DNA of 64,000 nt, taken from Bemisia tabaci. Taxonomy: Eukaryota > Arthropoda > Insecta > Hemiptera > Aleyrodidae. The stretch spans positions 11,904,001 through 11,968,000 of the forward strand of contig NC_092801.1 of assembly GCF_918797505.1 (NCBI RefSeq). The letters run 5' to 3'. Below the pieces are notes generated by a model. It ran no database searches. It was given only the letters and a program-made list of their open reading frames with translations, and was not told where the DNA came from. The position numbers and the translations under genes are program-made. Shown here piece after piece: positions 1 to 64,000 of the stretch; the first letter of the stretch is position 1, and the number at the start of each line of letters is the position of its first letter.

Positions 1-1274
1 TGGAGTCACGGGTCTAGAGGCCGCTAAAATATCTATAACCCCGAAAAAATGGTGGTAGGGGAGCAAGACATGCCGTACAAAAAAAATGATAAAATCGAAA
101 GAAAAATGAGTTGTGGGGAGAGGGTGATGGAGCTAGAAAAATTAACTGCGAATGGGGGGGGGGGGGGGGGGGTAGAATAAATGCTGGAAAAAAAATTAGA
201 ACTAACCTAGCAATGATTTATTAAAAAAAGAAAGAAAAAAAATGGAAAAAAAGAAAAAAATAAGTTGAAATAAAACATCAGCTGATAGCAAACAAAGGTT
301 ACCAAGGAAACCAAGGAATGGAACTTTCATAAAAACAGTTTAGTGGAAAACAGCGTAAGTAGGGCACTTACGTTAATTACCGTTTATAAGTAAACGGTAG
401 ATGCGATGTAACCGAAAATTTATACAGTTCTTTATAAGACCAAAATGGACAAAATTGCAAAATTTGAAGAAGCTAACGTACATCTAACGATAGTTATCGT
501 GAACGAAAGAATTGCTGACATAGGTCGGGTAACTATTATAGGTGGGATAATTTGGAAGGGGGGTCTTAGAAATTCATTTTCTAAAAATTGAAGGAAGGGT
601 GTCGGCCATTCTTACATATAATTGAAAATGGGGCCAAAAGGTACCCTGCGGGTGCCCTACAAAGCAAGACGGGGGAGGGGGCAAAAAGTCCGCCAAAATG
701 TCCAACGTAATACTCGAGGGGTCTTTGCTCTTTCATTAGGATCTCTTTTGCTCTCCTCTCTCATCGATTTCTCGTTCATGACCGGTCGACTCTTTTACTT
801 TGTAACGAGAGAGGTCAATGCTTTTGAGAGGCAGACATCATAATGTTAATCGACGCTCTGAGAAAATGATAATGAGGAATCGAATTCGTAATCTGGTAAT
901 TAATGTCTCCACTGAACGACCTTGCATTCTCTGTAATGGATTATCGTAGGTCAGTGCTCCAACGGCCACTTATCGATTTTTTTAAAATACAATTTCCGAA
1001 GTATTAGCGAAAAAATTAATGCCGTTAGAGGTCCATTGCCACTCTCGCTGAAACAATGTAAAGGGCAGACGAACAAATTAAAAAGCAGTAATGGGCCCGT
1101 TTCCGACATTAATTTAGATTTAAATCGGATTTTTTTTATCGGTTTATACATTTGATTGAAATGCGAATCACGGCAATTTCCATATTACCAGTTCTTTGAA
1201 TGTAGCTCGTACAGAATTAAGTTGATTTCATTTATTAGAGGAGAGGGATAGTCGAATTAAATCGAATCCCAAAG
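1..1274. other. Non-coding stretch, no gene seen
   Basis: AT-rich sequence with a 19-base poly(G) run at about 154-172 and purine-rich tracts around 220-280. The short open frames have no domain, codon bias or splice context that I recognise. Confidence 0.6.
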
Positions 1275-1475
1275 CTGCCGTGCTAAGGAAAAACGCCGTA
1301 TGAGCATTCGAATGTTGCCGAATTGCTTCACAGAAAATATTAATTTCTGAACACAGTTATGCATACTTTTTGTTGAAATTTTCAGAAACTAAAGATCAAA
1401 TTACGAACAAAATTTCTCAAAAAATTGGAAAAAAAGTTCACAAATATTCCCGAAAATTCGAGATTTAATGCCGGA
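1275..1475 (+). mobile_element. MITE family A, partial copy (A1)
   Basis: Begins with CTGCCGTGCTAAGGAAAAA and the CGCCGTATGA block typical of the left end of family A, followed by the usual AT-rich middle. The right inverted end is missing, so this is a broken copy. Confidence 0.75.
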
Positions 1476-1837
1476 GATCAAATGCCGGACACGGGTATAC
1501 TGTACTGCTGATGCTGATGACTAGAACACTGGTATACGGGAGAGTATTGCCCGCTCAATCCTTTTACTACAGAAAAATTGTGATTCTAATGGTCGGCTAT
1601 CATGGACCCCCGAAGTTGTCCCAATGTAAACTAATAAGATGGCGACGAAGTTCTAGACGTGATTTTGGATGTGATAGAAATTTTTTCATGATCAACTTCT
1701 GAATTAAGGTCGGATCGACCTTGAATGGATATTCTTGCCGAAAATTAACCTTTGAGTGTGATTATCATTCATTTCTCAGCCGGTAATACGTATTCCGGCG
1801 TATCCCCGAAATTCGCATCCCCGATAATTTCCGTCGG

Positions 1838-1991
1838 CCTCCTGTGGTGTAGTGGTTGTAGCGCTAGCCCTATGACCAAGAAGTCCCGGGTTCGATTCCC
1901 GGCCAGGTGACCTGAGTATGATGGTCTCAGACAATGGTCACCTGGGGCTGGGGTAATAAGTGCGGGATTAGCCGATAGGCTATTTGAAATT

Positions 1992-2028
<37 letters not shown>
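1838..2028 (+). repeat. tRNA-derived SINE-like element with poly(A) tail
   Basis: A tRNA-like head has an A-box-like TGGTGTAGTGGTTGTAGCGC at about 1845-1864 and a B-box GGTTCGATTCC at 1889-1899. It is followed by an unrelated ~100-bp body and a 34-base poly(A) run (1995-2028). The two acceptor-stem arms pair poorly and the poly(A) tail is diagnostic, so I read it as a retroposed SINE, not a working tRNA gene. I could not find clear flanking target duplications. Confidence 0.75.
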
Positions 2029-2031
<3 letters not shown>

Positions 2032-2427
2032 TTTAGGTCGGGCTTGTTTACATTGGGCCAACTTTTGAGCTTCATAATAACTTAAAACTGATGGACCAAT
2101 CAGAGAGCAGAGCCGGATTTATCTACTTGCCGCCCATGGGCCGCCTGTATTTTGCCGCCCCCTTCTCATTCGTTTTGAAACATCAATGAAACCATCAAGT
2201 GAACGTGCCGGAGGGAGAGGAGTGCATAAAACGCTGCAACATAAACGTGCATAACTCGTGTTTGACACATTTTTTGCGAAAGCCCTGTCAACATTACTGG
2301 CAAAAGTTTACGGAACTTTGCGCGAAAGTTAAGTCCCGTAAACCTATCTCTTTGTGGACAAGGCCTTCCATTTATAAACATTGAACTAAAAAATTAAGAA
2401 AGGACAAACATAAATGTGCTTTAATAA

Positions 2428-4496
2428 TGGGCCTGTTGCAAACTTTTGCTAGAGCAAAAATAAGAGTTGTTTCTTATAGATAATGCCTCAAAAATCACGA
2501 TGAGCGCATCGGCAAAGTCTGAAATGCACTCATAACTTCACAATCTGCGTAAGAAATTTGCGTTTTTTTAAGCTTCCCGCTTCAAAAACGATACTACGGC
2601 ACAAGGTGAACATTTTGTTAGAGGAGTCGCTCCATCGTCGGCGATATTCATCATGGCCGACGCTTGCGCGCAGTTCCGCGCATAATTCGAGGAGAGTTCA
2701 AGGTCAATCAATTCGGGCGTGGAAAACATGAACGTTAAAACACGCCGATTGTTATCTGGTCTAATCCAGTTCAGGTATTATCTCGTCCCATCACACGTGT
2801 TTTGGCGGATTGGCGTCGGCCATGATGAGTATGACGACGATGGAACGACTCCTTTTACAAAATGTTCACCTGTGCCGTAGTATCGCTTTTGAAGCGGGAA
2901 GCTCAAAAAACCGCGAATTTCTTACGCAGACTGTGAAGTTATGAGTGCACTGAAAAAAAAGTGGAAGTGGGATTGACCATAATGGTATAGTAAAAAAAAA
3001 TATGGTGATAAAAAGCCAAATAATGGTCGATTTAAGCATCTAGATGAAAGTGAGAATCATACTCGATATAAAAATTACCATACCCGGATTGTAAATATCA
3101 GTTAGGTGTGTCTGTCCATCGTTTAGGTATTTCTCACCATCAGCTGGGTATTTTTTACCATACGATGAGTTAAAAGTATGGAATAACATGGTAACACTTG
3201 CGTTTGATATCTGTAGGCATCTGTATGCGACTGGTCATGGTGTTGGTAGGTTAAATTTACCATACTGGTATAGTCAGCGTGGTGAGAGCTCCCGCTTGAC
3301 TGCGCTGCGGTCTATGGTCCGCCATTTTTTCGTTTGTCTGTTTGTCAGTTATAAATTTATCACGTTGAGGGTCGGAGTCCGTGGCTGTGTTTTATTGATC
3401 CATATTAATCCATGTGAATCCACGCGTAATTTGCCCAAATTTGTGTTCGAATTGTCCCTAAAGCTACCGTCTTCTCTTCGAATCTATCTATATTGATCTG
3501 CCACATACATTTTCTGAGATTTTTTCGTTATTCGTATCGACCAATTTCTGGAGGTTAGGAGTTGCTACAATGAATCTGGCTTGCAAAGTGAAGGAATCCT
3601 GAAAATTTGAAAACCTTCGCAAAGTTGTTCTGCAATCCAGTGAATATCGGTTCTGTGTAAAGTCATTTCGAAAACATAAAAGTGCGGAAGTAATTTGAAA
3701 ATAATCGACTAGAAGTGATTTTTGAATACTTCGTTCGTAAGTATATCTATATTCTTGTTAAAATTTTCGAAGCTCAACATACTCAGATGAAGAGACAAAT
3801 GTGCGTGGGATTGATGTTTAACTGTAACTTTAAGCAAAATTTGGCAGCTTCTGCCCCACCGTGAACCGTGCGATTGGATTTTCATGTAGTGTCTTTTTGT
3901 GGGTATATTTTGAACTATCTATTTATTATATGCAATTAAATTTTCCGTGGATCTGATTTAGTCTGTAAATGATACCTTAACGCGAATAACAAGTATGGTT
4001 TTGGTATCATTTACTTGAAATCAGTGAAGCAATTATCTGCTATTTCTCGTTGAAACTGTCTTTAACTGCCATTGATTGTGTATGTAACGGAATTTCTAAA
4101 AGTAAGATGTAAGTAAAATATCCACGACTTTCATCAAAAGCATTTAATAATATAAGATGAGTGGATTTTAGAATCTACAAGGTTTGTCGCAGCATCTGGA
4201 TGCTTGAAATTACCATACTAGTCAGTCGGGAACGCCACACTGGCACTGTGTCGCATAGTGTCAGCCGTATCGTGTTATTTACCATACCGGTATATTGGTA
4301 ACTATGCTGCAGCTTCACTGTGTAAAAAATCAAGTAGACAGTATGGTAAATAACACCCAAAACTCTGGTAAATCCCACCGATTATTTTTTTCAGTGTGCA
4401 TTTCAGACTTTGCCGATGCGCTCATCGTGATTTTTGAGGCATTATCTAGAAGAAACAACTCTTATTTTTGCTCTAGCAAAAGTTTGCAACAGGCCC
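2428..4496. mobile_element. Long foldback element inserted in B1
   Basis: Its left arm starts GGGCCTGTTGCAAACTTTTG and its right arm ends with the reverse complement. The arms run on inward through GTCTGAAATGCACTCATAAC and further, about 300 bp each. The right arm is interrupted by element L1. With L1 removed the element is roughly 620 bp and almost entirely palindromic. It lies inside family B sequence, so it is younger than that insertion. Confidence 0.8.
2948..4396. mobile_element. Inverted-repeat element L1 (CACTGAAAAA ends)
   Basis: Its termini are CACTGAAAAAAAAGTGG at left and a matching TTTTTTTCAGTG at right, flanked by TG on both sides, which suggests a 2-bp target duplication. It interrupts the right arm of the surrounding foldback exactly: the arm reads GTTATGAGTG before and TGCATTTCAG after. 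The interior has repeated TACCAT/ATGGTA motifs and no convincing coding frame. It is about 1.45 kb, the largest member of this end-type in the window. Confidence 0.75.
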
Positions 4497-5075
4497 ATTT
4501 TAACTTCCACCACTGCTCTGCGCTGATCGCACTGTATTTGGCGCAATGCGGGAAGTATTCCTACAGTCTTGTAGGCGATATGCGTTTCACGCCGACCGCT
4601 GTTGACCGCACTGTGTCTGACGCAATGCGTAAAGTGTTCATGCAATCTTGTAGGCGCTAATATGTGTTACATGCCGACCGCCGCCGCGCCGAGGGCTTCT
4701 CCTTTTCATCTCAAGTCCTCGTCATCATTCCTCCCTGCGCTGAGCTCCAGGCCAAATTGCGTGTTTAGTCCCTCTCTAAACTCGACCAATTAAAGATGCT
4801 GTCTCTTGTATCAACGAAAAACAACAAAATTAGAAATTACTGTACTCTCAGGAAAGAGAGATTTTGTCCCCTTTTCTCATTGATAATTTTTTTTCTGAAT
4901 CCCATTTATTTTATACCTACATTTAAAAAAAAATTTAAAATTTGCCACCCCCTAAATTTGCCGCCATGGGCCGCGGCCCATGTAGCCACCCCCATTAATC
5001 CGGCCCTATCAGAGAGCGGCACAGAGATGACAATATTCTCCCGTATACATATAGTAGTATCTGTATACTACACAG

Positions 5076-5454
5076 TAGAGTACCTGTATAGCGAGAGTAT
5101 GGACAGATCGCTTCATGGAGGGCTTAGGGCCCAAAAGTGCAGCTTCCTTCTAACCAACTTTTAACACACAAAATTTCACTGCCAGTCTGCAGATTCCAAT
5201 TCTAGCCAAGATGGCTAAGGATGTACATAAATGAGCGTTCCTCCGCAAAAATGAGTAAATATATGCAAAAGTCAAATCCGTGCTTTATAAACGATGGTTC
5301 GTAACAATTGTATTAATAAATTGCTCTGGATAATTGAAATTCATAGGTTGGCTGCATTTCTGGGCCCTAACCTTAGTCGCGGAAGCATCGGTGAAGGCCT
5401 GATGGATTTTCGGAGTTTCACATCTGTCCACACTCTCGCTATACAGGTACTCTA
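5076..5454 (+). mobile_element. hAT-like element F1 (TAGAGTACCT ends)
   Basis: A 379-bp element with inverted ends TAGAGTACCTGTATAGCGAG and its complement. The flanks CTACACAG (5068-5075) and CTAAACAG (5455-5462) match at 7 of 8 bases. The interior has CTTAGGGCCCAAAA near one end and GGGCCCTAACC near the other. No coding capacity. Confidence 0.8.
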
Positions 5455-6104
5455 CTAAACAGGTACTCTACTGATGACGACAGTAGCCGAATTGCGATCA
5501 ATTAATTCCATTAAGTGGCCTCGCAGCGACGGGCGGGGAGGCACAGGGGTCGAAAGACCCCGGGGCTCGAATCCCGATCGGATTCGAGCCTGCCGTGGCA
5601 GTGCGCCGCAGCGAATCGTAGGCGGGGCGTCCGTTTAAACACGGAGACACTGTAATTACGGCCCCGACCTCGGGAAACGGGAAGTCTGATGAAAATCGAG
5701 GAGTGTAGCGTTTAATATGGCTAAACGCTGCCCGACACTTTTTTATCCCTGGCTCCGGGATATAAATCATTTTAATTTGACACCGAACACGAAAATTAAG
5801 GGCTTCGTCAAACCGAACATCGGGGGCGGTGCTCCGGCCTGTCATAATTTCAAAATATCCCCTCTTGCCCTGTCGCAATTAGGCGTTGCCGTGCCGTTAC
5901 CGAGGGTATAATAGTTCATCAAGGTAATCCTAAAAATATAATATAAAATGAATATATATAATATTTTTCATTATTAAATTTCGAATTTATATATTTATTG
6001 TAGATTTGAGATCAATTCCTAATATTTCTTACGTTCGGAATTTTGGGTCCCAATTAGGATTATTACCTGGGGGAAAAAATGATATTGCTTATTTAACAAT
6101 GTTG
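5455..6104. other. Non-coding stretch, no gene seen
   Basis: Includes a second TACTCTACTG motif just after F1 (5463-5473), GC-rich sequence around 5510-5700, then AT-rich sequence from 5930. The overlapping ORFs on both strands at 5500-5910 show no recognisable protein. Confidence 0.5.
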
Positions 6105-6145
6105 TAGAAAAAAAAGAGGCCGAAATGTTTCAATGTAGATTTTAC

Positions 6146-6189
<44 letters not shown>

Positions 6190-6270
6190 GAATTTAACCA
6201 CCCTCTTTGTAGAATTAGCTTTCCACCATGGTAAAATGTACATAAATCAGCAATCCAATTTTACCATGCA
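6105..6270 (+). repeat. Degenerate copy of palindromic family CC with a poly(A) run
   Basis: GAAATGTTTCAATGTAGATT and ATCAGCAATCCAATTTTACC match the middle and right end of the element at 14789-15222. A 41-base poly(A) run (about 6147-6187) lies inside. The left end is not recognisable. Confidence 0.5.
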
Positions 6271-6558
6271 ATAATACTAATTATTTAGTTGGGAACAGGA
6301 TTACTTTTTACTCTACAATTAAAAAAAAGCATCCTTGATCAGAGGTGAGCTTACAAAGTAAATAACATTAGTAAAAATTTTTACCCTGATGATTTTATTC
6401 AGGAGGGATTGTCTTTGATCCGTAGACGACGACAGCTGTTTTGGATTCTATTGCCCTACATTCAGGTCTAAGATTTTCCTACGACTACCGCATGTACTTA
6501 AGGTGTGAACTGTTAAAAATAGAAAGGGACTATTTTGCATGCAAACTCTATGCAAATG

Positions 6559-6594
<36 letters not shown>

Positions 6595-7306
6595 CTTAAA
6601 CCGACGGCCAAAGTGCAGATAGCAACGATAAAGACTTCCCGTCATACTTTATTTTTCCTTTAGAAAATTAACCGACGTATTTTTTTGAAAACTTCTTAGA
6701 ATTTTTTCTTCTCGATTAGCAGAATATTCTGTAAAAGTTTCACGCTAGAAAGTTGGTTGTTTCTCTTCGAAAAAAAGTGGTGAGAGCAGAAATTTTGAAG
6801 CCCCAAAATAAATACTTTATTCCCTTTAGTCTTGATTTGATTAATTACAATTTTAGCAGAAACAAATCGAGCTCCTATTGATTTTCCCGAGGAAGAATCA
6901 TAGCTGATTTCAGGATTTAATATTGAAACTTAGCAGAACTTCATTTATAATACTGTTTTTGGGGATGTTTTATTAGTGTATTTACAGCCTCATCTTCGGA
7001 GACTTTTCATGTACTGCGTAATATATGAACAAAACGATTTTACTTTCATCTTACAACACGGCATGGAAGTCGTCTACGTCCGCTTTAACCATCTCAAACT
7101 TGACATCTCCGAGTCCGGTCAAGTCTGACAAGGGTTCTGGGCAATCTAGTCAAGTTTCTGCCTTTTGGGTTAACACAGTGTGTCCTGCAAGTCCCACGAA
7201 TGACTGAGCCCTAACAGAGAAAAAACAGTTGCGATTCAGAGCTCTTAATCTATCAAAGTAAATTCCACATAACGGTACGACATAGTGGCAAAACATGAAT
7301 TGTCGA
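6271..7306. other. Non-coding stretch, no gene seen
   Basis: AT-rich sequence with a ~33-base poly(T) run at about 6560-6592. The 7025-7207 frame has no recognisable domain. Confidence 0.55.
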
Positions 7307-8695
7307 TGGAGATGTTGCATGTGTGAGGAATTTGCGAGTTGACTGTTGATTCTTACGTAAAAGCTCGCGAGAAACACGATGGTTCCACTGGTTTTCTCTG
7401 AAATTAACTCCCAAGCTCAAAAAAAGCTCTCAAGTTGAGGCCAAAATGGAGGGGATATCCCACGCTATCCTGAGAGTCCACCTCTAAATCAAAACAGCAA
7501 ATACACTGATAGGGCTGCCACTTTATTTCACGACTCTAAAACTGAAAACACGGCATCACTGCTAATGTATTTGCTCTAGGGCCGGATTAAGAGGGTGGCC
7601 TGCACATGGGCCGCGGCTCATGGCGGCAAATCTAAGGGGCGGCAAAAATTTGCAATTTTTTAAAGTGTAGGTATAAAAAAAAATCGGATTTATAAAAACA
7701 AAATTACAAACGAGAAAAGGCGACAACATCTCTCATTTCCTAAGAGTATTGTAATTTCTAATTTTGTCGTCTCTTAGTGATACAAGAGATAGCACCCTCA
7801 ATAAGTCGAGTTACGAGAGAAACCAAACACGCAATTTTGGCCTACAACGGCGCAACTTAGAAAGAAATGATAACGAGGACTTGAGATGAGAAGGAGAAGC
7901 CCTCGGCGCGGCGGTCGGCATGTAACATATATTAGCGCCTATATTCCTACAAGACTGCACGAATACTTCACGCATTGCATCAAACACAGTGCGGTCATTG
8001 CGGTCAGCGTGAAACGGATACCGCCTACAAGAATGCATGAATACTTCACGCATTGCGCCAAACACAGAGCGGTCAGCGTGAAGCGCATAGCGCCTACAAG
8101 ACTGCGTGAATACTTCACGCATTGCGTCCAACACGGTGCGGTCTGCGCGGCGCGGCGGCGGAAGTTAAAATCATTGAATCACATTTAAGTTTGTTCTCTC
8201 ATAATTTTTTCGTTCTTTTCTTATGAATGGAAGGCCTTGTCCATACAGAGATAGGTTTACGGGACTTAACTTTCGCGCCGAGTTTCGTGATTTTTTGCTA
8301 GTAGTGTTGACAGGGCTTTCCCAAAAAAATGTGTTCAACACGAGTAAATGCGTCTTATGCACCCCTCCCCCGCTGGCACGTTCATTTGATGGTTTTCATC
8401 GAGTTTCAAAACGAATGAGAAGGGGGCGGCAAAATATAGGCGGCCCATGGGCGGCAAGTAGCTAGGTGAATCCTGCCCTGATTTGCTCCTTTCTTTGCAT
8501 GTAGAGTTTGTCTTGATGGAGAGGTGGACTCTCAGGATAGCGGATATCCCCTCCATTTTGGCCTCAACTTGAGAGCTTTTTTTGAGCTTGGGAATTGATT
8601 TCAGAGAAAACCAGTGGCACCATCGTGTTTCTCGCGAACTTTTACATAAGACTCAATAGTCAAATCGCAAATTCCTCACACATGCAACATCTCCA
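7307..8695. mobile_element. Palindromic element D1, carrying B2
   Basis: Left arm starts TGGAGATGTTGCATGTGTGA and the right arm ends with its complement. Arms of about 190 bp can be followed from both ends, through GAGAAACACGATGG and CTCAAGTTGAGGCCAAAATG. Without the inserted B2 element it is about 480 bp, like the intact copy at 58920-59421. No coding frame. Confidence 0.85.
7577..8480 (+). mobile_element. hAT-like element B2, nested in D1
   Basis: A 904-bp family B copy with ends TAGGGCCGGATTAAG and GAATCCTGCCCTG, flanked by exact 8-bp duplications ATTTGCTC (7569-7576 and 8481-8488). The middle (about 7940-8150) holds tandem ~70-bp units beginning GCGCCTACAAGACTGC. Frames of about 100 codons on both strands only reflect this tandem array. 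Confidence 0.92.
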
Positions 8696-8704
8696 TTCAC
8701 TGGG

Positions 8705-8879
8705 AAAATCGTGGAATTTTTTCTTCAATTTTTTCAGACAATTTCGTTCGCAATTTTCTCTAAAATGTCTGAAAATGTCAAGGAATCATACGGATAATCC
8801 CTCTCAAAAATACATGTTTTATCGGGGACAGTTTGGCAACTCTCGAGGGTTCGTACGGCGTTCTTCCTTAGCACGGCAG
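8705..8879 (+). mobile_element. MITE family A, right part only (A2)
   Basis: Has the AT-rich middle and the right terminus ending CGGCGTTCTTCCTTAGCACG-GCAG. The left terminus is missing; the copy directly follows the end of D1. Confidence 0.75.
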
Positions 8880-9685
8880 TAATAGAGTGATTTCAAATAC
8901 GCAGAATAAACTGATGAGGATTCCAGCTGAGTTTTAGCCGAAATTATTTAAACGTCATTAATTATTGGGTGCAGACGAGCGTGAGAGGTGATACGGAGCG
9001 TTGCAAGATGAACCTCCTCCTTACCTGGATGTTGGATGGTGTACTTTCGAGAGAAAACACGCCTTTTTACGAGGCAAACCGGTGGCGCAGCGTCTGCGGG
9101 TGGAGGAAGGATAAGATGGGTTTGACCTACCGAAACCTCCCTTCGATTCCGGGAATAATAATCCGGCCGATGGGAGATCAGATTCTCATCGATAGCAAAC
9201 ATTCCGACCGAATTTTGTATTTTTTTTCTTTCTTTTTTTTTAGGTACATATAATTCATTTAATATCTTACGGTCATTAATGTCATCAGAGAGATGATATC
9301 ATACCTAATTTGTAGTCAGGCCGAAAAGATGTATTATCAAGCGCTGCTCCGTTTGGTGGATTGATTGAATTAGTTTATTTGTTTTTTTGTTTTTTTTTTT
9401 ATTATTTTCTTCAAACGTATATTGGAGCCTACACGTTCTAGAATAGATTATCGTAATAGGTATATCACACCGATCTCGAAAATGCTCACTCAAAGAGACT
9501 TTCTGTCATATTTTGACTATTTTTTTCCTTCAAGAGGAAAATCATTCAAAGCCATTTGAAATGAGTTTTACAGAGTACCACGCATTTTAGGACCGGGGGG
9601 GGGGGGGGTTCTCCATCGCCTCGCCATGGTCATCGATTTTTACTCAATCAGCAATTCAGCACACCTGCTAGCGTTTCAATCTAGT
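8880..9685. other. Non-coding stretch, no gene seen
   Basis: Contains a ~94-codon frame at 8969-9253 with no recognisable features, T-rich tracts, and a 14-base poly(G) run near 9595-9608. Confidence 0.5.
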
Positions 9686-9919
9686 CTGCCACGCGAAGGA
9701 AAAACGTCGTATGAAAATTCGAGAATTGCCAAATTTCCCTCGATAAAACGTGTATTTTCACGCATTTTCAGCATATTTTTCCTTGGAATTTCCAGATATT
9801 TTAGATTAAATTGCGTACAAAATTGTTGGGAAATATGTACACTTAGTAAATTCGGTTCTTATCGAAGAAAAAAACGGCAACGTCTGAAGGCTCATACGCG
9901 TTTTTTCTCAGCACGGTAG
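9686..9919 (+). mobile_element. MITE family A copy (A3)
   Basis: CTGCCACGCGAAGGAAAAAC at left and CTCATACGCG...CTCAGCACGGTAG at right, with the shared AT-rich centre. Both ends are diverged from the family consensus and no clear target duplication remains. Confidence 0.8.
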
Positions 9920-10748
9920 TTCTGGGCATTTATTCTTGTCCATCGGAACGAAATTTGACAACGTTGGAATGTTGGTAAAACGTTACTACTCAGTACGGCA
10001 GCGTAAAATTTCATCCCTCCCGTCATCACTCACCCTCGATTAACCCTTGATAAAATAAACAGCAATTTTAAAGACTCTTCCACCGCGCCCTGCTCCGAGG
10101 ACCGAATCGCATCAAAACTTACTCATGCACGAAAGGACAAAATCGTATCCGAATTAAATAAATTTTCCTCGCAATCAATCTCAAATTAGCGTCTTTGTCG
10201 CCAAGAATTTATCGATTCCCACTCAAAAAAATCGCGGGGTTCGTGTCTCGATTTCCCGGTCATTAAGTCTTTTCTTCACTCGAGGTAGAAGAAGGAATAA
10301 AAACCTCTCATCTTCTCTGGAAGTTGGACAAGGATCCATGTTTTTTTAAGGCGCTGAGGTAACAAGCGTCGGGAAGAAAAAGAAGTTGTGTTTGAATTGA
10401 TGGAGCATCTTTTGTGCTGGCTTTTGAGGGGCGGTGGGTGTGAAATTGGGTAAATGGGTACAATGGACTGAGAGGACGGGAGCTGATCGAGTGGGTTTAA
10501 TTCGGTGCAATAATTGCAGTTTCATTCCTCGCCGGCGCGCGCTTCAAGGAGTCGCCGGCCGTTTATTGACTTTTTATTGGCTCGCCTCGGTCTGTGACCG
10601 CTATGGGTCATGTCTAGCGGAGTGAATCCAGTAAAAAGGGACCAAATCTGGTTAGTCTGACATGGGGTGTACAAAACGCAGAGAAAAGTATAGTAAGTTT
10701 TGTTAGAATCGAGGAAAAGGACTAAAAATGTGGCCCGAACTGTATGTT
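9920..10748. other. Non-coding stretch, no gene seen
   Basis: Unique-looking sequence of mixed base composition. The 10434-10625 frame has no recognisable domain. No repeat family from elsewhere in the window is evident. Confidence 0.45.
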
Positions 10749-10962
10749 ACATTGGAAAAAAAAAGAATCTTAAATTTGCCGCCAAGAAGTATTTCTTCTT
10801 AAATCAAGAATTTTTCTGGTTAATATAAGCTACTTTCTTGCTTAACCCAAGCAATATTTTTCTTGTATCAAGAAAAAATCAGCTTAAAGCAAGAAAAAAA
10901 TTTCTTGGCGGCAAATTCAAGAATCATCATGCTTGATCCAAGCTACTTTTTTTTTTCGGTGT
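10749..10962. repeat. Hairpin repeat (M)
   Basis: Inverted arms include TTAAATTTGCCGCCAAGAA at left and TTTCTTGGCGGCAAATTCAA at right, with AAGAAAAA-rich sequence between. Ends are ATTGGAAAAAAAAA and TTTTTTTTTCGGTG, so it resembles a small terminal-inverted-repeat element next to L2. Confidence 0.6.
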
Positions 10963-10963
10963 A

Positions 10964-11347
10964 CACTGAAAAAAAGCATAGTAACATTAACTCTTAGTAT
11001 ACCTGATTTTTTACACAGTGATACTATTTGGTGATAATAACCAGAATTATAGTAGTGTTCCAAATCCGCACTTGAGGATATCGCGAATAAGCGAGTCAAG
11101 CTCTCGCAAATGGCGAGACCGTGCCGCAAAAAGTCGTTCGCGAATAAGCGAATTCGCGATAGGCGAATCCGCGATAGGCGAGTCCGCGATAGGCGAGTCC
11201 GCGATAGGCGAGGGATAACTGTATTCCCCAGAGCTCTGGTGATTCTTAGCAAAAAATGGTAAATGCTACCATAGAGTCTGGTATTTATTACCATACTCGC
11301 ATCACTATGTCGAGGTATGGCAAAATCTGCCATATTTTTTTTCAGTG
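10964..11347. mobile_element. Small inverted-repeat element L2 with internal tandem array
   Basis: Ends CACTGAAAAAAAGC and TTTTTTTTCAGTG are flanked by TA on both sides, consistent with a TA target duplication. The interior carries about four copies of a ~15-bp unit GCGATAGGCGAGTCC (11137-11216). Frames there are artefacts of the array. Confidence 0.7.
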
Positions 11348-13451
11348 TACAATCGGTGATAAAATAGTGATGGGCCCACATTATTTTGGGGGGAAATCAA
11401 TGCCAAGAAATTCCTAAAATTTCAATCAGACTAAAAAATTTTAGCTCCACTTTTCAGAGCCCCAATTTTTAATCGGGAGAAGCACTGAACTTTTGAATGC
11501 GGTATGAATTTGATAGATCGCTTGATGTGATCCTACTTACGTTTGTTACTTGCGCTTTTTTTTGTTTCCATTTTTATTTTATTGTTATTATTATTCGATA
11601 CGTTAAGTCACATTCGAGTAATCAGGATTCATTTACAAAAATAAGGAGGGGCGGTTTGATATGGAGGGATAAAGTAGTGTCCATACCTTCAACAATGACC
11701 TCATTGTTAAAGTTAAAAGCTCTTTAAATTTTAGTCGCAAGGAAACAATTCAACACCTCAAAACTGTGAAAATATTATCAAAATCGTCGACGATTCTCGT
11801 TCAATAATTATTCATTAGGTACAATTCAATAATTATTCATTTTGTACAAATTTTAGCATCGATTTCCAATGCATATACTCACACATCTGCCTGCACTCTA
11901 AACTGTAAATAACGGTGCACTATGAGATGACAGCGAGCCACCCATTCGCCTGTTCAGAAAAAAATTGTCTTGCGGTCGATTGCTTGCCTCTTGTATTGCT
12001 CTTCAACTGAGGTTGTGAGTTATCAAGCAAAATTAACGCGGTATAAAGCGCCTTCAAATAAAATTGATGCAACTGAAGTTACGTGAGCATATTATCTACT
12101 CTCGCGGCTCGGCGCGGCGTAGTCTTGCGGTCGTCTTATTTTCAGTCCACCTCTGGAAATGTTCTCAGTATCGAGAGAGAGAAAGAGATTTCTCACTCTC
12201 CCAAGTTTAAGGTAAATTCAATATCTTGTCAGTCTCTTGTCTCTCTCAAGTCACTCTTGCGGACAAAAATCTGATCTATGTGACCGTCCTCGGAAGCAAA
12301 ATTCGTCATGGAAACTAAAATTGTGTTTTTGGAACCAGATCATGGTTGTTCTTCGAACATTTTGCTACAAAAAAAATGTCAAAGTAAAGATACTTTTCTT
12401 TTAAAATTTCTAAAATGTTTACGGAAGCGATGAATGCCCAACTAGTTTTTTTAAAATTGCTTACGAGTATATATTTAACAATACAAAAAATAGGTAAAAT
12501 TTACGATGCGGTAAAATATACCTACATAATGTATAGCATGTGTATTTCCTACAAATTAGGTGCATAGAGAATAAAAATGCAACTTGTTTTTCGTTTTGCT
12601 ATTAGGGCCATGCCTTATTCCGTGGTTCATTTCACCTAAAATGTTTAACGTTGCAAATTGGGACCACATTCCCTCAAAATCAGAGTGAATAATCATTCAA
12701 GCGTTAGAATTCATAAATTGACGGACAGTTAGTTCATAGAAGTGCGCTTTCCCGAGAAGCTAATCAAGCGCCCGTATAAACCTGAGAGAAATCCCAAAAT
12801 TCCTGTCCAAGCACTACGGCCTCAACTGTGTCATCCGCCTGACTCCTCGTCGAGCTAATCGCATTTTATTGGCATTCACGCGATATCACACTTAATAATA
12901 AACACCCAACAAAGGAGATAATCACCGAACCTCAACGTTCAACAGTGGACCCTCGGCGGTGGACAATAGCAGTTGACTGTTGCTGTTGTCCGGGTGAAAT
13001 TAGACGGTTTTTAACAAAACCGTGCGCAGAATGCCCGTGTAATAAGTTTAGGCCAGAGTGACCGGCTAAATGACGCCACGGGGTGCTAAGCGCGCGCTAC
13101 GAACAGTGGGTCTTTCGGCGGGGATAACTCAGACCGAGCTGAAAATATTTTATCAGAAAACGTTTGTAGAACATTCATCCATACTTTGCTATCAGTGTCA
13201 ATAAAAACAGGATCTGTAAAAAGGGGCTTTATGTTCCAAAAATTCAAATTGAGTTATTGGTACCATTGTATAGAGTAGGAAAAGGAAGCATAGAGAAAAA
13301 GCACAGAGTGGTACCTAATTTACCGGTTTTTACCGGTTACCACCTAGTTTTACCGGTACATCGTTTCTGAGAATAGAAAAAATGACCAAACCTGCCGAAA
13401 TACAAGTGTTAACGTAGGAGACGCCGCGCCGCCTGATGACGTCACAAAGTG
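11348..13451. other. Non-coding stretch, no gene seen
   Basis: About 2.1 kb of AT-rich sequence. Pieces such as the repeated TTCAATAATTATTCATT at 11800-11840 are present, but no coding exon or repeat family is recognised. Short frames at 11497 and 12083 are unsupported. Confidence 0.45.
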
Positions 13452-13669
13452 CACTGGAAGAAATAACATATTGGATCTAGAGTCCAGACTCTTGAAAACA
13501 TTGACAAGAAAAAATACTCTTGATTCAATCGGATTTTTGCTTGAATCCGCTTAAATTAAAAGGCTTGGTTCTTGATTTAAGCTAGATTCTGATTGAATCA
13601 AGAGTACTTTTTCTTGTCGATATTTTTAAGAGTCTGGACTCTAAATCCAATGTCTTTTTTTTTCCAGTG
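13452..13669. mobile_element. Hairpin MITE K1
   Basis: Ends CACTGGAAGAAATAAC and CTTTTTTTTTCCAGTG, flanked by TG on each side. Inside, GGATCTAGAGTCCAGACTC and the matching inverted GAGTCTGGACTCTAAATCC form the arms, with TACTCTTGATTCAATCGG further in. Two more copies lie at 14831 and 20562. Confidence 0.82.
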
Positions 13670-13747
13670 TGGCAAATTTTCTCACTTTTAAATCTATCTC
13701 CCTGCAATGTCCCATATTAAAGAAAATTAAAAAAAAAAAAAAAAAAA

Positions 13748-14312
13748 TTGCGAATGGACCACTAGACAAGGTACGAATTGTAGCATTCTGATACATGTTC
13801 CTTAACTAAAATTTCACGTAGAATACGACGTGCACGACGAAAATTACCGAAATTCACTCCTTCCAAAGATATTTAACAATTCTTGATGCGTGAATTCAAA
13901 CCATCCGCTCATGAAAACTCAATGCTCTGCGTGACTCACATCGCGCGCTAAACGTTTATCATGACAGTCTCTGCGATATAAAAATGTGGCAACCTCAATC
14001 TTGACGCTTTGGCTCAGCTGTAGCAAATTGCGTATAGTTTGAACAACACATGGTGGGAAATGGACATTACTCGATTGAGAAGCTTGTTGAAACCGTTGTA
14101 GTGCGCGATTCGACTCACGTAGAGCTCTGAGTTTCTTGTGAACGGGCAGTTCAAAATTCCTCTTAACCAATGTGAAATAAAAACGTTAGTATCTTCGTTT
14201 GGAGTTTGTTTCATTAGTTTTCGTTGCGCAAATCGTGCTTAACGTAAAATTTTGGTTAGGAAACATATATCAGAATGCTTAAATTCGTACCTTGTCTAGT
14301 GGTCCATTCAGG
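13748..14312. mobile_element. Inverted-repeat element (R), about 565 bp
   Basis: Ends GCGAATGGACCACTAGACAA and CCTTGTCTAGTGGTCCATTC are inverted copies. The match continues inward through GGTACGAATTGTAGCATTCTG for roughly 80 bp with mismatches. The interior frame of ~80 codons on the minus strand has no recognisable transposase motif. Confidence 0.75.
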
Positions 14313-14788
14313 GCTTTAAGCACCCTTATTGATGGATGAAGCAATGCAATTTTTTCGTACTAATCCTCTTTTGCAAAGCGATGAATGGCATGTGAATGAA
14401 AACGCCGACTGACCCACTGAGCGGCGCCGTCCCTGGGCGCGGCGTTCGTGGTCCCCCGCGCAGGACATGTGTGACAAGCCGCACTGCACGCCACTGCCCC
14501 GATCCGAAATCCCCGACTCCCGAATTCCCGAGTCAATTTAGCAGTATAATAAACTCCTCGATTCTTCACTCGACCCTTCCTCCTTCGTCTCTCTCTTAAT
14601 TCCATTATTGACAACTTTATTAAACTTCACCCTCCCCGCCCTCCCCTCCCCATCAACCTCCCTTTCCCGCTCCGTCGGGACCCTTGTCTCGACAGGGCTT
14701 GTCGTCTATCCCGATTCGTATTTTTCAAATCGTATTTTTGCGACGTGAGATGTTTACATTCTGAGCTGGGAAGAATCGCAGATCACAC
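14313..14788. other. GC-rich non-coding stretch
   Basis: A GC-rich segment (about 14400-14480) followed by a pyrimidine-rich tract (14560-14680). Overlapping frames on both strands lack recognisable domains. Confidence 0.4.
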
Positions 14789-15222
14789 GGGGAAAAATGG
14801 ATTGCTGATTTAACAATTGAATTGTTGCAACACTGGAAAAAAACCGCTTGGATCTAGAGTCCAGACTCTTGAAAACAATGACAAGAAAAAATACTCTTGA
14901 TTCAATCGGATTTTTACTTGAATCAGAATGAAATCCGCTTAATTTAAGAAGCTGGGTTCTTGATTTAAGCAAAAATCCGATTGAATCAAGAGTATTTTTT
15001 CTTGTCATTGTTTTCAAGAGTCTGGACTCTAGATCCAAGCGGTTTTTTTCCAGTGAAAAAAATATGCCCGGCATGTTTCAAATGTACATTTTACAACAGT
15101 GGAAAGCTAATTTAACCACGGGAATAGGTAAGAGAACTGTTTTTAAATTGTAAAACTATATTGAAACATTTCGAATACTTTTTCAACTGCGAAATTGTTA
15201 AATCAGCAATCCATTTTTTCCG
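14789..15222. mobile_element. Palindromic element CC1, carrying K2
   Basis: Left end GGGGAAAAATGGATTGCTGA and right end TCAGCAATCCATTTTTTCCG are inverted copies. GCATGTTTCAAATGTACATT and GAAACATTTCGAATAC continue the palindrome inside. The K2 hairpin has inserted into the left arm. A second copy with a different insertion is at 43312-43740. Confidence 0.78.
14831..15055. mobile_element. Hairpin MITE K2, nested in CC1
   Basis: Ends CACTGGAAAAAAACCGCTTG and CAAGCGGTTTTTTTCCAGTG are exact inverted copies, with AA on both flanks. The arms run about 90 bp each and are the best conserved of the three K copies, so it is probably the youngest. Confidence 0.88.
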
Positions 15223-15752
15223 TTCATTCCTGAAACATTGCAAGGTGGACGAGCCGAGTTTGTTTAAAATGATAATGCAAGAGAGTCGGTGGCGATTCTA
15301 AAATCTTCAATTGACAGAAGCAAAGGTCCGGTCTAACGATCCAAGGCACAATTTGACGCCGCCAAAAACTTTGAATCATATGGAACAGGCAGACAGGCTC
15401 CGTGTTGTGTGTGGTTTTCCAGCTTAATGTTCAGGTTTGTCAGTTCTCCTTTAGATTTCCGTATATGCAACCGGGGCATCCATAGAGCACGAATAGTTGT
15501 ATCCAGGAGTTGCGGTGAACTTCCTGCAACTATTACCGTCGCCAGCAACAACGTCGGCCGTCATTTACATCAATATTTTGCGATTTTCTTCCACGTATAC
15601 TATTTTATTCCGAGAAAAGAAATCCTTATCACCATTATGCTTTAATCGGCTGGGACTTTTTTTTTTTTTTTGTCAAAAAAATTTGTACAATACTCCTTTG
15701 TGCTCTAATATCAATAACTCAGTGTTACGTTTCATGGGGATTGAGGTCCCAA
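15223..15752. other. Non-coding stretch, no gene seen
   Basis: Overlapping frames at 15333-15781 on both strands lack known motifs. A poly(T) tract lies near 15660. Confidence 0.45.
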
Positions 15753-16347
15753 TTCTAGCAAAGAGAAAACAAGAGCCCTAAGATCGGGCCGAGTGGCAAA
15801 CCCTACTTTCAAGAGTTGTCTCTGATTGGCTGATCCGTCTGGTGCCCACTTTCTGCCATTTGGAACCTTTACGGAAAAAAACACGGGGTTCATTTTCTGT
15901 CGAAAATATCTCGGAAACAAGAAAAAATTGCCTCGGACGTTTCAGAAATTCATTCTCCATCTGAAGAGATTCATGGGTAATACACGACACTTTTTTCTCA
16001 AACACACTGAACAGCTCGAACTGGAATTCTTTTTTTTAACGACACCAATTTATATATTTTAAGTTGAGAAAACAAAATTCCTGGTCGAGCTGGTCAGTAT
16101 GTTTGAGAAAAAAGTGTCATGTATCGTCCGTCAATCTCTTCAGAAAAATCTGGAGAATCAATATCTGAAATCTCTGAGTGTAAATTTTTCCTTGTTTTCG
16201 AGATATTTTCGACAGAAAATAAACCTCGTGTTATTTTCCATGAAAGCTCCAGAAAGTGGGCACCAGACGGATCAGCCAATCAGAGACGACTCGTAAATGG
16301 AGAGAGTGCCACTCGCCCCGCAATTCAACTCCGGGCTCTTGTTCCTC
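15753..16347. repeat. Large imperfect inverted repeat (I)
   Basis: Sequence from AAACAAGAGCCCTAAG (15768) through TGATTGGCTGATCCGTCTGG, GAAAATATCTCGGAAACAAG and GACACTTTTTTCTCAAACA is repeated inverted at 16100-16340, ending GGGCTCTTGTTCCTC. Each arm is about 250 bp with many mismatches and the spacer is ~80 bp. Its several 60-116-codon frames mirror each other across the palindrome and are not genes. Confidence 0.78.
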
Positions 16348-16359
16348 TAGTGGACAGTC

Positions 16360-16937
16360 CAGTGGCGATTTCAGCAAGTTGACAACACTGTCAATACTCC
16401 GTTTAAATCCCTTAAAAATATCGCCTTTGGGCGAGGCTAGAGTACCTATATTAAGAGAGTATGACCACTGGGCCCCATGGAGAGGCTTAGGACCCAAAAA
16501 TGGCGGTGCTTTGTTTTGGTTTTTGTGGATGGGAGGGGGGTCATTGCCAACTTTTGACGGTTACCACCAACCGTACTTGCTGCCAATCTTATTACATTCA
16601 AGATAATTTTTCTCAAAAATTGCACACGATTAGTCTTAAAAATATGTAAAGAAGTCGCAAGAGTGCATTTGAGTAAATTTCTCGTTACGATAAGCAAATA
16701 AAACTACATTTTGAGTCATTTTGCATTACATTCATTTATGGCGTCCGTCATTTTTGGGTCCTAAGGGCTCCATTCAGCCTAAGATGGCTGAGCCAATCAG
16801 AGGTGGTAACCCCAGTGGCCATACTCTCTCAATATAGGTACTCTAGGCGAGGCAAGCTGCCTCGTCAAAAATCGATTGTTTTACGTACATTCAAATGGAG
16901 GAATAACAGTGTTGCCAACTTGCTGGAATCGCCACTG
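16360..16937. mobile_element. Inverted-repeat element G1, carrying F2
   Basis: Ends CAGTGGCGATTTCAGCAAGT and TTGCTGGAATCGCCACTG are inverted copies, with GACAACACTG / CAGTGTTGCC further in. F2 splits it within a GGGCGAGGC site. A related copy lies at 47693-47846. Confidence 0.8.
16438..16845 (+). mobile_element. hAT-like element F2, nested in G1
   Basis: Ends TAGAGTACCTATATTAAGAG and ATATAGGTACTCTA, with exact 8-bp flanking duplications GGCGAGGC (16430-16437 and 16846-16853). Internal sequence (CTTAGGACCCAAAAATGGCG, TTTTTGGGTCCTAAG) matches F1 and F3. It has no coding capacity. Confidence 0.92.
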
Positions 16938-17402
16938 AGACGGTCACAATTTCACAATATCGACCGCTGCCAAAATCTATCCTCGGGGGGGGGGGGGGGG
17001 GGGGTTGGATGCCCAATTCTCATTCCACTTCCGGCGGTTCCGGCTCCGATTTCAGTGCCCATACACTCACACTCGCACACTCTCGCCTTCATACGATGAC
17101 TCCGACCGCAGGACCCGTGTATCGGAGACAACACCGCGTCTCGCGCTCGTAGCCATGGTAACGATCTCGAAAAGCTTCCTCCTACAAGTTATGCAATTCA
17201 CCGAGCACGCACCGCGCTCGGATCCGCCGTAATGGAGAACTCCCCCCCCCCCCCCGCCTTGCGATGTGCTCGTGGAGCCCTCTGCGCACTCTGTGATGTT
17301 TAGTCGGGCGAGCTGGAAAAAACTTGGATTTCGAAGATGAAATTTTCAGAGAAACTGGCATACGATTCAGAATCAACGGAGATTCCTTCATCAGAGTCCT
17401 TT
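16938..17402. other. Poly(G)/poly(C) flanked stretch, no gene seen
   Basis: A 20-base poly(G) run at 16985-17004 and a 14-base poly(C) run at 17242-17255 bracket a moderately GC-rich segment. Overlapping frames occur on both strands with no recognisable product. Confidence 0.45.
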
Positions 17403-17548
17403 AATTTCGATGGTAACTACGAATTCAAGTTTTATGGTTTGCAATAGTGCATTTTCTTGTAGCTCAGAAGGTTGGCCACATAAGGTTAGGAAAATGCTCT
17501 GTTGCAAACGATAAAACGTGAATTCGTAGTTTTACCATTGAAATTCAT
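17403..17548. repeat. Hairpin repeat (BB)
   Basis: Left arm TTTCGATGGTAACTACGAAT, TTTTATGGTTTGCAA, GTGCATTTTC is repeated inverted as GAAAATGCTCTGTTGCAAAC, AAAACGTGAATTCGTAGTTTT, ACCATTGAAA. Arms are about 55 bp. A (TTAA/AAAT)-rich tract follows to 17620. Confidence 0.7.
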
Positions 17549-18590
17549 TAATTAATTTATTTAATTTAATTAAATAAATAAATAATAAATTAATTAAGTA
17601 AATTAATTAATAATTTTTTTAAAAAAAAGAAAGCTGTTTACCTTTTTTATTGCCAACAATAAAGAATACCTTCGCCCTCGAAAATTTAAAGTTGAGTTAG
17701 ATGAGAGTTCTGAAAACCCTTTTTTATCGGTATTTTATTTTTTAATCTTACTTTTTGCTATCGCACGGGGGCGCCGGAAATGTCAAAAGAAACTGGAGCT
17801 ATGGTTCATTGAAGTCTGCGGTTCAAAATCGTGGTTTAAAAGGAAGTAATTAAAATTCTAATCTGCCATGTATTATACAGCACAAAATTGTGGGACGCGG
17901 CGCTGGGCCGGGATTTTTTCATGCGCTGGTGTGTGGCGCCAGGCTTGAAAGTTTATCAAAGTTGGTCGGGCAGTTTTTTACGAAAGTTAAGGATGAGCGG
18001 AAAGTCAACTGTAAGCTGAACTTTGTGGCAGATTACACCAGCACACAGGTTTAAACCAACACAGGTTTTAAACATAAGGGAATTTTGAGGATTTTGCTGG
18101 AGTGTGGTGCCACACTCTGTGGCGCTAGGCCCGGATTTTAGCCGAGGTCCGAGCGTGGCGCCAAGATCTGTGGCTCATTGCACCGTAGCCCCAGAAAATT
18201 ATGAGTAATTTTCGCCAGACCATGAAGAGAAAAAAATTAAAATCTCAATTTGCTTACAATTTTGTCAGTTTGGTCAATTTTTTGCACGTTTTTTCAAACC
18301 CCCCCCCCCCCTTCCCTCGCACGGATTTGTTACGTGCCGCTGGGCTTGACTTCTCCCTCTCTAATGGTGTAGTAAATGGGAAAAAGTCATTCTACATAAA
18401 GTGTTTGAGATTATATCATGAGTTGATTTGAGCAAACGAATTCGGACGTTACGGTCCATTTTTCATACTCCGAATTCCGGTTTTGGCTTGAGTGCCCGTG
18501 CCGACCTATGCCCCAGGGTAAACAATCCTCAAGATGCAAACACCTCCTTGTTTTTCTCTATGCATCGCTTCACTTTGTGCAACGTCATGC
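17549..18590. other. Non-coding stretch, no gene seen
   Basis: AT-rich tract (17550-17630), then a segment with related GTGTGGCGCCAGG-like blocks near 17925, 18100 and 18150. A poly(C) run lies near 18300. Short frames after 18200 are unsupported. Confidence 0.45.
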
Positions 18591-19869
18591 TAGAGTCCCT
18601 TTATAGAGAGAGTTAAGACAACGCGGCTCATGGATGTCACAAACGGGAATAAAGATTACACAAATTGGACGTTTTTGTAAGCTTTGATCAACCCATTCCC
18701 GAATTCCCATCTTCATTCCCTCTGTCATTCCACTTGTTCCTTGCCGTACCTCCAATGTCCCGGTCCATTCCAGTTTATAATCTTTGCAATTAGTGAAACC
18801 GTAATCTTTATTCCCGTTTGTGACACTGTGCAGGGCCGGATTAAGGGAGTGGCCACATGGGCCGCGGCCCATGGCAGCAAATCTATAGGGGGCGGCAAAT
18901 TTTGCAATTTTAATAAATGTATGTATAAAAAAAAAACGAATTTAGAAAAAAAATTACAAACGAGAGAAGGCGACAAAACCTCTCATTACCCGAGAGTATA
19001 CGTCTTTCAGAGATACAAGAGACAGCACATTTAATTATTCAAGTAAAGAGAGAAACCAAATAGTTAAAACACGCAATTTGGCCCGGAACGGCGTGACTCA
19101 GAGAGAAATGATGACAAGGACTTGAGATGAAAAGGAAAAGCCCTCGGCGCGGCAATCGGCATGTAACACATATTAGCGCCTACAAGACTGCACGAATACT
19201 TCACGCATTACATCAAACAGAGTGCGGTCATTGCGGTCAGCGTAAAACGGATAGCGCCTACAAGAATGCATGAATACTGCACGCACTGCGCCAAACACAG
19301 TGTGGTCAGCGTGAAACGCATAGCGCCTACAAGACTGCGTGAATGCTTCACGCATTGCGTCAAGCACAGTGCGTTCAGCAGCGGTTGGCGTGAAACTCAC
19401 AGCGCCTACAAGACTGTCGGAATACTTCACGCATTGCGCCAAACACGGTGCGGTCTGCGCGGCGCGGCGGCGGAAGTTAAAATCATTAATCCACATTTAT
19501 GTTTGTTCTCTCATAATTTTTTCGTTCATTTCTTATCAATGGAAGGCCTTGTCCACACAGAGATAGGTTTACGAAACTTAACTTTCGCACGAAATTCCGT
19601 GAACTTTTGCAAGTGGTGTTGACAGGGCTTTCGCAAAAAATGTGTCCAACACGAGTAAACGCGTCTTATGCACCCCTCCCCCCCCCCCCTGGCACGTTCA
19701 TTTGATGGTTTTAATTGATGTTTCAAAACGAATGAGAAGGGGGCAAAATACAGGCGGCCCATGGGCGGCAAGTAGGTAAATCCGGCCCTGACACTGTGAA
19801 GGCCTAAAATGCGGGAACCTATCAGAAATGGATTCACATTGTCTTTACTCTCAGTATAAAGGGACTCTA
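18591..19869. mobile_element. hAT-like element E1, carrying B3
   Basis: Ends TAGAGTCCCTTTATAGAGAG and CAGTATAAAGGGACTCTA, flanked by exact 8-bp duplications CGTCATGC (18583-18590 and 19870-19877). Without B3 it is about 310 bp, the same as E2. Both copies contain GGGAATAAAGATTACA and its inverted partner TGTAATCTTTATTCCCGTTT-like sequence. Confidence 0.92.
18831..19790 (+). mobile_element. hAT-like element B3, longest continuous B copy, nested in E1
   Basis: A 960-bp element with ends CAGGGCCGGATTAAGGG and GTAAATCCGGCCCTG, flanked by exact 8-bp duplications ACACTGTG (18823-18830 and 19791-19798). Tandem ~70-bp units beginning GCGCCTACAAG occupy about 19180-19480. GCGCGGCGCGGCGGCGGAAG ends the array. 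No transposase is present. Confidence 0.94.
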
Positions 19870-20561
19870 CGTCATGCGAGAAAGGGTTGAATCGAGAAAT
19901 CTCAACTTTCGACGGACCTATCCAATGTGCGGCGCGGGCAGTTCGTCGACGGAGAAGCATATCCCTCCCGAAGTGGCTCGGCGGCGCCATTTTCCGTTTC
20001 CTCGATTCGCGAGCGCCCCCCCCCCCCCCCCACCGCCCTTCCCCAGCTCGGGACCGGCGTCTCGGATTATGAAGCGGGGTTTACGGATAATGGGTTCCGC
20101 GCGTATAATATGGATATAATATGGTAGGCAAATAGCGCGCGCTCGCGGATCCCCCCCGCGCCTGTTTACTCTCACGTTCCGCGGATCCTATTATACACCT
20201 ACTCGCCCGGGCACCTCCCCCCCCTGAAGCGCGCCCCCCCCCCCCCCCCCCGGAGCCCGTGGGACCGTTTAGCCGCCGCCTTTAGGCTGCCTTTGAAAGG
20301 GTCTCGCGTCGGGCGATGCCCCCGGGGTCTTGGTGAAGGCTCCTCGAGCTTTCATTACCCACCCTTTTTACCGTGGGTAATCGACAAATTGACGAATTAA
20401 TGCTAGAATGAACTGGAGACGTACACTGGGTAAAAACACATTGGATCTCATTTCCAAATTTCCTGGTAAACATATGAATATTTTTCTTCCAATTTTTTAT
20501 AAATTTTACTCGCAATTTCACCTCAAGTTCCTAAAAAGTTCAAAGAAAAATATGCATAACT
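19870..20561. other. GC-rich, poly(C)-bearing stretch, no gene seen
   Basis: Contains poly(C) runs near 20018-20031 and 20233-20249 and a GC-rich block at 19920-20290. Frames on both strands are Pro/Gly rich by composition. From 20437 the sequence resembles the middle of MITE family A (CCAAATTTCCTGGTAAAC). Confidence 0.45.
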
Positions 20562-20791
20562 CACTGGGACAAAAAAAACACATTGGATCTAGAGTCCAGA
20601 CTCTTAAAAACATCGACAAGAAAAAATACTCTTGATTCAATCAGATTTAACTTAAATCAAGAAACAAGCCGCTTAATTTGAGCGGATTTACGTTTGATTC
20701 AAGCTTAAATCTGATTGAATCAAGAGTCCATTTTCTTGTCAATGTTTTCAAGAATCTGGACTCTAGATCCAATGTGTTTTTTTTTCCAGTG
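20562..20791. mobile_element. Hairpin MITE K3
   Basis: Ends CACTGGGACAAAAAAAACAC and GTGTTTTTTTTTCCAGTG. The arms carry TTGGATCTAGAGTCCAGACT and its inverted copy, as in K1 and K2. Confidence 0.83.
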
Positions 20792-20815
20792 TAGAATGAA
20801 CTAGAGACGTACGGG

Positions 20816-21075
20816 AAAGATGAGGTGTACTCGTAAAGTCGGAATTAGGAGCAATTTTAAAGTGGGCGTGATTCCTTTTGGCAAAATGGAAAAGTGGGAA
20901 TTGACATTAAATCCAAAGGAACTTAACGCCAAAATATGCCAAGTCATGAGCCGTGGGCACGTTACAAGAGCGTTGTGGACAGGGCTCATGAGTTCAAGAG
21001 CCCCGGCCCTGATCCCGAATCCGTCGCCGCTGACGTCACTGACGCTTTATGATTCTCATTCATTTTTACGGCCCT
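20816..21075 (+). repeat. Repeat V, copy 1
   Basis: GGCAAAATGGAAAAGTGGGA, TTGACATTAAATCCAAAGGA, CATGAGCCGTGGGCACGTTA and GCTGACGTCACTGACGCTTTA recur in order at 56571-56838. This copy is open over ~85 codons but the second has several stops. That argues against, though does not exclude, an old gene fragment. Confidence 0.6.
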
Positions 21076-21968
21076 AAAGATGAACTAAAAGTAATAGGAA
21101 CCGTCCAAGCAGCAACTTTCCAAGTTCGATATTAACCGAGATATCGCGTTTTTGCGCTTTGGCACATGACGTCATCCACCGCGGTGATAACATCCTTGGT
21201 TCCATCCACCTTGCTTTCATCAATCAGTTATTAGAGACACGATTGCACTGGTTACTCGACCTGAAATTCGGAATTCGTGATTCGGGTTTTCGGGGTTTCT
21301 GGATTTCGGTTTTCGGTTCGTCGGAATTGCGGTGAATGACGTTATAAACCGAATTTTTCGAAGGGCGATATCTCGATTAATATTGGACGTAGAAAGAAGC
21401 TGATTGAACAGTATTTTTAGCTGATTTCCAGGATCGAGCATCGATACACAATTCTAAGACCAGCTGCGCAACTGACCCTCTTTCGGTTTTACTTGTTGTT
21501 GTTTTTTCCAGTGATACCGTTTAAACACCGAACTATTTTGTTGAGAGATAGTTCTCACAACTGGTGATAGTTGAGTTTTGTGTTGCGATATCCATCGAGA
21601 CTAGATCGATACTTACGAAATAGCATTTATATAGAAACCTGTGATGGGTCGAACTTTGATGTAAACATCACTTTGCTGTATGATCACAGTAAAATATCTC
21701 GAACTGATTGCGAGATGTTGGTCGGTTGCCGTTGGTGCTCGACTCAGCACTTTAAATTAGCCCCGCTAAGCCTTTGCGTACACAATGCTTAAACGACGAA
21801 ACACGACACTTCCATCGGCCGGAGCTTTTCGTGCACCCATGTCAGATTGTGCCGTAAAGTGTGAATAAAAAAGGAAATCAAACGAAAAGACAATAGAATA
21901 CACGCTTCGTTTTGCATTGAGACCGGATGGGGTCTCCTTCAAACTATTGGACGATATCTAGTATTAAG
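21076..21968. other. Non-coding stretch, weak inverted repeat
   Basis: GATATTAACCGAGATATCGCG near 21128 and CGATATCTCGATTAATATTGG near 21366 form a weak inverted pair around sequence with GACGTCATCC. The 21571-21792 frame is not recognised. Confidence 0.4.
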
Positions 21969-22107
21969 TGGACGCACTTATGCTGAAAGGAATTATGTGC
22001 GAATTAATAAAATTAAAAGGCTCTATGCAACACGTGAAACGTATGCACGTATGTCTTATTGATTTAAATTCATTCGCACATAGTTCCGCTTAGCATAAAT
22101 ACGTCCA
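21969..22107. repeat. Short inverted-repeat element (Y)
   Basis: TGGACGCACTTATGCTGAAA and TTAGCATAAATACGTCCA are inverted ends. GGAATTATGTGCGAATTAA and TTCATTCGCACATAGTTCC continue the match. About 139 bp. Confidence 0.7.
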
Positions 22108-22586
22108 AATAACAATTATCGATGCGGGTAGCTTTGAAAATATATTCTCAGTAAATCATGTTTTTAAAAAAGAGATAAAGTTTTGTCTATAGCGCCTCGA
22201 GATTTTGGCATTTTGCATTAATTTTTGCAAATGTGTTTCATCCTCATTTTAGGACAAAATGTCGCACTATATTTGTCGAATATATCCGTTGGTATTGATT
22301 GCAGAAAGAGGAAAAATTGGAAAAAGGAAAACTAAAGTTTCCATTTCTAAGTATTCCCTTTTTGTGGCTTTTGAATTTATAGAAAGGAAATTGTAAATAA
22401 CATTTTTCTGGTATTTTTTTCTAAAGAGGTATTGAATGGCTGGACATATTGGACGTAAAACTCGAATCAGTGCAAAAATGCTACTATTGCTACGTTCCGG
22501 ATAACCGTGTTGCATGCGAGGAACTTGAAGGCGCGCCTCTTTTCTGGCTGGATATACAGTTTAAGTGAAGTGTAAAGTAATCTGCA
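22108..22586. other. Non-coding stretch, no gene seen
   Basis: AT-rich sequence. The 82-codon minus-strand frame at 22267-22515 is unsupported. Confidence 0.4.
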
Positions 22587-23160
22587 GCGATAGCGAAGAG
22601 AGCCTTATGTATATGAAAAAAAGTATTGAAAAAATGAGCTCAGAGTCGTCTGAGCGGAAAATTGTATTGAAAGAAGCCTGCGTTCTTTGTAAAATTGCCA
22701 CCAAAATCATTCGAAAGACTCTTAGAAATCGTTTGGATGATTGAAACTCGACCGATTTAATTTCAATTATATAAGAAGGGCATCATTCATTTTCATGTTA
22801 GGCTAGTGTTAGGCAAGACAGCCGTAAGTGCTATATCTTCTGCATGCATTGTGGTTGCGTTTTAGACACAGATCAAACATATTTTTAGGTTAGAAATCGA
22901 CGGAAGAGGGCAGCATTTTACTTGAAAGCACTGTTTTCATTCGCTCTCTGGAGGAATAATGTCACTTATTACTGTTTTGTTTGAAGCTACGTCATTTTTT
23001 GTGCACCTATGGGTTTCTCACATGTCTCGTCCACGGTTTCATGAAAACAAGATGAATTTCGCTGTTTTAGCTATTTCAGCGATTTCATCTAAAAGAGATT
23101 AGACGAATTTTGGAAACTCGATTTCGAAAATTTGACACTTACTGCTCTCTTCGCTGTCAC
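22587..23160. mobile_element. Inverted-repeat element C1
   Basis: Ends GCGATAGCGAAGAGAGC and GCTCTCTTCGCTGTCAC are inverted. The body includes GGCAAGACAGCCGTAAGTGC, TGGTTGCGTTTTAGACACA and TCTGGAGGAATAATGTCACT, shared with C2 (42502) and C3 (53077). About 574 bp, with no coding frame. Confidence 0.78.
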
Positions 23161-24648
23161 GGCAATAATGGTCTGTCCATATCAAGCAAATGGTCTTTCC
23201 ATTTTTCTTGAACAGTTGTACTCTCGTCCTTTTTTCGTGCACCCTTTAGGCCTTTTTTCTTGCAACATAGGTAATCGCACAAATTTCCTATCCCCAAGGA
23301 ATCAAGAATTCGATGGTTTTTTTTTTGGTGAACTAAGACTAAGATCCTTTCCCCCTGGACAGTCTCAGATGAATACGTATTCGAATTTTGGATCCTACGA
23401 AAAAAGGCTATTTTTCCACGGAACGACAACCGCGTTATCGAAAGGGTTGCGATCGGAATGAACCTATTTCGGGACGCTGAAGGGCCGAGGGAGGGGCGCG
23501 GGGTTCTTATTTAAGCGATATTGTGTTTACAAAAGGTACACGGAGTTTAATTTGAAAATAAACTGGTAAATTGAACGGTGCTGATAAAATGGGATTAATC
23601 CCTCCACTCGGGAGGGATATCCCATTTAATACGCGGAGCAAACAAGCTCTAATCATCCAATCAACCCTTTTAAATCCCCCCGGAAACCCACCCGGGTTGA
23701 GAGGATCTTTCGCGCGCCATTTCTCCTCGCGTCTATTCCCTTTGCGCTGCCATCCTCTTCTCCCTTCTCCGTCCCTTTGCCTCTCCATCCCTCCCTCTTA
23801 CCCCTTTAACAAATCTCCTAAAGTTCGTCCCTTCACTGACAAAACAATCCAAGTCAATTTCCGTATGAGCCCTTGAAAGTTGTATGTATTACGTAGTGAT
23901 GAGTCTTGCATTATGATAATGTTAATTTCCCTCAATTTGAATCCGTTTAAATTATCGATTCTACGCGAGGCAGCCCGTTTTGATACTAATCTATTGTTTT
24001 ACTTGCATTTAAACGAACAAACCCAATTTTCGGCAATTTTTCTCCTTCGTCCTTTTTGTCCTACTATCGCCCAACCCCTTAGCCCTTGAAGAAACCTTGT
24101 AGGTAAGTCAATTTCAATGTGGGTCCGCGAGAGCGTAGAAATACACGATCAGTTGCCCCAACGAAGAAACGTAACCCCATTCCATGGTTGAAAAATTGAC
24201 TCATATAATTCAACTTTTTACGAGAGTGTACCTGTGCAATTTTTGTCCAAAATATGTCTGATTTTTGCATGAGATCAGAAGAAAAATCGGTGAAATTTTT
24301 GGTCAGAAATTCCCGAAATTCCCCTGGTAAAAATGAAATTTTTGAGAGGAAATTTGGCAGAATTAAAATGTAGTTACGTTCTTTCGTGGGAGAAACGAAG
24401 AATCCAGCGGTGATGTTCTCCTCCATACAAATCCATTATACCCAATCGATCCGATGTACATCAATATTGTTTCAGAAGTGACTTGAAAAAGGGTTTCGGT
24501 TGTGAATCTTAGCTTGCAAGGCACAACGCTTTTTCGGAAGAACCTAGATGGAAACTTTTCGCAATTACTTGACATTTTGGAAGAGTAAAATACAAATGCA
24601 ATAAAAAAGAACTTCCCGAGAGTGAATTATTTTATAGCCGTACATCAT
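23161..24648. other. Non-coding stretch, no gene seen
   Basis: Contains a pyrimidine-rich segment (23690-23850) that gives proline/serine-rich frames, and AT-rich sequence. The 109-codon frame at 23132 and the 115-codon minus-strand frame at 24079-24426 show no domain. Confidence 0.4.
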
Positions 24649-24810
24649 TTTACCAACAATTTTAATTTTTTCACAGCTATTACACAGTGTTTGATAAAGC
24701 TCACACTGAACTCGCCTCAACCGAGACGCTCGCAAGTTCAGTAAGGGCGAGCTTTACCAAAAACTTTATGATAGCTGTGAAAACATTAAAATTGTTGGTA
24801 AAAAAGATCA
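24649..24810. repeat. Hairpin repeat (Q)
   Basis: TTTTACCAACAATTTTAAT, TCACAGCTAT and AAAGCTCACACTGAACT are mirrored by AGTTCAGTAAGGGCGAGCTTT, ATAGCTGTGA and ATTAAAATTGTTGGTAAAA. Arms ~70 bp with a short spacer. Confidence 0.78.
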
Positions 24811-25291
24811 AACTTAACGAAAAAGTATCAGTGAAATAGCGCCGGACCCCAAATCATAGTTAATTTTCAGGCTTTCCAGAGTTTTGAGAGGCAGGTGAGT
24901 GTGTGAATCCGAAATCCACTCTACGACGACCCCGGTGCGAATGACAGAAACCCTCGTTTTCGGTATTGACCTTTCCTCGCTTTCATTAGGTGCTCCGCGT
25001 GAAATTGATTCGCTCACAACGAGCCGTTGATCGATTTGCGTCCGAAGCTTTGACACATCAAGACCCGTGCTCGTGCCTGCACCACTTTATTATACACCAA
25101 GAGTGATGGCCTCATCACTCTTGCCAGATCGTGCAGTTTTCCCCCTATCGAACCCATGTAAAATGTGCAACTTTAATGGTATGACCTGGCAGCCTTGGGT
25201 TCCATTTACATCCCACCCGCGGAGATGCACACTAATTTCGCATTTTCACACCAGCGACTAAACAGGTTTCCTTTCGTGTCTTTTTCCAATG
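24811..25291. other. Non-coding stretch, no gene seen
   Basis: Mixed-composition sequence with short unsupported frames on both strands. Confidence 0.4.
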
Positions 25292-25535
25292 CTGTCGAGC
25301 TAAGGAAGAACGTCGTATGAACATTCGAGAGTTGCCATATTTCTCCGGACTAAACATGAATTTTTTGAGGGAAGTTGTGCATATTTTTCCTTAAAATTTT
25401 CAGATATTCTATATTGTATTGCTAACAAAAGTGTCTGAAAAGTTTTTTCGCAATTTTCCCAGTAAATTCGCAGTTTATCGAAGGAAATATGGCAGCCTCT
25501 AAAGGCTCATACGGCGTTCTTTCCTAGCACGGCAG
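25292..25535 (+). mobile_element. MITE family A copy (A4)
   Basis: Left end CTGTCGAGCTAAGGAAGAAC, right end CGGCGTTCTTTCCTAGCACG-GCAG, flanked by AATG on both sides (25288-25291 and 25536-25539). Internal GAGAGTTGCCATATTTC fits the family. Confidence 0.88.
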
Positions 25536-25581
25536 AATGAGGCGCTCGATGAACCTTTCCTTTAGACACCACGCAGGGGAT

Positions 25582-25747
25582 CAGTGGTAAGAAGCGTGAA
25601 TGATCGATTATCGATATTTCCCCATTTGAAGCTATGTTAAAGAATCGATTATTGAGGTGTTCGTTGCGATCATCCGGTCAATCGATCCTTTCCATAGGTT
25701 TAAATGGCAGATCAATCGATACATCGCAAAGCACGCCATGCCACTTG
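25582..25747. repeat. Short inverted-repeat element H1
   Basis: Contains GCGTGAATGATCGATTATCG near the left and ATCGCAAAGCACGCCATGCCAC at the right end, with ATCGAT-rich centre. Two better copies lie at 50266 and 63638. Its repeated ATCGATTATCGAT-type blocks make it distinctive. Confidence 0.7.
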
Positions 25748-26884
25748 AGAGGATGGATCAATCACAGCGTCGTTTCACTGAATGGAGATGTCAGTGCAAG
25801 AATGAAGTTTCGAGAGAATGGACCAGTGGACCTACATTTAAAAAAAAGTTCGGTCGTATAATACATGAGGATCGAACAGTATAAAACTTATGTCATTTTG
25901 CTCACGAAGAAAGATATTCAAGAGCAAATTTGTTTGATCTGTCTCACTCTCAACCAACCATCACGCAAATACACTATTTTGAAACGCTCACTTTCCTCGA
26001 AAATTTTCGCACGGGAATAATTCTATTGTTACCTAGATACGTCGGCAAATCTCCCAAAGGCCGAAACGACATATCTCATTTGCGGTGTTTTACAATCTCC
26101 CTTCCTATTTTATTATTTTTCAGTAGGGAAAATTATAATTATCCCTCCTTAAAGTCTTTATAGAGTTTTCTTTTCTAGTTTTCCATCTAAAAAAAAAAAA
26201 AAAAAGGCAGGAAGTTTGCGACGCCGCAAGCCTAGATATGTGGGTTGGGATTTTCTACGTCGATACAATTCTTTTGACCCTATTTTCATTTTAGAATATA
26301 ATTTTTGGCACGAATGTGTGGCTTGAAAGGTGAAAGATATGCTTTAACAGCGCAAACATAGGAGATGTTCTACAAGTCGTCACCTCCCGGGTAAAGTATC
26401 ACAAACGCCATGCGACGTTTGAAAATCGCCATTTAATTTTCTTACCAAAAAATTGTTGGTTGAATCTGTTTGAAAATTTCACTGAATTTCATCGGCAGCA
26501 CAAAAAAATTCAGTGAAATTTTCGGGCAGCTTTGTTGAACAATTTCTCTGTAAAAAAAACATAAATCCTGCGGAAATTTTTGAACGTCGCATGGCGCTTG
26601 TTATACTTGGGCCGGGAGGTGACGAGTGGCGATGTCTTAGGAGGGAAGATAATGTGTCTCAACAAAACATGATTACGGGTCATTGTGATGGGCGTAGCTG
26701 CGTAGCAGCTGCCAAGTCAAGTCATTCCGTCCCTCGTGCCTTCACAGACAGCGAGAACAGAGGGATTGGCCCTTAAAAAAGGCTCCCGCGGTTTCGAGGC
26801 CTTTATCGTTTTCACAACACCTTTCGATTTTTCTATCCAAGTCCGGGTGAACGGGATGTCCAGGCGCCACTTAGGCCAAACGAC
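25748..26884. other. Non-coding stretch, no gene seen
   Basis: Includes an 18-base poly(A) run near 26188 and inverted fragments near 26400 and 26595 (CGCCATGCGACGTT / AACGTCGCATGGCGC) that form an imperfect ~200-bp palindrome. The 87-codon frame at 26513-26776 overlaps that palindrome and is unsupported. Confidence 0.45.
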
Positions 26885-27118
26885 GCACAGTGAATCGAGT
26901 CAATAGGAGAGGTCAGACAAAATTTGGAAACTTTAAAGGCTTATAACTCCGTTTATACAAAATTTTGAGGTCCTGAAAGTGGTTCCATTGGTTTCCTCAT
27001 CAAAATTTCTATTAGAGGCTCCTTTTAAAAGTTAAAATGTGACGAAATGAACATCAAATTTGCAGTTTTAGTCAAAAAATGTATGTTCAACCTATCTGAT
27101 TACTCGATCCACTGTGCT
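26885..27118. repeat. Repeat J, copy 1
   Basis: ATCGAGTCAATAGGAGAGGTC, CAAAATTTGGAAACTTTAAA, GTGGTTCCATTGGTTTCC and CGATCCACTGTGC recur inverted at 47455-47690. The ends, CACAGTGAATCGAG and CTCGATCCACTGTG, are themselves inverted. Confidence 0.78.
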
Positions 27119-27730
27119 GTGTTTGATCTATGATTTGTGTTTGTCTAGTTTAGACTGAATACAGCCAACAGGAAGGCTTTGCGGAAGAGGATATCAAGGT
27201 GTGAGTTTCATCACTTCTTAGTAAATTGGACCAGATCGTTCTAAACTAGATCGGTCCGATAAAAGCCTCACCATCGATCTTCGTGATTTATGTTTGGTCC
27301 ATGATCAATTAAGTAATTTAAACAATTGCTGACCTAGTTTAAAAGAATACCCTCAGAATGAGGTTTAGTAAAGATGCAGCAGGCTTAAGTGAACCCGGGT
27401 TTTGGCGCCTTCACGAATACAGCCGAACTAGAGATCCAACTTCCCAGAATACTAATCTTGAATTCAGCTCTCGCGAAGTGTTTTTTCAAATCGCACTAAT
27501 CGCCTGTCGCTCCCAATTTGTTAATTCAAAATTTTTACTTTTTCAATCAATTTTGAGCTATTGAATTCATTTAAGAAAAAGTGAGGAAATGGCGAAACTA
27601 AGTATCTCCGTTTGCGACGTCGCAGACTTCATTTTATACTCGACTTTTCCTTTGGAAAACTAGTGAACATAATTTCTTGAAAATTTTCTTGATTATGCCT
27701 CTCTATGATAGCAGAATATTGTGTCTAAAG
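27119..27730. other. Non-coding stretch, no gene seen
   Basis: AT-rich. Small inverted segments (AACTAGATCGGTCCGAT region) and a 68-codon unsupported frame at 27358. Confidence 0.4.
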
Positions 27731-28305
27731 GATGTTGTCCCATTAAGGCGGGTATTTTGGCCCTAACTTTGGTCGAAAATTGAAACAGCTTAGAATAATG
27801 TCTTGTATGGTCAAATCGACTCTTAATCATCTACCCTGTGAGAACTTGTCCTTATTTGAGGTGTTTTTGAAAGGTTTTTGCCTGATTTACCAGCGCATAG
27901 TAGTGAAGTTTTGCAGTTTTCTCGAACAATTGCTCATTTTCGGTCCTAAATTAGATTGTTTATGTATGAGCACAAGCGACTGCCACTTTCTCCTTTAAAT
28001 ATGTTGTAATGGGTGTACGAAAGATTAACAAATTCGAATATGAAAGTGGTAGTCGCTTGTGCTCATACATAAACAATCTAATTTAGGACGGAAAATGAGC
28101 AATTATTCGAGAAAACTGCAAAACTTCACTACTTTGCGCTGGTAAATCAGGCAGAAACCTTTCAAAAACACCTCTAATAAGGACGAGTTCTCACAGGGTA
28201 GATGATTAAGAGTCGATTTGACCATATACATGACATAATTCTAAGCTGTTTCAATTTTCGACCAAAGTTAGGGCCAAAATACCCTCCTTAAAGGGACACA
28301 TCCCT
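27731..28305. repeat. Long near-perfect inverted repeat (N)
   Basis: Left arm from TGTTGTCCCATTAAGGCGGG to AGCACAAGCGACTGCCACTTTC (about 27733-27992) is matched on the opposite strand by GAAAGTGGTAGTCGCTTGTG to the AAAGGGACACATCC region (about 28042-28305). Arms are ~255 bp at roughly 95% identity by eye, with a ~50-bp spacer. No coding frame survives on both arms. It may be a foldback transposon or a local inverted duplication. Confidence 0.9.
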
Positions 28306-28989
28306 TCAAGCTACAAGATTGCCTTGGTTTTCTTTGACAAAATAAAATAGTAGTGGAAATTTTGAAGACACCATGATGAGGATACGTGGTATTGCGTTTT
28401 GGCCACCGAGAAGCTTTAACATAATTCAACCCTCATCTCTCTAAGCCTGATGAATTGACCCTCTCCGAAGTGCGACCCCTGCACAACGCAACGAACGCCG
28501 TGCGAAAGGAAGGGGTGCGATTTTGGGACCGCCATTTTGAATCGAGGCCCCTCGCCCTATTTAGTCGGTAAATAACGCTGAGCAATTTAAACGAGATTGA
28601 GTGAGTGAATGGGCGTCGCATTTACGGCGGGGAAGGGGGAGGGTTGCTCTTTTCCAATCGACAGCGCACGGTCCTTAATCTAATTATCTTCCGCCGATTA
28701 TGTGCGGCCGGCGACTTGTTGGTCTAAGTTAATAGGCGCGCCCGTTTTCGTCCCTGTTAAGGTCAAAAGGGCTACATTTCGCCAGAGGAAGCTATATACT
28801 AGGTATTTTTGGTTCATTTTAGAAACAACATATCGTGTCATTTTAGAAACAACATATCGTGATTTTCTTTACGAAGGATCTTATCAATCGCCATTTCGAG
28901 GTTGCTAAATAGAGAGTTTGGAGAGCACGGCGCATCAGTGCAGTTTTTGAAAAAATTGACATATTAATGATCAAGACATAAGAAGGGAA
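28306..28989. other. Non-coding stretch, no gene seen
   Basis: Contains a short direct duplication TTTTAGAAACAACATATCGTG (about 28818 and 28840). GC content is higher around 28430-28700. No exon recognised. Confidence 0.4.
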
Positions 28990-29205
28990 TGGAGATGTTG
29001 CATGTGTGAGGGATTTGCGATTTGACTCCTGATTCTTATTTAAAAGTTCTCGAGAGACACGATGGCGCTACTGGTTTTCTCTGAAATCATCTCCCAAGCT
29101 CAAAAACAGCTCTCAAGTTGAGGCCAAAATGGAGGGAATATCCCACGCTATCCTGAGAGTCCAGCTCTACATCAAAACAAACTCTCCATGCAAAGATTGG
29201 GAAGA
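28990..29205 (+). mobile_element. Half copy of palindromic element D (D2)
   Basis: TGGAGATGTTGCATGTGTGA, GAGACACGATGGCGCTACTG and CTCAAGTTGAGGCCAAAATG match the left arm of D1 and D3. The mirror arm is absent. Confidence 0.8.
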
Positions 29206-31936
29206 AGAATTTTACAATTCCTGTTTTTTTAGATAATCATCGTATTATCTAACTTTACCCGGTAAATTTGTTGCAATTTGTTTAGTTTTAGTTTTAAACC
29301 ATGTAGATAGATACAAGGAAATACTTGTAGTAGTTACGATACATTTAAATAAAATTCCTTGCAAAAAAAATTAATTATTGCTATTTAAGAATAACTAGTC
29401 TCAATGTCCCTTCTGTAAAAAATTCGCTCCCAAATTCCAATTTTCTTGCATCGAAAGTCAGTTTGAACTTTCTTTCCGCTTAAAGAGCCATGTAATTTCG
29501 AAACTTCAAACACATATTCCTCAAAATAGCAAAAACTGCACTTATGCGCCTTGTCCTCCAAGCCCCTCAAATTTATATTTATACAATTATTCTGTTCACA
29601 CAAAAATGACAGCGAAACCACCGTCCAATATTCCACTGATTTTTGTCGATAATCTACAGAAAAATCCGTAACATTTTCGACTAAAAATGTCTAGTAGTTG
29701 CCGTGTAAAATTAAAAATTGTAAAAAGAAATTTGGCAAAGTGGAAATGTGTTTACGTCCTTTCGTTTGGAAAACGACGAAATGTGCCATTGGATGGTCTC
29801 TGGCGGACTAATTTAAATTAAAAGTAACTATCTCCATTATGACGTTGGGCACTTTCCTTTCCCTTTTGGGTCTCAGGGTCCAACTTAAAATTGAGGAGCA
29901 TACAGGACGAAAGGGAAAAGTGCAGTTTTTGCCGTTTCAGGAAATACCTGTTCAAAGCTCTAAATTATATGGAACCTTATGGTGGGAAGAAAGTTGAAAC
30001 ACACTTTGCGATGCTTAAAAATTGGAAGTTAGCAGTGAATTTCTCTTGGAATATACTTTAGGACTAGTTTTAGTTGAAATTTAATATTTCAATTATTTCG
30101 AAAACTGCATCTATCCCAGTTTCCTTCCAAGCCCTTCAATTAAGTTAAAAGATAATTCAGAAAAATAGGATAATTTGTAAGTGATGTGAAGAAGAATGGG
30201 TCATAACCGACAATAAAACTCCTTCAACTAACTTTCGTTTAGGGGGTCCACGCTATCGCGTAGCAAATATTGTATTCAAGGAGATTGAAGGCGTTTATCA
30301 ATTCTTTAGAAACGTATGCATCATTTCTGTAATTTTTTAGAGTGCCTGCAGGTACGGTCCGTGTGTCTCTTATTGAAATTCTACGTTGAAAACCAGCACT
30401 TCGTCTGTCTTCGAATTGAAATCATATAAAATGCATTCTTGATAAAATTACAGCAACCTGCTCAGCGTAGATTTACTCACCCGCCTTGTAGGCGACTGTT
30501 GCAAGCTTATTGACGCTTCGTCTTCATCGATTTGCGAGTTTTTAATTCTTTCTCACGTCTTTCCTACAGTCTCTAGTGCAAGCAAATGTCCAAACATGCG
30601 GAAGGCGTCAAGTTAACATCATCTAGGGTTGTAATGTAAATGGGAGAGCTGGCGCCATGTTCTGGTCGACGAATCACGAGCCCGGTGTGCGCCAAGCTCC
30701 GGTCACTTTTCCAATACATTTTTCATCCAAAATGGCGACTTAGAATGCGTATGAATTCCTATCCTCGGTGGAAAACAAAGAGAATGTAAAAACAGCCCGA
30801 AACAGAAACGACATTCGAAAACACAGGAAAATGCGGAAACAAGACTAAAATACAAAATACAAAGGCAGGACGTTGGGTCTCAGTTCAATTCTAATTTCAC
30901 CATGTAACGCCGTTTGCTGGTTTTCATTTTTATTTTAATTTCTTTTTTAATTTTAGTATTTTGTATTTTAGCCTTGTTTTCGCATTTTCCTGTGTTTTCG
31001 ATTGTCGTTTCCTATCCTCATTGTTCACATCAGATAGCCGGGTTCCCGTTTATCGAAAACAATCGATTAAGTATCGAAAAAGTGAGCCAGCGAGACACAG
31101 GGGGCTCGGAATACGGGACTTGGAAAGTGCTTCAAAATCTCCCATTTACATTGACTCCATGTACTCTATGGTTAAGGGTTAACATGAAAGAGGGGCGTTT
31201 TTAACACTGCCAACGGCAGTGTGCATTTCCAAAGTTATGGAAGAGAGCTTCTGCTTTAAAGAAAAAACTTTGAGGTATACAGCAAGTTAAAATCGGCAAT
31301 TTTAGATTTAATGGCGGATGCAGGTCGCGGCTTTTTGAAAAGTCTGCGGGGAGAACATCTGTTTTTAATGCAGCGTAAATTAGAAATCCCGTAATGTTGA
31401 ATTTTTTCCGAGACCTCATTCTAAAACAAATCTCGCAATTTCGAGAACTCATTAATCCAAAGAATCGCGGCATTTGCGTGCGTGAAGAGTTTTTCTGCGG
31501 CGTTCATACGCACAAGCTGCAAAATGGATCGAGTTCATCAGAAAGGAACCAACCTACATTAAGTTAAAACTTAGGTGGAAAAGTGGTTTGAAGTTTTGAT
31601 CCTGCATTAGGTTTAATGTAGAAAATCAACTTTAACCTCTTCTTTCACAAACTAATTCCTTTTTTTCAACTTTCAGTTTTTGGCAGGAGAGAACGAACGA
31701 GGAGAGGAACTCAGAAACATTCTTAACTCAATTTTTTGACGTCACGAGTGTACCGGATCCATTCCCGCGTAAAAATGACCTTCTTGAGAATACAGGTTTT
31801 GGAACGTTTTCAAGTTGTTTTTGAGGATTTCCAGTGCTCAAAAAGACCCGGAAAAATTCCTGTGACATAAGGACTCTCAGTTCTTTTGATCCAAGCAATA
31901 TTAAAAAAATTGTGAACAGGCCCGTTCATCTCAATA
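29206..31936. other. Longest repeat-poor stretch, no gene seen
   Basis: About 2.7 kb without a family copy that I recognise. Short frames (29385-29636 minus, 30914-31204 plus, 31201-31473 minus) lack domains and sit beside no convincing splice-site pairs. The base composition is AT-rich throughout. Weak remnants resembling family A (AAATTTGGCAAAGTGG near 29728) are possible. If a third gene exists in the window, this interval or 11.3-13.4 kb would be the place to test with RNA evidence. Confidence 0.4.
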
Positions 31937-32512
31937 CTGCCGTGCTGAGAAAGAACGCGCACCGTTTTAACCTTCAGACGTAGCCAAATTTCCTTTCATC
32001 AAACAAGAATTTATTGATAAACTTATGAGTACTTTCCTTCCAATTTTACAGATAATTTTGCTCTCAGTTTCCTATTAAGATCCTGAAAATTTCAAAGAAA
32101 AAGTTAATAATTTTTTTAAGAAGATAAACAAATTTTTTGAGGAAATTTGGAACTGTCCAATGTTCATACGGCGTATTTCCTAGAGTCCCTTAATACTGAG
32201 AGTCAAGACACTGTGAATCCATTTCTGATTGGTTCCCGTATTTTAGGCCTTCACAGTGTCACACACGGGAATAAAGATTACATTTTCATCGATTGCAAAG
32301 ATTATAATCTGGAATGGACCAGGCAATTACGGGTTTGGCAAGGAACAAACGGAATGAGAGAAGGAACGGAGAAAGGAATTTGAGAATGGGCCGATCAAAG
32401 ATTACGAAAAACATTCAATTTCTGTAATCTTTATTCCCGTTTGTGACTCCACGAGGGGGTGTTGTCTTGACTCTCAGTATAAAGGGACTCTAGTTTTTCC
32501 TTGGCACGGCAG
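31937..32512 (+). mobile_element. MITE family A copy (A5), carrying E2
   Basis: Left end CTGCCGTGCTGAGAAAGAAC, right end TTCCTTGGCACGGCAG, with AATA on both flanks (31933-31936, 32513-32516). E2 (32181-32492) splits the right inverted repeat. Without E2 and its duplication it is about 255 bp. Confidence 0.92.
32181..32492. mobile_element. hAT-like element E2, nested in A5
   Basis: Ends TAGAGTCCCTTAATACTGAG and CAGTATAAAGGGACTCTA. Flanks GTATTTCC and GTTTTTCC match at 7 of 8. Contains the paired GGGAATAAAGATTACA blocks seen in E1. 312 bp and without coding capacity. Confidence 0.9.
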
Positions 32513-32700
32513 AATACATATGTATTTTTATAACTTTCACATCAAAAGGGAATGGAAAATTTGCATCCGTATTCACACGAGTTATTCCACGATTTTTTCC
32601 TCTTGCTCGGAGGAAAAATGGGCGGAATTTTTGCGCTGACGTGTTGATCTGTTATTGTTGAAAAACACTCGGAAAAGGTACTGGGCACTCTAATGTGATC

Positions 32701-32825
32701 GCCGCATGAACATTCGAATCTTGCCAAATTTCCTGTGAGAATAAATGTATTTTGGAAAAAATTATGCGTATTTTTCCCTGAAATTATCATACATTTTAGA
32801 TTAAATTGCGACCAAAATGGGTCAA
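32701..32825 (+). mobile_element. MITE family A, left fragment (A6)
   Basis: CCGCATGAACATTCGAATCT and TTGCCAAATTTCC followed by the AT-rich middle. Both termini are lost. Confidence 0.65.
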
Positions 32826-33156
32826 TAAACCTTACGTTTTTTATTTCATATTCTGAAAGTACCAGATGAGTGGATTACGTGGTGGTGATATATTGCGTAT
32901 TTTGGAGCTGAAATCCCGGACAGGTCCGCTTTAAAAAATCCTTAGACTCGAGGGAATTTCAAACGAAAAGGAACGTGAAAAAACGAGAAGTGAGGGAAAA
33001 GACGCACTCCGGCAGTTAAATCGCTATCTCCTCTCATTTTTCAATGACGTTTCTCGAAATAAAACTAATTTCAATGTAAAATTGTTGCTTGCTCTTACCA
33101 CAGATAAAATGATTGAGCTTAGATTCTTTGATTTTGAAGATATACTCTCGACACTC
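32826..33156. other. Non-coding stretch, no gene seen
   Basis: About 330 bp of AT-rich sequence with no recognised feature. Confidence 0.4.
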
Positions 33157-33918
33157 CAGAGCCGGATTAAGGGGGTGGCCACATGGGCCTAATTTTCTGA
33201 GCGTATAGTAACTTCTACTTTTGTCGTCTTTCAGTGATACAAGAGACAGCACCTTTAGTTAGTCGAGTTAAGAGAGAGACCAAATACGCAATTTGGCCTG
33301 GAACGGCGCGATTTAGGGAGAAATGACGACGAGGGCCTGAAATGAAAAGGAGAAGCCCTCGGCGCGGCAATCGGCATGTAACACATATTAGCGCCTACAA
33401 GACTGCACGAATACTTCTCGCATTGCGGCAAACACAGTGCGATCAGCGTGAAACGCATAGCGCCTACAAGACTGCGTGAATGCTTCACGCATTGCGTCAA
33501 ACACAGAGCGTTCAGCAGCGGTCGGCGTGAAACTCATAGCGCCTACAAGACTGTCGGAATACTTCACTCCAAACACGGTGCGGTCTGCGCGGCGCGGCGG
33601 CGGAAGTTAAAATCATTAATCCACATTTATGTTTGTTCTTTCATAATTTTTTCGTTCATTTCTTATGAATGGAAGGCCTTGTCCACACAGGGATAGGTTT
33701 ACGAGACTTAACTTTCGCGCAAAGTTCCGTGAACTTTTGCTAGTAGTGTTGACAGGGCTTTCCCAAAAAATGTCTTCAACACAAGTAAACGCGTCTCATG
33801 CACCCCTCCCCCGCTGGCACGTTCATTTGATGGTTTTTATTGATGTTTCAAAACGAATGAGAAGGGGGCGGCAAAATACAGGCGGCCCACGGGCGGCAAG
33901 TAGGTAAATCCGGCCCTG
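33157..33918 (+). mobile_element. hAT-like element B4 with internal deletion
   Basis: Ends CAGAGCCGGATTAAGGG and GTAAATCCGGCCCTG, flanked by exact 8-bp duplications CGACACTC (33149-33156, 33919-33926). Compared with B3 it lacks about 150-200 bp after CCACATGGGCC, and one tandem unit is shortened (near 33570). Confidence 0.93.
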
Positions 33919-33926
33919 CGACACTC

Positions 33927-34244
33927 CCATTGTTTTTCAATACGAGGATTAAAAAGACATTTAGCGCAGTAGTAAAAACCCGTGCTCGCTTCTGATTGGT
34001 GCGAGGTTTCAACTAATAATTTGAACCAAATCAACTTCAACGGCCGACGAGTGAGAAGCACGTAAACGAAACGAGAACTCTAACCTCAATTTCGATGGAA
34101 TCGAGCAGTTCCATCAACCCATGAGCGATGGAACAGCTTTCCAAAAGCCGTCTCTATAGATCAAGGTCTGTGGTCGCCCCCGAAGGGTATTCCATTGAAA
34201 TGGAACCTAGTTTGTTCTATCAATCTATATAAATAAAATCGTTG
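33927..34244. other. Non-coding stretch, no gene seen
   Basis: No recognisable exon or repeat. The stretch ends in TATATAAATAAAATCG, which leads into the tandem array. Confidence 0.4.
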
Positions 34245-34770
34245 GGGGTTTCACTGTAACGCTTATTTCTGGAGTTCTACCGGACCGATTTCGACGATGC
34301 TTGACTCTGGTTAAAGCCCTTGACGTCCCGATGTCCGCAAAATTTTCAGACTTCCAAATTTTTCAGCCTCTTTCGCTTGAGACGCTTTTAAAGCCAAATC
34401 CACCCCCCTCCGACCTTAAGTTTCCGAGAGTTGCGGTATGTTTCCGTTGTAACGCCTAATTTGAGAGATCTACCGGGGCGATTTTTACGATTTTTGGGTC
34501 GACCGCAAGCTCCTAGCTTCTAGATGCTCGCAAAATTGTCAGACTTCCAAATTTTTCAGACTCTTCTTCCTGAGACGCTCTTAAAGCCAAATCCACCCCC
34601 CTCCGGCCTTAAGTTCCCGGGAATTGGTTATGTTCCTGTTGTAACGCCTATTTTGAGAGATCTACCGGGGCGATTTTTACGATTTTTGGGTCGATTGAAA
34701 GCTTCTAGCTCCTAGATGCTCGCAAAACTATGAGAATTTCCAATTTTTCAGCCATATCTGTGTAAACCGC
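34245..34770 (+). repeat. Tandem repeat of ~190-195 bp units, about 2.7 copies
   Basis: The phrase TGTAACGC(C/T)TA...GAG-TTCTACCGG or GATCTACCGG, then CGATTTTTACGATTTTTGGG, TCAGACTTCCAAATTTTTCAG, GACGCTTTTAAAGCCAAATC and CACCCCCCTCCG, recurs at about 34253, 34450 and 34638. The TATATAAATAAAA leader and ACCGGACCGATTTCGACGATG resemble the ends of arthropod Helitron/Helentron-type repeats. That resemblance is an inference from memory of the family style. Confidence 0.7.
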
Positions 34771-35620
34771 TGAGAGATGCAAATAGACCCCTCTCCATAT
34801 TACTACTACACAGCCTTCACCCAACGCCGAAGGTCAAACTCGGACTCTGTCTCAGCACTGCTCTGTCTGAATAAAAGGAAGCCGCCCCAGCTACGTGGTT
34901 CCATAAAACTGTCGAAGCGACGCGATGACATGGGTTTTCCCGTCCTTTTGTCTAACAACCCTCGAGCCCGAGACTGCTCGCTACGAGATCGCAGCCCTAT
35001 TGTCTCCTATGCCAAACAAAATCTGACCCTCAAAATTTAAAGACAGTAAAAATGCAATTTTTTCTATCATACGGAAATTGTTTTTACAGTGTACATTTTT
35101 CGATTCGCGGTGAAATTTTGAGCAGAATGGTGGTCAAACTAATGAAAATACATGATTCTACGGTACACTAAGATCGATACCACAACTGCTGCATTTATAA
35201 CTTGCTGAACGATATTTCCGTTACTTATCAACATATCACGACGAAATTTAGTTCATTGTAATATACTTTTTTAGCAGAGCGTAAATTTACTGGGAAAGTT
35301 GAAATCGAACCCGATGAGAGAAATTTCATCAATTTTTTTGGAGCTCCACTAGGCCGAGCGGGAAGGGAAAAAAGGATGACGAATTGAGATCTATTGCTGT
35401 CGCCTGGTCTCCTGACTCCTGACTCATGTCCAGGCCTAGCTATTCTTGAGCGCTTTGACGAGATTTTGTCGGCAGACAAGTCAAAACATAATTTTCCGAC
35501 CAGGGAGCGACATCCAGACCTCGCGCTAATGCTCTCATTGTATTTTTATTGGAGTTATGTCCGAATATTTTGAAAAAAAGCCGAAAATGGTCTCTTTTTT
35601 AAAGCGCAGTGTTTGCAATT
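34771..35620. other. Non-coding stretch, no gene seen
   Basis: The 87-codon frame at 34777-35040 has no recognisable domain. The rest is AT-rich. Confidence 0.4.
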
Positions 35621-35874
35621 CTGCCCTGCTACGGAAGAACGACATATGAACATTCGAGAGTTGCCAAATTTTCTTCGATAAAAAGTTTATTTTTGAGGAA
35701 AATTATGAATATTTTCCCCATGATATTTTCAGACGTTTTAGATTAAATTAACAACAAAATTATCCAAGAAATTGGTAGACAAGCATTCAAAAATTTTCCT
35801 GAAATTTAGTGGTTTTCTAGGGGAAATTTGGCAACGTCTGAAGACTCATACGGCGTTCTTCCTTACCACTGCAG
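35621..35874 (+). mobile_element. MITE family A copy (A7)
   Basis: Left end CTGCCCTGCTACGGAAGAAC, right end CGGCGTTCTTCCTTACCACT-GCAG, with AATT on both flanks (35617-35620, 35875-35878). Confidence 0.9.
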
Positions 35875-36139
35875 AATTATGTTCGTCCCTCCCGTTACCC
35901 CTACATCAGCCACCTTCTATCGAAGAGCAAAGGAAAACCGTGGGAAAAAACAGGAAACAAAATGTTTTCAGGACTGAATTGCTTCCTTTGAATTGCTTCC
36001 TCTGAGTTGCTCCGAAAATCAGTCTATTCGTGTACGCTGCCAACTTAGCTGCATCCTGCATCTCGAGAGCAACACTGATTAGATTTCGAAATCTCGCGAC
36101 TTTTTGAGAGGTTGCCCATCGCTCATCTGCTTTCGTCGG

Positions 36140-36480
36140 ATACGTTCTTTTACGGTTATGTTAGTAGATCAATGGGTACTTAACAATATCTGCTCAATTT
36201 TTCTTTCTTTTTTCACGGGACATTTCCGATTCGTGAGTGTCCGATATTGAGTGATACTATTTTGCCTCTGTATTCGCGAGATACGTTCTTTTGCGGCCGC
36301 GCCAGTCGATGAATGGATATTTAGCAATTTCTATTCATACTTTCTTTCCTTTCTTTTTTTTTACGGAATATCCTCGGTTTTTTAGTGTCCAACCCAGTGC
36401 GAGGCTATTGTACACCTGTTTTCGCCAGAAACGTTCTACACAATTTCTACTCATACTTTCTGGGTGCAAATGTGCGAGAT
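36140..36480 (+). repeat. Degenerate tandem repeat, ~160-bp period
   Basis: GATACGTTCTTTTACGG (36138), GATACGTTCTTTTGCGG (36280) and GAAACGTTCTACAC (36427) mark three diverged units. Between them recur ATCAATGGGTACTTAACAAT / ATGAATGGATATTTAGCAAT, a CTTTCTTTTTT tract, and GAGTGTCC / TTAGTGTCC. No coding role apparent. Confidence 0.65.
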
Positions 36481-37199
36481 TGTTGCGTCCTGTACATGAA
36501 GTTTGTCTCTTTTTAGTGCGTATACTAATTAATGAGTCTAATAATTTACACATTCAAACAATTCACTCGAATTTTTTACGCAGAATGTTCCTTGAGTGAG
36601 TAGCTAACGACTAGGAGGAGTAACTCCAAATTTACATGTATTTTACCGGTCAGTGCCGAGTAACCGAAAATCCTTCTTTTATAAGGTAATACGTTTTGTA
36701 CCCCGTTCGTTCATACATTTGCGCGAAATTAATTTGAAAATACATTCATTTATATGATTGCCAAATGCATGAGATGCTTTTTTTTCATGTAACATTCGAA
36801 ATTGTCTCTTTTCTTAAGTCCTAAACTTCTCAACTACTGGCGCCACCCGACGTATGATTGTTTAAGTCTGTAGCTTTGGCGTGGTGTTGGCTGGAGTCCT
36901 GGAGGACGCCAGTGAGCTACTCCTCCTGGCCAATACCAAGTGCGCAGGGCTTACATTTGTCATATTCCGGAGGGACTTTGCCTTATTTAACTCACAGTTA
37001 ATGCCCCCCCCCCCCCCGAAGAAAAATTCCTTACAGGAAAACTATCCATAATGCTTCTTGGCAATTTCGCGTAATTTCGTTTTTCTTTTGAAAATTTACA
37101 AGGAAGATCATTACGGAACTGAAAACAGGTAAACTAATTTAGGAAGGAATGCCTCTCGCATTCATGTATTCAGAAGAGTTCTTATTGGATTACATTACT
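36481..37199. other. Non-coding stretch, no gene seen
   Basis: AT-rich with a poly(C) run at about 37006-37017. Confidence 0.4.
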
Positions 37200-37204
37200 T
37201 TATC

Positions 37205-37340
37205 ATCTTTTTGCATTTACGGCACGGAATACGGCTCGCTTGCGAGCCGTAAGTCACTCGCGAAGCGAGTGACCGGGGGTCCAGGGGGCGGAGCCCCCGG
37301 CTAGACGCGAGGCGAGCGAAGCGAGCCACAGCGGCTTCTA
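37205..37340. repeat. GC-rich palindromic block
   Basis: A run of short palindromes: GGCTCGCTTGCGAGCC, TCACTCGCGAAGCGAGTGA, GGGGGCGGAGCCCCC and GAGCGAAGCGAGC. Composition contrasts sharply with the AT-rich flanks. It immediately precedes the minisatellite and probably belongs to the same repeat. Confidence 0.75.
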
Positions 37341-37379
37341 TCAATATCGATGGAAGCGAGAGGTCAGTGGTCGGGCTGT

Positions 37380-37815
37380 AGGTGGAGCATTCCCGAGGAT
37401 TTAAGTGCCTCGAATGCCAAGTGGAGCACCCCCGGCGGTTGGGCTCTTTGGGTGCCTGGTTAGGCACCCCCAGGGGTTCAGCTCCATGGATGCTAGATGA
37501 GTCACCCCCAAGGGTTCGGCTTCTTGGATGCCAGGTGGAGCACTGGAGCAGCCCCTCGGGGTTAGGCTTCTTGCTTGGATGTCAGGTGGAGCACTGGAGC
37601 AGCCCCTCGGGGTTAGGCTTCCTGGATGCCAGGTAAAGCACTGGAGCAGCCCCTCGGGGTTAGGCTTCCTGGATGCCAGGTAAAGCACTGGAGCAGCCCC
37701 TCGGGGTTAGGCTTCTTGCTTGGATGTCAGGTGGAGCACTGGAGCAGCCCCTCAGGGTTAGGCTTCTTGGATGTCAGGTGGAGCACCACCGCGGATCGTG
37801 CTTCCTGGAAGCCAG
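37380..37815 (+). repeat. GC-rich minisatellite (units ~55-63 bp)
   Basis: At least five close copies of GGAGCACTGGAGCAGCCCCT followed by CGGGGTTAGGCTTCTTG or TTCCTGG and GGATG(C/T)CAGGTGGAGC lie at 37520-37790. More diverged units extend left to 37380 and right to 37815. Frames spanning the array on both strands are by-products of the repeat. Confidence 0.9.
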
Positions 37816-38442
37816 GTGGAAGGTCGAGGTGCACTGGAGGCACAGCGATTAAAAACCATCTGCAAATGCATATGTCATTGCCTCAAATGTCATGTAATTG
37901 TAGGGCACTAACGTATATGCTTTGCAGCCCCCTTTCCTGAGAAAAAAAAAACTTTCATAGCATGTTCAGAGATGTCAAAATCACGAGAGCAAACAATCAT
38001 TGTTCATCAAACCTCGGTCTCCCGTACGGAGTTCAGGGTTAAAAAATGGGCAATTTCCAGGAAATATTTTCTAAAAATTTTTTCATCAAGTCGATGCAAA
38101 TTTTTGCGATCCGTCGAGGCAACTTTCAAATTGGTCGCTAGTTCGCGGATATTTCTGAACGCAGTATCTCTGCGTGGAGAGTATTACGTTCTGGATCTAA
38201 AGGGAATCGCTTCGAAATTTTATATTTTTTCCAGGGAATTCGACTGGATATACAGGGTGATCCAAAGGTAAACCTTAAAACTGCAGGAGAGAGCCCTGTG
38301 GGTAAAAATAAAACTATTTCTCCTCTGAAATTTTTTCCAAAGGTGCTCTGTAAGGGGTTTACCGCCCTCCCCCAGAGTTCTGGAATATGCATCGTTTTTC
38401 CTGCATTTTTGCAACAGTATCGCACCGAATCTGATTTAAATC
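37816..38442. other. Non-coding stretch, no gene seen
   Basis: Frames on both strands at 37972-38425 overlap but have no known motif. Confidence 0.4.
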
Positions 38443-38694
38443 CTGCCGTGCTGAGGAAAAACGCCGCATGAACATTCTAGAGTTGCCAAACTTCCTCCGA
38501 TAAAATGTGGGTTTTTTAAGAGGGTTGTGAATATTTTTTCTTGAATTTCCCAATAATTTCGATATAAATACGAATACAATTCTCTGAAAAAACGGAAGTA
38601 AATTATTCCCAGGTCTCTCGGAAAATTCGTACATTATCATAGGGAATTTGGCAATGTCTGAATGCTCATACGGCGTTCTTCCTCAGCACGGCAG
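38443..38694 (+). mobile_element. MITE family A copy (A8)
   Basis: Left end CTGCCGTGCTGAGGAAAAAC, right end CGGCGTTCTTCCTCAGCACG-GCAG. Flanks AATC and AATT match at 3 of 4 bases. Confidence 0.9.
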
Positions 38695-38859
38695 AATTGC
38701 TATGCACCCATACTTTGATACGATGAATTCATCAGTGATGTTGGAAAAATCGAAATCTGCTTTGTTAAAAGTGGGGTTTCGGGGAGTCCGCGAAACACCG
38801 TCTCCATTGGCCTAAGAACCAAGTTCTTGGCCTTTTTAACGCTAGACAACCCCACCCTC

Positions 38860-38965
38860 TCACCCCCCCCACCCTCTCACCCCCCACCCTCTCACCCCCC
38901 CACCCTCTCACCCCCCCACCCTCTCACCCCCACCCTCTCACCCCCACCCTCCCACCCCTCCCTCC
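38860..38965. repeat. Microsatellite-like (CACCCTCTCACCCCC)n
   Basis: About seven imperfect ~15-17-base units of CACCCTCTCACCCCCC, then shorter CCTCCCACTCC units. Confidence 0.9.
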
Positions 38966-39013
38966 CACTCCCGCTCCGAAACCCCATTTTTAACTGAGAT
39001 TCCGATTTTTCTA

Positions 39014-39385
39014 CACTGAAAATAAATTCTCGGCGTTTTTACCAAGGTCCGTTGGTACCTTTACCATCTCACTTTTTTTACCAATTATTGGTAATTTTAC
39101 CAAGACAGACTAGTAAGCTTATCCAAAAACCGGTATTTTTACTGTTTTATCAGGTGAGAATACCACTTTTATTGGTAACCGATTCCCGGTAACTTTGCCC
39201 TTTTATCTCGGTAATTCTACCACAGTCGATAAAAAATATTGGCGTTTTTACCGAGATTTCTCGGTAAAATTACCAATTCCATAAATGGTGATTTTACCAA
39301 GAAAAAACTGGGATCAAATAGAACCCTGAATTCTTGGTAAATTTACCCTTTTCTTAGTAAATACACCGAGATTTTTTTTTCAGTG
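39014..39385. mobile_element. Small inverted-repeat element L3
   Basis: Ends CACTGAAAATAAATTCTCGG and TTTTTTTTTCAGTG, flanked by TA on both sides. The interior is dense in GGTAAA/TTTACC and GGTATTTTTACC-like short palindromes. No coding frame. Confidence 0.72.
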
Positions 39386-40005
39386 TAATGTCGCCAAAGA
39401 ATGGAGCGAATCAATTCAAGAGTGCACACGGATTTTCAAGGAATGCGTTACTGTTGTCTAAATGAAGTTAGAATAATGTTTTTCCATGAACTTTTGGGAG
39501 TTGTGGCCCCTTAAAATGCACTTTTGGAAAACTTCCAATGAAAGAAAAAAGTATTTTTTGACCCATAGAACATGCTCCTTGGATCCCCCTGTAGAGCATA
39601 AAGGTGAATGGAGCCTCTTGCAGAACAGGTTTGCTCCTTCGTCGCAGTTTGCATGTTGTGAGCATTTTGTTCGATCGCGTGTATATTCCAATCGTCACAC
39701 TGAAATTTCGCTGAAAGCAAGAAAAATTCCGTTCTCGGCAAATACCTCTTCAAAAAGCAATAGGACTTGATTTCTCGATTGCACGCTCAAGGAGCATGCC
39801 TAACGAACTTTAAGACGTCGCCAAATCTATTTTCAATTGAATTCAATAAAATCCTTTATTTTTTTCAAAAACCCTGATAACATTCTCAATGAAATTCTAA
39901 TTAAACACGCATTATTTCTTAAAAATGAATTTTTTTCAGGAGGAGATCGGCAACATTTGAACGTTCACGTAAGTATTGTTTTTTCCTTTTAACTGAACGA
40001 ATACT
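39386..40005. other. Non-coding stretch, no gene seen
   Basis: Overlapping frames on both strands at 39458-39770 have no recognisable domain. Weak family A resemblance around 39800-39990. Confidence 0.4.
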
Positions 40006-40258
40006 CTGCCGTGCAGAGGAAAAACGCCGTATGAACCTTCAGGCGTTGCCAAATTTCCTTTGATAAAAAGGTAAACCTCGCAAAGGTAAGCTTATAAATA
40101 TTTTCCTCCTAATTTTTCAAGTAATTTTATTCGCAATTACACCTAAAGATTCTGAATTTAAGGGGAAAATATTCATAACTTCCCTCAAAAATAAACATTT
40201 TATCGAAGGAAATTTGGCAACTATCGAATGTTCATACGGCGTTTTTCCTCAGCAACTG
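40006..40258 (+). mobile_element. MITE family A copy (A9)
   Basis: Left end CTGCCGTGCAGAGGAAAAAC, then CGCCGTATGAACCTTCAGGC. Right end CATACGGCGTTTTTCCTCAG is followed by degraded terminal bases. It closely resembles A17. Confidence 0.87.
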
Positions 40259-40610
40259 TATACCGCAGCTGCTCGCTGAAAATGTTATTCGGCTGTCTAG
40301 CCTTTTGGATTTTTTTTTTTTTTTTCAATTTATTTTCAAGTTCCTTTTTTTTTAAACCCGCACGCAAAGGTATACGTGTTCGAAACTTTAAGGTAATGTC
40401 ATTTTCCCCACCATCGTAACGGGATCAACGGATCAACTCGCTTTAAAACATATTATGCGTGGAATATAAGGGCTCAGATTTTTGCTGTTTCTTTCCTATT
40501 CGGTTTATAAGAGCGAACATCATTATTTTTACTCCGCCCTGTTCGACGGAACGTTTCCATGATTTCGTACTACCCAGTGCCAGTCCTGCAACATTGTACA
40601 TTTTTGCTGC

Positions 40611-40650
40611 TTAAAACTTTACAAACAGACGCGTGAAAGTTTTCAGTGAA
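40611..40650 (+). promoter_or_regulatory. Putative core promoter of the cysteine-rich protein gene
   Basis: TTTTCAGTGAAC contains an arthropod initiator-like TCAGTG with A at 40645. TTAAAA (40611-40616) sits about 30 bases upstream, a plausible weak TATA-like element. The ATG at 40668 would then have a 5' leader of about 23 bases. Inferred from position and consensus only. Confidence 0.35.
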
Positions 40651-40667
40651 CCTGTTTGCCATTCAAG

Positions 40668-40814
40668 ATGGGGCCTCTGTTGAGTATGACCATCTTCTCT
40701 TGCATTTGCATTTACTCTTGTGGGGCCATTTTTGGAAAAATCAGGTCTGTGGCTCGAAGTGCGTCTGCTAATTATGTGGATCTGTATGGACCGAATGAAC
40801 AAGTAGATCCCGTA
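40668..40814 (+). CDS. Exon 1: signal peptide and N-terminus
   Basis: Encodes 49 residues from ATG at 40668. The hydrophobic segment is followed by a basic stretch (KIRSVARSA), ending DLYGPNEQVDPV. The donor is GTA|GTAAGT, leaving phase 0. An upstream in-frame TTG is not needed as a start. The second ATG at 40686 would shorten the signal peptide only slightly. Confidence 0.72.
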
Positions 40815-43800
40815 GTAAGTATTGCTCTCATCGTGTTATTATTATTCTAAGTTTTTCAATACCCTCAATGTGTCTCATGTCTGTTATTAGTCACACACTG
40901 AAAAAAAAAATGTTTGAGATATTTTCTTGACGTAAGGTGATTCGACGGTTGCCATTTTTTGTGTCAGAGCGACGTGCGATACATGGCATCAATTCGTTCC
41001 ATAATTTCAGCTACATATTATTTATTGCGAATTTTGAGATCGCACTTCGCATTCGATACTGATGTCGAAACTGCACCCGAATGCAATATTTTTTCTCTAA
41101 AAAAAATCCCTGCCTTTATTACGTTGAATTTCTTTGTCAAATTTGGTACATGAATTCTTTGGTCTCATGAAAACAGGAGTGCGATCTCAAAATTCGAAAA
41201 AAATAACATGAAGCTGAAATTATGGAACGAATGGATGCGATTTACCGCACGTCGCTCTGACACAAAAAAATGGCAACCGTCGAATCACCTTATCGACAAA
41301 ATTTGTTTTTTTTTGTGTTTTTTTTTTAGTTAAATCCGTGCAAATTTACCCTTGAGTCAGTTTTTTTTTTTTTAAATCATTTTTTTAACTTAAACTTAAC
41401 AATAGCAAAACGACGCTTTTGTGACTAAAAAAACTGATGTTAAGTTGAAATCGCACGGATTTAACTTTGAAAAAAAATTGTCGAAAAGGAACGACGCTTT
41501 GAATCAAAATTATATCTCAAGAATTTTTTTTTTTTCAGTGCATGTCGTTTCTCTCACGAAGTCACGAATGAACGTAACAACATTTCAATGTTTCAAGATT
41601 TTCCCGCTAATTGCATTATTGCTCGGAGAATTTTGAGAATTTCTAATTGAAAATTTCACTAATATTTCCTCTGCTTTTATGCAAAAATCAGACAAATTCT
41701 CGACGAAAATTTTGCAGGTTTACTCTCGTTAAAAGTTGAATTGTTTGAGTGTATTTCGCAACCCCAGAATGGATGGCTAAGATGAACATCAACACATTTT
41801 GAATTGGGATCAACCCCCTTGTCAAGCAGAAAGAATAAAAATAAAAATAAAATCAACAAAAATTTACAAAAATTTTTTTAAAAAATCGAATTCCTGGTTT
41901 GTGACAGCAGATTCTTCCCCAGACATTTCAATGTTTTTAGTTCAGAATTGTATATTCACTTTCTTGTGTTTGTTTTCTTTAGTTTATTTCCTTTCGTATT
42001 CTATATTTTTTGCGGTGTCAAAATTCCTTGTTTAAGAATAACCTATCTTCAAAGTTAAACCGATGAATGTTACACAAGTTCTGTAACTATAGTTAAATTT
42101 ATACTGCTAAATTAGTGAGCCGTCATTAAGCTTTCCTTAATTACGATATAAACCATGTAAGGTCTTTTATTCTTTGTAATCAGAGGAATTTTACACAAGT
42201 TCCGTAGATATTATTCATTTTATACTGATAAATTAAAGAGGTGTCCGTAGGCTTCCCTTAATCATGATATAAACCATTATAGGGTCTTACCAGGAGAAGG
42301 ATCTATTTGAGTATACCTTGTTCGTTAAACATTGTACGCTGCTGATAAAATACTTCGTGCCGAAGCTTGAAAAATGGAAGTTTAATACCTTAAGGGTGAT
42401 TAACTAAAACTTGATGAAAATAGTTCCATTTTAATTATGAAGGTTACCCATCAATCTATCTCAACTTTTCCTGCTATCTTGAGATCATCCGTATACCTAC
42501 CGTGATATCAAAGAGAGCAGTAAGGGCAAAATGAAGTTCTGAGATAACGGGCTGAGAAGCTTCTGACCGGAAAATTTTATTAGAGGAAGCATCCGTTCTT
42601 TGTCAAATTGCCTTTAATCGTTCGGAATACTCCTATAGAAATCGTTTGAATGATTGAAAATCGACTGATTTTATATTTCAATCACATAAAAAAAGGTGTT
42701 TTTCATTTTCATGCTAGATTATTGTAAGGCAAGATAGCCGTAAGTGCTATCTTCTGCATGCTTGCGTGGTTGCGTTTCGGACACACAACAAACACATTCA
42801 AAAAAATAAAAAATCGCAGAAGGGGGCGGAACGTTACTTGAGAGCACTATTTTCATTGGCTCCCTGGAAGAATATTGTCACTTACTGCTGTCTTGCCTGA
42901 AACTGCGGCATCTTTTGCGCACTTACGGCTTTTTCATGTCTCGTTTTGATACAATTAAGATGAATTTTCCTGTTTTAGATATTTCAGTGATTTCATCCAA
43001 AAAGGATAGGACGAATTTTGAAAGAAACTTGATTTCGAAAAATTTGACACCTACTGCTTTTTTCGCTATCACAACTGACCAATTTTTTACGTTTTTTAGT
43101 GCGATTTCAGAACTTATACCGAACGTCGTGCTAACGCTGACGCAGCCTGTAAAAAAGATTGCCGAGATATCTCGCAGGTGACCCAGAAAGCTATAGAAGA
43201 CTATGAGCGGGTTTTCCCGGTGAAGCAATTATATGACAAGTGTCACGGTTTCGAAGGTAAATTAAATTGATTTTAAATAATTAATCTAGCTCTCTGGAAA
43301 TTTCGAGGAACACGAAAAAAATAAATTGCTGATTTAACGATTCAATTCTTAAAAAATATGTCCGAAATGTTTCGAATGTACATTTTACAATACTGCCGTG
43401 TTAAGGAAAAACGCAGCATGAACATCCGAGAGTTGCCACATTTTCCCTCTTCAAATGTTAATTGTTGAGACAAATAATGGATATTTCTACTTGAAATTTT
43501 TTGATCATTTAGACCATTGCGAAGAAAATTCTCTAGCAAATCTGGTGGCAAATTTTCACAAGTTTTCCTGAAAATTTGTATTTTAATAAATGAAATTTGG
43601 CAACGCACTAAGGTTCATATGGCGTTCTTCCTTGGCACGGCAGAGTAGTGGACATTTTTATATCGTAAAATCTTCATTGAAATATGTCTACCACTTTTTT
43701 AATTGCAAAATTGAAATCGGCAATTTCATTTTTTCCGTGAAAAATATTCATAGCTCCTTCGAAAAAAAAGATTCCTTGGTCGGACAAAAGTTGGTAACGT

Positions 43801-46358
43801 TTGATTTCTTTTCTTATAGTTAACTCGGTAAAACCAGCTTGGTCCCAGTTCCTGAATTAATGATGGGAAAAGCCGGCCAGGTTGGCCTAGTGATCAGCGC
43901 GTCTGACTGCAGGTCGAAAGGTCCCGGGTTCGAATCCCGGTGTTGGTGACAAATTTTCACGGAACTGACGAGTAGATCTGCAGGAACAGGTTCCACTCGG
44001 CCCTCATCCCTGAAAATTTGAAAAGCCTAGAGCATGGATGTCCCTATCGCCCTGTTGTCTAAGGACATTAAATCTCTGTCTGTACTTGGCTGCAGACCTT
44101 TGAGAGAAGGTTTAAGCCATTAAACATGCAACCCGGTTTTATTGTTGCTTTAATTTGTTCATTTGAGTTTGAAGAACACTTAAAACAAAACTCCCTATGA
44201 ATGCGTTTTGTGATGAACCCAGGTGGCGAGAGGGGGGGGGGGTCGCAAACCTAGCTCGTTTTTTCAGTTTCACCGTTGGAGGGTCTCCATTCAAAGGTAT
44301 GATTGAAAGCACTGTGTGGCAACTCGCGTGATTGCCGGAAATCTCTCCATTTGCATGAAGCAAAAAACAGCGCAAAAAAAGCGGTGAAAATAGGTTGCGA
44401 ATAAAATCTGAGCACGCATACTGCGCAGTGCGATCTTGTGTATGTTCTTCCACTGAAAACCAAAAATTGATCTCGCCTAAAAAAAACTAAACCAGCTTCC
44501 AAGCATTCGGTAGGAACGTGTCTCCAATAATATTTGATGGTGAAACTGCAGAGATGCGTCGCCCGGCTTGCAGCGTTGCAATTTCCTGTCATGCTTTATT
44601 TTTACGTGGGAAAGAGCTTGATGCAAAAACTGGCTTTTTTCGCCCCCCTCTGGAAGTTCTTCAGGCTTTGTCTATTGATTACTCATACTTGAGCGCTTCT
44701 TTTCCCAAATTTTCAGACCCCCAAACAATTTTGGGGGGGAGCTAGGGGGGGGGGGGGGGGGGGGGGGTGGAAGTCAAAACCTGTGAACCTCGATATCTCT
44801 TGAACGAAGAAAGATATCGAGGTCCGGTTTGGACGAAAAAATCGTCTAAAATTGCATACTTTAAGATTTTAAAGGTCGAAATCCCGATTTGACCCATCAT
44901 GGCCCCAATCAAACTGGCTCATTGTGCAGCTATGATTCACGAGAAAATTAAGGGTGCTCAAAATGAAAGTTTATATCCATCGAGGTCCTCCATGAACATA
45001 CATGTTATTACATGTTTTCAGTTCCGATTCTCTCAAGATGGGAGAATTGTTTTTCCTCCAAAAACTCTATTGTTTCGATACTTTGGGTAGGCAGCCTACC
45101 TTAGGTGGGTTCAAGTATTATGTATCGCACTTTTTCCGATTTTTCTACCCCTTCCCTCCCCCCTTGTGACGCAGTCTTAACGCAGCCCTTCACACCCCCA
45201 CCCTTTGAATTAAGTAATGCTGGCCTGACCTCACCCCCCTCCCCCCATCTTCAAAAAATAAAGAAACCGCTGAGAAAATAGCTTGAAAAAAATTTGGGGT
45301 TTTCTTGGAAATATTTCGCTGGAAAAATTCCGTTTTGTCGAGTTGGTCGCGCCCCGAGAAGATTCATTCGGGAAGTGCGGTATTTTCAATTTTTTGCAAG
45401 TTGGTCTTTTCTCAAATCCCCCCCCCTCCCCCCCCCCCCCGGCTTGGAATTGTCATGTAATGCTTGGCCTGAACCCTACGTAACGTATTGTAATGGTGGC
45501 TCAACCCCCCCCCCCCCCTTCCCCTGGATGCGTTAAGTAATACTTGAACGATCCCTACCTTTGTAGATACATCCCTTTTGCTTAATTCAATCCTACTCTC
45601 GTTTGCCTCCAGCGGGAAAATGCAAGAAGTTCTTCAAGATCAAACAGACTTACTGCATGTGCGAGGATAAGGAGAAGCGCCGGTACCGAGCGGCGCGATC
45701 CTGTCGGGTGGCCATCGCAACCGCGCGGAAGGCGATAAACAGTGCCATCTTCCTGAAAACGGCGGCGGCCAAGACGTTCGGCGGCGGCGGCGGCGGCGAC
45801 GACGGCTCTGAGTTCGACGGCGAGGTATCCGAAGACTACGGCGCTGAAGCGGGAGCCGCCCAAGAGCACGGCCACGCAGCGGATCCCACACAAGGTTATG
45901 GGCCCGGAGCGGTTCCCTCACAAGGTTATGGTCCCGGAGCGGGCGTCCCCAAGGGATACGGCCCCAAAACGGGCGCCGTGCAGGACCCTAACCACAGGCA
46001 ACGCGGCGCCCCCGGCCCCCCTTACGGATATGGATACGACGACGACGATGCAGCCTCCAGCTATTCGGATTCCTCCCAAGGGTCGCAGGGATCTCGCGGG
46101 TCGCAGAGATCTCGCAGGTCGCGTGGCTCTCGGTCCTCAAAGTCGTACGGCTCCGGAAGATCGTCGCGTTCCGGAAGATCTTCGAGTTCCGGGAGATCGT
46201 CGAGTTCCGGAAGATCGTCGAGTTCCGGAAGATCGTCGAGTTCCGGAAGATCGTCGAGTTCCGGAGATCGTCGAGTTCGGAGGATCGATGAGTTCCGGAG
46301 GATCGATGAGTTCCGGAGGATCGATGAGTTCCGGAGGATCGATGAGTTCCGGCAGTGA
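40668..46358 (+). CDS. Secreted cysteine-rich protein with Gly-Tyr-Pro and Ser/Arg repeats (3 exons)
   Basis: I do not recognise the family. Predicted exons are 40668-40814, 43100-43256 and 45613-46358. They join in phase 0 and then phase 1, giving 349 residues. Residues 1-23 form a signal peptide with a hydrophobic core (SMTIFSCICIYSCGAIF), so the product should enter the secretory pathway. Residues 50-132 hold eight cysteines spaced C-x15-C-x3-C-x26-C-x7-C-x10-C-x-C-x13-C, probably four disulfides, in a basic domain. A tail follows: a Gly run, an acidic patch, three GYGPGA-like repeats, DDDD, then Ser/Arg/Gly repeats such as SSSSGR. Donors GTAAGT and GTAAAT and acceptors TTTTTTAG and GCCTCCAG are good. 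The frame ends at 46358, but two repeat irregularities near 46265 and 46278 shift it away from a longer frame ending at 46464, so the true C-terminus is uncertain. An AATAAA at 46949 could be the poly(A) signal. Introns hold transposons. A role in saliva, cuticle or secretion is only a guess. Confidence 0.7.
40896..41540. mobile_element. Inverted-repeat element L4 in intron 1, containing a foldback
   Basis: Ends CACTGAAAAAAAAAATG and TTTTTTTTTTTTTCAGTG with CA on both flanks. Inside, arms of ~130 bp (about 40915-41045 and 41160-41302) share TGATTCGACGGTTGCCATTT, GTGTCAGAGCGACGTGCG, TTCGTTCCATAATTTCAGC and their complements. It lies wholly within the first intron of the cysteine-rich protein gene. 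Confidence 0.75.
41541..42501. other. Intron 1 sequence with an internal direct repeat
   Basis: TTACACAAGTTCTGTAACTA...TTTATACTG and TTACACAAGTTCCGTAGATA...TTTATACTG (about 42069 and 42190), each followed by CTTCCTTAAT or CTTCCCTTAATCA and ATATAAACCAT, form a ~120-bp tandem duplication. Otherwise AT-rich and without exons I can support. Confidence 0.55.
42502..43072. mobile_element. Inverted-repeat element C2, ending 27 bp before exon 2
   Basis: Ends GTGATATCAAAGAGAGCAGT and ACTGCTTTTTTCGCTATCAC are inverted. The body matches C1 (GGCAAGATAGCCGTAAGTGC, TGGTTGCGTTTCGGACACA, GATTTCATCCAAAAAGGA). The right end lies just upstream of the polypyrimidine tract and AG used by exon 2. Confidence 0.8.
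43100..43256 (+). CDS. Exon 2: first half of cysteine domain
   Basis: Follows CAATTTTTTACGTTTTTTAG. Encodes 52 residues beginning CDFRTYTERRANADAACKKD and ending YDKCHGFE plus one base of the next codon, then donor G|GTAAAT. It has four cysteines (C50, C66, C70, C97). Open only in this frame, and phase-compatible on both sides. Confidence 0.72.
43312..43740. mobile_element. Palindromic element CC2 in intron 2, carrying A10
   Basis: AAAATAAATTGCTGATTTAAC and AATGTTTCGAATGTACATTTTAC match the left part of CC1. The right part after A10 (GAAATATGTCTACCAC, AATCGGCAATTTCATTTTTTCCG) mirrors it. Located in the second intron of the cysteine-rich protein gene. Confidence 0.68.
43393..43643 (+). mobile_element. 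MITE family A copy (A10), nested in CC2
   Basis: Left end CTGCCGTGTTAAGGAAAAAC, right end GGCGTTCTTCCTTGGCACGG-CAG. Flanks AATA/AGTA. It lies in intron 2 of the cysteine-rich protein gene. Confidence 0.9.
43873..44110 (+). repeat. tRNA-derived SINE-like element
   Basis: A tRNA-like head GGCCTAGTGATCAGCGCGTC (A-box region) and GGTTCGAATCC (B-box, 43927-43937) is followed by ~160 bp of unrelated body. The acceptor arms do not pair well and a body follows directly, so this is probably a SINE inside intron 2, not a tRNA gene. The 3' boundary is uncertain. Confidence 0.65.
44111..45612. other. Intron 2 sequence rich in poly(G)/poly(C)
   Basis: A ~23-base poly(G) run at about 44745-44767 and poly(C)-rich runs near 45418-45440 and 45506-45518. 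Frames on both strands at 44139-44592 overlap each other and lack domains. No further exon is supported. Confidence 0.5.
45613..46358 (+). CDS. Exon 3: second half of cysteine domain and repeat tail
   Basis: Follows TTTGCCTCCAG. The first two bases complete the alanine codon split with exon 2, then GKCKKFFKIKQTYCMCEDKE. It supplies four cysteines (C105, C116, C118, C132). GC-rich codons here contrast with the AT-rich flanks, and the frame is open for 746 bases. The repeat tail starts about 45780. The stop at 46358 follows four RIDEF-type units created by the frame change. Confidence 0.7.
46145..46350 (+). repeat. 18-bp coding minisatellite in exon 3
   Basis: Five to six units of AGTTCCGGAAGATCGTCG are followed by about four units of AGTTCCGGAGGATCGATG. 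One base is missing near 46265 (GGAGATCG for GGAAGATCG) and one near 46278 (TTCGGAGG for TTCCGGAGG). Variation in unit number and frame is expected in such arrays. Confidence 0.9.
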
Positions 46359-46443
46359 TGGCAGGTCACCGCTGCAGATAACCGCGGCCGCTGCAAGGGA
46401 GAATGAGATGTTGCAAAAGCAGCGAGAGAAACAATTGTGGAAA

Positions 46444-47288
46444 GGCCAGCGTAAGCGTAGCTAGGGCAATGGCGTAACGGACTTCCGCTGCCCCCCCCCC
46501 CCCGCCAAAATGTTTCTAGCCCCCCCCCCCCCATATGTCGATAAAATTCCAAAATTATCCCCCCTCCCGCCCCTCTCCCACTCTCGCCCCTTCCCATTTT
46601 TTGGCCCGATACTTCTCAAATCACGGACGTGGACTTGGAATGCCTCACCCCTCACCGTCCCGGATCCCGTACCCGATTAAATGGGGCCTCTAAAGGATCA
46701 AGGATCTAAAGGGTGACGGGGGCCCAGCCCAGGCCCAAGGATCTACAGGGGGGCTCAGGCCCAAGAATCAAAGGGTCCCCAAGGGCCTTGGGGGCCCTTT
46801 AGATTCTTGGACCTCCCAAAGCCTGCAATACGAAAAATGGGCAAAAAAAGAGAAAATTATTTAGTAATCTCTGAGTGGACATTGGAAGGCAGGGGCCCTC
46901 AGCAAACAAAAAGTTAAGAACAGTCCAAAAGAAGTATGAAGAGCTAACAATAAAAATCAGATGAAGAAGCCTCATCTCGGTAAGTAAAGGCCCAAAGTTA
47001 GAAACCAAAGCTAAGCATCAAGGGGGAGAGGGAGAGAGAGGGGGAGAGAGAGAGAGAGAAAAAAAAAAATTCTGGCGGCCGAGGGCCCCCTAGGCGTCTG
47101 GACCCCCCTGCATAGCAGGGTCTGCGGGGGCGCCCGTTACGCCGCTCAGGGGGATCCTGGGGGGCCTGCCCCCCCCAGAAAAACAGGATCCTCCATTCCT
47201 CACCCCCCCTCCCCCCGCTCTCCTCACCACGAGAGGAGGTCCCATGCCCCCCCCCCCCCAGAGAAATTTCCTAGCTACGCCCCTGGCC
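46444..47288. mobile_element. GC-rich inverted-repeat element at the 3' end of exon 3
   Basis: GGCCAGCGTAAGCGTAGCTAGG (left, from 46444; 22 bases with two small differences) is mirrored by CCTAGCTACGCCCCTGGCC at 47270-47288. The interior is very rich in poly(C), GGGGCCC palindromes and GAGA repeats. If real, its left end overlaps the last codons and TAG stop (46462-46464) of the longer reading frame of the cysteine-rich protein gene. Confidence 0.5.
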
Positions 47289-47394
47289 AGGCGTGATATA
47301 ATCTCGTCTGATGCGGAGAAACGTCGATTTGCGTCGGCGATACAAGGAGAGCGGGAGCAAAACCGTCTTCTGACCTAGTTTTTAAAAAATGTTA

Positions 47395-47420
47395 TATATA
47401 TATTATATATATATATATAT
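47395..47420. repeat. (TA)n microsatellite
   Basis: TATATATATTATATATATATATATATA-type run of about 26 bases, interrupted once. Confidence 0.85.
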
Positions 47421-47454
47421 AAGTCGCGATAGATACAATATATTTTAACGACCA

Positions 47455-47690
47455 GTGCATAATGGATCGAGGCAATCAGAGAGGTCGGACATAAAATTTT
47501 TGACTAAAACTGCAAATTTTGATGTTTATTTCGTCACATTTTAGGTTTCAAGGGGTGCTTGTGGAGGAAAATTTTACGAGGTAACCAATGAAACCACTTT
47601 TAGCACCTCAAATTTTAGTATAAACGGAGCATAAACTGTTTAAAGTTTCCAAATTTTGTTCCGACCTCTGCTATTGGTTCGATCCACTAT
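47455..47690. repeat. Repeat J, copy 2
   Basis: Inverted relative to the copy at 26885-27118. Shared blocks are TTTTGACTAAAACTGCAAATTT, AATGAAACCACTTT, TTTAAAGTTTCCAAATTTTG and GGTTCGATCCACTATGC. Confidence 0.78.
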
Positions 47691-47692
47691 GC

Positions 47693-47846
47693 GGTGGTGA
47701 TTCTAGTAAGTCGGCAACTATGTTTTCGCTCCTTTTGAATGCCTTAAAAATATCGCTTTCATGTGAGGCAAACTGCTTTATCAAGGATCGATTGTTTTAC
47801 GTATATTTAAATGGAGGTTTTGCCAACTTTCAAAAATCGCCACTGT
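47693..47846. repeat. Element G, diverged copy (G2)
   Basis: GCCTTAAAAATATCGCTTTC, GAGGCAAACTGCTTTATCA and GATCGATTGTTTTACGTATA match G1 around its F2 insertion point. TAAGTCGGCAAC and GCCAACTTTCAAAAATCGCC are the inverted ends. Confidence 0.72.
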
Positions 47847-47930
47847 TAGAGACCTCGCACAAAAAATCCAAGCGATGTGATCGTGTAAGGTTCAAGTTAG
47901 GCTCGGAGGTCAACGTTATTTTTCGCCTGG

Positions 47931-48820
47931 CTCGAGTGCCTGTCTGGGGAGAGTATGTACATGTCGGTAATTTTGGAGGTAATAGGTTCCATGGATCTCT
48001 TAGAGCCCAAAAGGGTAGCCGACCTTTGAACTCAAATCATCCAGTACAATTTTCATAACAATAGAGAATTACCACCAAAAAATTTAATTGCTTCATCTAA
48101 GTGTACCTAATGAGCTAAGTTCGCATTTTTTTTTTTAATTTTTTTTCTTTATTTATTTTTTTTTTTTTTGATGAAGGATAAATTGGAGTCAAATGTATTT
48201 AAAAGTAAAAAAATTACTTTTTGACGTATTAAGGCGGCATCACCCATTACATTGTTGATAATTGTTCAATTTATAAACCAAGAATATCCTCGTACTTAGT
48301 TCAACTATCAGTTTCTCTTTAAGCATAAAATTTATCAAATTTCAGACACCTGCAAGTTATCCATCGTTACGACCCGTCGTCGTAAGCAGGTATTTGTCTT
48401 AGTGATTGAACTAAGTTTCGCATTTTTGCAGAAGAACGCTCATTTACATACATTCTTGGCCATCATGATTTGTTACTGGAATCTGAAGATAGGCAGCGGC
48501 ATTTTTATAGTGTTTGGCGCGTAGGAAATTTGGCTGCCATTTTAACTGCCGTGCTAAGGAAGAACGCCGTATGAGCCCTCGGAGGTTGCCATATTTCCTT
48601 CGGTAAAATACTTTACTGGGAAAATTGTGGATATTTTTCTGCAAATTTTTCAGACAATTTTGTTTGAAATTTAATCTAAAATATGTGCAAACTTCAACCA
48701 AAATAAACATAGCTTTCCTTAAAAATAAATGTTTTATCCGGAGATATTTGGAAACTCTCGAATGTTCATACGGCGTTCTTCCTTTGCACGGCAGTTAAGC
48801 CCTAAGAGCTCCATGATCTG
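47931..48820. mobile_element. Diverged element F3, carrying A11
   Basis: GGGGAGAGTATG, TTCCATGGATCTCTTAGAGCC and CAAAAGGGTAGCC match the left part of F1/F2. TAAGCCCTAAGAGCTCCATG after A11 matches the right part. Its terminal TAGAGTACCT repeats are lost. T-rich expansions lie at 48128-48170. Confidence 0.55.
48546..48794 (+). mobile_element. MITE family A copy (A11)
   Basis: Left end CTGCCGTGCTAAGGAAGAAC, right end CGGCGTTCTTCCTTTGCACG-GCAG, with TTAA on both flanks (48542-48545 and 48795-48798). Confidence 0.93.
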
Positions 48821-49119
48821 ACAGAACAGAACTCTAATGATGGCTAATGAGCAGTTTCCTGAGCAAAAAATGAAATAAAATTTGCCTAATTACGACTTAT
48901 GTGTCGAAGTGAGCACTAAACTTGGCGAGTTTTTGCAAATCAGGTTATTTATTTTATTTATTTATTACGCGATTTCTAAACCGATGGCAGAGCTCTTAGG
49001 TCATGACTCATGAGTCATCATTAGGCGAATCCCAGCGTTGACTTCCAAATAAATACACTATACTTTCTTTTTACACTATAGGGAAAAAAAATACTTTGGG
49101 GTCTCTAAAATTGACTATA

Positions 49120-49262
49120 TTTTGCAATAAGGAGCTACAATTTCTGGCTCATAGATAAAAAACGCCTATCTGCCTGGGGAGTGGGGAAGCTAATGGCGTT
49201 TACGTTTTTTTTTTTTCTAAAATAAGCTATAGAAGTTGTAGTCCCTAATTGCAAAATTTGGT
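49120..49262. repeat. Inverted-repeat element W1
   Basis: GCAATAAGGAGCTACAATTTCTG and GAAGTTGTAGTCCCTAATTGC are inverted ends, with AAACGCC / GGCGTTT inside. Related to W2 and W3 near 58 kb. Confidence 0.65.
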
Positions 49263-49998
49263 CCAAATATGCTTTCTCCTTGAATAAAGATAATATATAT
49301 TAGTTCGTAAAATGTGAATTAGTTCGATTAGGCACATACAATATTGAAGCAATAAATTGATCGATTTAAGCCAGCCTCCTCTCTACTTTATTTCATCCTT
49401 GAGAAAACCACTCCTTTGCGGAATACCGCACGTCGACTAGTGAATAAATACATGACTACAGTGAAATTAGGAAAACAACCACGATATTGCAATGTCCCGT
49501 AATTCCTCCTCAAATTTTATATTTTTAAAGGATATCTTGTGACTTTTTTACTCAAAATTTTTTCGAAGATTATTTTTGAAAGGACAAAGAGCACCTCCGT
49601 ACAATGACAACCGCTCGTCTTTAAAGAAGTAAAATATGACCGAAAAACTACAACGTTGAAACCTTAGGTGCGTGTTTTTCTAGTTATACATCGGTATATT
49701 GATGGTTAAAGTGCGAAACCACGTATCTCGATTGCGGTGTTAGAAATATCTGCTACCATTTTTTTCCCGATGAAGATACAGACAACTGCACGGCTTGAAA
49801 TGTATACACAATATTCTGCCAAAAGAGAAGAAAAATCAAGAAAGTTTTCAAGAGATAAAGTAGATTATAGTTTTTCAAAGAAAAAAGAAAGTATGACGGG
49901 AAGTCGCCTACGTCCCAAATGGAGATACGTGTTTCTCATTTTGACCATCGATATGCATTATATCCGTACCGCAGAATCGAAGCGACTTGAATGTATGT
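49263..49998. other. Non-coding stretch, no gene seen
   Basis: AT-rich. The 105-codon frame beginning at 49737 runs into a family A fragment and is unsupported. Confidence 0.4.
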
Positions 49999-50056
49999 AT
50001 GTAAGAAATTTGGCAACACCTAAATGTTCATACGACGTTTTTTCGTTAGTCTAGCA
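49999..50056 (+). mobile_element. MITE family A, right-end fragment (A12)
   Basis: AAATTTGGCAACACCTAAATG and TTCATACGACGTTTTTTCG with a degraded terminus. Confidence 0.6.
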
Positions 50057-50265
50057 GATTTCATGCCAGTTTCACGGACTGGGTAAGTAACTCACTCCTT
50101 TGATCGTTCCGATGGAAGAGATTATTGGAATCGATTTGGAGACTTCGTTCACTTAAATTCGCCTTTCAATACCCGGATAGGCAAAAAATCTACCTGGAGA
50201 GCGAAGAGTTATCGATTCGAAAAATCGACGAGTATCCGGATGTATGCCTACAATTTACTTCCATT

Positions 50266-50429
50266 CAATGGCGTGGCGTGCTTTGCGATTTATCGATTGA
50301 TCGGCCATTTAAACCCATGTAAGAGTATCGATAAACAGGTATTTGCAGCGATCACCTTAATAATCGATTATTTACCACAGCTTCAAATGGGGAAATATCG
50401 ATAGATCGCAAAGCACGCCACGCCACTGC
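50266..50429. repeat. Short inverted-repeat element H2
   Basis: Ends AATGGCGTGGCGTGCTTTGC and GCAAAGCACGCCACGCCACT are inverted. ATCGATTGATCGGCCATTTAA and TCAAATGGGGAAATATCGAT lie inside. Confidence 0.85.
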
Positions 50430-52324
50430 TTCCATTGGACGATAAGTGAACGATAAGTTGACGTAGGTTTCGTCCATTTGAAGTTCACCTTCTTTTCTTC
50501 AAACGGTAAGTTGGAATTTTTAAGCCAACGTGCGTTAAAAATCAGCACAAAGCTGGAAATCTCAATACAGAGGGAAAAAGCTCATATGAGCACAATTTTC
50601 CCTCAAAGAGATACGCGGTTTGGTGCAACACTAGTAACGACCATTCACGAAGGCAACTGCAGACGCGTTTCGGGTCTAATTGGACCCATCCTCAGTGCAC
50701 CTCGTTTTTAACGCACGCTGGCTAAAAAATCCCAACCCAATGTCTTACAGCCAATGCGTCTACCGCAATCAGTTTGTGTTCTTCTCTTCAGTTTAGACCA
50801 TAAAACCTTCATAAAACCAGAACCAGAGTGCAGAAATCTTTTCGAAAAACATTACGATGGCTGAAGTCAAAAAATGTGTCTCACCATCGTACCGTTTCAC
50901 TGATGTTTTTATTTTTTTAAAGACTAATCAAAAATATTTTCTGGAAAATTCCATTAAGGTTTCAGAATGAAAGAGGAAATTCATGGCTTTTAAAGGTAAA
51001 CTGTTGGGTAGACAACAGAGAAGAGTGCGTCAGCCAGCAATGACAGCACTCTAAGGTTTAGCGCACTGAAAAGCGCTCCAGAAAAAACACTTCAGTCTCT
51101 GATTTTTTCAAAATCCATTTTCAAACTGTAACCTTGTTCCTTTTTTTACCTTTTTTTCAATTTTTAAATGTCACTCAACGGGTTGATGAATTGGACTCCT
51201 TGATTATTTCGACAAATTTCGTGTCAAAAACAATATGCGCATTGACTTAATGCAAATTTTCAAAAATAACGGAGTGCAACTGCCTGCATCCGAAGTTTTT
51301 GTGGGCTTAGAAGGAGCATAAAAAAAATTTTCGATTAATAGAATTTAGGAGCTGGTTCATTTTTTCCCTTTTTTTTCAACATATTGTCCTTTTGTGCTTT
51401 TCATCGGCACTTTTTTACACACTTGCTTGAGGCCTGAGGCCTATTCAGGGATGCCACTTAACTTTTCTGACGTCATGTTTCCATTGCGATTTAAAACACA
51501 TGAAACAGATGCGAACAGATGTGAACAGATGCGAGGGCACGCACAGGTGCATTGACGCAAAAATCATGATTTTTCGGTGCTAGGAAATTTGTCCTAAAAA
51601 GTCTTTTCCTACCCCAAATTTTCCTACTACTTTTTTCCTACTCGGTTTTTGTCCCATTACAGTAAGTCCTACGAGTGAGATGTCCTACTTGCTTTTTTCG
51701 GTATTTGTCCTAATTTTAACAGATACTTTAATATGAGTAGAGCAGACTGCAGTGAGAAGAGTTCGCGACCTAACCTCGCACACTTAGGTTGGTTTCTAGG
51801 AGACACTCGACACCCCCACTATATTCATCCATATTTTCTATATATACCTAAAGTTAAATGTGAGTTACGACAAATACCCCTCCTAGAAAATAAAACAGTA
51901 GGATATAATACTCGTAGAACGTATTGTAATGGAACAAAAAACGAGTAGGAAAGAAGTATTAGGTACACTTGTTTGTAGTAGGAACATTTTTAGGAACAAT
52001 GACTTGCCACCGATTTCTCATGAATTCTCATATTTGTGATAAACTTAGGGAAACAAGTACAAGTTAGTTCGTATACTACTTACGACATATTACGCCTACA
52101 ATTTTAGACCTGCGACAAAATGCATATAAAATTTGACCTAAAGTTAAAATGCCTACAAGAATAGTTGTAGCATCAAAAAATTTTGAGGATCTTACATTCA
52201 ACTAAAAATTTATGCGAAAAAGTTGTGGGGTTCATTCACCTGAATCTACTAGGTGAAATTATAATCGACACGTCGAAGGTGAGTGAAACTTATGCCTCTC
52301 TGAACGGAGCTTGCATACTACTTG
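50430..52324. other. Non-coding stretch, no gene seen
   Basis: About 1.9 kb of AT-rich sequence. It includes repeated ACAGATG(C/T)GAACAGATG near 51510 and several TCCTAC motifs at 51600-51700. The 71-codon frame at 51733 and 77-codon frame at 50478 have no recognisable domain. Confidence 0.4.
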
Positions 52325-53072
52325 CAGGGCCGGATTAAGGGGGCAGCCACATGGGCCGCGGCCCATGGCGGCAAATCAAGGGGGCGGAAAATTTTGCAAT
52401 TTTTTTAAATGTAGGTATAAAAAAAATCGGATTTAGAAAAAAAAATTACAAACGAGAAAAGGCTACAAAATCCTTCATTTCCTGAGAGTATAGTAATTTC
52501 TAATTTTGTCGTCTTACAGTGATACAAGAGACAGCATCTTTAATTATAGTCGAGTTAAGAGAGAAAGCAAACACACAATTTGGCCTGGAACGGCGCGACT
52601 TAGGGAAAAATGTTGACGAGGACTTGAGCTGAAAAGGAGAAGCCCTCGGCGCGGCAATCGGCATGTAACACATATTAGCGCCTACACGACTGCACGAATA
52701 CTTCACGCATTACATCAAACATAGTGCGGTCATTGTGGTCAGCGTGAAACGGATAGCGCCTACAAGAATGCATGAACTCTTCACGCATTGCGCCAAACAC
52801 AGTGCGGTCAGCGTGAAACGCACAGCGCCTACAAGACTGCGTGAATACTTCACGCATTGCGCCAAACACGGTGCGGTCGGCGCGGCGGCGGAAGTTAAAA
52901 TCATTAAACCAAATTTTGTGTTTGTTCTTTCATAATTTTTTCGTTCATTTCTTATGAATGGATGGCCTTGTCCATTAGAGATAGGTTTACGAAACTTGAC
53001 CTTCGCGGAAAGTTCCGTGACCTTTTGCTAGTAGTGTTAACAGGGCTTTCCCAAAAAATGTTTTCAACACAA
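52325..53072 (+). mobile_element. hAT-like element B5, right end truncated
   Basis: Left end CAGGGCCGGATTAAGGGGGC and the tandem GCGCCTACAAG units (52677-52870) match B3. The sequence breaks off after AAAATGTTTTCAACAC, where element C3 begins, so the right terminus and target duplication are lost. Confidence 0.9.
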
Positions 53073-53076
53073 ATGA

Positions 53077-53477
53077 CGTAGTTTCAGGCAAAACAGCAGT
53101 AAGTGACATTATTCCTCCAGAGAGACAACAAAACAGCTTTTAAGTAAAATCCCGTCCTTTTTCTGCCAATTTCTGACCTGAAAATTGTGTGTCCGAAACG
53201 CAACCAAGAAAGCATGTAGAATTGTAGAACATGGCACTCACGGCTGTCTTTCCTAACACTGGCCTGGCACGAAAATGAAATCCTTTTTATGAAATTGAAA
53301 TAAAATCGGACGATTCTAATTCAACCAAACGGTATCTAAGAGTCTTACGGATTATCAAAGGCAATTTGACATAGAACGGAGGCTTCTTTAAAAAAGTTTT
53401 CCGATCGAACGCTACTAAGCCCGCGCGTTTTTCTCAGAACTTCATAGTTGCACTTACTGCGCTCGATCTTCGCTATC
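53077..53477. mobile_element. Element C3, partial
   Basis: Reverse-oriented relative to C1. GTAGTTTCAGGCAAAACAGC, AGTGACATTATTCCTCCAGAG, GTCCGAAACGCAACCAAG and GGCTGTCTTTCCTAACACTGG match. The right end TTACTGCGCTCGATCTTCGC retains the terminal repeat. It abuts the truncated B5. Confidence 0.72.
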
Positions 53478-53516
53478 ATGGAAGGTTTTTCATTTGGACC
53501 AGTGATACAGGTAAGT

Positions 53517-53769
53517 CTACCGTGGTAAGGAAGAACGCCGTATGAACATTCGAGAGTTGCCAAATTTCCTTCATTAAAATGTTTAGTTTTGAGGAAAGGC
53601 ATGAATATTTTTCCTTGACATTTTCAGGGACTCCAGGTGAAATTGGAAACAAAATTACCTGAAAAATTGGAAGGAAAAGATTCATAAGTTTACCAGGAAA
53701 TTAGTGTTTCATCAAAGGAAATTTGGCAACGCCTGAAGGTTCATACGGCGTTTTTTCTTGGCACGGCAG
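53517..53769 (+). mobile_element. MITE family A copy (A13) upstream of the carbonic anhydrase gene
   Basis: Left end CTACCGTGGTAAGGAAGAAC, right end GGCGTTTTTTCTTGGCACGG-CAG. It ends about 160 bp before the proposed transcription start of the carbonic anhydrase gene. Confidence 0.9.
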
Positions 53770-53925
53770 TAATTACGTCCATTTTCTCTGTCGGGGCAGA
53801 CGAATTTTCCGGCTGGAAACGCCACACGATAACCCGGATGAATGCCGCGAGGATGACCTTAAAACTTAGTTAAAATGTATCTACCACGGCTTGGACGACA
53901 ATAGTCGTTATCTATTTCTTGCTTC

Positions 53926-53940
53926 CTCTTCAGTGTGAAT
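53926..53940 (+). promoter_or_regulatory. Putative initiator of the carbonic anhydrase gene
   Basis: CCTCTTCAGTGTGAAT contains TCAGTG, the arthropod initiator consensus, with A at 53932. The ATG follows at 53968, giving a ~36-base leader. No TATA box is evident 30 bases upstream. Confidence 0.4.
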
Positions 53941-53967
53941 CAAGTTTCGTCGCGATGCAAGTGAAAA

Positions 53968-54022
53968 ATGTTCCAACAATTAGGCTTCAGCGTGCTGCTT
54001 TTCATGACATTCGTCATTCGTG
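53968..54022 (+). CDS. Carbonic anhydrase exon 1: signal peptide
   Basis: ATG at 53968, eighteen codons with a strongly hydrophobic core, then donor G|GTAAGG in phase 1. A short upstream ATG at 53955 lies in another frame. Confidence 0.72.
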
Positions 54023-57000
54023 GTAAGGCGGGAATGAGTTGCTAAACCTTGTGTTTTTTTATTTTATGTTCTGAAAGTACTAAGTGAATACTGACTTGCT
54101 AAGGAATAACGCCGTATGAGCCTTCAGGCGAAGTCCCTTCGACAAATCACTAATTTTCAAGAAAATTTGTAAATCAGGTTCGAAACCCACCTTGGAGTTT
54201 CAGGAGCCATGTGGCGCATCAAGCTCGATTTTTAGGGGCCATAGAAGATTTTTTTAGGGGCCAAATTCAGTTTTTGCCTATGTATCACGGCGCATTAAGT
54301 GACAAGTTACACGCAGGATGCTTTAGTTACAGAACTAATAGCTGTACTTGGGGTAAATTTCGAAAAATCACCGAACAGAAAAACAATGTGTTTTTTTTTT
54401 TTTTTTTTTGGGGGGGGGCAATTTTTACGGGCCACGATGGCGCAAAGACTTCATTTTTTGGGCGTCATGACTGATTTTTTAGGCGCATTTGGCGCGTTGG
54501 TGCCTGTGAGTTTCGCACACTGGTGTGAATATGTTTCTTCCATTTCCTCGGATAATTTTGTCGGTAATTTGATCTGAAAATTTTTAAAATTTCAAGGAAA
54601 CATATTCAAAATTTTCCTCAAAAATAAACATTTTAAGGAAATTTTGCACCTCACGGATGTTTATACGGCGTTTTTCCTTAGCACGGCAGAATAGATTACC
54701 GCCGTGCTAAGGAAGACGCCGTATGAAGCATTCGAATGTTCAAGAATTTCCTCCCAGAAAAGTTTTATTTTTAAGGAACGTTATGAATGTTTTAGCTTGA
54801 AATTGGCGGACTTTAATTCAGGAATCCGCACCAAGATCAGCCTGTAACTTGAAACCGCGTTTTGAGAAAAACGCATTTAAAGTTTTGTTTGTGATGTACT
54901 GCGCAGACTTTTCTACGCATGTACCCTGTTTTGGTGTTTTAGGGTGACCTAACCCTTCTATTGAAGGATGCCGGGTAGATTTCGCGATACATTTTGAGTT
55001 TACACTCTAATATATGTAATTTAAAAACGCGGTTTATAGACCATTATTACACCCAACAGTCATTTTGGTGGCAATATGAAGTATAAATCATTTTCATCAC
55101 GCATGATTAACGCAAAATTAAAGAATATCGATGGTGAGTAAATAAAGAAGTATAACTAGCACCTTAAAGGCCCTTACGTTTATAGGCCCTCTTAAAGGTC
55201 GTTCTTGCACCCATCGATCCAGTGGCCTGACTTAACTCGGAAAAAAAAAGGTTTTTCGACCTCAAGCCGTTACCTATCTACATATCGACGGTGAAACTAC
55301 CAAACCACGTATCTCGGTTTGCGACGTCGCAGACTTCCTGTCATACTTTATTTTTTAAATGGAAAACTACTTAACATCCAGTCTTGAAAATTTCTGTGAT
55401 TTTTCCTCTTTGTGCGGAGAAAATTCCGTGAAAATTTCAAGGAATGCTGTTGATTTGTTTTCCTTTTAAAAAATAAAATGTGAGCGTAGATTTTTAAACA
55501 CCGCAAACGAGATACGTGGTTTGGTAGTTTCACCCGTCGATATATTCTATCGCTACCACAGCATAGTTCAGGGTACGTAGAATCCGAAAAGCAGATGGGC
55601 GTAATAACGACCTATACGCCTACAAGCTGTTCTTGGTGCGGTGTCCTCAATTGAAATCTTCCGTCGCATTCCTAAGGCGCCATAATACAACTATTTGAAC
55701 TCTCCGGAATGCGTGAGGTATCACGCCGCATTTGAAGGCGTTTTCAAAACAGCCAAGTTCCGCTATCCGGATTATCGTTTTGCATAGTTCATATTCTTTT
55801 GTTTTATTCCGTACCACTTGTTTATTTTTATCCTCGTATAAAAACCACCCATTTGCAATATACAATTCTAGCTGGAGCGCACTTCAGCAATGCTTTCACC
55901 ACTGCAAAAATGTCAAAGGAAATCGACAAAGCCAGCGTGTATAAGGCTACTTTGATTGTAATCTTCCGTCGTATTTCTAAGGCGCAATGATACAACTATT
56001 TGAACTCTCCGGAATGCGTGAGGTATCACGCCGCATTTGAAGGCGTTTTCAAAACAGCCAACTTCCGCTATCCGGATTATCGTTTTGCATCGTTCGAATT
56101 CTTTTGTTATATTCCCTACCACTTGTTTATTTTTAATCCTCGTATAAAAACCACCCATTTGCTAAATACAATTCTAGCCTTCCCTTAAGTTTATAGGCCC
56201 GCTAATAGGTCGTTCTTGCACCCATCGATCCAGTGGCCTGACTTAACACGGAAAAAAAAAGGTTTCCGACCTCGAGCAATACCTATATATATTCTTTCGC
56301 TACCACAGCATAGTCCAGGGTACTTAGAATCCGAAAAGCAGATGGGCGTAATAACGACCTCTACGCCTATAGGCTGTTCTTGGCGCGGGTGTCCTCAATG
56401 GATCAAATTACGAAAAAAATCTTCCGGGAATCCGGAAGAGAAATATTCGCAAATTTTCCCGAAAATTCGTGATTTGTTGAAGAAAATTTGGCAATGCCTG
56501 ATGGTTCATATGTCGTTCTTCCTTAGCACCGCAGATTATGTGGTGATTTAAAATATGTGTGCAAGTGGAAAGATGGGGTGTGTTCGTGGTGAGCTGGATA
56601 AGAAACAATGTAAAAGTGTAATATGTATAGTTCCTTTTGAGAAAATGGAAAAGCGGGATTTGACATTAAATCATGAGGAACTTAGCGCTAACTCGTGAGC
56701 CGTGGATACGTGACAAGAGCGTTATGGATAGGGCTCATGAGTTAAAGCCGAGCAAGAACAATAATGGAGACGCCTTCGTTGCCGCTGACGTCACTGGCGC
56801 TTTACCATCCCGCTTCATTCATATGGCCCTCAACTAACGAGCACCCTCCCCCCCCCCCCATCTGTCCACTTGCACAGTTCCATTTAGAGTCCCTTTATAC
56901 CCAGAGTTATGACATCTCAATTATCAGCTGGCCTGGGCTGACCATGGTGTCACAAAAGTGTGCACTCAAACGAACGATATTGGAATCCTGCGATGTCTGC

Positions 57001-60000
57001 CATCCAAAAACAACAATATCAACAAAACTGATCAAAACCTAACCAAAGAAATTGCAATAAAATAAAATTAGATTGATTTGTGGATAATTTCTCAATCTTT
57101 TTTCATTTTGGTTCGATGAAAATAACAATTCACTCTTGATAAGTCACAATTTGGTTATTTTTTAATTAGTCTTGTTCAAATTTGAGCCACCGCCATCTTG
57201 GTGCACTCATTTGTGACTCCATGAGCGAGATCCAACCAGAATTGGATTTTTTTTTGGTCACTTCCAGTTGTCTCTGAGCCCAGCCAAACCCGACCAGAAT
57301 TGAGATGTCGTAACTCTGGGTATAAAGGGACTCAAGTTCCATTTAGCATAAATAATACGTCTATCTGAGAATCTCCATGCAGGAAGTTGCAGGGAGGGTT
57401 CGATGGACTTGGACTTCAACTTAACACGGCCAATTAAACGCCCTCCCAAACTTACGAAGCCGACCGCCATGAGCCAGCAATCGCCGATCAACCTCCACAC
57501 TGCCGACGCTGTCCCGAAAGGATACCCTCCGTTAAGATTCCATGGACACTTCCATTTGTCGCCCGAAAATTCGCCTATGATAAAAAACGACCATGGGACA
57601 GGTGCGGATCCCATTTATTCTTGCAAGTTGGCTATGCTGACACCTATAAAACTATCGATGCACTGTTAAAAATCCCGGCGCGAAATTCACGCTTACTCAG
57701 TTGCTATTTTGACCACCTGTTACTCTGAGTGTATGGATTCGGCGCGAATTTCCCGCTCTGGCCGGAGAGAAAATTTGACAGGCTGATGTAAAACGGAGCT
57801 GCCGCAGCGTGGACCTGAACTCGAGTCGCGGCGGTGAGAGACGAGTGCGTTACCACTATGTCGGATGACACTGAATTCACGCTACTTGAGGGAGCTAAAC
57901 TAATTCATCCGTTATTGGTGATATTCACGCTCTGATCTATTCACTCAGAGTGCGGCGAGAATTTCGTTCTGGATTTTTTTTTTTTTTTTTTTTTCACGCC
58001 GTCTATTCACTCAGAGTAAATCATTGATTTTTAACAATGTGACTGTTGTCTGCGAGGAATCGATGACTAAGAAACAATTTGACAACATTTTACAATTAGA
58101 AACTATAATATCTGGCTCATTCGTAAAAACACATATGTTTGTGAGGAAACTTATGGCACATACTTTGTTTTTAAACTGAGCCAGAAATTATAGTTCTCAA
58201 TTGCAAAATGTAGTCCAATTCCGCTTATCTAAAATCTAACTGGACGTATTTCTGTCCAACGGAACTAAGGGCCAATTTGAGTTCTTTTGAGGAATTTAGA
58301 ATGCCGGATAGCGCGCTCTGTCAAACGAAACTAAGCGCCATGCGCCATGGAAAAGCATTGCGAGTATAGGACGGAATGAACCTGACGCGACGCCCGATTC
58401 CGCCGCGAATCCAAGCCCCCCCCCCCCCCCTCTATCTTCCTCCCCCTGGCGCTTAGTTCCGTTTGACAGAAATACGTCCAACTATTTTATGGGACGAAGG
58501 AATACCCCAGAAAGTACGATAGAGTCTTAAGGCACCTATAAAACTATCGATGACTAGGGGAAAATTCGACGACATTTTGCAATTAGGAACTACAATCTCT
58601 GACTCATTTGTAAAAACACATACGTTTGTAGAGAAACTAATGGTAGTAATGGTAAACATACTTCGTTTTTTAATTGAGCCAGAAGTTATAGTTCTCAATT
58701 GCAAAATGTAGTCCGATTCCGCTTTTATAAAAATTAACGATTTTATGGGACGAAGGAAAAACCCATAGAGTGCAAGAGAGTCTTAATGTACCTATAAAAC
58801 TATAAATGACTGTCTGCGGGGAATCGATAGGAATCGATATGAACTACGAACACGCAGAATGCGTGCTGAAGAGTGGATTCCAGACTTTTTTGATGTGCTC
58901 ATCGTGATTTTCTAGTAAATGGAGATGTTGCATGTGTGAGGAATTTGCGATTTGACTGTTGATGCTTATGTAAAAGTTCGCGAGAAACACGATGGTGCCA
59001 CTGGTTTTCTCTGAAATCAACTCCCAGGCATTAAAAAAGCTCTCAAGTTGAGGCCAAAATGGAGGAGATATCCCACGCTATCCTGAGAGTCCACCTCTAC
59101 ATCAATACGAACGCTCCGTGCAAAGATAGGGAGCAAATACATTAGCAGTGATGCCGTGTTTTCAGTTTTGGAGTCCCCAAATAAAGTGGCAGCCCTTTCA
59201 ATGTATTTGGTCCCTATCTTGCATGAGAGTTTTTTTTATGTAGAGGGGGACTCTCAGGATAGCGTAGGATATCCCCCTCCATTTTGGCCTCAACTTGAGA
59301 GCTTTTTTTGAGCTTGAGAGTTGATTTCAGAGAAAACCAGTGGCACCATCGTGTTTCTCGCGAGCTTTTACATAAGAATCAACAGTCAAATCGCAAATTC
59401 CTCACACATGCAACATCTCCATCCACCCGTATGAAGTTCATTCAGTTGGCTATATTTCTTGCGAACAAGAGACCCATTGGCAACCCTGTTTGATCATTTT
59501 CAGTCCAGATCGGTGAGTCTCGGAGAGGAGAAAACCGGGCAACTATGACGGGAGGCCCGCTCAACGGAACGGCGTATCGTTTCGCTCAGTGTCATTTTCA
59601 CTGGGGCAATCAGAGTGATGTTGGCAGTGAACATACTGTCGATGGCCATCCGTTAGTATCCTGCAATCCTCTCACTTTATTTTTCAAACCATCATAAGCT
59701 GATTATCTAAATTGATGGACAAAGCGAAAGACAACAAAGACAAAGGGATGGACGTGGGATTAAGCGATCCTACTTGAATCAGTGAGTTCGAAAACACACC
59801 AACTCAGAAAAAAAATGTTCAGGGAACACAATGCGCAGCGGGCGAAGAAGTTAGTTCAAGAAAAGCCTTTTTGGTGCCAAAGGACAAGTACTTAGAGACT
59901 TTGTAAAGAACCAAGTTGAAATCAATACACCATGTTTGATGACAGAGAATTAAGTGCATTAAAAATTTCAGAGTTTATGTGTTCCCGTTCTCACCGACTT

Positions 60001-63000
60001 TCAGATACTGATTTTTCATAGTCTGCCCAGAAAAATCTATATTTTTCGACCTGAATAACGCTTGAAAATTTATATAACTTGTTGGTACAAGGTATACTGA
60101 ACCGAAAAAAGAAAACCGCAAAATCGGATGGTCACCCGTTTCCCTTGAAATGGCCAAAAATTGGTATTTCCAATGAAATACTAAGATTTTTCCCTTTTCC
60201 CGTCGCTTTTTCAAGCACTTCCGATTGCAATTTCAAAACCTTTTGCGTGCAGATGCTTCTATCCATGAGTGTTACTAAACCGTAAAAAAGTGAAAATCGA
60301 AAAAAACCCGAGTTGGTGTGTTTTCGAAGTCACTAATTCATTTGTGGAAGTGGGCGGTTGCAATGGACAAAGGAAGTGATTGATTGATTCGTCAGGGTGT
60401 CTGACGTGGTCGAACTGGCATGCGATACATCGCATCGATTTTATAAAAAATCTCGGCAGATTTTGAATTTTTAGCAAAAAAAGAACAACAGGCCCTGCGC
60501 AAGAGCCTACAGAATCAGCCTACACCAAAAAATTTGCGAAATTCTGAGAAATGAAAGCAAAAAATATGTTAGGGAAAAAACTTCGCATTTGATACAGTTA
60601 TCGCTTTCTGTATCGAATGCAAGGTTTTTTTCCAAACATATTTTTTGCTTTCATTTCTCTGAATTTCGCAAATTTTTTGGTTTGGCTCGTGCCTATTGTC
60701 CTTTTTTTTGGCTAAAATTTCAAAATCTGCCGAGACTTTTGATATAAACGATGTGATTCATCTCATGCCAGTGTGACCACAATTGGAACCGAATCACCTA
60801 AAATAACGGTAACTCACGAAAGACCCTATAGTTAGTCCATATTTCCAAAATCTGAATAGAGCGCGCTGGCGCTCGTGTAGGTACTAACTCCGATGGATAG
60901 CCTCAGAAATAATTAAAAAGTGTTAAATTTAATTTAACAAATTAGGACGGTAGGAAAAACTGGGACAAAGAATACAAATTTAGGGAGTCAGAGAGCTTAA
61001 AGTAATGACTGAAATTTTTTCTACATACGTTGATTCGAAATTTCAATAAGAAGTCAACGAGAAGGTATTTTTAACCGACGTTGTTTATTACAACTATATT
61101 TATTCATTAAAAATTATGAAAATAACTACATCATGAGACTTCTAACCCCATACTAATTTTCCAAAAATATGTATGCAACTATTACTTCACTTTAAAAATG
61201 AAAATTTGGAATGAAAGACGAATTCAAGGAGCATGCAGTAGCTCCAAATTTTCGGGAGGGGGGAGGGGGGAGGGCTCCGCCAAGAAGGAATTTTGTGGCC
61301 TCTCCCGATAAAAGAGGGTAGAAGGATTCAAGAGAGACCATAAAGGGATCTGCGAGATTTCTTAAGAAAGTTGGAGATGGGGCCCCAAAAATCTGCCAGA
61401 AGGGGCCTCTGCGAGGCCAATGTGCCCAAATTTTAAGGAACCATTAATCATCCTCATTAATCATCCCCATTAATCAGTCCGCTTCATTAGGAAACAGGAG
61501 TGACATTTTTTTCAAACATTTGCGGAATTTTTCCAGGGGGTTTTATACTGCCGTGCTGAGGAAGAACGCCGTATGAACCTTCAGGCGTTGCCAAATTTCC
61601 TTTGACGAAACGCAAATTTCCTGGTAAACTTATGAATATTTCCCTCCCAATTTTTGAGATAATTTTGTTCGCAATTTCACCTAAAGATTCTGAAAATTTA
61701 AAGGAAAAATATTGATAACTTTCCTCGAAAATAAACTTTTTATCGAAGGAAATTTGGCAACTCTCGAATGTTCATACGGCGTTCTTCCTTAGCACGGCAG
61801 TGTACTCCTATATAATACAATTTTTCAAGAATCTCATTGGTTTCAGGACATTCTGTCAACGATTTTTTATTCGCGCACCTTTTTTGTCCAGTGGTTTACG
61901 CCCACACGTGAAATAAGCAACGGTGACTTGGTCCAAGCGTTATATTTTAGTCGGTATGTAAAATTATATTGACAATATGGAAATGAGAAATTGAGAGAAA
62001 AGGAGGTGTTGATATGGTTGCTCATTTTCTAGATGAAATGTTATTACTTTCTCCTTTTGAATCGTCTTTAAAAATTGTCATTGGTGAATATTTGGTTTTA
62101 TTTCTATCCTTAAAATATGAATGTACAATATACCTCATATATGTATAGGTACTTTTTCATTTTTTTTATTTTTTCTTTACGAAATTATTACTTCATTTTG
62201 AAAACATTTATATTTTTAAAACGTGACAAATATTTGTAAAACCTTTTCTAAGCGACATTAATCTCAATGAGCCGCAGTTGTGCCGACAGAAACTGCAAAA
62301 ATGAATAAAAGAGGGGAAAAAACCAAGAAGCACGCAATCTTTAGTTTTAACCCATTTGTACATCAATCTTTTAGAGTCAAATACGTCAAATTTTGAGCGT
62401 TTCGTTGCGCGTACAGCGTACACCTCGCTGCAGCACAATAAAAGCACAAAATGTAAAAGAAAAATTAAAGTGCTTTGAAAATCAATAAATTCGACACGGA
62501 ACCACCAATATTTAAAAAAACACACATTATATTATTATTCTCCTTTGATAAATTGATACATATTTTTCTTACCATCAATTCAAATGAGAATAATCGATGC
62601 AGAGTGTGCTAACATTTCAAAATCATGAGTTAAAAAAACGTTAAATATTAAAGCCTACCAGAGCGGAGCGTCGTGTTGATAGCGCGAGGCGCGAGAGGCT
62701 CACTGGCGCCTACAAACCTAAGTGAATACTTCACGCATTGCAAAATGCTTGAAGTATCCAATCAGGTTTGTAGGCGCCAATGCGCGTTTCGCGCTGACGT
62801 ATCATACGAAATTGAACGTATTAAAAATGACAAGCATCCTTTAAAAGTACAGATCTTTCCTCGCAAAATAAATCAAGATACCTGTCGTAAACAGGAAAAA
62901 TCTAAGAGCCTTTAGCTAAGGCAAATCAAGAGGTTTATCCGGTCCAGGTATAACAAGGTGGGAATTTCTTGAAAGATAATTAAGTCCTGTTACACCAAAG

Positions 63001-63527
63001 AGGTGTAGAGAGTTTTAGTGAATTTTGTCTCATGGAATTGACGCTCCCCCATTTTTACCAAAACTCTCAACTATATTATTCTTCGTTATTGGACCAAACA
63101 GACCAAACAAAAAAACAAGCAAACCCTCATTCTTCCAAGACATTATATATTTTCATCCAAAAACGTCGTGAGCAATAAATTGTCGTTTGTATTTACATGT
63201 GGGCCAATTAACTTTGGGTCTCAACTGGCACGTGGACCAAAACTCCCGTGCCGAAAAAACGCGTGGACGTAAATTACTGGAAAAAACAGGTACGCGGACA
63301 AAAAATCGTTGACGGAATGTCCTATGACCGTCTCATTGAAAGTGCTACATTACCTCACGCATCAGAACGATTTGTACAAAAATAAAATCCGAAAAAAGAA
63401 TCATTTCCCCCGTGTTTCTAGATACTCGATGGAAGTGCATTGTGTTCATCATAACACCAAGTACGATTCTGTTGACGCAGCTCTTGGGCAGGCGGATGGC
63501 ATATGTGTCGTGGCATTTTTCTTAAAG
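53968..63527 (+). CDS. Secreted alpha-carbonic anhydrase, 5' part (4 exons; continues past the window edge region)
   Basis: Alpha-carbonic anhydrases interconvert CO2 and bicarbonate at a zinc ion held by three histidines. Exons 53968-54022, 57383-57601, 59504-59651 and 63422-63527 join in phases 1, 1 and 2 to give 176 residues, with the reading frame still open at the last donor. Residues 1-18 ([18 protein letters not shown]) are a signal peptide, so the enzyme should be secreted or membrane-anchored. Family motifs appear in order: QSPINL (51-56), GGPL (about 109-112), QCHFHWG (120-126) with zinc ligands His122 and His124, GSEHTVDG (132-139) with the gate-keeper Glu134, and MEVHCVHHN with the third ligand His147. 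The spacings 122/124/134/147 equal those of the family (94/96/106/119 in CA II). The usual His64 proton shuttle is replaced: the site reads NDHGTV instead of NNGHTV. The N-terminal tryptophan motif before QSPINL is not seen. The C-terminal exons lie outside the window. Introns are full of transposons. Confidence 0.9.
54091..54689 (+). mobile_element. MITE family A copy (A14) with internal insertion
   Basis: Left end CTGACTTGCTAAGGAATAAC, right end TACGGCGTTTTTCCTTAGCA-CGGCAG, with AATA on both flanks (54087-54090 and 54690-54693). About 350 bp of extra sequence inside includes a poly(T)-poly(G) junction near 54389-54418. Intron 1 of the carbonic anhydrase gene. Confidence 0.85.
54697..54825 (+). 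mobile_element. MITE family A, left fragment (A15)
   Basis: CCGCCGTGCTAAGGAAGACG and CCGTATGAAGCATTCGAATG begin only eight bases after A14. The right end is missing. Confidence 0.75.
54826..55189. other. Intron 1 sequence, no feature seen
   Basis: AT-rich sequence. AAACCGCGTTTTGAG near 54852 and AAAACGCGGTTTATAG near 55024 form a weak inverted pair. Confidence 0.4.
55190..56420. repeat. Complex local duplication in carbonic anhydrase intron 1
   Basis: Two blocks are each present twice. TCGTTCTTGCACCCATCGAT plus CCACAGCATAGT-CAGGGTAC and CGAAAAGCAGATGGGCGTAA occur at about 55200-55650 and again at 56210-56400. ATACAACTATTTGAACTCTC to AAAACCACCCATTTGC occurs at about 55685-55860 and 55988-56163. 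The second block pair lies between the copies of the first. The 60-80-codon frames on both strands arise from this duplication. Confidence 0.85.
56410..56534 (+). mobile_element. MITE family A, right part (A16)
   Basis: GAAAATTTGGCAATGCCTGA, TGGTTCATATGTCGTTCTTC and CTTAGCACCGCAG match the right end of family A. The left end is missing. Confidence 0.75.
56571..56838 (+). repeat. Repeat V, copy 2
   Basis: Shares GAGAAAATGGAAAAGCGGGA, TTGACATTAAATCATGAGGAA, GAGCCGTGGATACGTGAC and GCTGACGTCACTGGCGCTTTA with copy 1 at 20816. Interrupted by several stops in the frame that is open in copy 1. Confidence 0.6.
56885..57335. mobile_element. hAT-like element E3, ending 47 bp before exon 2
   Basis: Ends TAGAGTCCCTTTATACCCAG and GGGTATAAAGGGACTCA, with exact 8-bp flanking duplications GTTCCATT (56877-56884 and 57336-57343). 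The interior differs from E1/E2, so this is a related subfamily. Its right end lies close to the acceptor of carbonic anhydrase exon 2. Confidence 0.9.
57383..57601 (+). CDS. Carbonic anhydrase exon 2: N-terminal catalytic region
   Basis: Acceptor CTCCATGCAG; the two first bases complete a glycine codon. Encodes [13 protein letters not shown] and continues through [14 protein letters not shown] to IKNDHGT, with one base of valine, then donor G|GTGCGG. QSPINL is a family hallmark. A cysteine at residue 21 may be the conserved extracellular disulfide partner. The acceptor's pyrimidine tract is weak, so the 5' boundary is less sure than the rest. Confidence 0.85.
57602..58077. other. Intron 2 sequence, no further feature
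   Basis: Includes a ~19-base poly(T) run near 57976-57994 and two CTCAGAGT-type blocks (57953, 58009). No exon seen. Confidence 0.4.
58078..58217. repeat. Inverted-repeat element W2
   Basis: TTACAATTAGAAACTATAAT, TCTGGCTCAT and TGAGCCAGAAATTATAGTTC, TCAATTGCAAAATG form inverted arms. Nearly identical to W3 about 490 bp downstream. Confidence 0.75.
58240..58479. mobile_element. Inverted-repeat element X between W2 and W3
   Basis: Ends TGGACGTATTTCTGTCCAAC and GTTTGACAGAAATACGTCCA are inverted, followed by GGAACTAAG / CTTAGTTCC and TAGCGC / GCGCCATG blocks. A poly(C) run lies at about 58418-58430. About 240 bp. Confidence 0.8.
58567..58715. repeat. Inverted-repeat element W3
   Basis: TTTTGCAATTAGGAACTACA, TCTGACTCAT and TGAGCCAGAAGTTATAGTTC, TCAATTGCAAAATG. 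TTTATGGGACGAAGGAA and CCTATAAAACTAT blocks also repeat around 58490-58540 and 58740-58800, showing that the whole W unit is tandemly duplicated. Confidence 0.75.
58920..59421. mobile_element. Palindromic element D3, intact
   Basis: A 502-bp near-palindrome. Ends TGGAGATGTTGCATGTGTGA and TCACACATGCAACATCTCCA, with arms of ~190 bp. It ends 82 bp upstream of carbonic anhydrase exon 3. Confidence 0.9.
59504..59651 (+). CDS. Carbonic anhydrase exon 3: zinc-binding core
   Basis: Acceptor GATCATTTTCAG. Encodes [34 protein letters not shown] and [14 protein letters not shown], then two bases of the proline codon and donor CC|GTTAGT. It carries the two histidines of HFHWG and the GSEH glutamate. This is the clearest coding exon in the window. 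Confidence 0.95.
59652..60429. other. Intron 3 sequence, imperfect palindrome
   Basis: AACACACCAACTCAGAAAAA near 59797 and TTTTTTTCCGAGTTGGTGTG-type sequence near 60300 suggest an old inverted-repeat element spanning about 59790-60330. No exon supported. Confidence 0.45.
60430..60745. repeat. Large inverted repeat (P)
   Basis: AAAAAATCTCGGCAGATTTTG, AAAATTTGCGAAATTC and GAAATGAAAGCAAAAAATATG are mirrored by CATATTTTTTGCTTTCATTTC, GAATTTCGCAAATTTT and CAAAATCTGCCGAGAC. The centre is GATACAGTTATCGCTTTCTGTATC. Arms ~150 bp. Confidence 0.85.
60746..61547. other. Intron 3 sequence, no feature seen
   Basis: AT-rich, with a GGGAGGGGGGAGGG tract near 61260 and a short repeat of CATTAATCATCC (61441-61470). 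Confidence 0.4.
61548..61800 (+). mobile_element. MITE family A copy (A17), best preserved
   Basis: Left end CTGCCGTGCTGAGGAAGAAC, right end GGCGTTCTTCCTTAGCACGG-CAG. Flanks TATA/TGTA. The arms keep GCGTTGCCAAATTTCC and GAAATTTGGCAACTCTCG. Lies in intron 3 of the carbonic anhydrase gene. Confidence 0.94.
61801..63421. other. Intron 3 sequence
   Basis: AT-rich. The 105-codon minus-strand frame at 62208-62525 and the 80-codon frame at 62673-62915 have no recognisable domain. The latter overlaps a hairpin (62705-62778). Confidence 0.45.
62705..62778. repeat. GCGCCTACAA hairpin outside any hAT copy
   Basis: GGCGCCTACAAACCTAAGTG and its partner AATCAGGTTTGTAGGCGCC are inverted, with GAATACTTCACGCATTGC between. 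The sequence is that of the tandem units inside family B, but no hAT end is nearby. Confidence 0.8.
63422..63527 (+). CDS. Carbonic anhydrase exon 4: third zinc ligand
   Basis: Acceptor CGTGTTTCTAG. The first base completes the proline codon, then [16 protein letters not shown] and [16 protein letters not shown], ending at donor AAG|GTATTT in phase 0. The EVHCVHHN histidine is the third zinc ligand, and [10 protein letters not shown] corresponds to the family's hydrophobic strand. The next exon is beyond the window. Confidence 0.93.
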
Positions 63528-63637
63528 GTATTTAATAATTTCTACATGAAGATTGTATAAGGATTGGTTTGTCTGTCATTTGTAATTCTTCAATGACCTT
63601 TCCGCATGGAATGCCTAAAGGGCCATACTAAGAATTA

Positions 63638-63801
63638 CAGTGGCGTGGCGTGAATGATCGATTATCGATATTTTCCTGTTTGAAGCTACGATAAAGAATC
63701 AATTATTAAGGTGTTCGTAGCAAACACCCTGTGTATCGATCTTTTCCCATAGGTTCAAATGTCAGGTCAATCGATATATCGCAAAGCACGCCACGCCACT
63801 G
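63638..63801. repeat. Short inverted-repeat element H3
   Basis: Ends CAGTGGCGTGGCGTGAATG and GCACGCCACGCCACTG. Contains GATCGATTATCGATATTTTCC and AATCGATATATCGC. Lies just after exon 4. Confidence 0.88.
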
Positions 63802-64000
63802 CTAAGAAAAACGACTAATGAGCACTCGAATGTTGCCCAGTTTGATCTCAAAAATATATATACTTGAGAGGAAAATTGTCTATATTGAACCACGGAATTG
63901 GCAAACACTAAACATTAAGTTTCAAACAAATCTCTCCGAAAAATCGGCAGAAAAGCATTTCCAAATGTTCCAGATTGTGCGGTCTGTCAAAGGAAATTTG
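63802..64000 (+). mobile_element. MITE family A, cut by the window edge (A18)
   Basis: CTAAGAAAAACGACTAATGAG and CACTCGAATGTTGCCCAG start the copy. GTCAAAGGAAATTTG at the edge is the beginning of the right inverted end. Confidence 0.75.

What the first reader, a model, noticed from the sequence alone, without database searches (positions are those of the whole stretch)
40668..46464. Unrecognised secreted eight-cysteine protein with a repeat tail
Three exons join in phase across good splice sites to give a signal peptide, a compact basic eight-cysteine domain and a Gly-Tyr-Pro plus Ser/Arg/Gly repeat tail. I cannot place it in a known family. A disulfide-rich head on a repetitive secreted tail could suit a salivary, cuticular, silk- or cement-like product. 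That last step is inference.
Basis: partly seen in the sequence, partly recalled or inferred. Interest (0 to 1): 0.75.

Follow-up and report, generated by a model that had tools for sequence, protein, structure and literature searches.

The report
Whitefly-only secreted eight-cysteine protein family
A whitefly gene for a probably secreted, cysteine-rich protein belongs to a small gene family so far seen only in the crop pest Bemisia tabaci, with no known fold or function.

Summary
The exons are real. GT/AG joins 40814/43100 and 43256/45613 are in frame and encode a hydrophobic leader, a basic eight-cysteine domain and a GYGP plus Ser/Arg/Gly tail. Correction: the joined frame stops at 46356-46358; the stop at 46464 is in another frame, because the 18-bp array changes frame. 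The genome is Bemisia tabaci: database protein P0001 lies on a contig of exactly the window contig's length. Eight related loci were found on contigs 9 and 10. In eight members aligned, all eight cysteines plus one Gly, Arg and Asn are invariant. The nearest, LOC109040210, aligns through both junctions (34%, E 3e-18). A profile built without the window ranks exons 2 and 3 first among 1715 window frames. Pfam, PDB-sequence and fold searches gave no significant match; the five database relatives are all B. tabaci. Function is inferred: most likely a salivary-type secreted product (0.42); expression was not testable. The cysteine order resembles the CS-alpha-beta framework with two extra cysteines, a lead that no profile or fold match supports.

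The parts
40668..40814 (+). Exon 1: start codon, hydrophobic leader (about residues 1-23) and spacer ending YVDLYGPNEQVDPV; intron 1 follows in phase 0
   Evidence: exon-1 end aligns with LOC109040210 (YIEMYGPDATASL) and with the C10:11.47 Mb gene (YIHLYAPDAKADD)
40815..43099 (+). Intron 1, GTAAGT...TTTTTTAG; holds a diverged repeat at about 42513-43072
   Evidence: repeat by self-comparison of the window
43100..43256 (+). Exon 2: first half of the domain, cysteines 1-4 (CxxxC helix part to CHGFE)
   Evidence: profile positions 1-51, E 1.4e-6 with a profile lacking the window
43257..45612 (+). Intron 2, phase 1, GTAAAT...TTTGCCTCCAG; holds a tRNA-like repeat
45613..46358 (+). Exon 3 in the joined frame: second half of the domain (GxC, CxC, CR; cysteines 5-8), GYGP repeats, Ser/Arg/Gly tail, stop TGA 46356-46358
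   Evidence: profile positions 54-98, E 8e-6
45870..45942 (+). 30-bp repeat coding for GYGP units
   Evidence: translation
46152..46352 (+). 18-bp tandem array (11.3 copies) coding for RSSSSG-type units; the reading frame changes inside it
46359..46464 (+).

Best explanation
Shown: a three-exon Bemisia tabaci gene for a protein with a hydrophobic leader, a basic domain with a fixed eight-cysteine framework and a low-complexity tail; it is a divergent member of a family of at least nine loci on two contigs. Inferred: the protein is secreted, the cysteines form four disulfides that hold a compact helix-helix-hairpin-helix head, and the family grew by duplication and fast sequence change around that scaffold while spacers and tails changed freely. 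Most likely use (inferred): a secreted gland product, salivary first, in which the head binds a partner outside the insect cell and the charged flexible tail gives adhesion or avidity, in watery saliva or in the sheath. The confidence is for this use; the gene and its family membership stand at about 0.97.
For: Gene and family. Leader: hydropathy and hydrophobic leaders in database models of relatives (P0001; P0004, P0005). Fold: model of P0001 with pLDDT blocks of 72-85 over residues 61-150. Restriction to B. tabaci among database hits (2 and 4 hits, five different proteins), duplication and 21-35% identity between members with invariant cysteines fit secreted proteins facing a changing partner. 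Precedent by passages only: 171 salivary proteins, 34 of them B. tabaci-specific (PMC13297706); an Aleyrodidae-only salivary sheath protein (PMC13143284).
Against: No expression, proteome or tissue evidence. No member is named salivary in the database hits, and the three LOC numbers occur in the main text of no held paper (supplements not searchable). A review passage says that salivary effectors evolve slowly between B. tabaci species (PMC13297706), whereas the database and own-genome copies of two members differ by roughly 4-12% per exon stretch. The window copy may be impaired in its tail (frame change).
Confidence: 0.42

Rival explanations
1. Structural extracellular protein: cuticle, egg coat, egg pedicel or cement, in which the disulfide head cross-links and the GYGP and Ser/Arg/Gly tail forms a flexible matrix.
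For: Gly-Tyr-Pro and Ser/Gly repeats; two of the other members have Ser-rich basic tails of a similar kind.
Against: No cuticle or chitin-binding Pfam family was matched. Tails are not conserved across the family: one is Pro/Trp-rich and one member carries a Glu/Ala/Gln-rich stretch in front of the domain instead, so a repeat matrix is not the shared function.
Confidence: 0.25
2. Immune or symbiont-facing protein: a basic, enlarged cysteine-stabilised peptide with antimicrobial or bacteriocyte function.
For: Basic domain (pI 9.5) and the order C..CxxxC..GxC..CxC, invariant in 8 of 8 members, which is the cysteine order of CS-alpha-beta defensins (recalled). Cysteine-rich secreted orphans of aphid bacteriocytes are a precedent (recalled, not looked up).
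Against: No defensin-type Pfam match at E up to 10 for the window protein and its domain; loop between the third cysteine and GxC much longer than in defensins; no CS-alpha-beta chain in the fold lists, which is inconclusive.
Confidence: 0.18
3. The window copy is a decaying pseudogene of a real family: exons intact, tail frame lost.
For: The array changes frame before the stop at 46464; a search of the protein database with the spliced sequence found no entry at E 0.001, so no annotated copy of this gene was met.
Against: Leader, both splice pairs, all eight cysteines and the invariant Gly, Arg and Asn are intact; the change lies in a simple repeat, where assembly slips and length variation are common; a stop there still leaves leader and domain whole.
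Confidence: 0.15
4. Chance: unrelated open frames that happen to join.
For: Exon 3 length alone is reached by 11 of 500 Markov sequences.
Against: Both halves match adjacent parts of a profile that did not include them; one alignment to LOC109040210 runs through both junctions; 73.9 bits in the leave-one-out test against at most 10.7 in 1000 shuffles.
Confidence: 0.02

Closest known systems
LOC109040210, 'uncharacterized protein', Bemisia tabaci (P0005)
   Same: Hydrophobic leader, exon-1 end, eight-cysteine domain (34% identity over window residues 34-149, E 3e-18); its copy in this genome has the same intron positions and intron-2 phase; Ser/Gly-rich basic tail
   Different: A stretch of about 60 residues rich in charged and aromatic residues between domain and Ser-rich part, no GYGP units; tail rich in Lys as well as Arg
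LOC109037712 (P0004) and LOC109031702 (P0002), 'uncharacterized protein', Bemisia tabaci
   Same: The same invariant cysteines, Gly, Arg and Asn; P0004 has a leader exon ending just before the first cysteine
   Different: 21-25% identity to the window domain; P0004 carries a Glu/Ala/Gln-rich stretch before the domain; neither has the Ser/Arg/Gly repeats
CS-alpha-beta proteins (defensins and relatives; recalled)
   Same: Order C..CxxxC..GxC..CxC; in the P0001 model CxxxC lies in a helix and CxC in a strand
   Different: Two extra cysteines, an added helix in a longer loop and a long C-terminal helix; no Pfam or fold match
BtRDP, Aleyrodidae-only salivary sheath protein of B. tabaci (PMC13143284, passages)
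   Same: Secreted by prediction and without relatives outside whiteflies in the searches reported

Membership tests
Bemisia eight-cysteine family (LOC109040210 group) | Eight cysteines in the order C..CxxxC..C..GxC..CxC..CR with invariant Gly, Arg and Asn | tested here: met
   8 of 8 aligned members, window included
Bemisia eight-cysteine family (LOC109040210 group) | Profile similarity above chance | tested here: met
   73.9 bits against a profile of the other seven, best of 1000 shuffles 10.7; window-free profile hits exons 2 and 3 first of 1715 frames
Bemisia eight-cysteine family (LOC109040210 group) | Intron 1 directly before the first cysteine codon | tested here: met
   AG directly before the first Cys codon in the window and in L012, L038, L023, L015, L013/L006 and L007; not inspected for L010/L011; the leader exon of L007 is a candidate only
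Bemisia eight-cysteine family (LOC109040210 group) | Intron 2 after CxGF-x (three-exon subgroup) | tested here: met
   window, L012 and L038; phase 1 read directly in the window and L012, donor side only in L038; four other members have the domain in one exon, and P0002/L010 is split elsewhere
CS-alpha-beta superfamily | Cysteine order C..CxxxC..GxC..CxC | tested here: met
   the definition is recalled
CS-alpha-beta superfamily | Sequence-profile match to a CS-alpha-beta family | tested here: not met
   no such Pfam family at E up to 10 for the window protein and domain
CS-alpha-beta superfamily | Fold | tested here: inconclusive
CS-alpha-beta superfamily | Disulfides CxxxC to CxC | not testable with these tools
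   no coordinates or mass spectrometry
Insect odorant-binding proteins | Six-cysteine spacing with x3 and x8 and long gaps (recalled) | tested here: not met
   spacings here 15/3/26/7/10/1/13; no OBP Pfam match
aECM cysteine-cradle domain (PF23626) | Score above the curated cut-off | tested here: not met
   13.7 and 11.4 bits for P0002/L010 only, cut-off 27
B. tabaci salivary proteins | Expression in salivary glands or peptides in saliva | not testable with these tools
   no reads or proteome held; supplements of papers not readable here

The most novel reading that the evidence does not exclude
The family is a whitefly-born secreted scaffold: a CS-alpha-beta-type core enlarged by two helices and a fourth disulfide, duplicated mainly on one chromosome and fused to interchangeable low-complexity arms, serving as a set of saliva proteins not yet described as a family.
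Probability: 0.13. Interest if true: 0.65.

Novelty: new variant of a known kind. Interest (0 to 1): 0.45.

Why it matters
Bemisia tabaci is a major crop pest, and a review asks for better assemblies and annotation so that duplicated multigene families of possible effectors can be recognised (PMC8283192, passage). A defined cysteine framework turns scattered 'uncharacterized' models into one family that can be listed, checked for tissue expression and solved as a structure. If salivary, it would add a multigene set to a list made up largely of single proteins in the passages seen; if structural or immune, it would still be a lineage-restricted secreted family with no fold match found.

Full report
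WHAT IS THERE. The window is 64 kb of contig C9 (42,783,249 bases) of a 610-Mb assembly in 151 contigs. A database entry named 'uncharacterized protein [Bemisia tabaci]' (P0001) comes from a contig of exactly 42,783,249 bases, and its leader and domain exons are found on this contig, so the genome is the whitefly B. tabaci.

THE GENE. Exon 1 (40668-40814), exon 2 (43100-43256) and exon 3 (from 45613) join in frame over GT/AG introns. A donor three bases earlier at 40812 would also keep the frame. The joined frame gives 349 residues: a hydrophobic leader (hydropathy only), a short spacer, a basic domain with eight cysteines (C-x15-C-x3-C-x26-C-x7-C-x10-C-x-C-x13-C), three GYGP units and a Ser/Arg/Gly tail, with stop TGA 46356-46358. 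The 18-bp array at 46152-46352 changes frame within itself. I cannot tell whether this is real, allelic or an assembly slip, and I put nothing back. TATA-like words lie at 40465 and 40506 and polyadenylation-like words at 46676 and 46949; such matches prove nothing.

MORE THAN CHANCE. Exon 3's length alone is not convincing: 11 of 500 Markov sequences of the same make-up had as long an open frame. Homology settles it. A search of the own genome with the spliced leader and domain found, besides the three window exons, seven other places at E 10 or better; the strongest had 36% identity at E 3.9e-5, the weaker ones E 0.029-4.5, and their status rests on the family alignment. A search with a second member gave no new credible locus; one with P0005 added a complete gene on C10. 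A profile of five relatives that left out the window was run on all 1715 stop-to-stop frames of 25 residues or more in the window: the best two were exon 2 (profile 1-51, E 1.4e-6) and exon 3 (54-98, E 8e-6), the third had E 0.5; the joined domain scored 55.2 bits against at most 10.5 in 2000 shuffles. These relatives had themselves been found with the window, or with an alignment holding it, so the test is not fully independent. In a leave-one-out test each of eight members scored 63.2-96.3 bits against a profile of the other seven, the best of 1000 shuffles being 9.0-14.5.

THE FAMILY. I count nine loci in this genome: C9 at 8.92, 9.01, 11.28-11.30, 11.94-11.95 (window), 27.346, 27.357 and 36.93 Mb, and C10 at 11.47 and 16.24 Mb. 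Those at 8.92 and 9.01 Mb gave the same matched peptide. This is a lower bound, since the P0002 search did not complete. Eight members were aligned (window, P0005, L038, P0004, P0001, L007, L013, P0002; L011 left out as the near-copy of the P0002 locus): eight cysteines, one Gly (GxC), one Arg (CR) and one Asn are invariant in 8 of 8. Two database searches with family alignments returned five different proteins, all from B. tabaci and all unnamed or uncharacterized: P0001 and P0003 (two models of one locus), P0002 = LOC109031702, P0004 = LOC109037712, P0005 = LOC109040210. That database is searched by shared words, so relatives in other insects are not excluded.

INTRONS AND TAILS. The relative nearest to the window gene, LOC109040210, aligns at 34% identity over window residues 34-149 (E 3e-18), through both junctions, including the end of exon 1 (YVDLYGPNEQVDPV against YIEMYGPDATASL). 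Its copy in this genome has the leader exon at C9:11,282,408, intron 1 of about 15 kb ending directly before the first cysteine codon, and intron 2 in phase 1 as in the window (the donor of its intron 1 was not printed). The C10:11.47 Mb gene shows the same three exons, with leader-exon end YIHLYAPDAKADD before GTGAGT. Four other members have the domain in one exon, with a leader exon ending before the first cysteine: P0001 (annotated; donor GTGAGT, intron 5,024 bases), P0004/L015, L013 and, as a candidate, L007. P0002 is split at another place. Outside the domain the members vary: GYGP and RSSSSG repeats in the window gene, Ser/Lys/Arg/Gly in P0005, SSSRSSSSLSSSSSRR in L038, Pro-rich in L007, a Glu/Ala/Gln-rich stretch before the domain in P0004.

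FUNCTION. Not shown. Secretion is likely from the leader and the disulfide-type domain. Lineage restriction, duplication and divergence around fixed cysteines fit secreted proteins that face a changing partner. In B. tabaci a documented set of that sort is saliva: a review passage gives 171 salivary proteins, 34 of them B. tabaci-specific (PMC13297706, passages), and BtRDP is described as an Aleyrodidae-specific salivary sheath protein (PMC13143284, passages). [quoted passage not shown] tabaci species, whereas database and own-genome copies of P0004 and P0005 differ by about 4-12% per exon stretch; no genome-wide yardstick was available. I rank salivary first (0.42), structural second (0.25), immune or symbiont-facing third (0.18). 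None of the three LOC numbers occurs in the main text of the held papers; supplements could not be searched. Papers seen: PMC13297706, PMC13143284, PMC8283192, PMC5472608 and PMC6517521 by passages; PMC10583550 by abstract and outline; others as search listings only.

VERDICT. Its tissue and target are open.

Noticed in passing
window 46152-46464: The 18-bp Ser-coding array changes reading frame before the stop at 46464; could be real, allelic or an assembly slip.
   Followed up: partly
window about 43870-43950, and 1882-1902: tRNA-like B-box sequence in intron 2, with a second, diverged match at 1882; looks like a tRNA-derived SINE, no intact tRNA gene was found.
   Followed up: partly
window 27730-28306, 15785-16320, 58919-59422, 60406-60780: Stretches that match their own reverse complement at 78-91% over 375-583 bases: long palindromic or foldback elements.
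   Followed up: no
window 2107-2428, 4521-5008, 7578-8461, 18825-19790, 33189-33919, 52320-53072: Interspersed repeat family (about 78-92% alike), several copies of which carry a 69-bp tandem array.
   Followed up: no
window 42513-43072: Diverged repeat in intron 1 ending about 30 bases before exon 2, 74-78% alike to 22649-23160 and 53073-53464.
   Followed up: no
L010 and L011 (C9:8.92 and 9.01 Mb): Near-identical copies of the LOC109031702 domain exon about 86 kb apart: recent duplication or assembly duplicate.
   Followed up: no
L015 (C10:16.23 Mb) and L014 (C9:27.35 Mb): Family members whose low-complexity stretch sits before the domain, in the leader exon, instead of behind it.
   Followed up: partly
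P0003, same locus as P0001: A second database model of 316 residues joins the P0001 domain to a different upstream sequence that does not begin with a hydrophobic leader; possibly a gene-prediction error.
   Followed up: no
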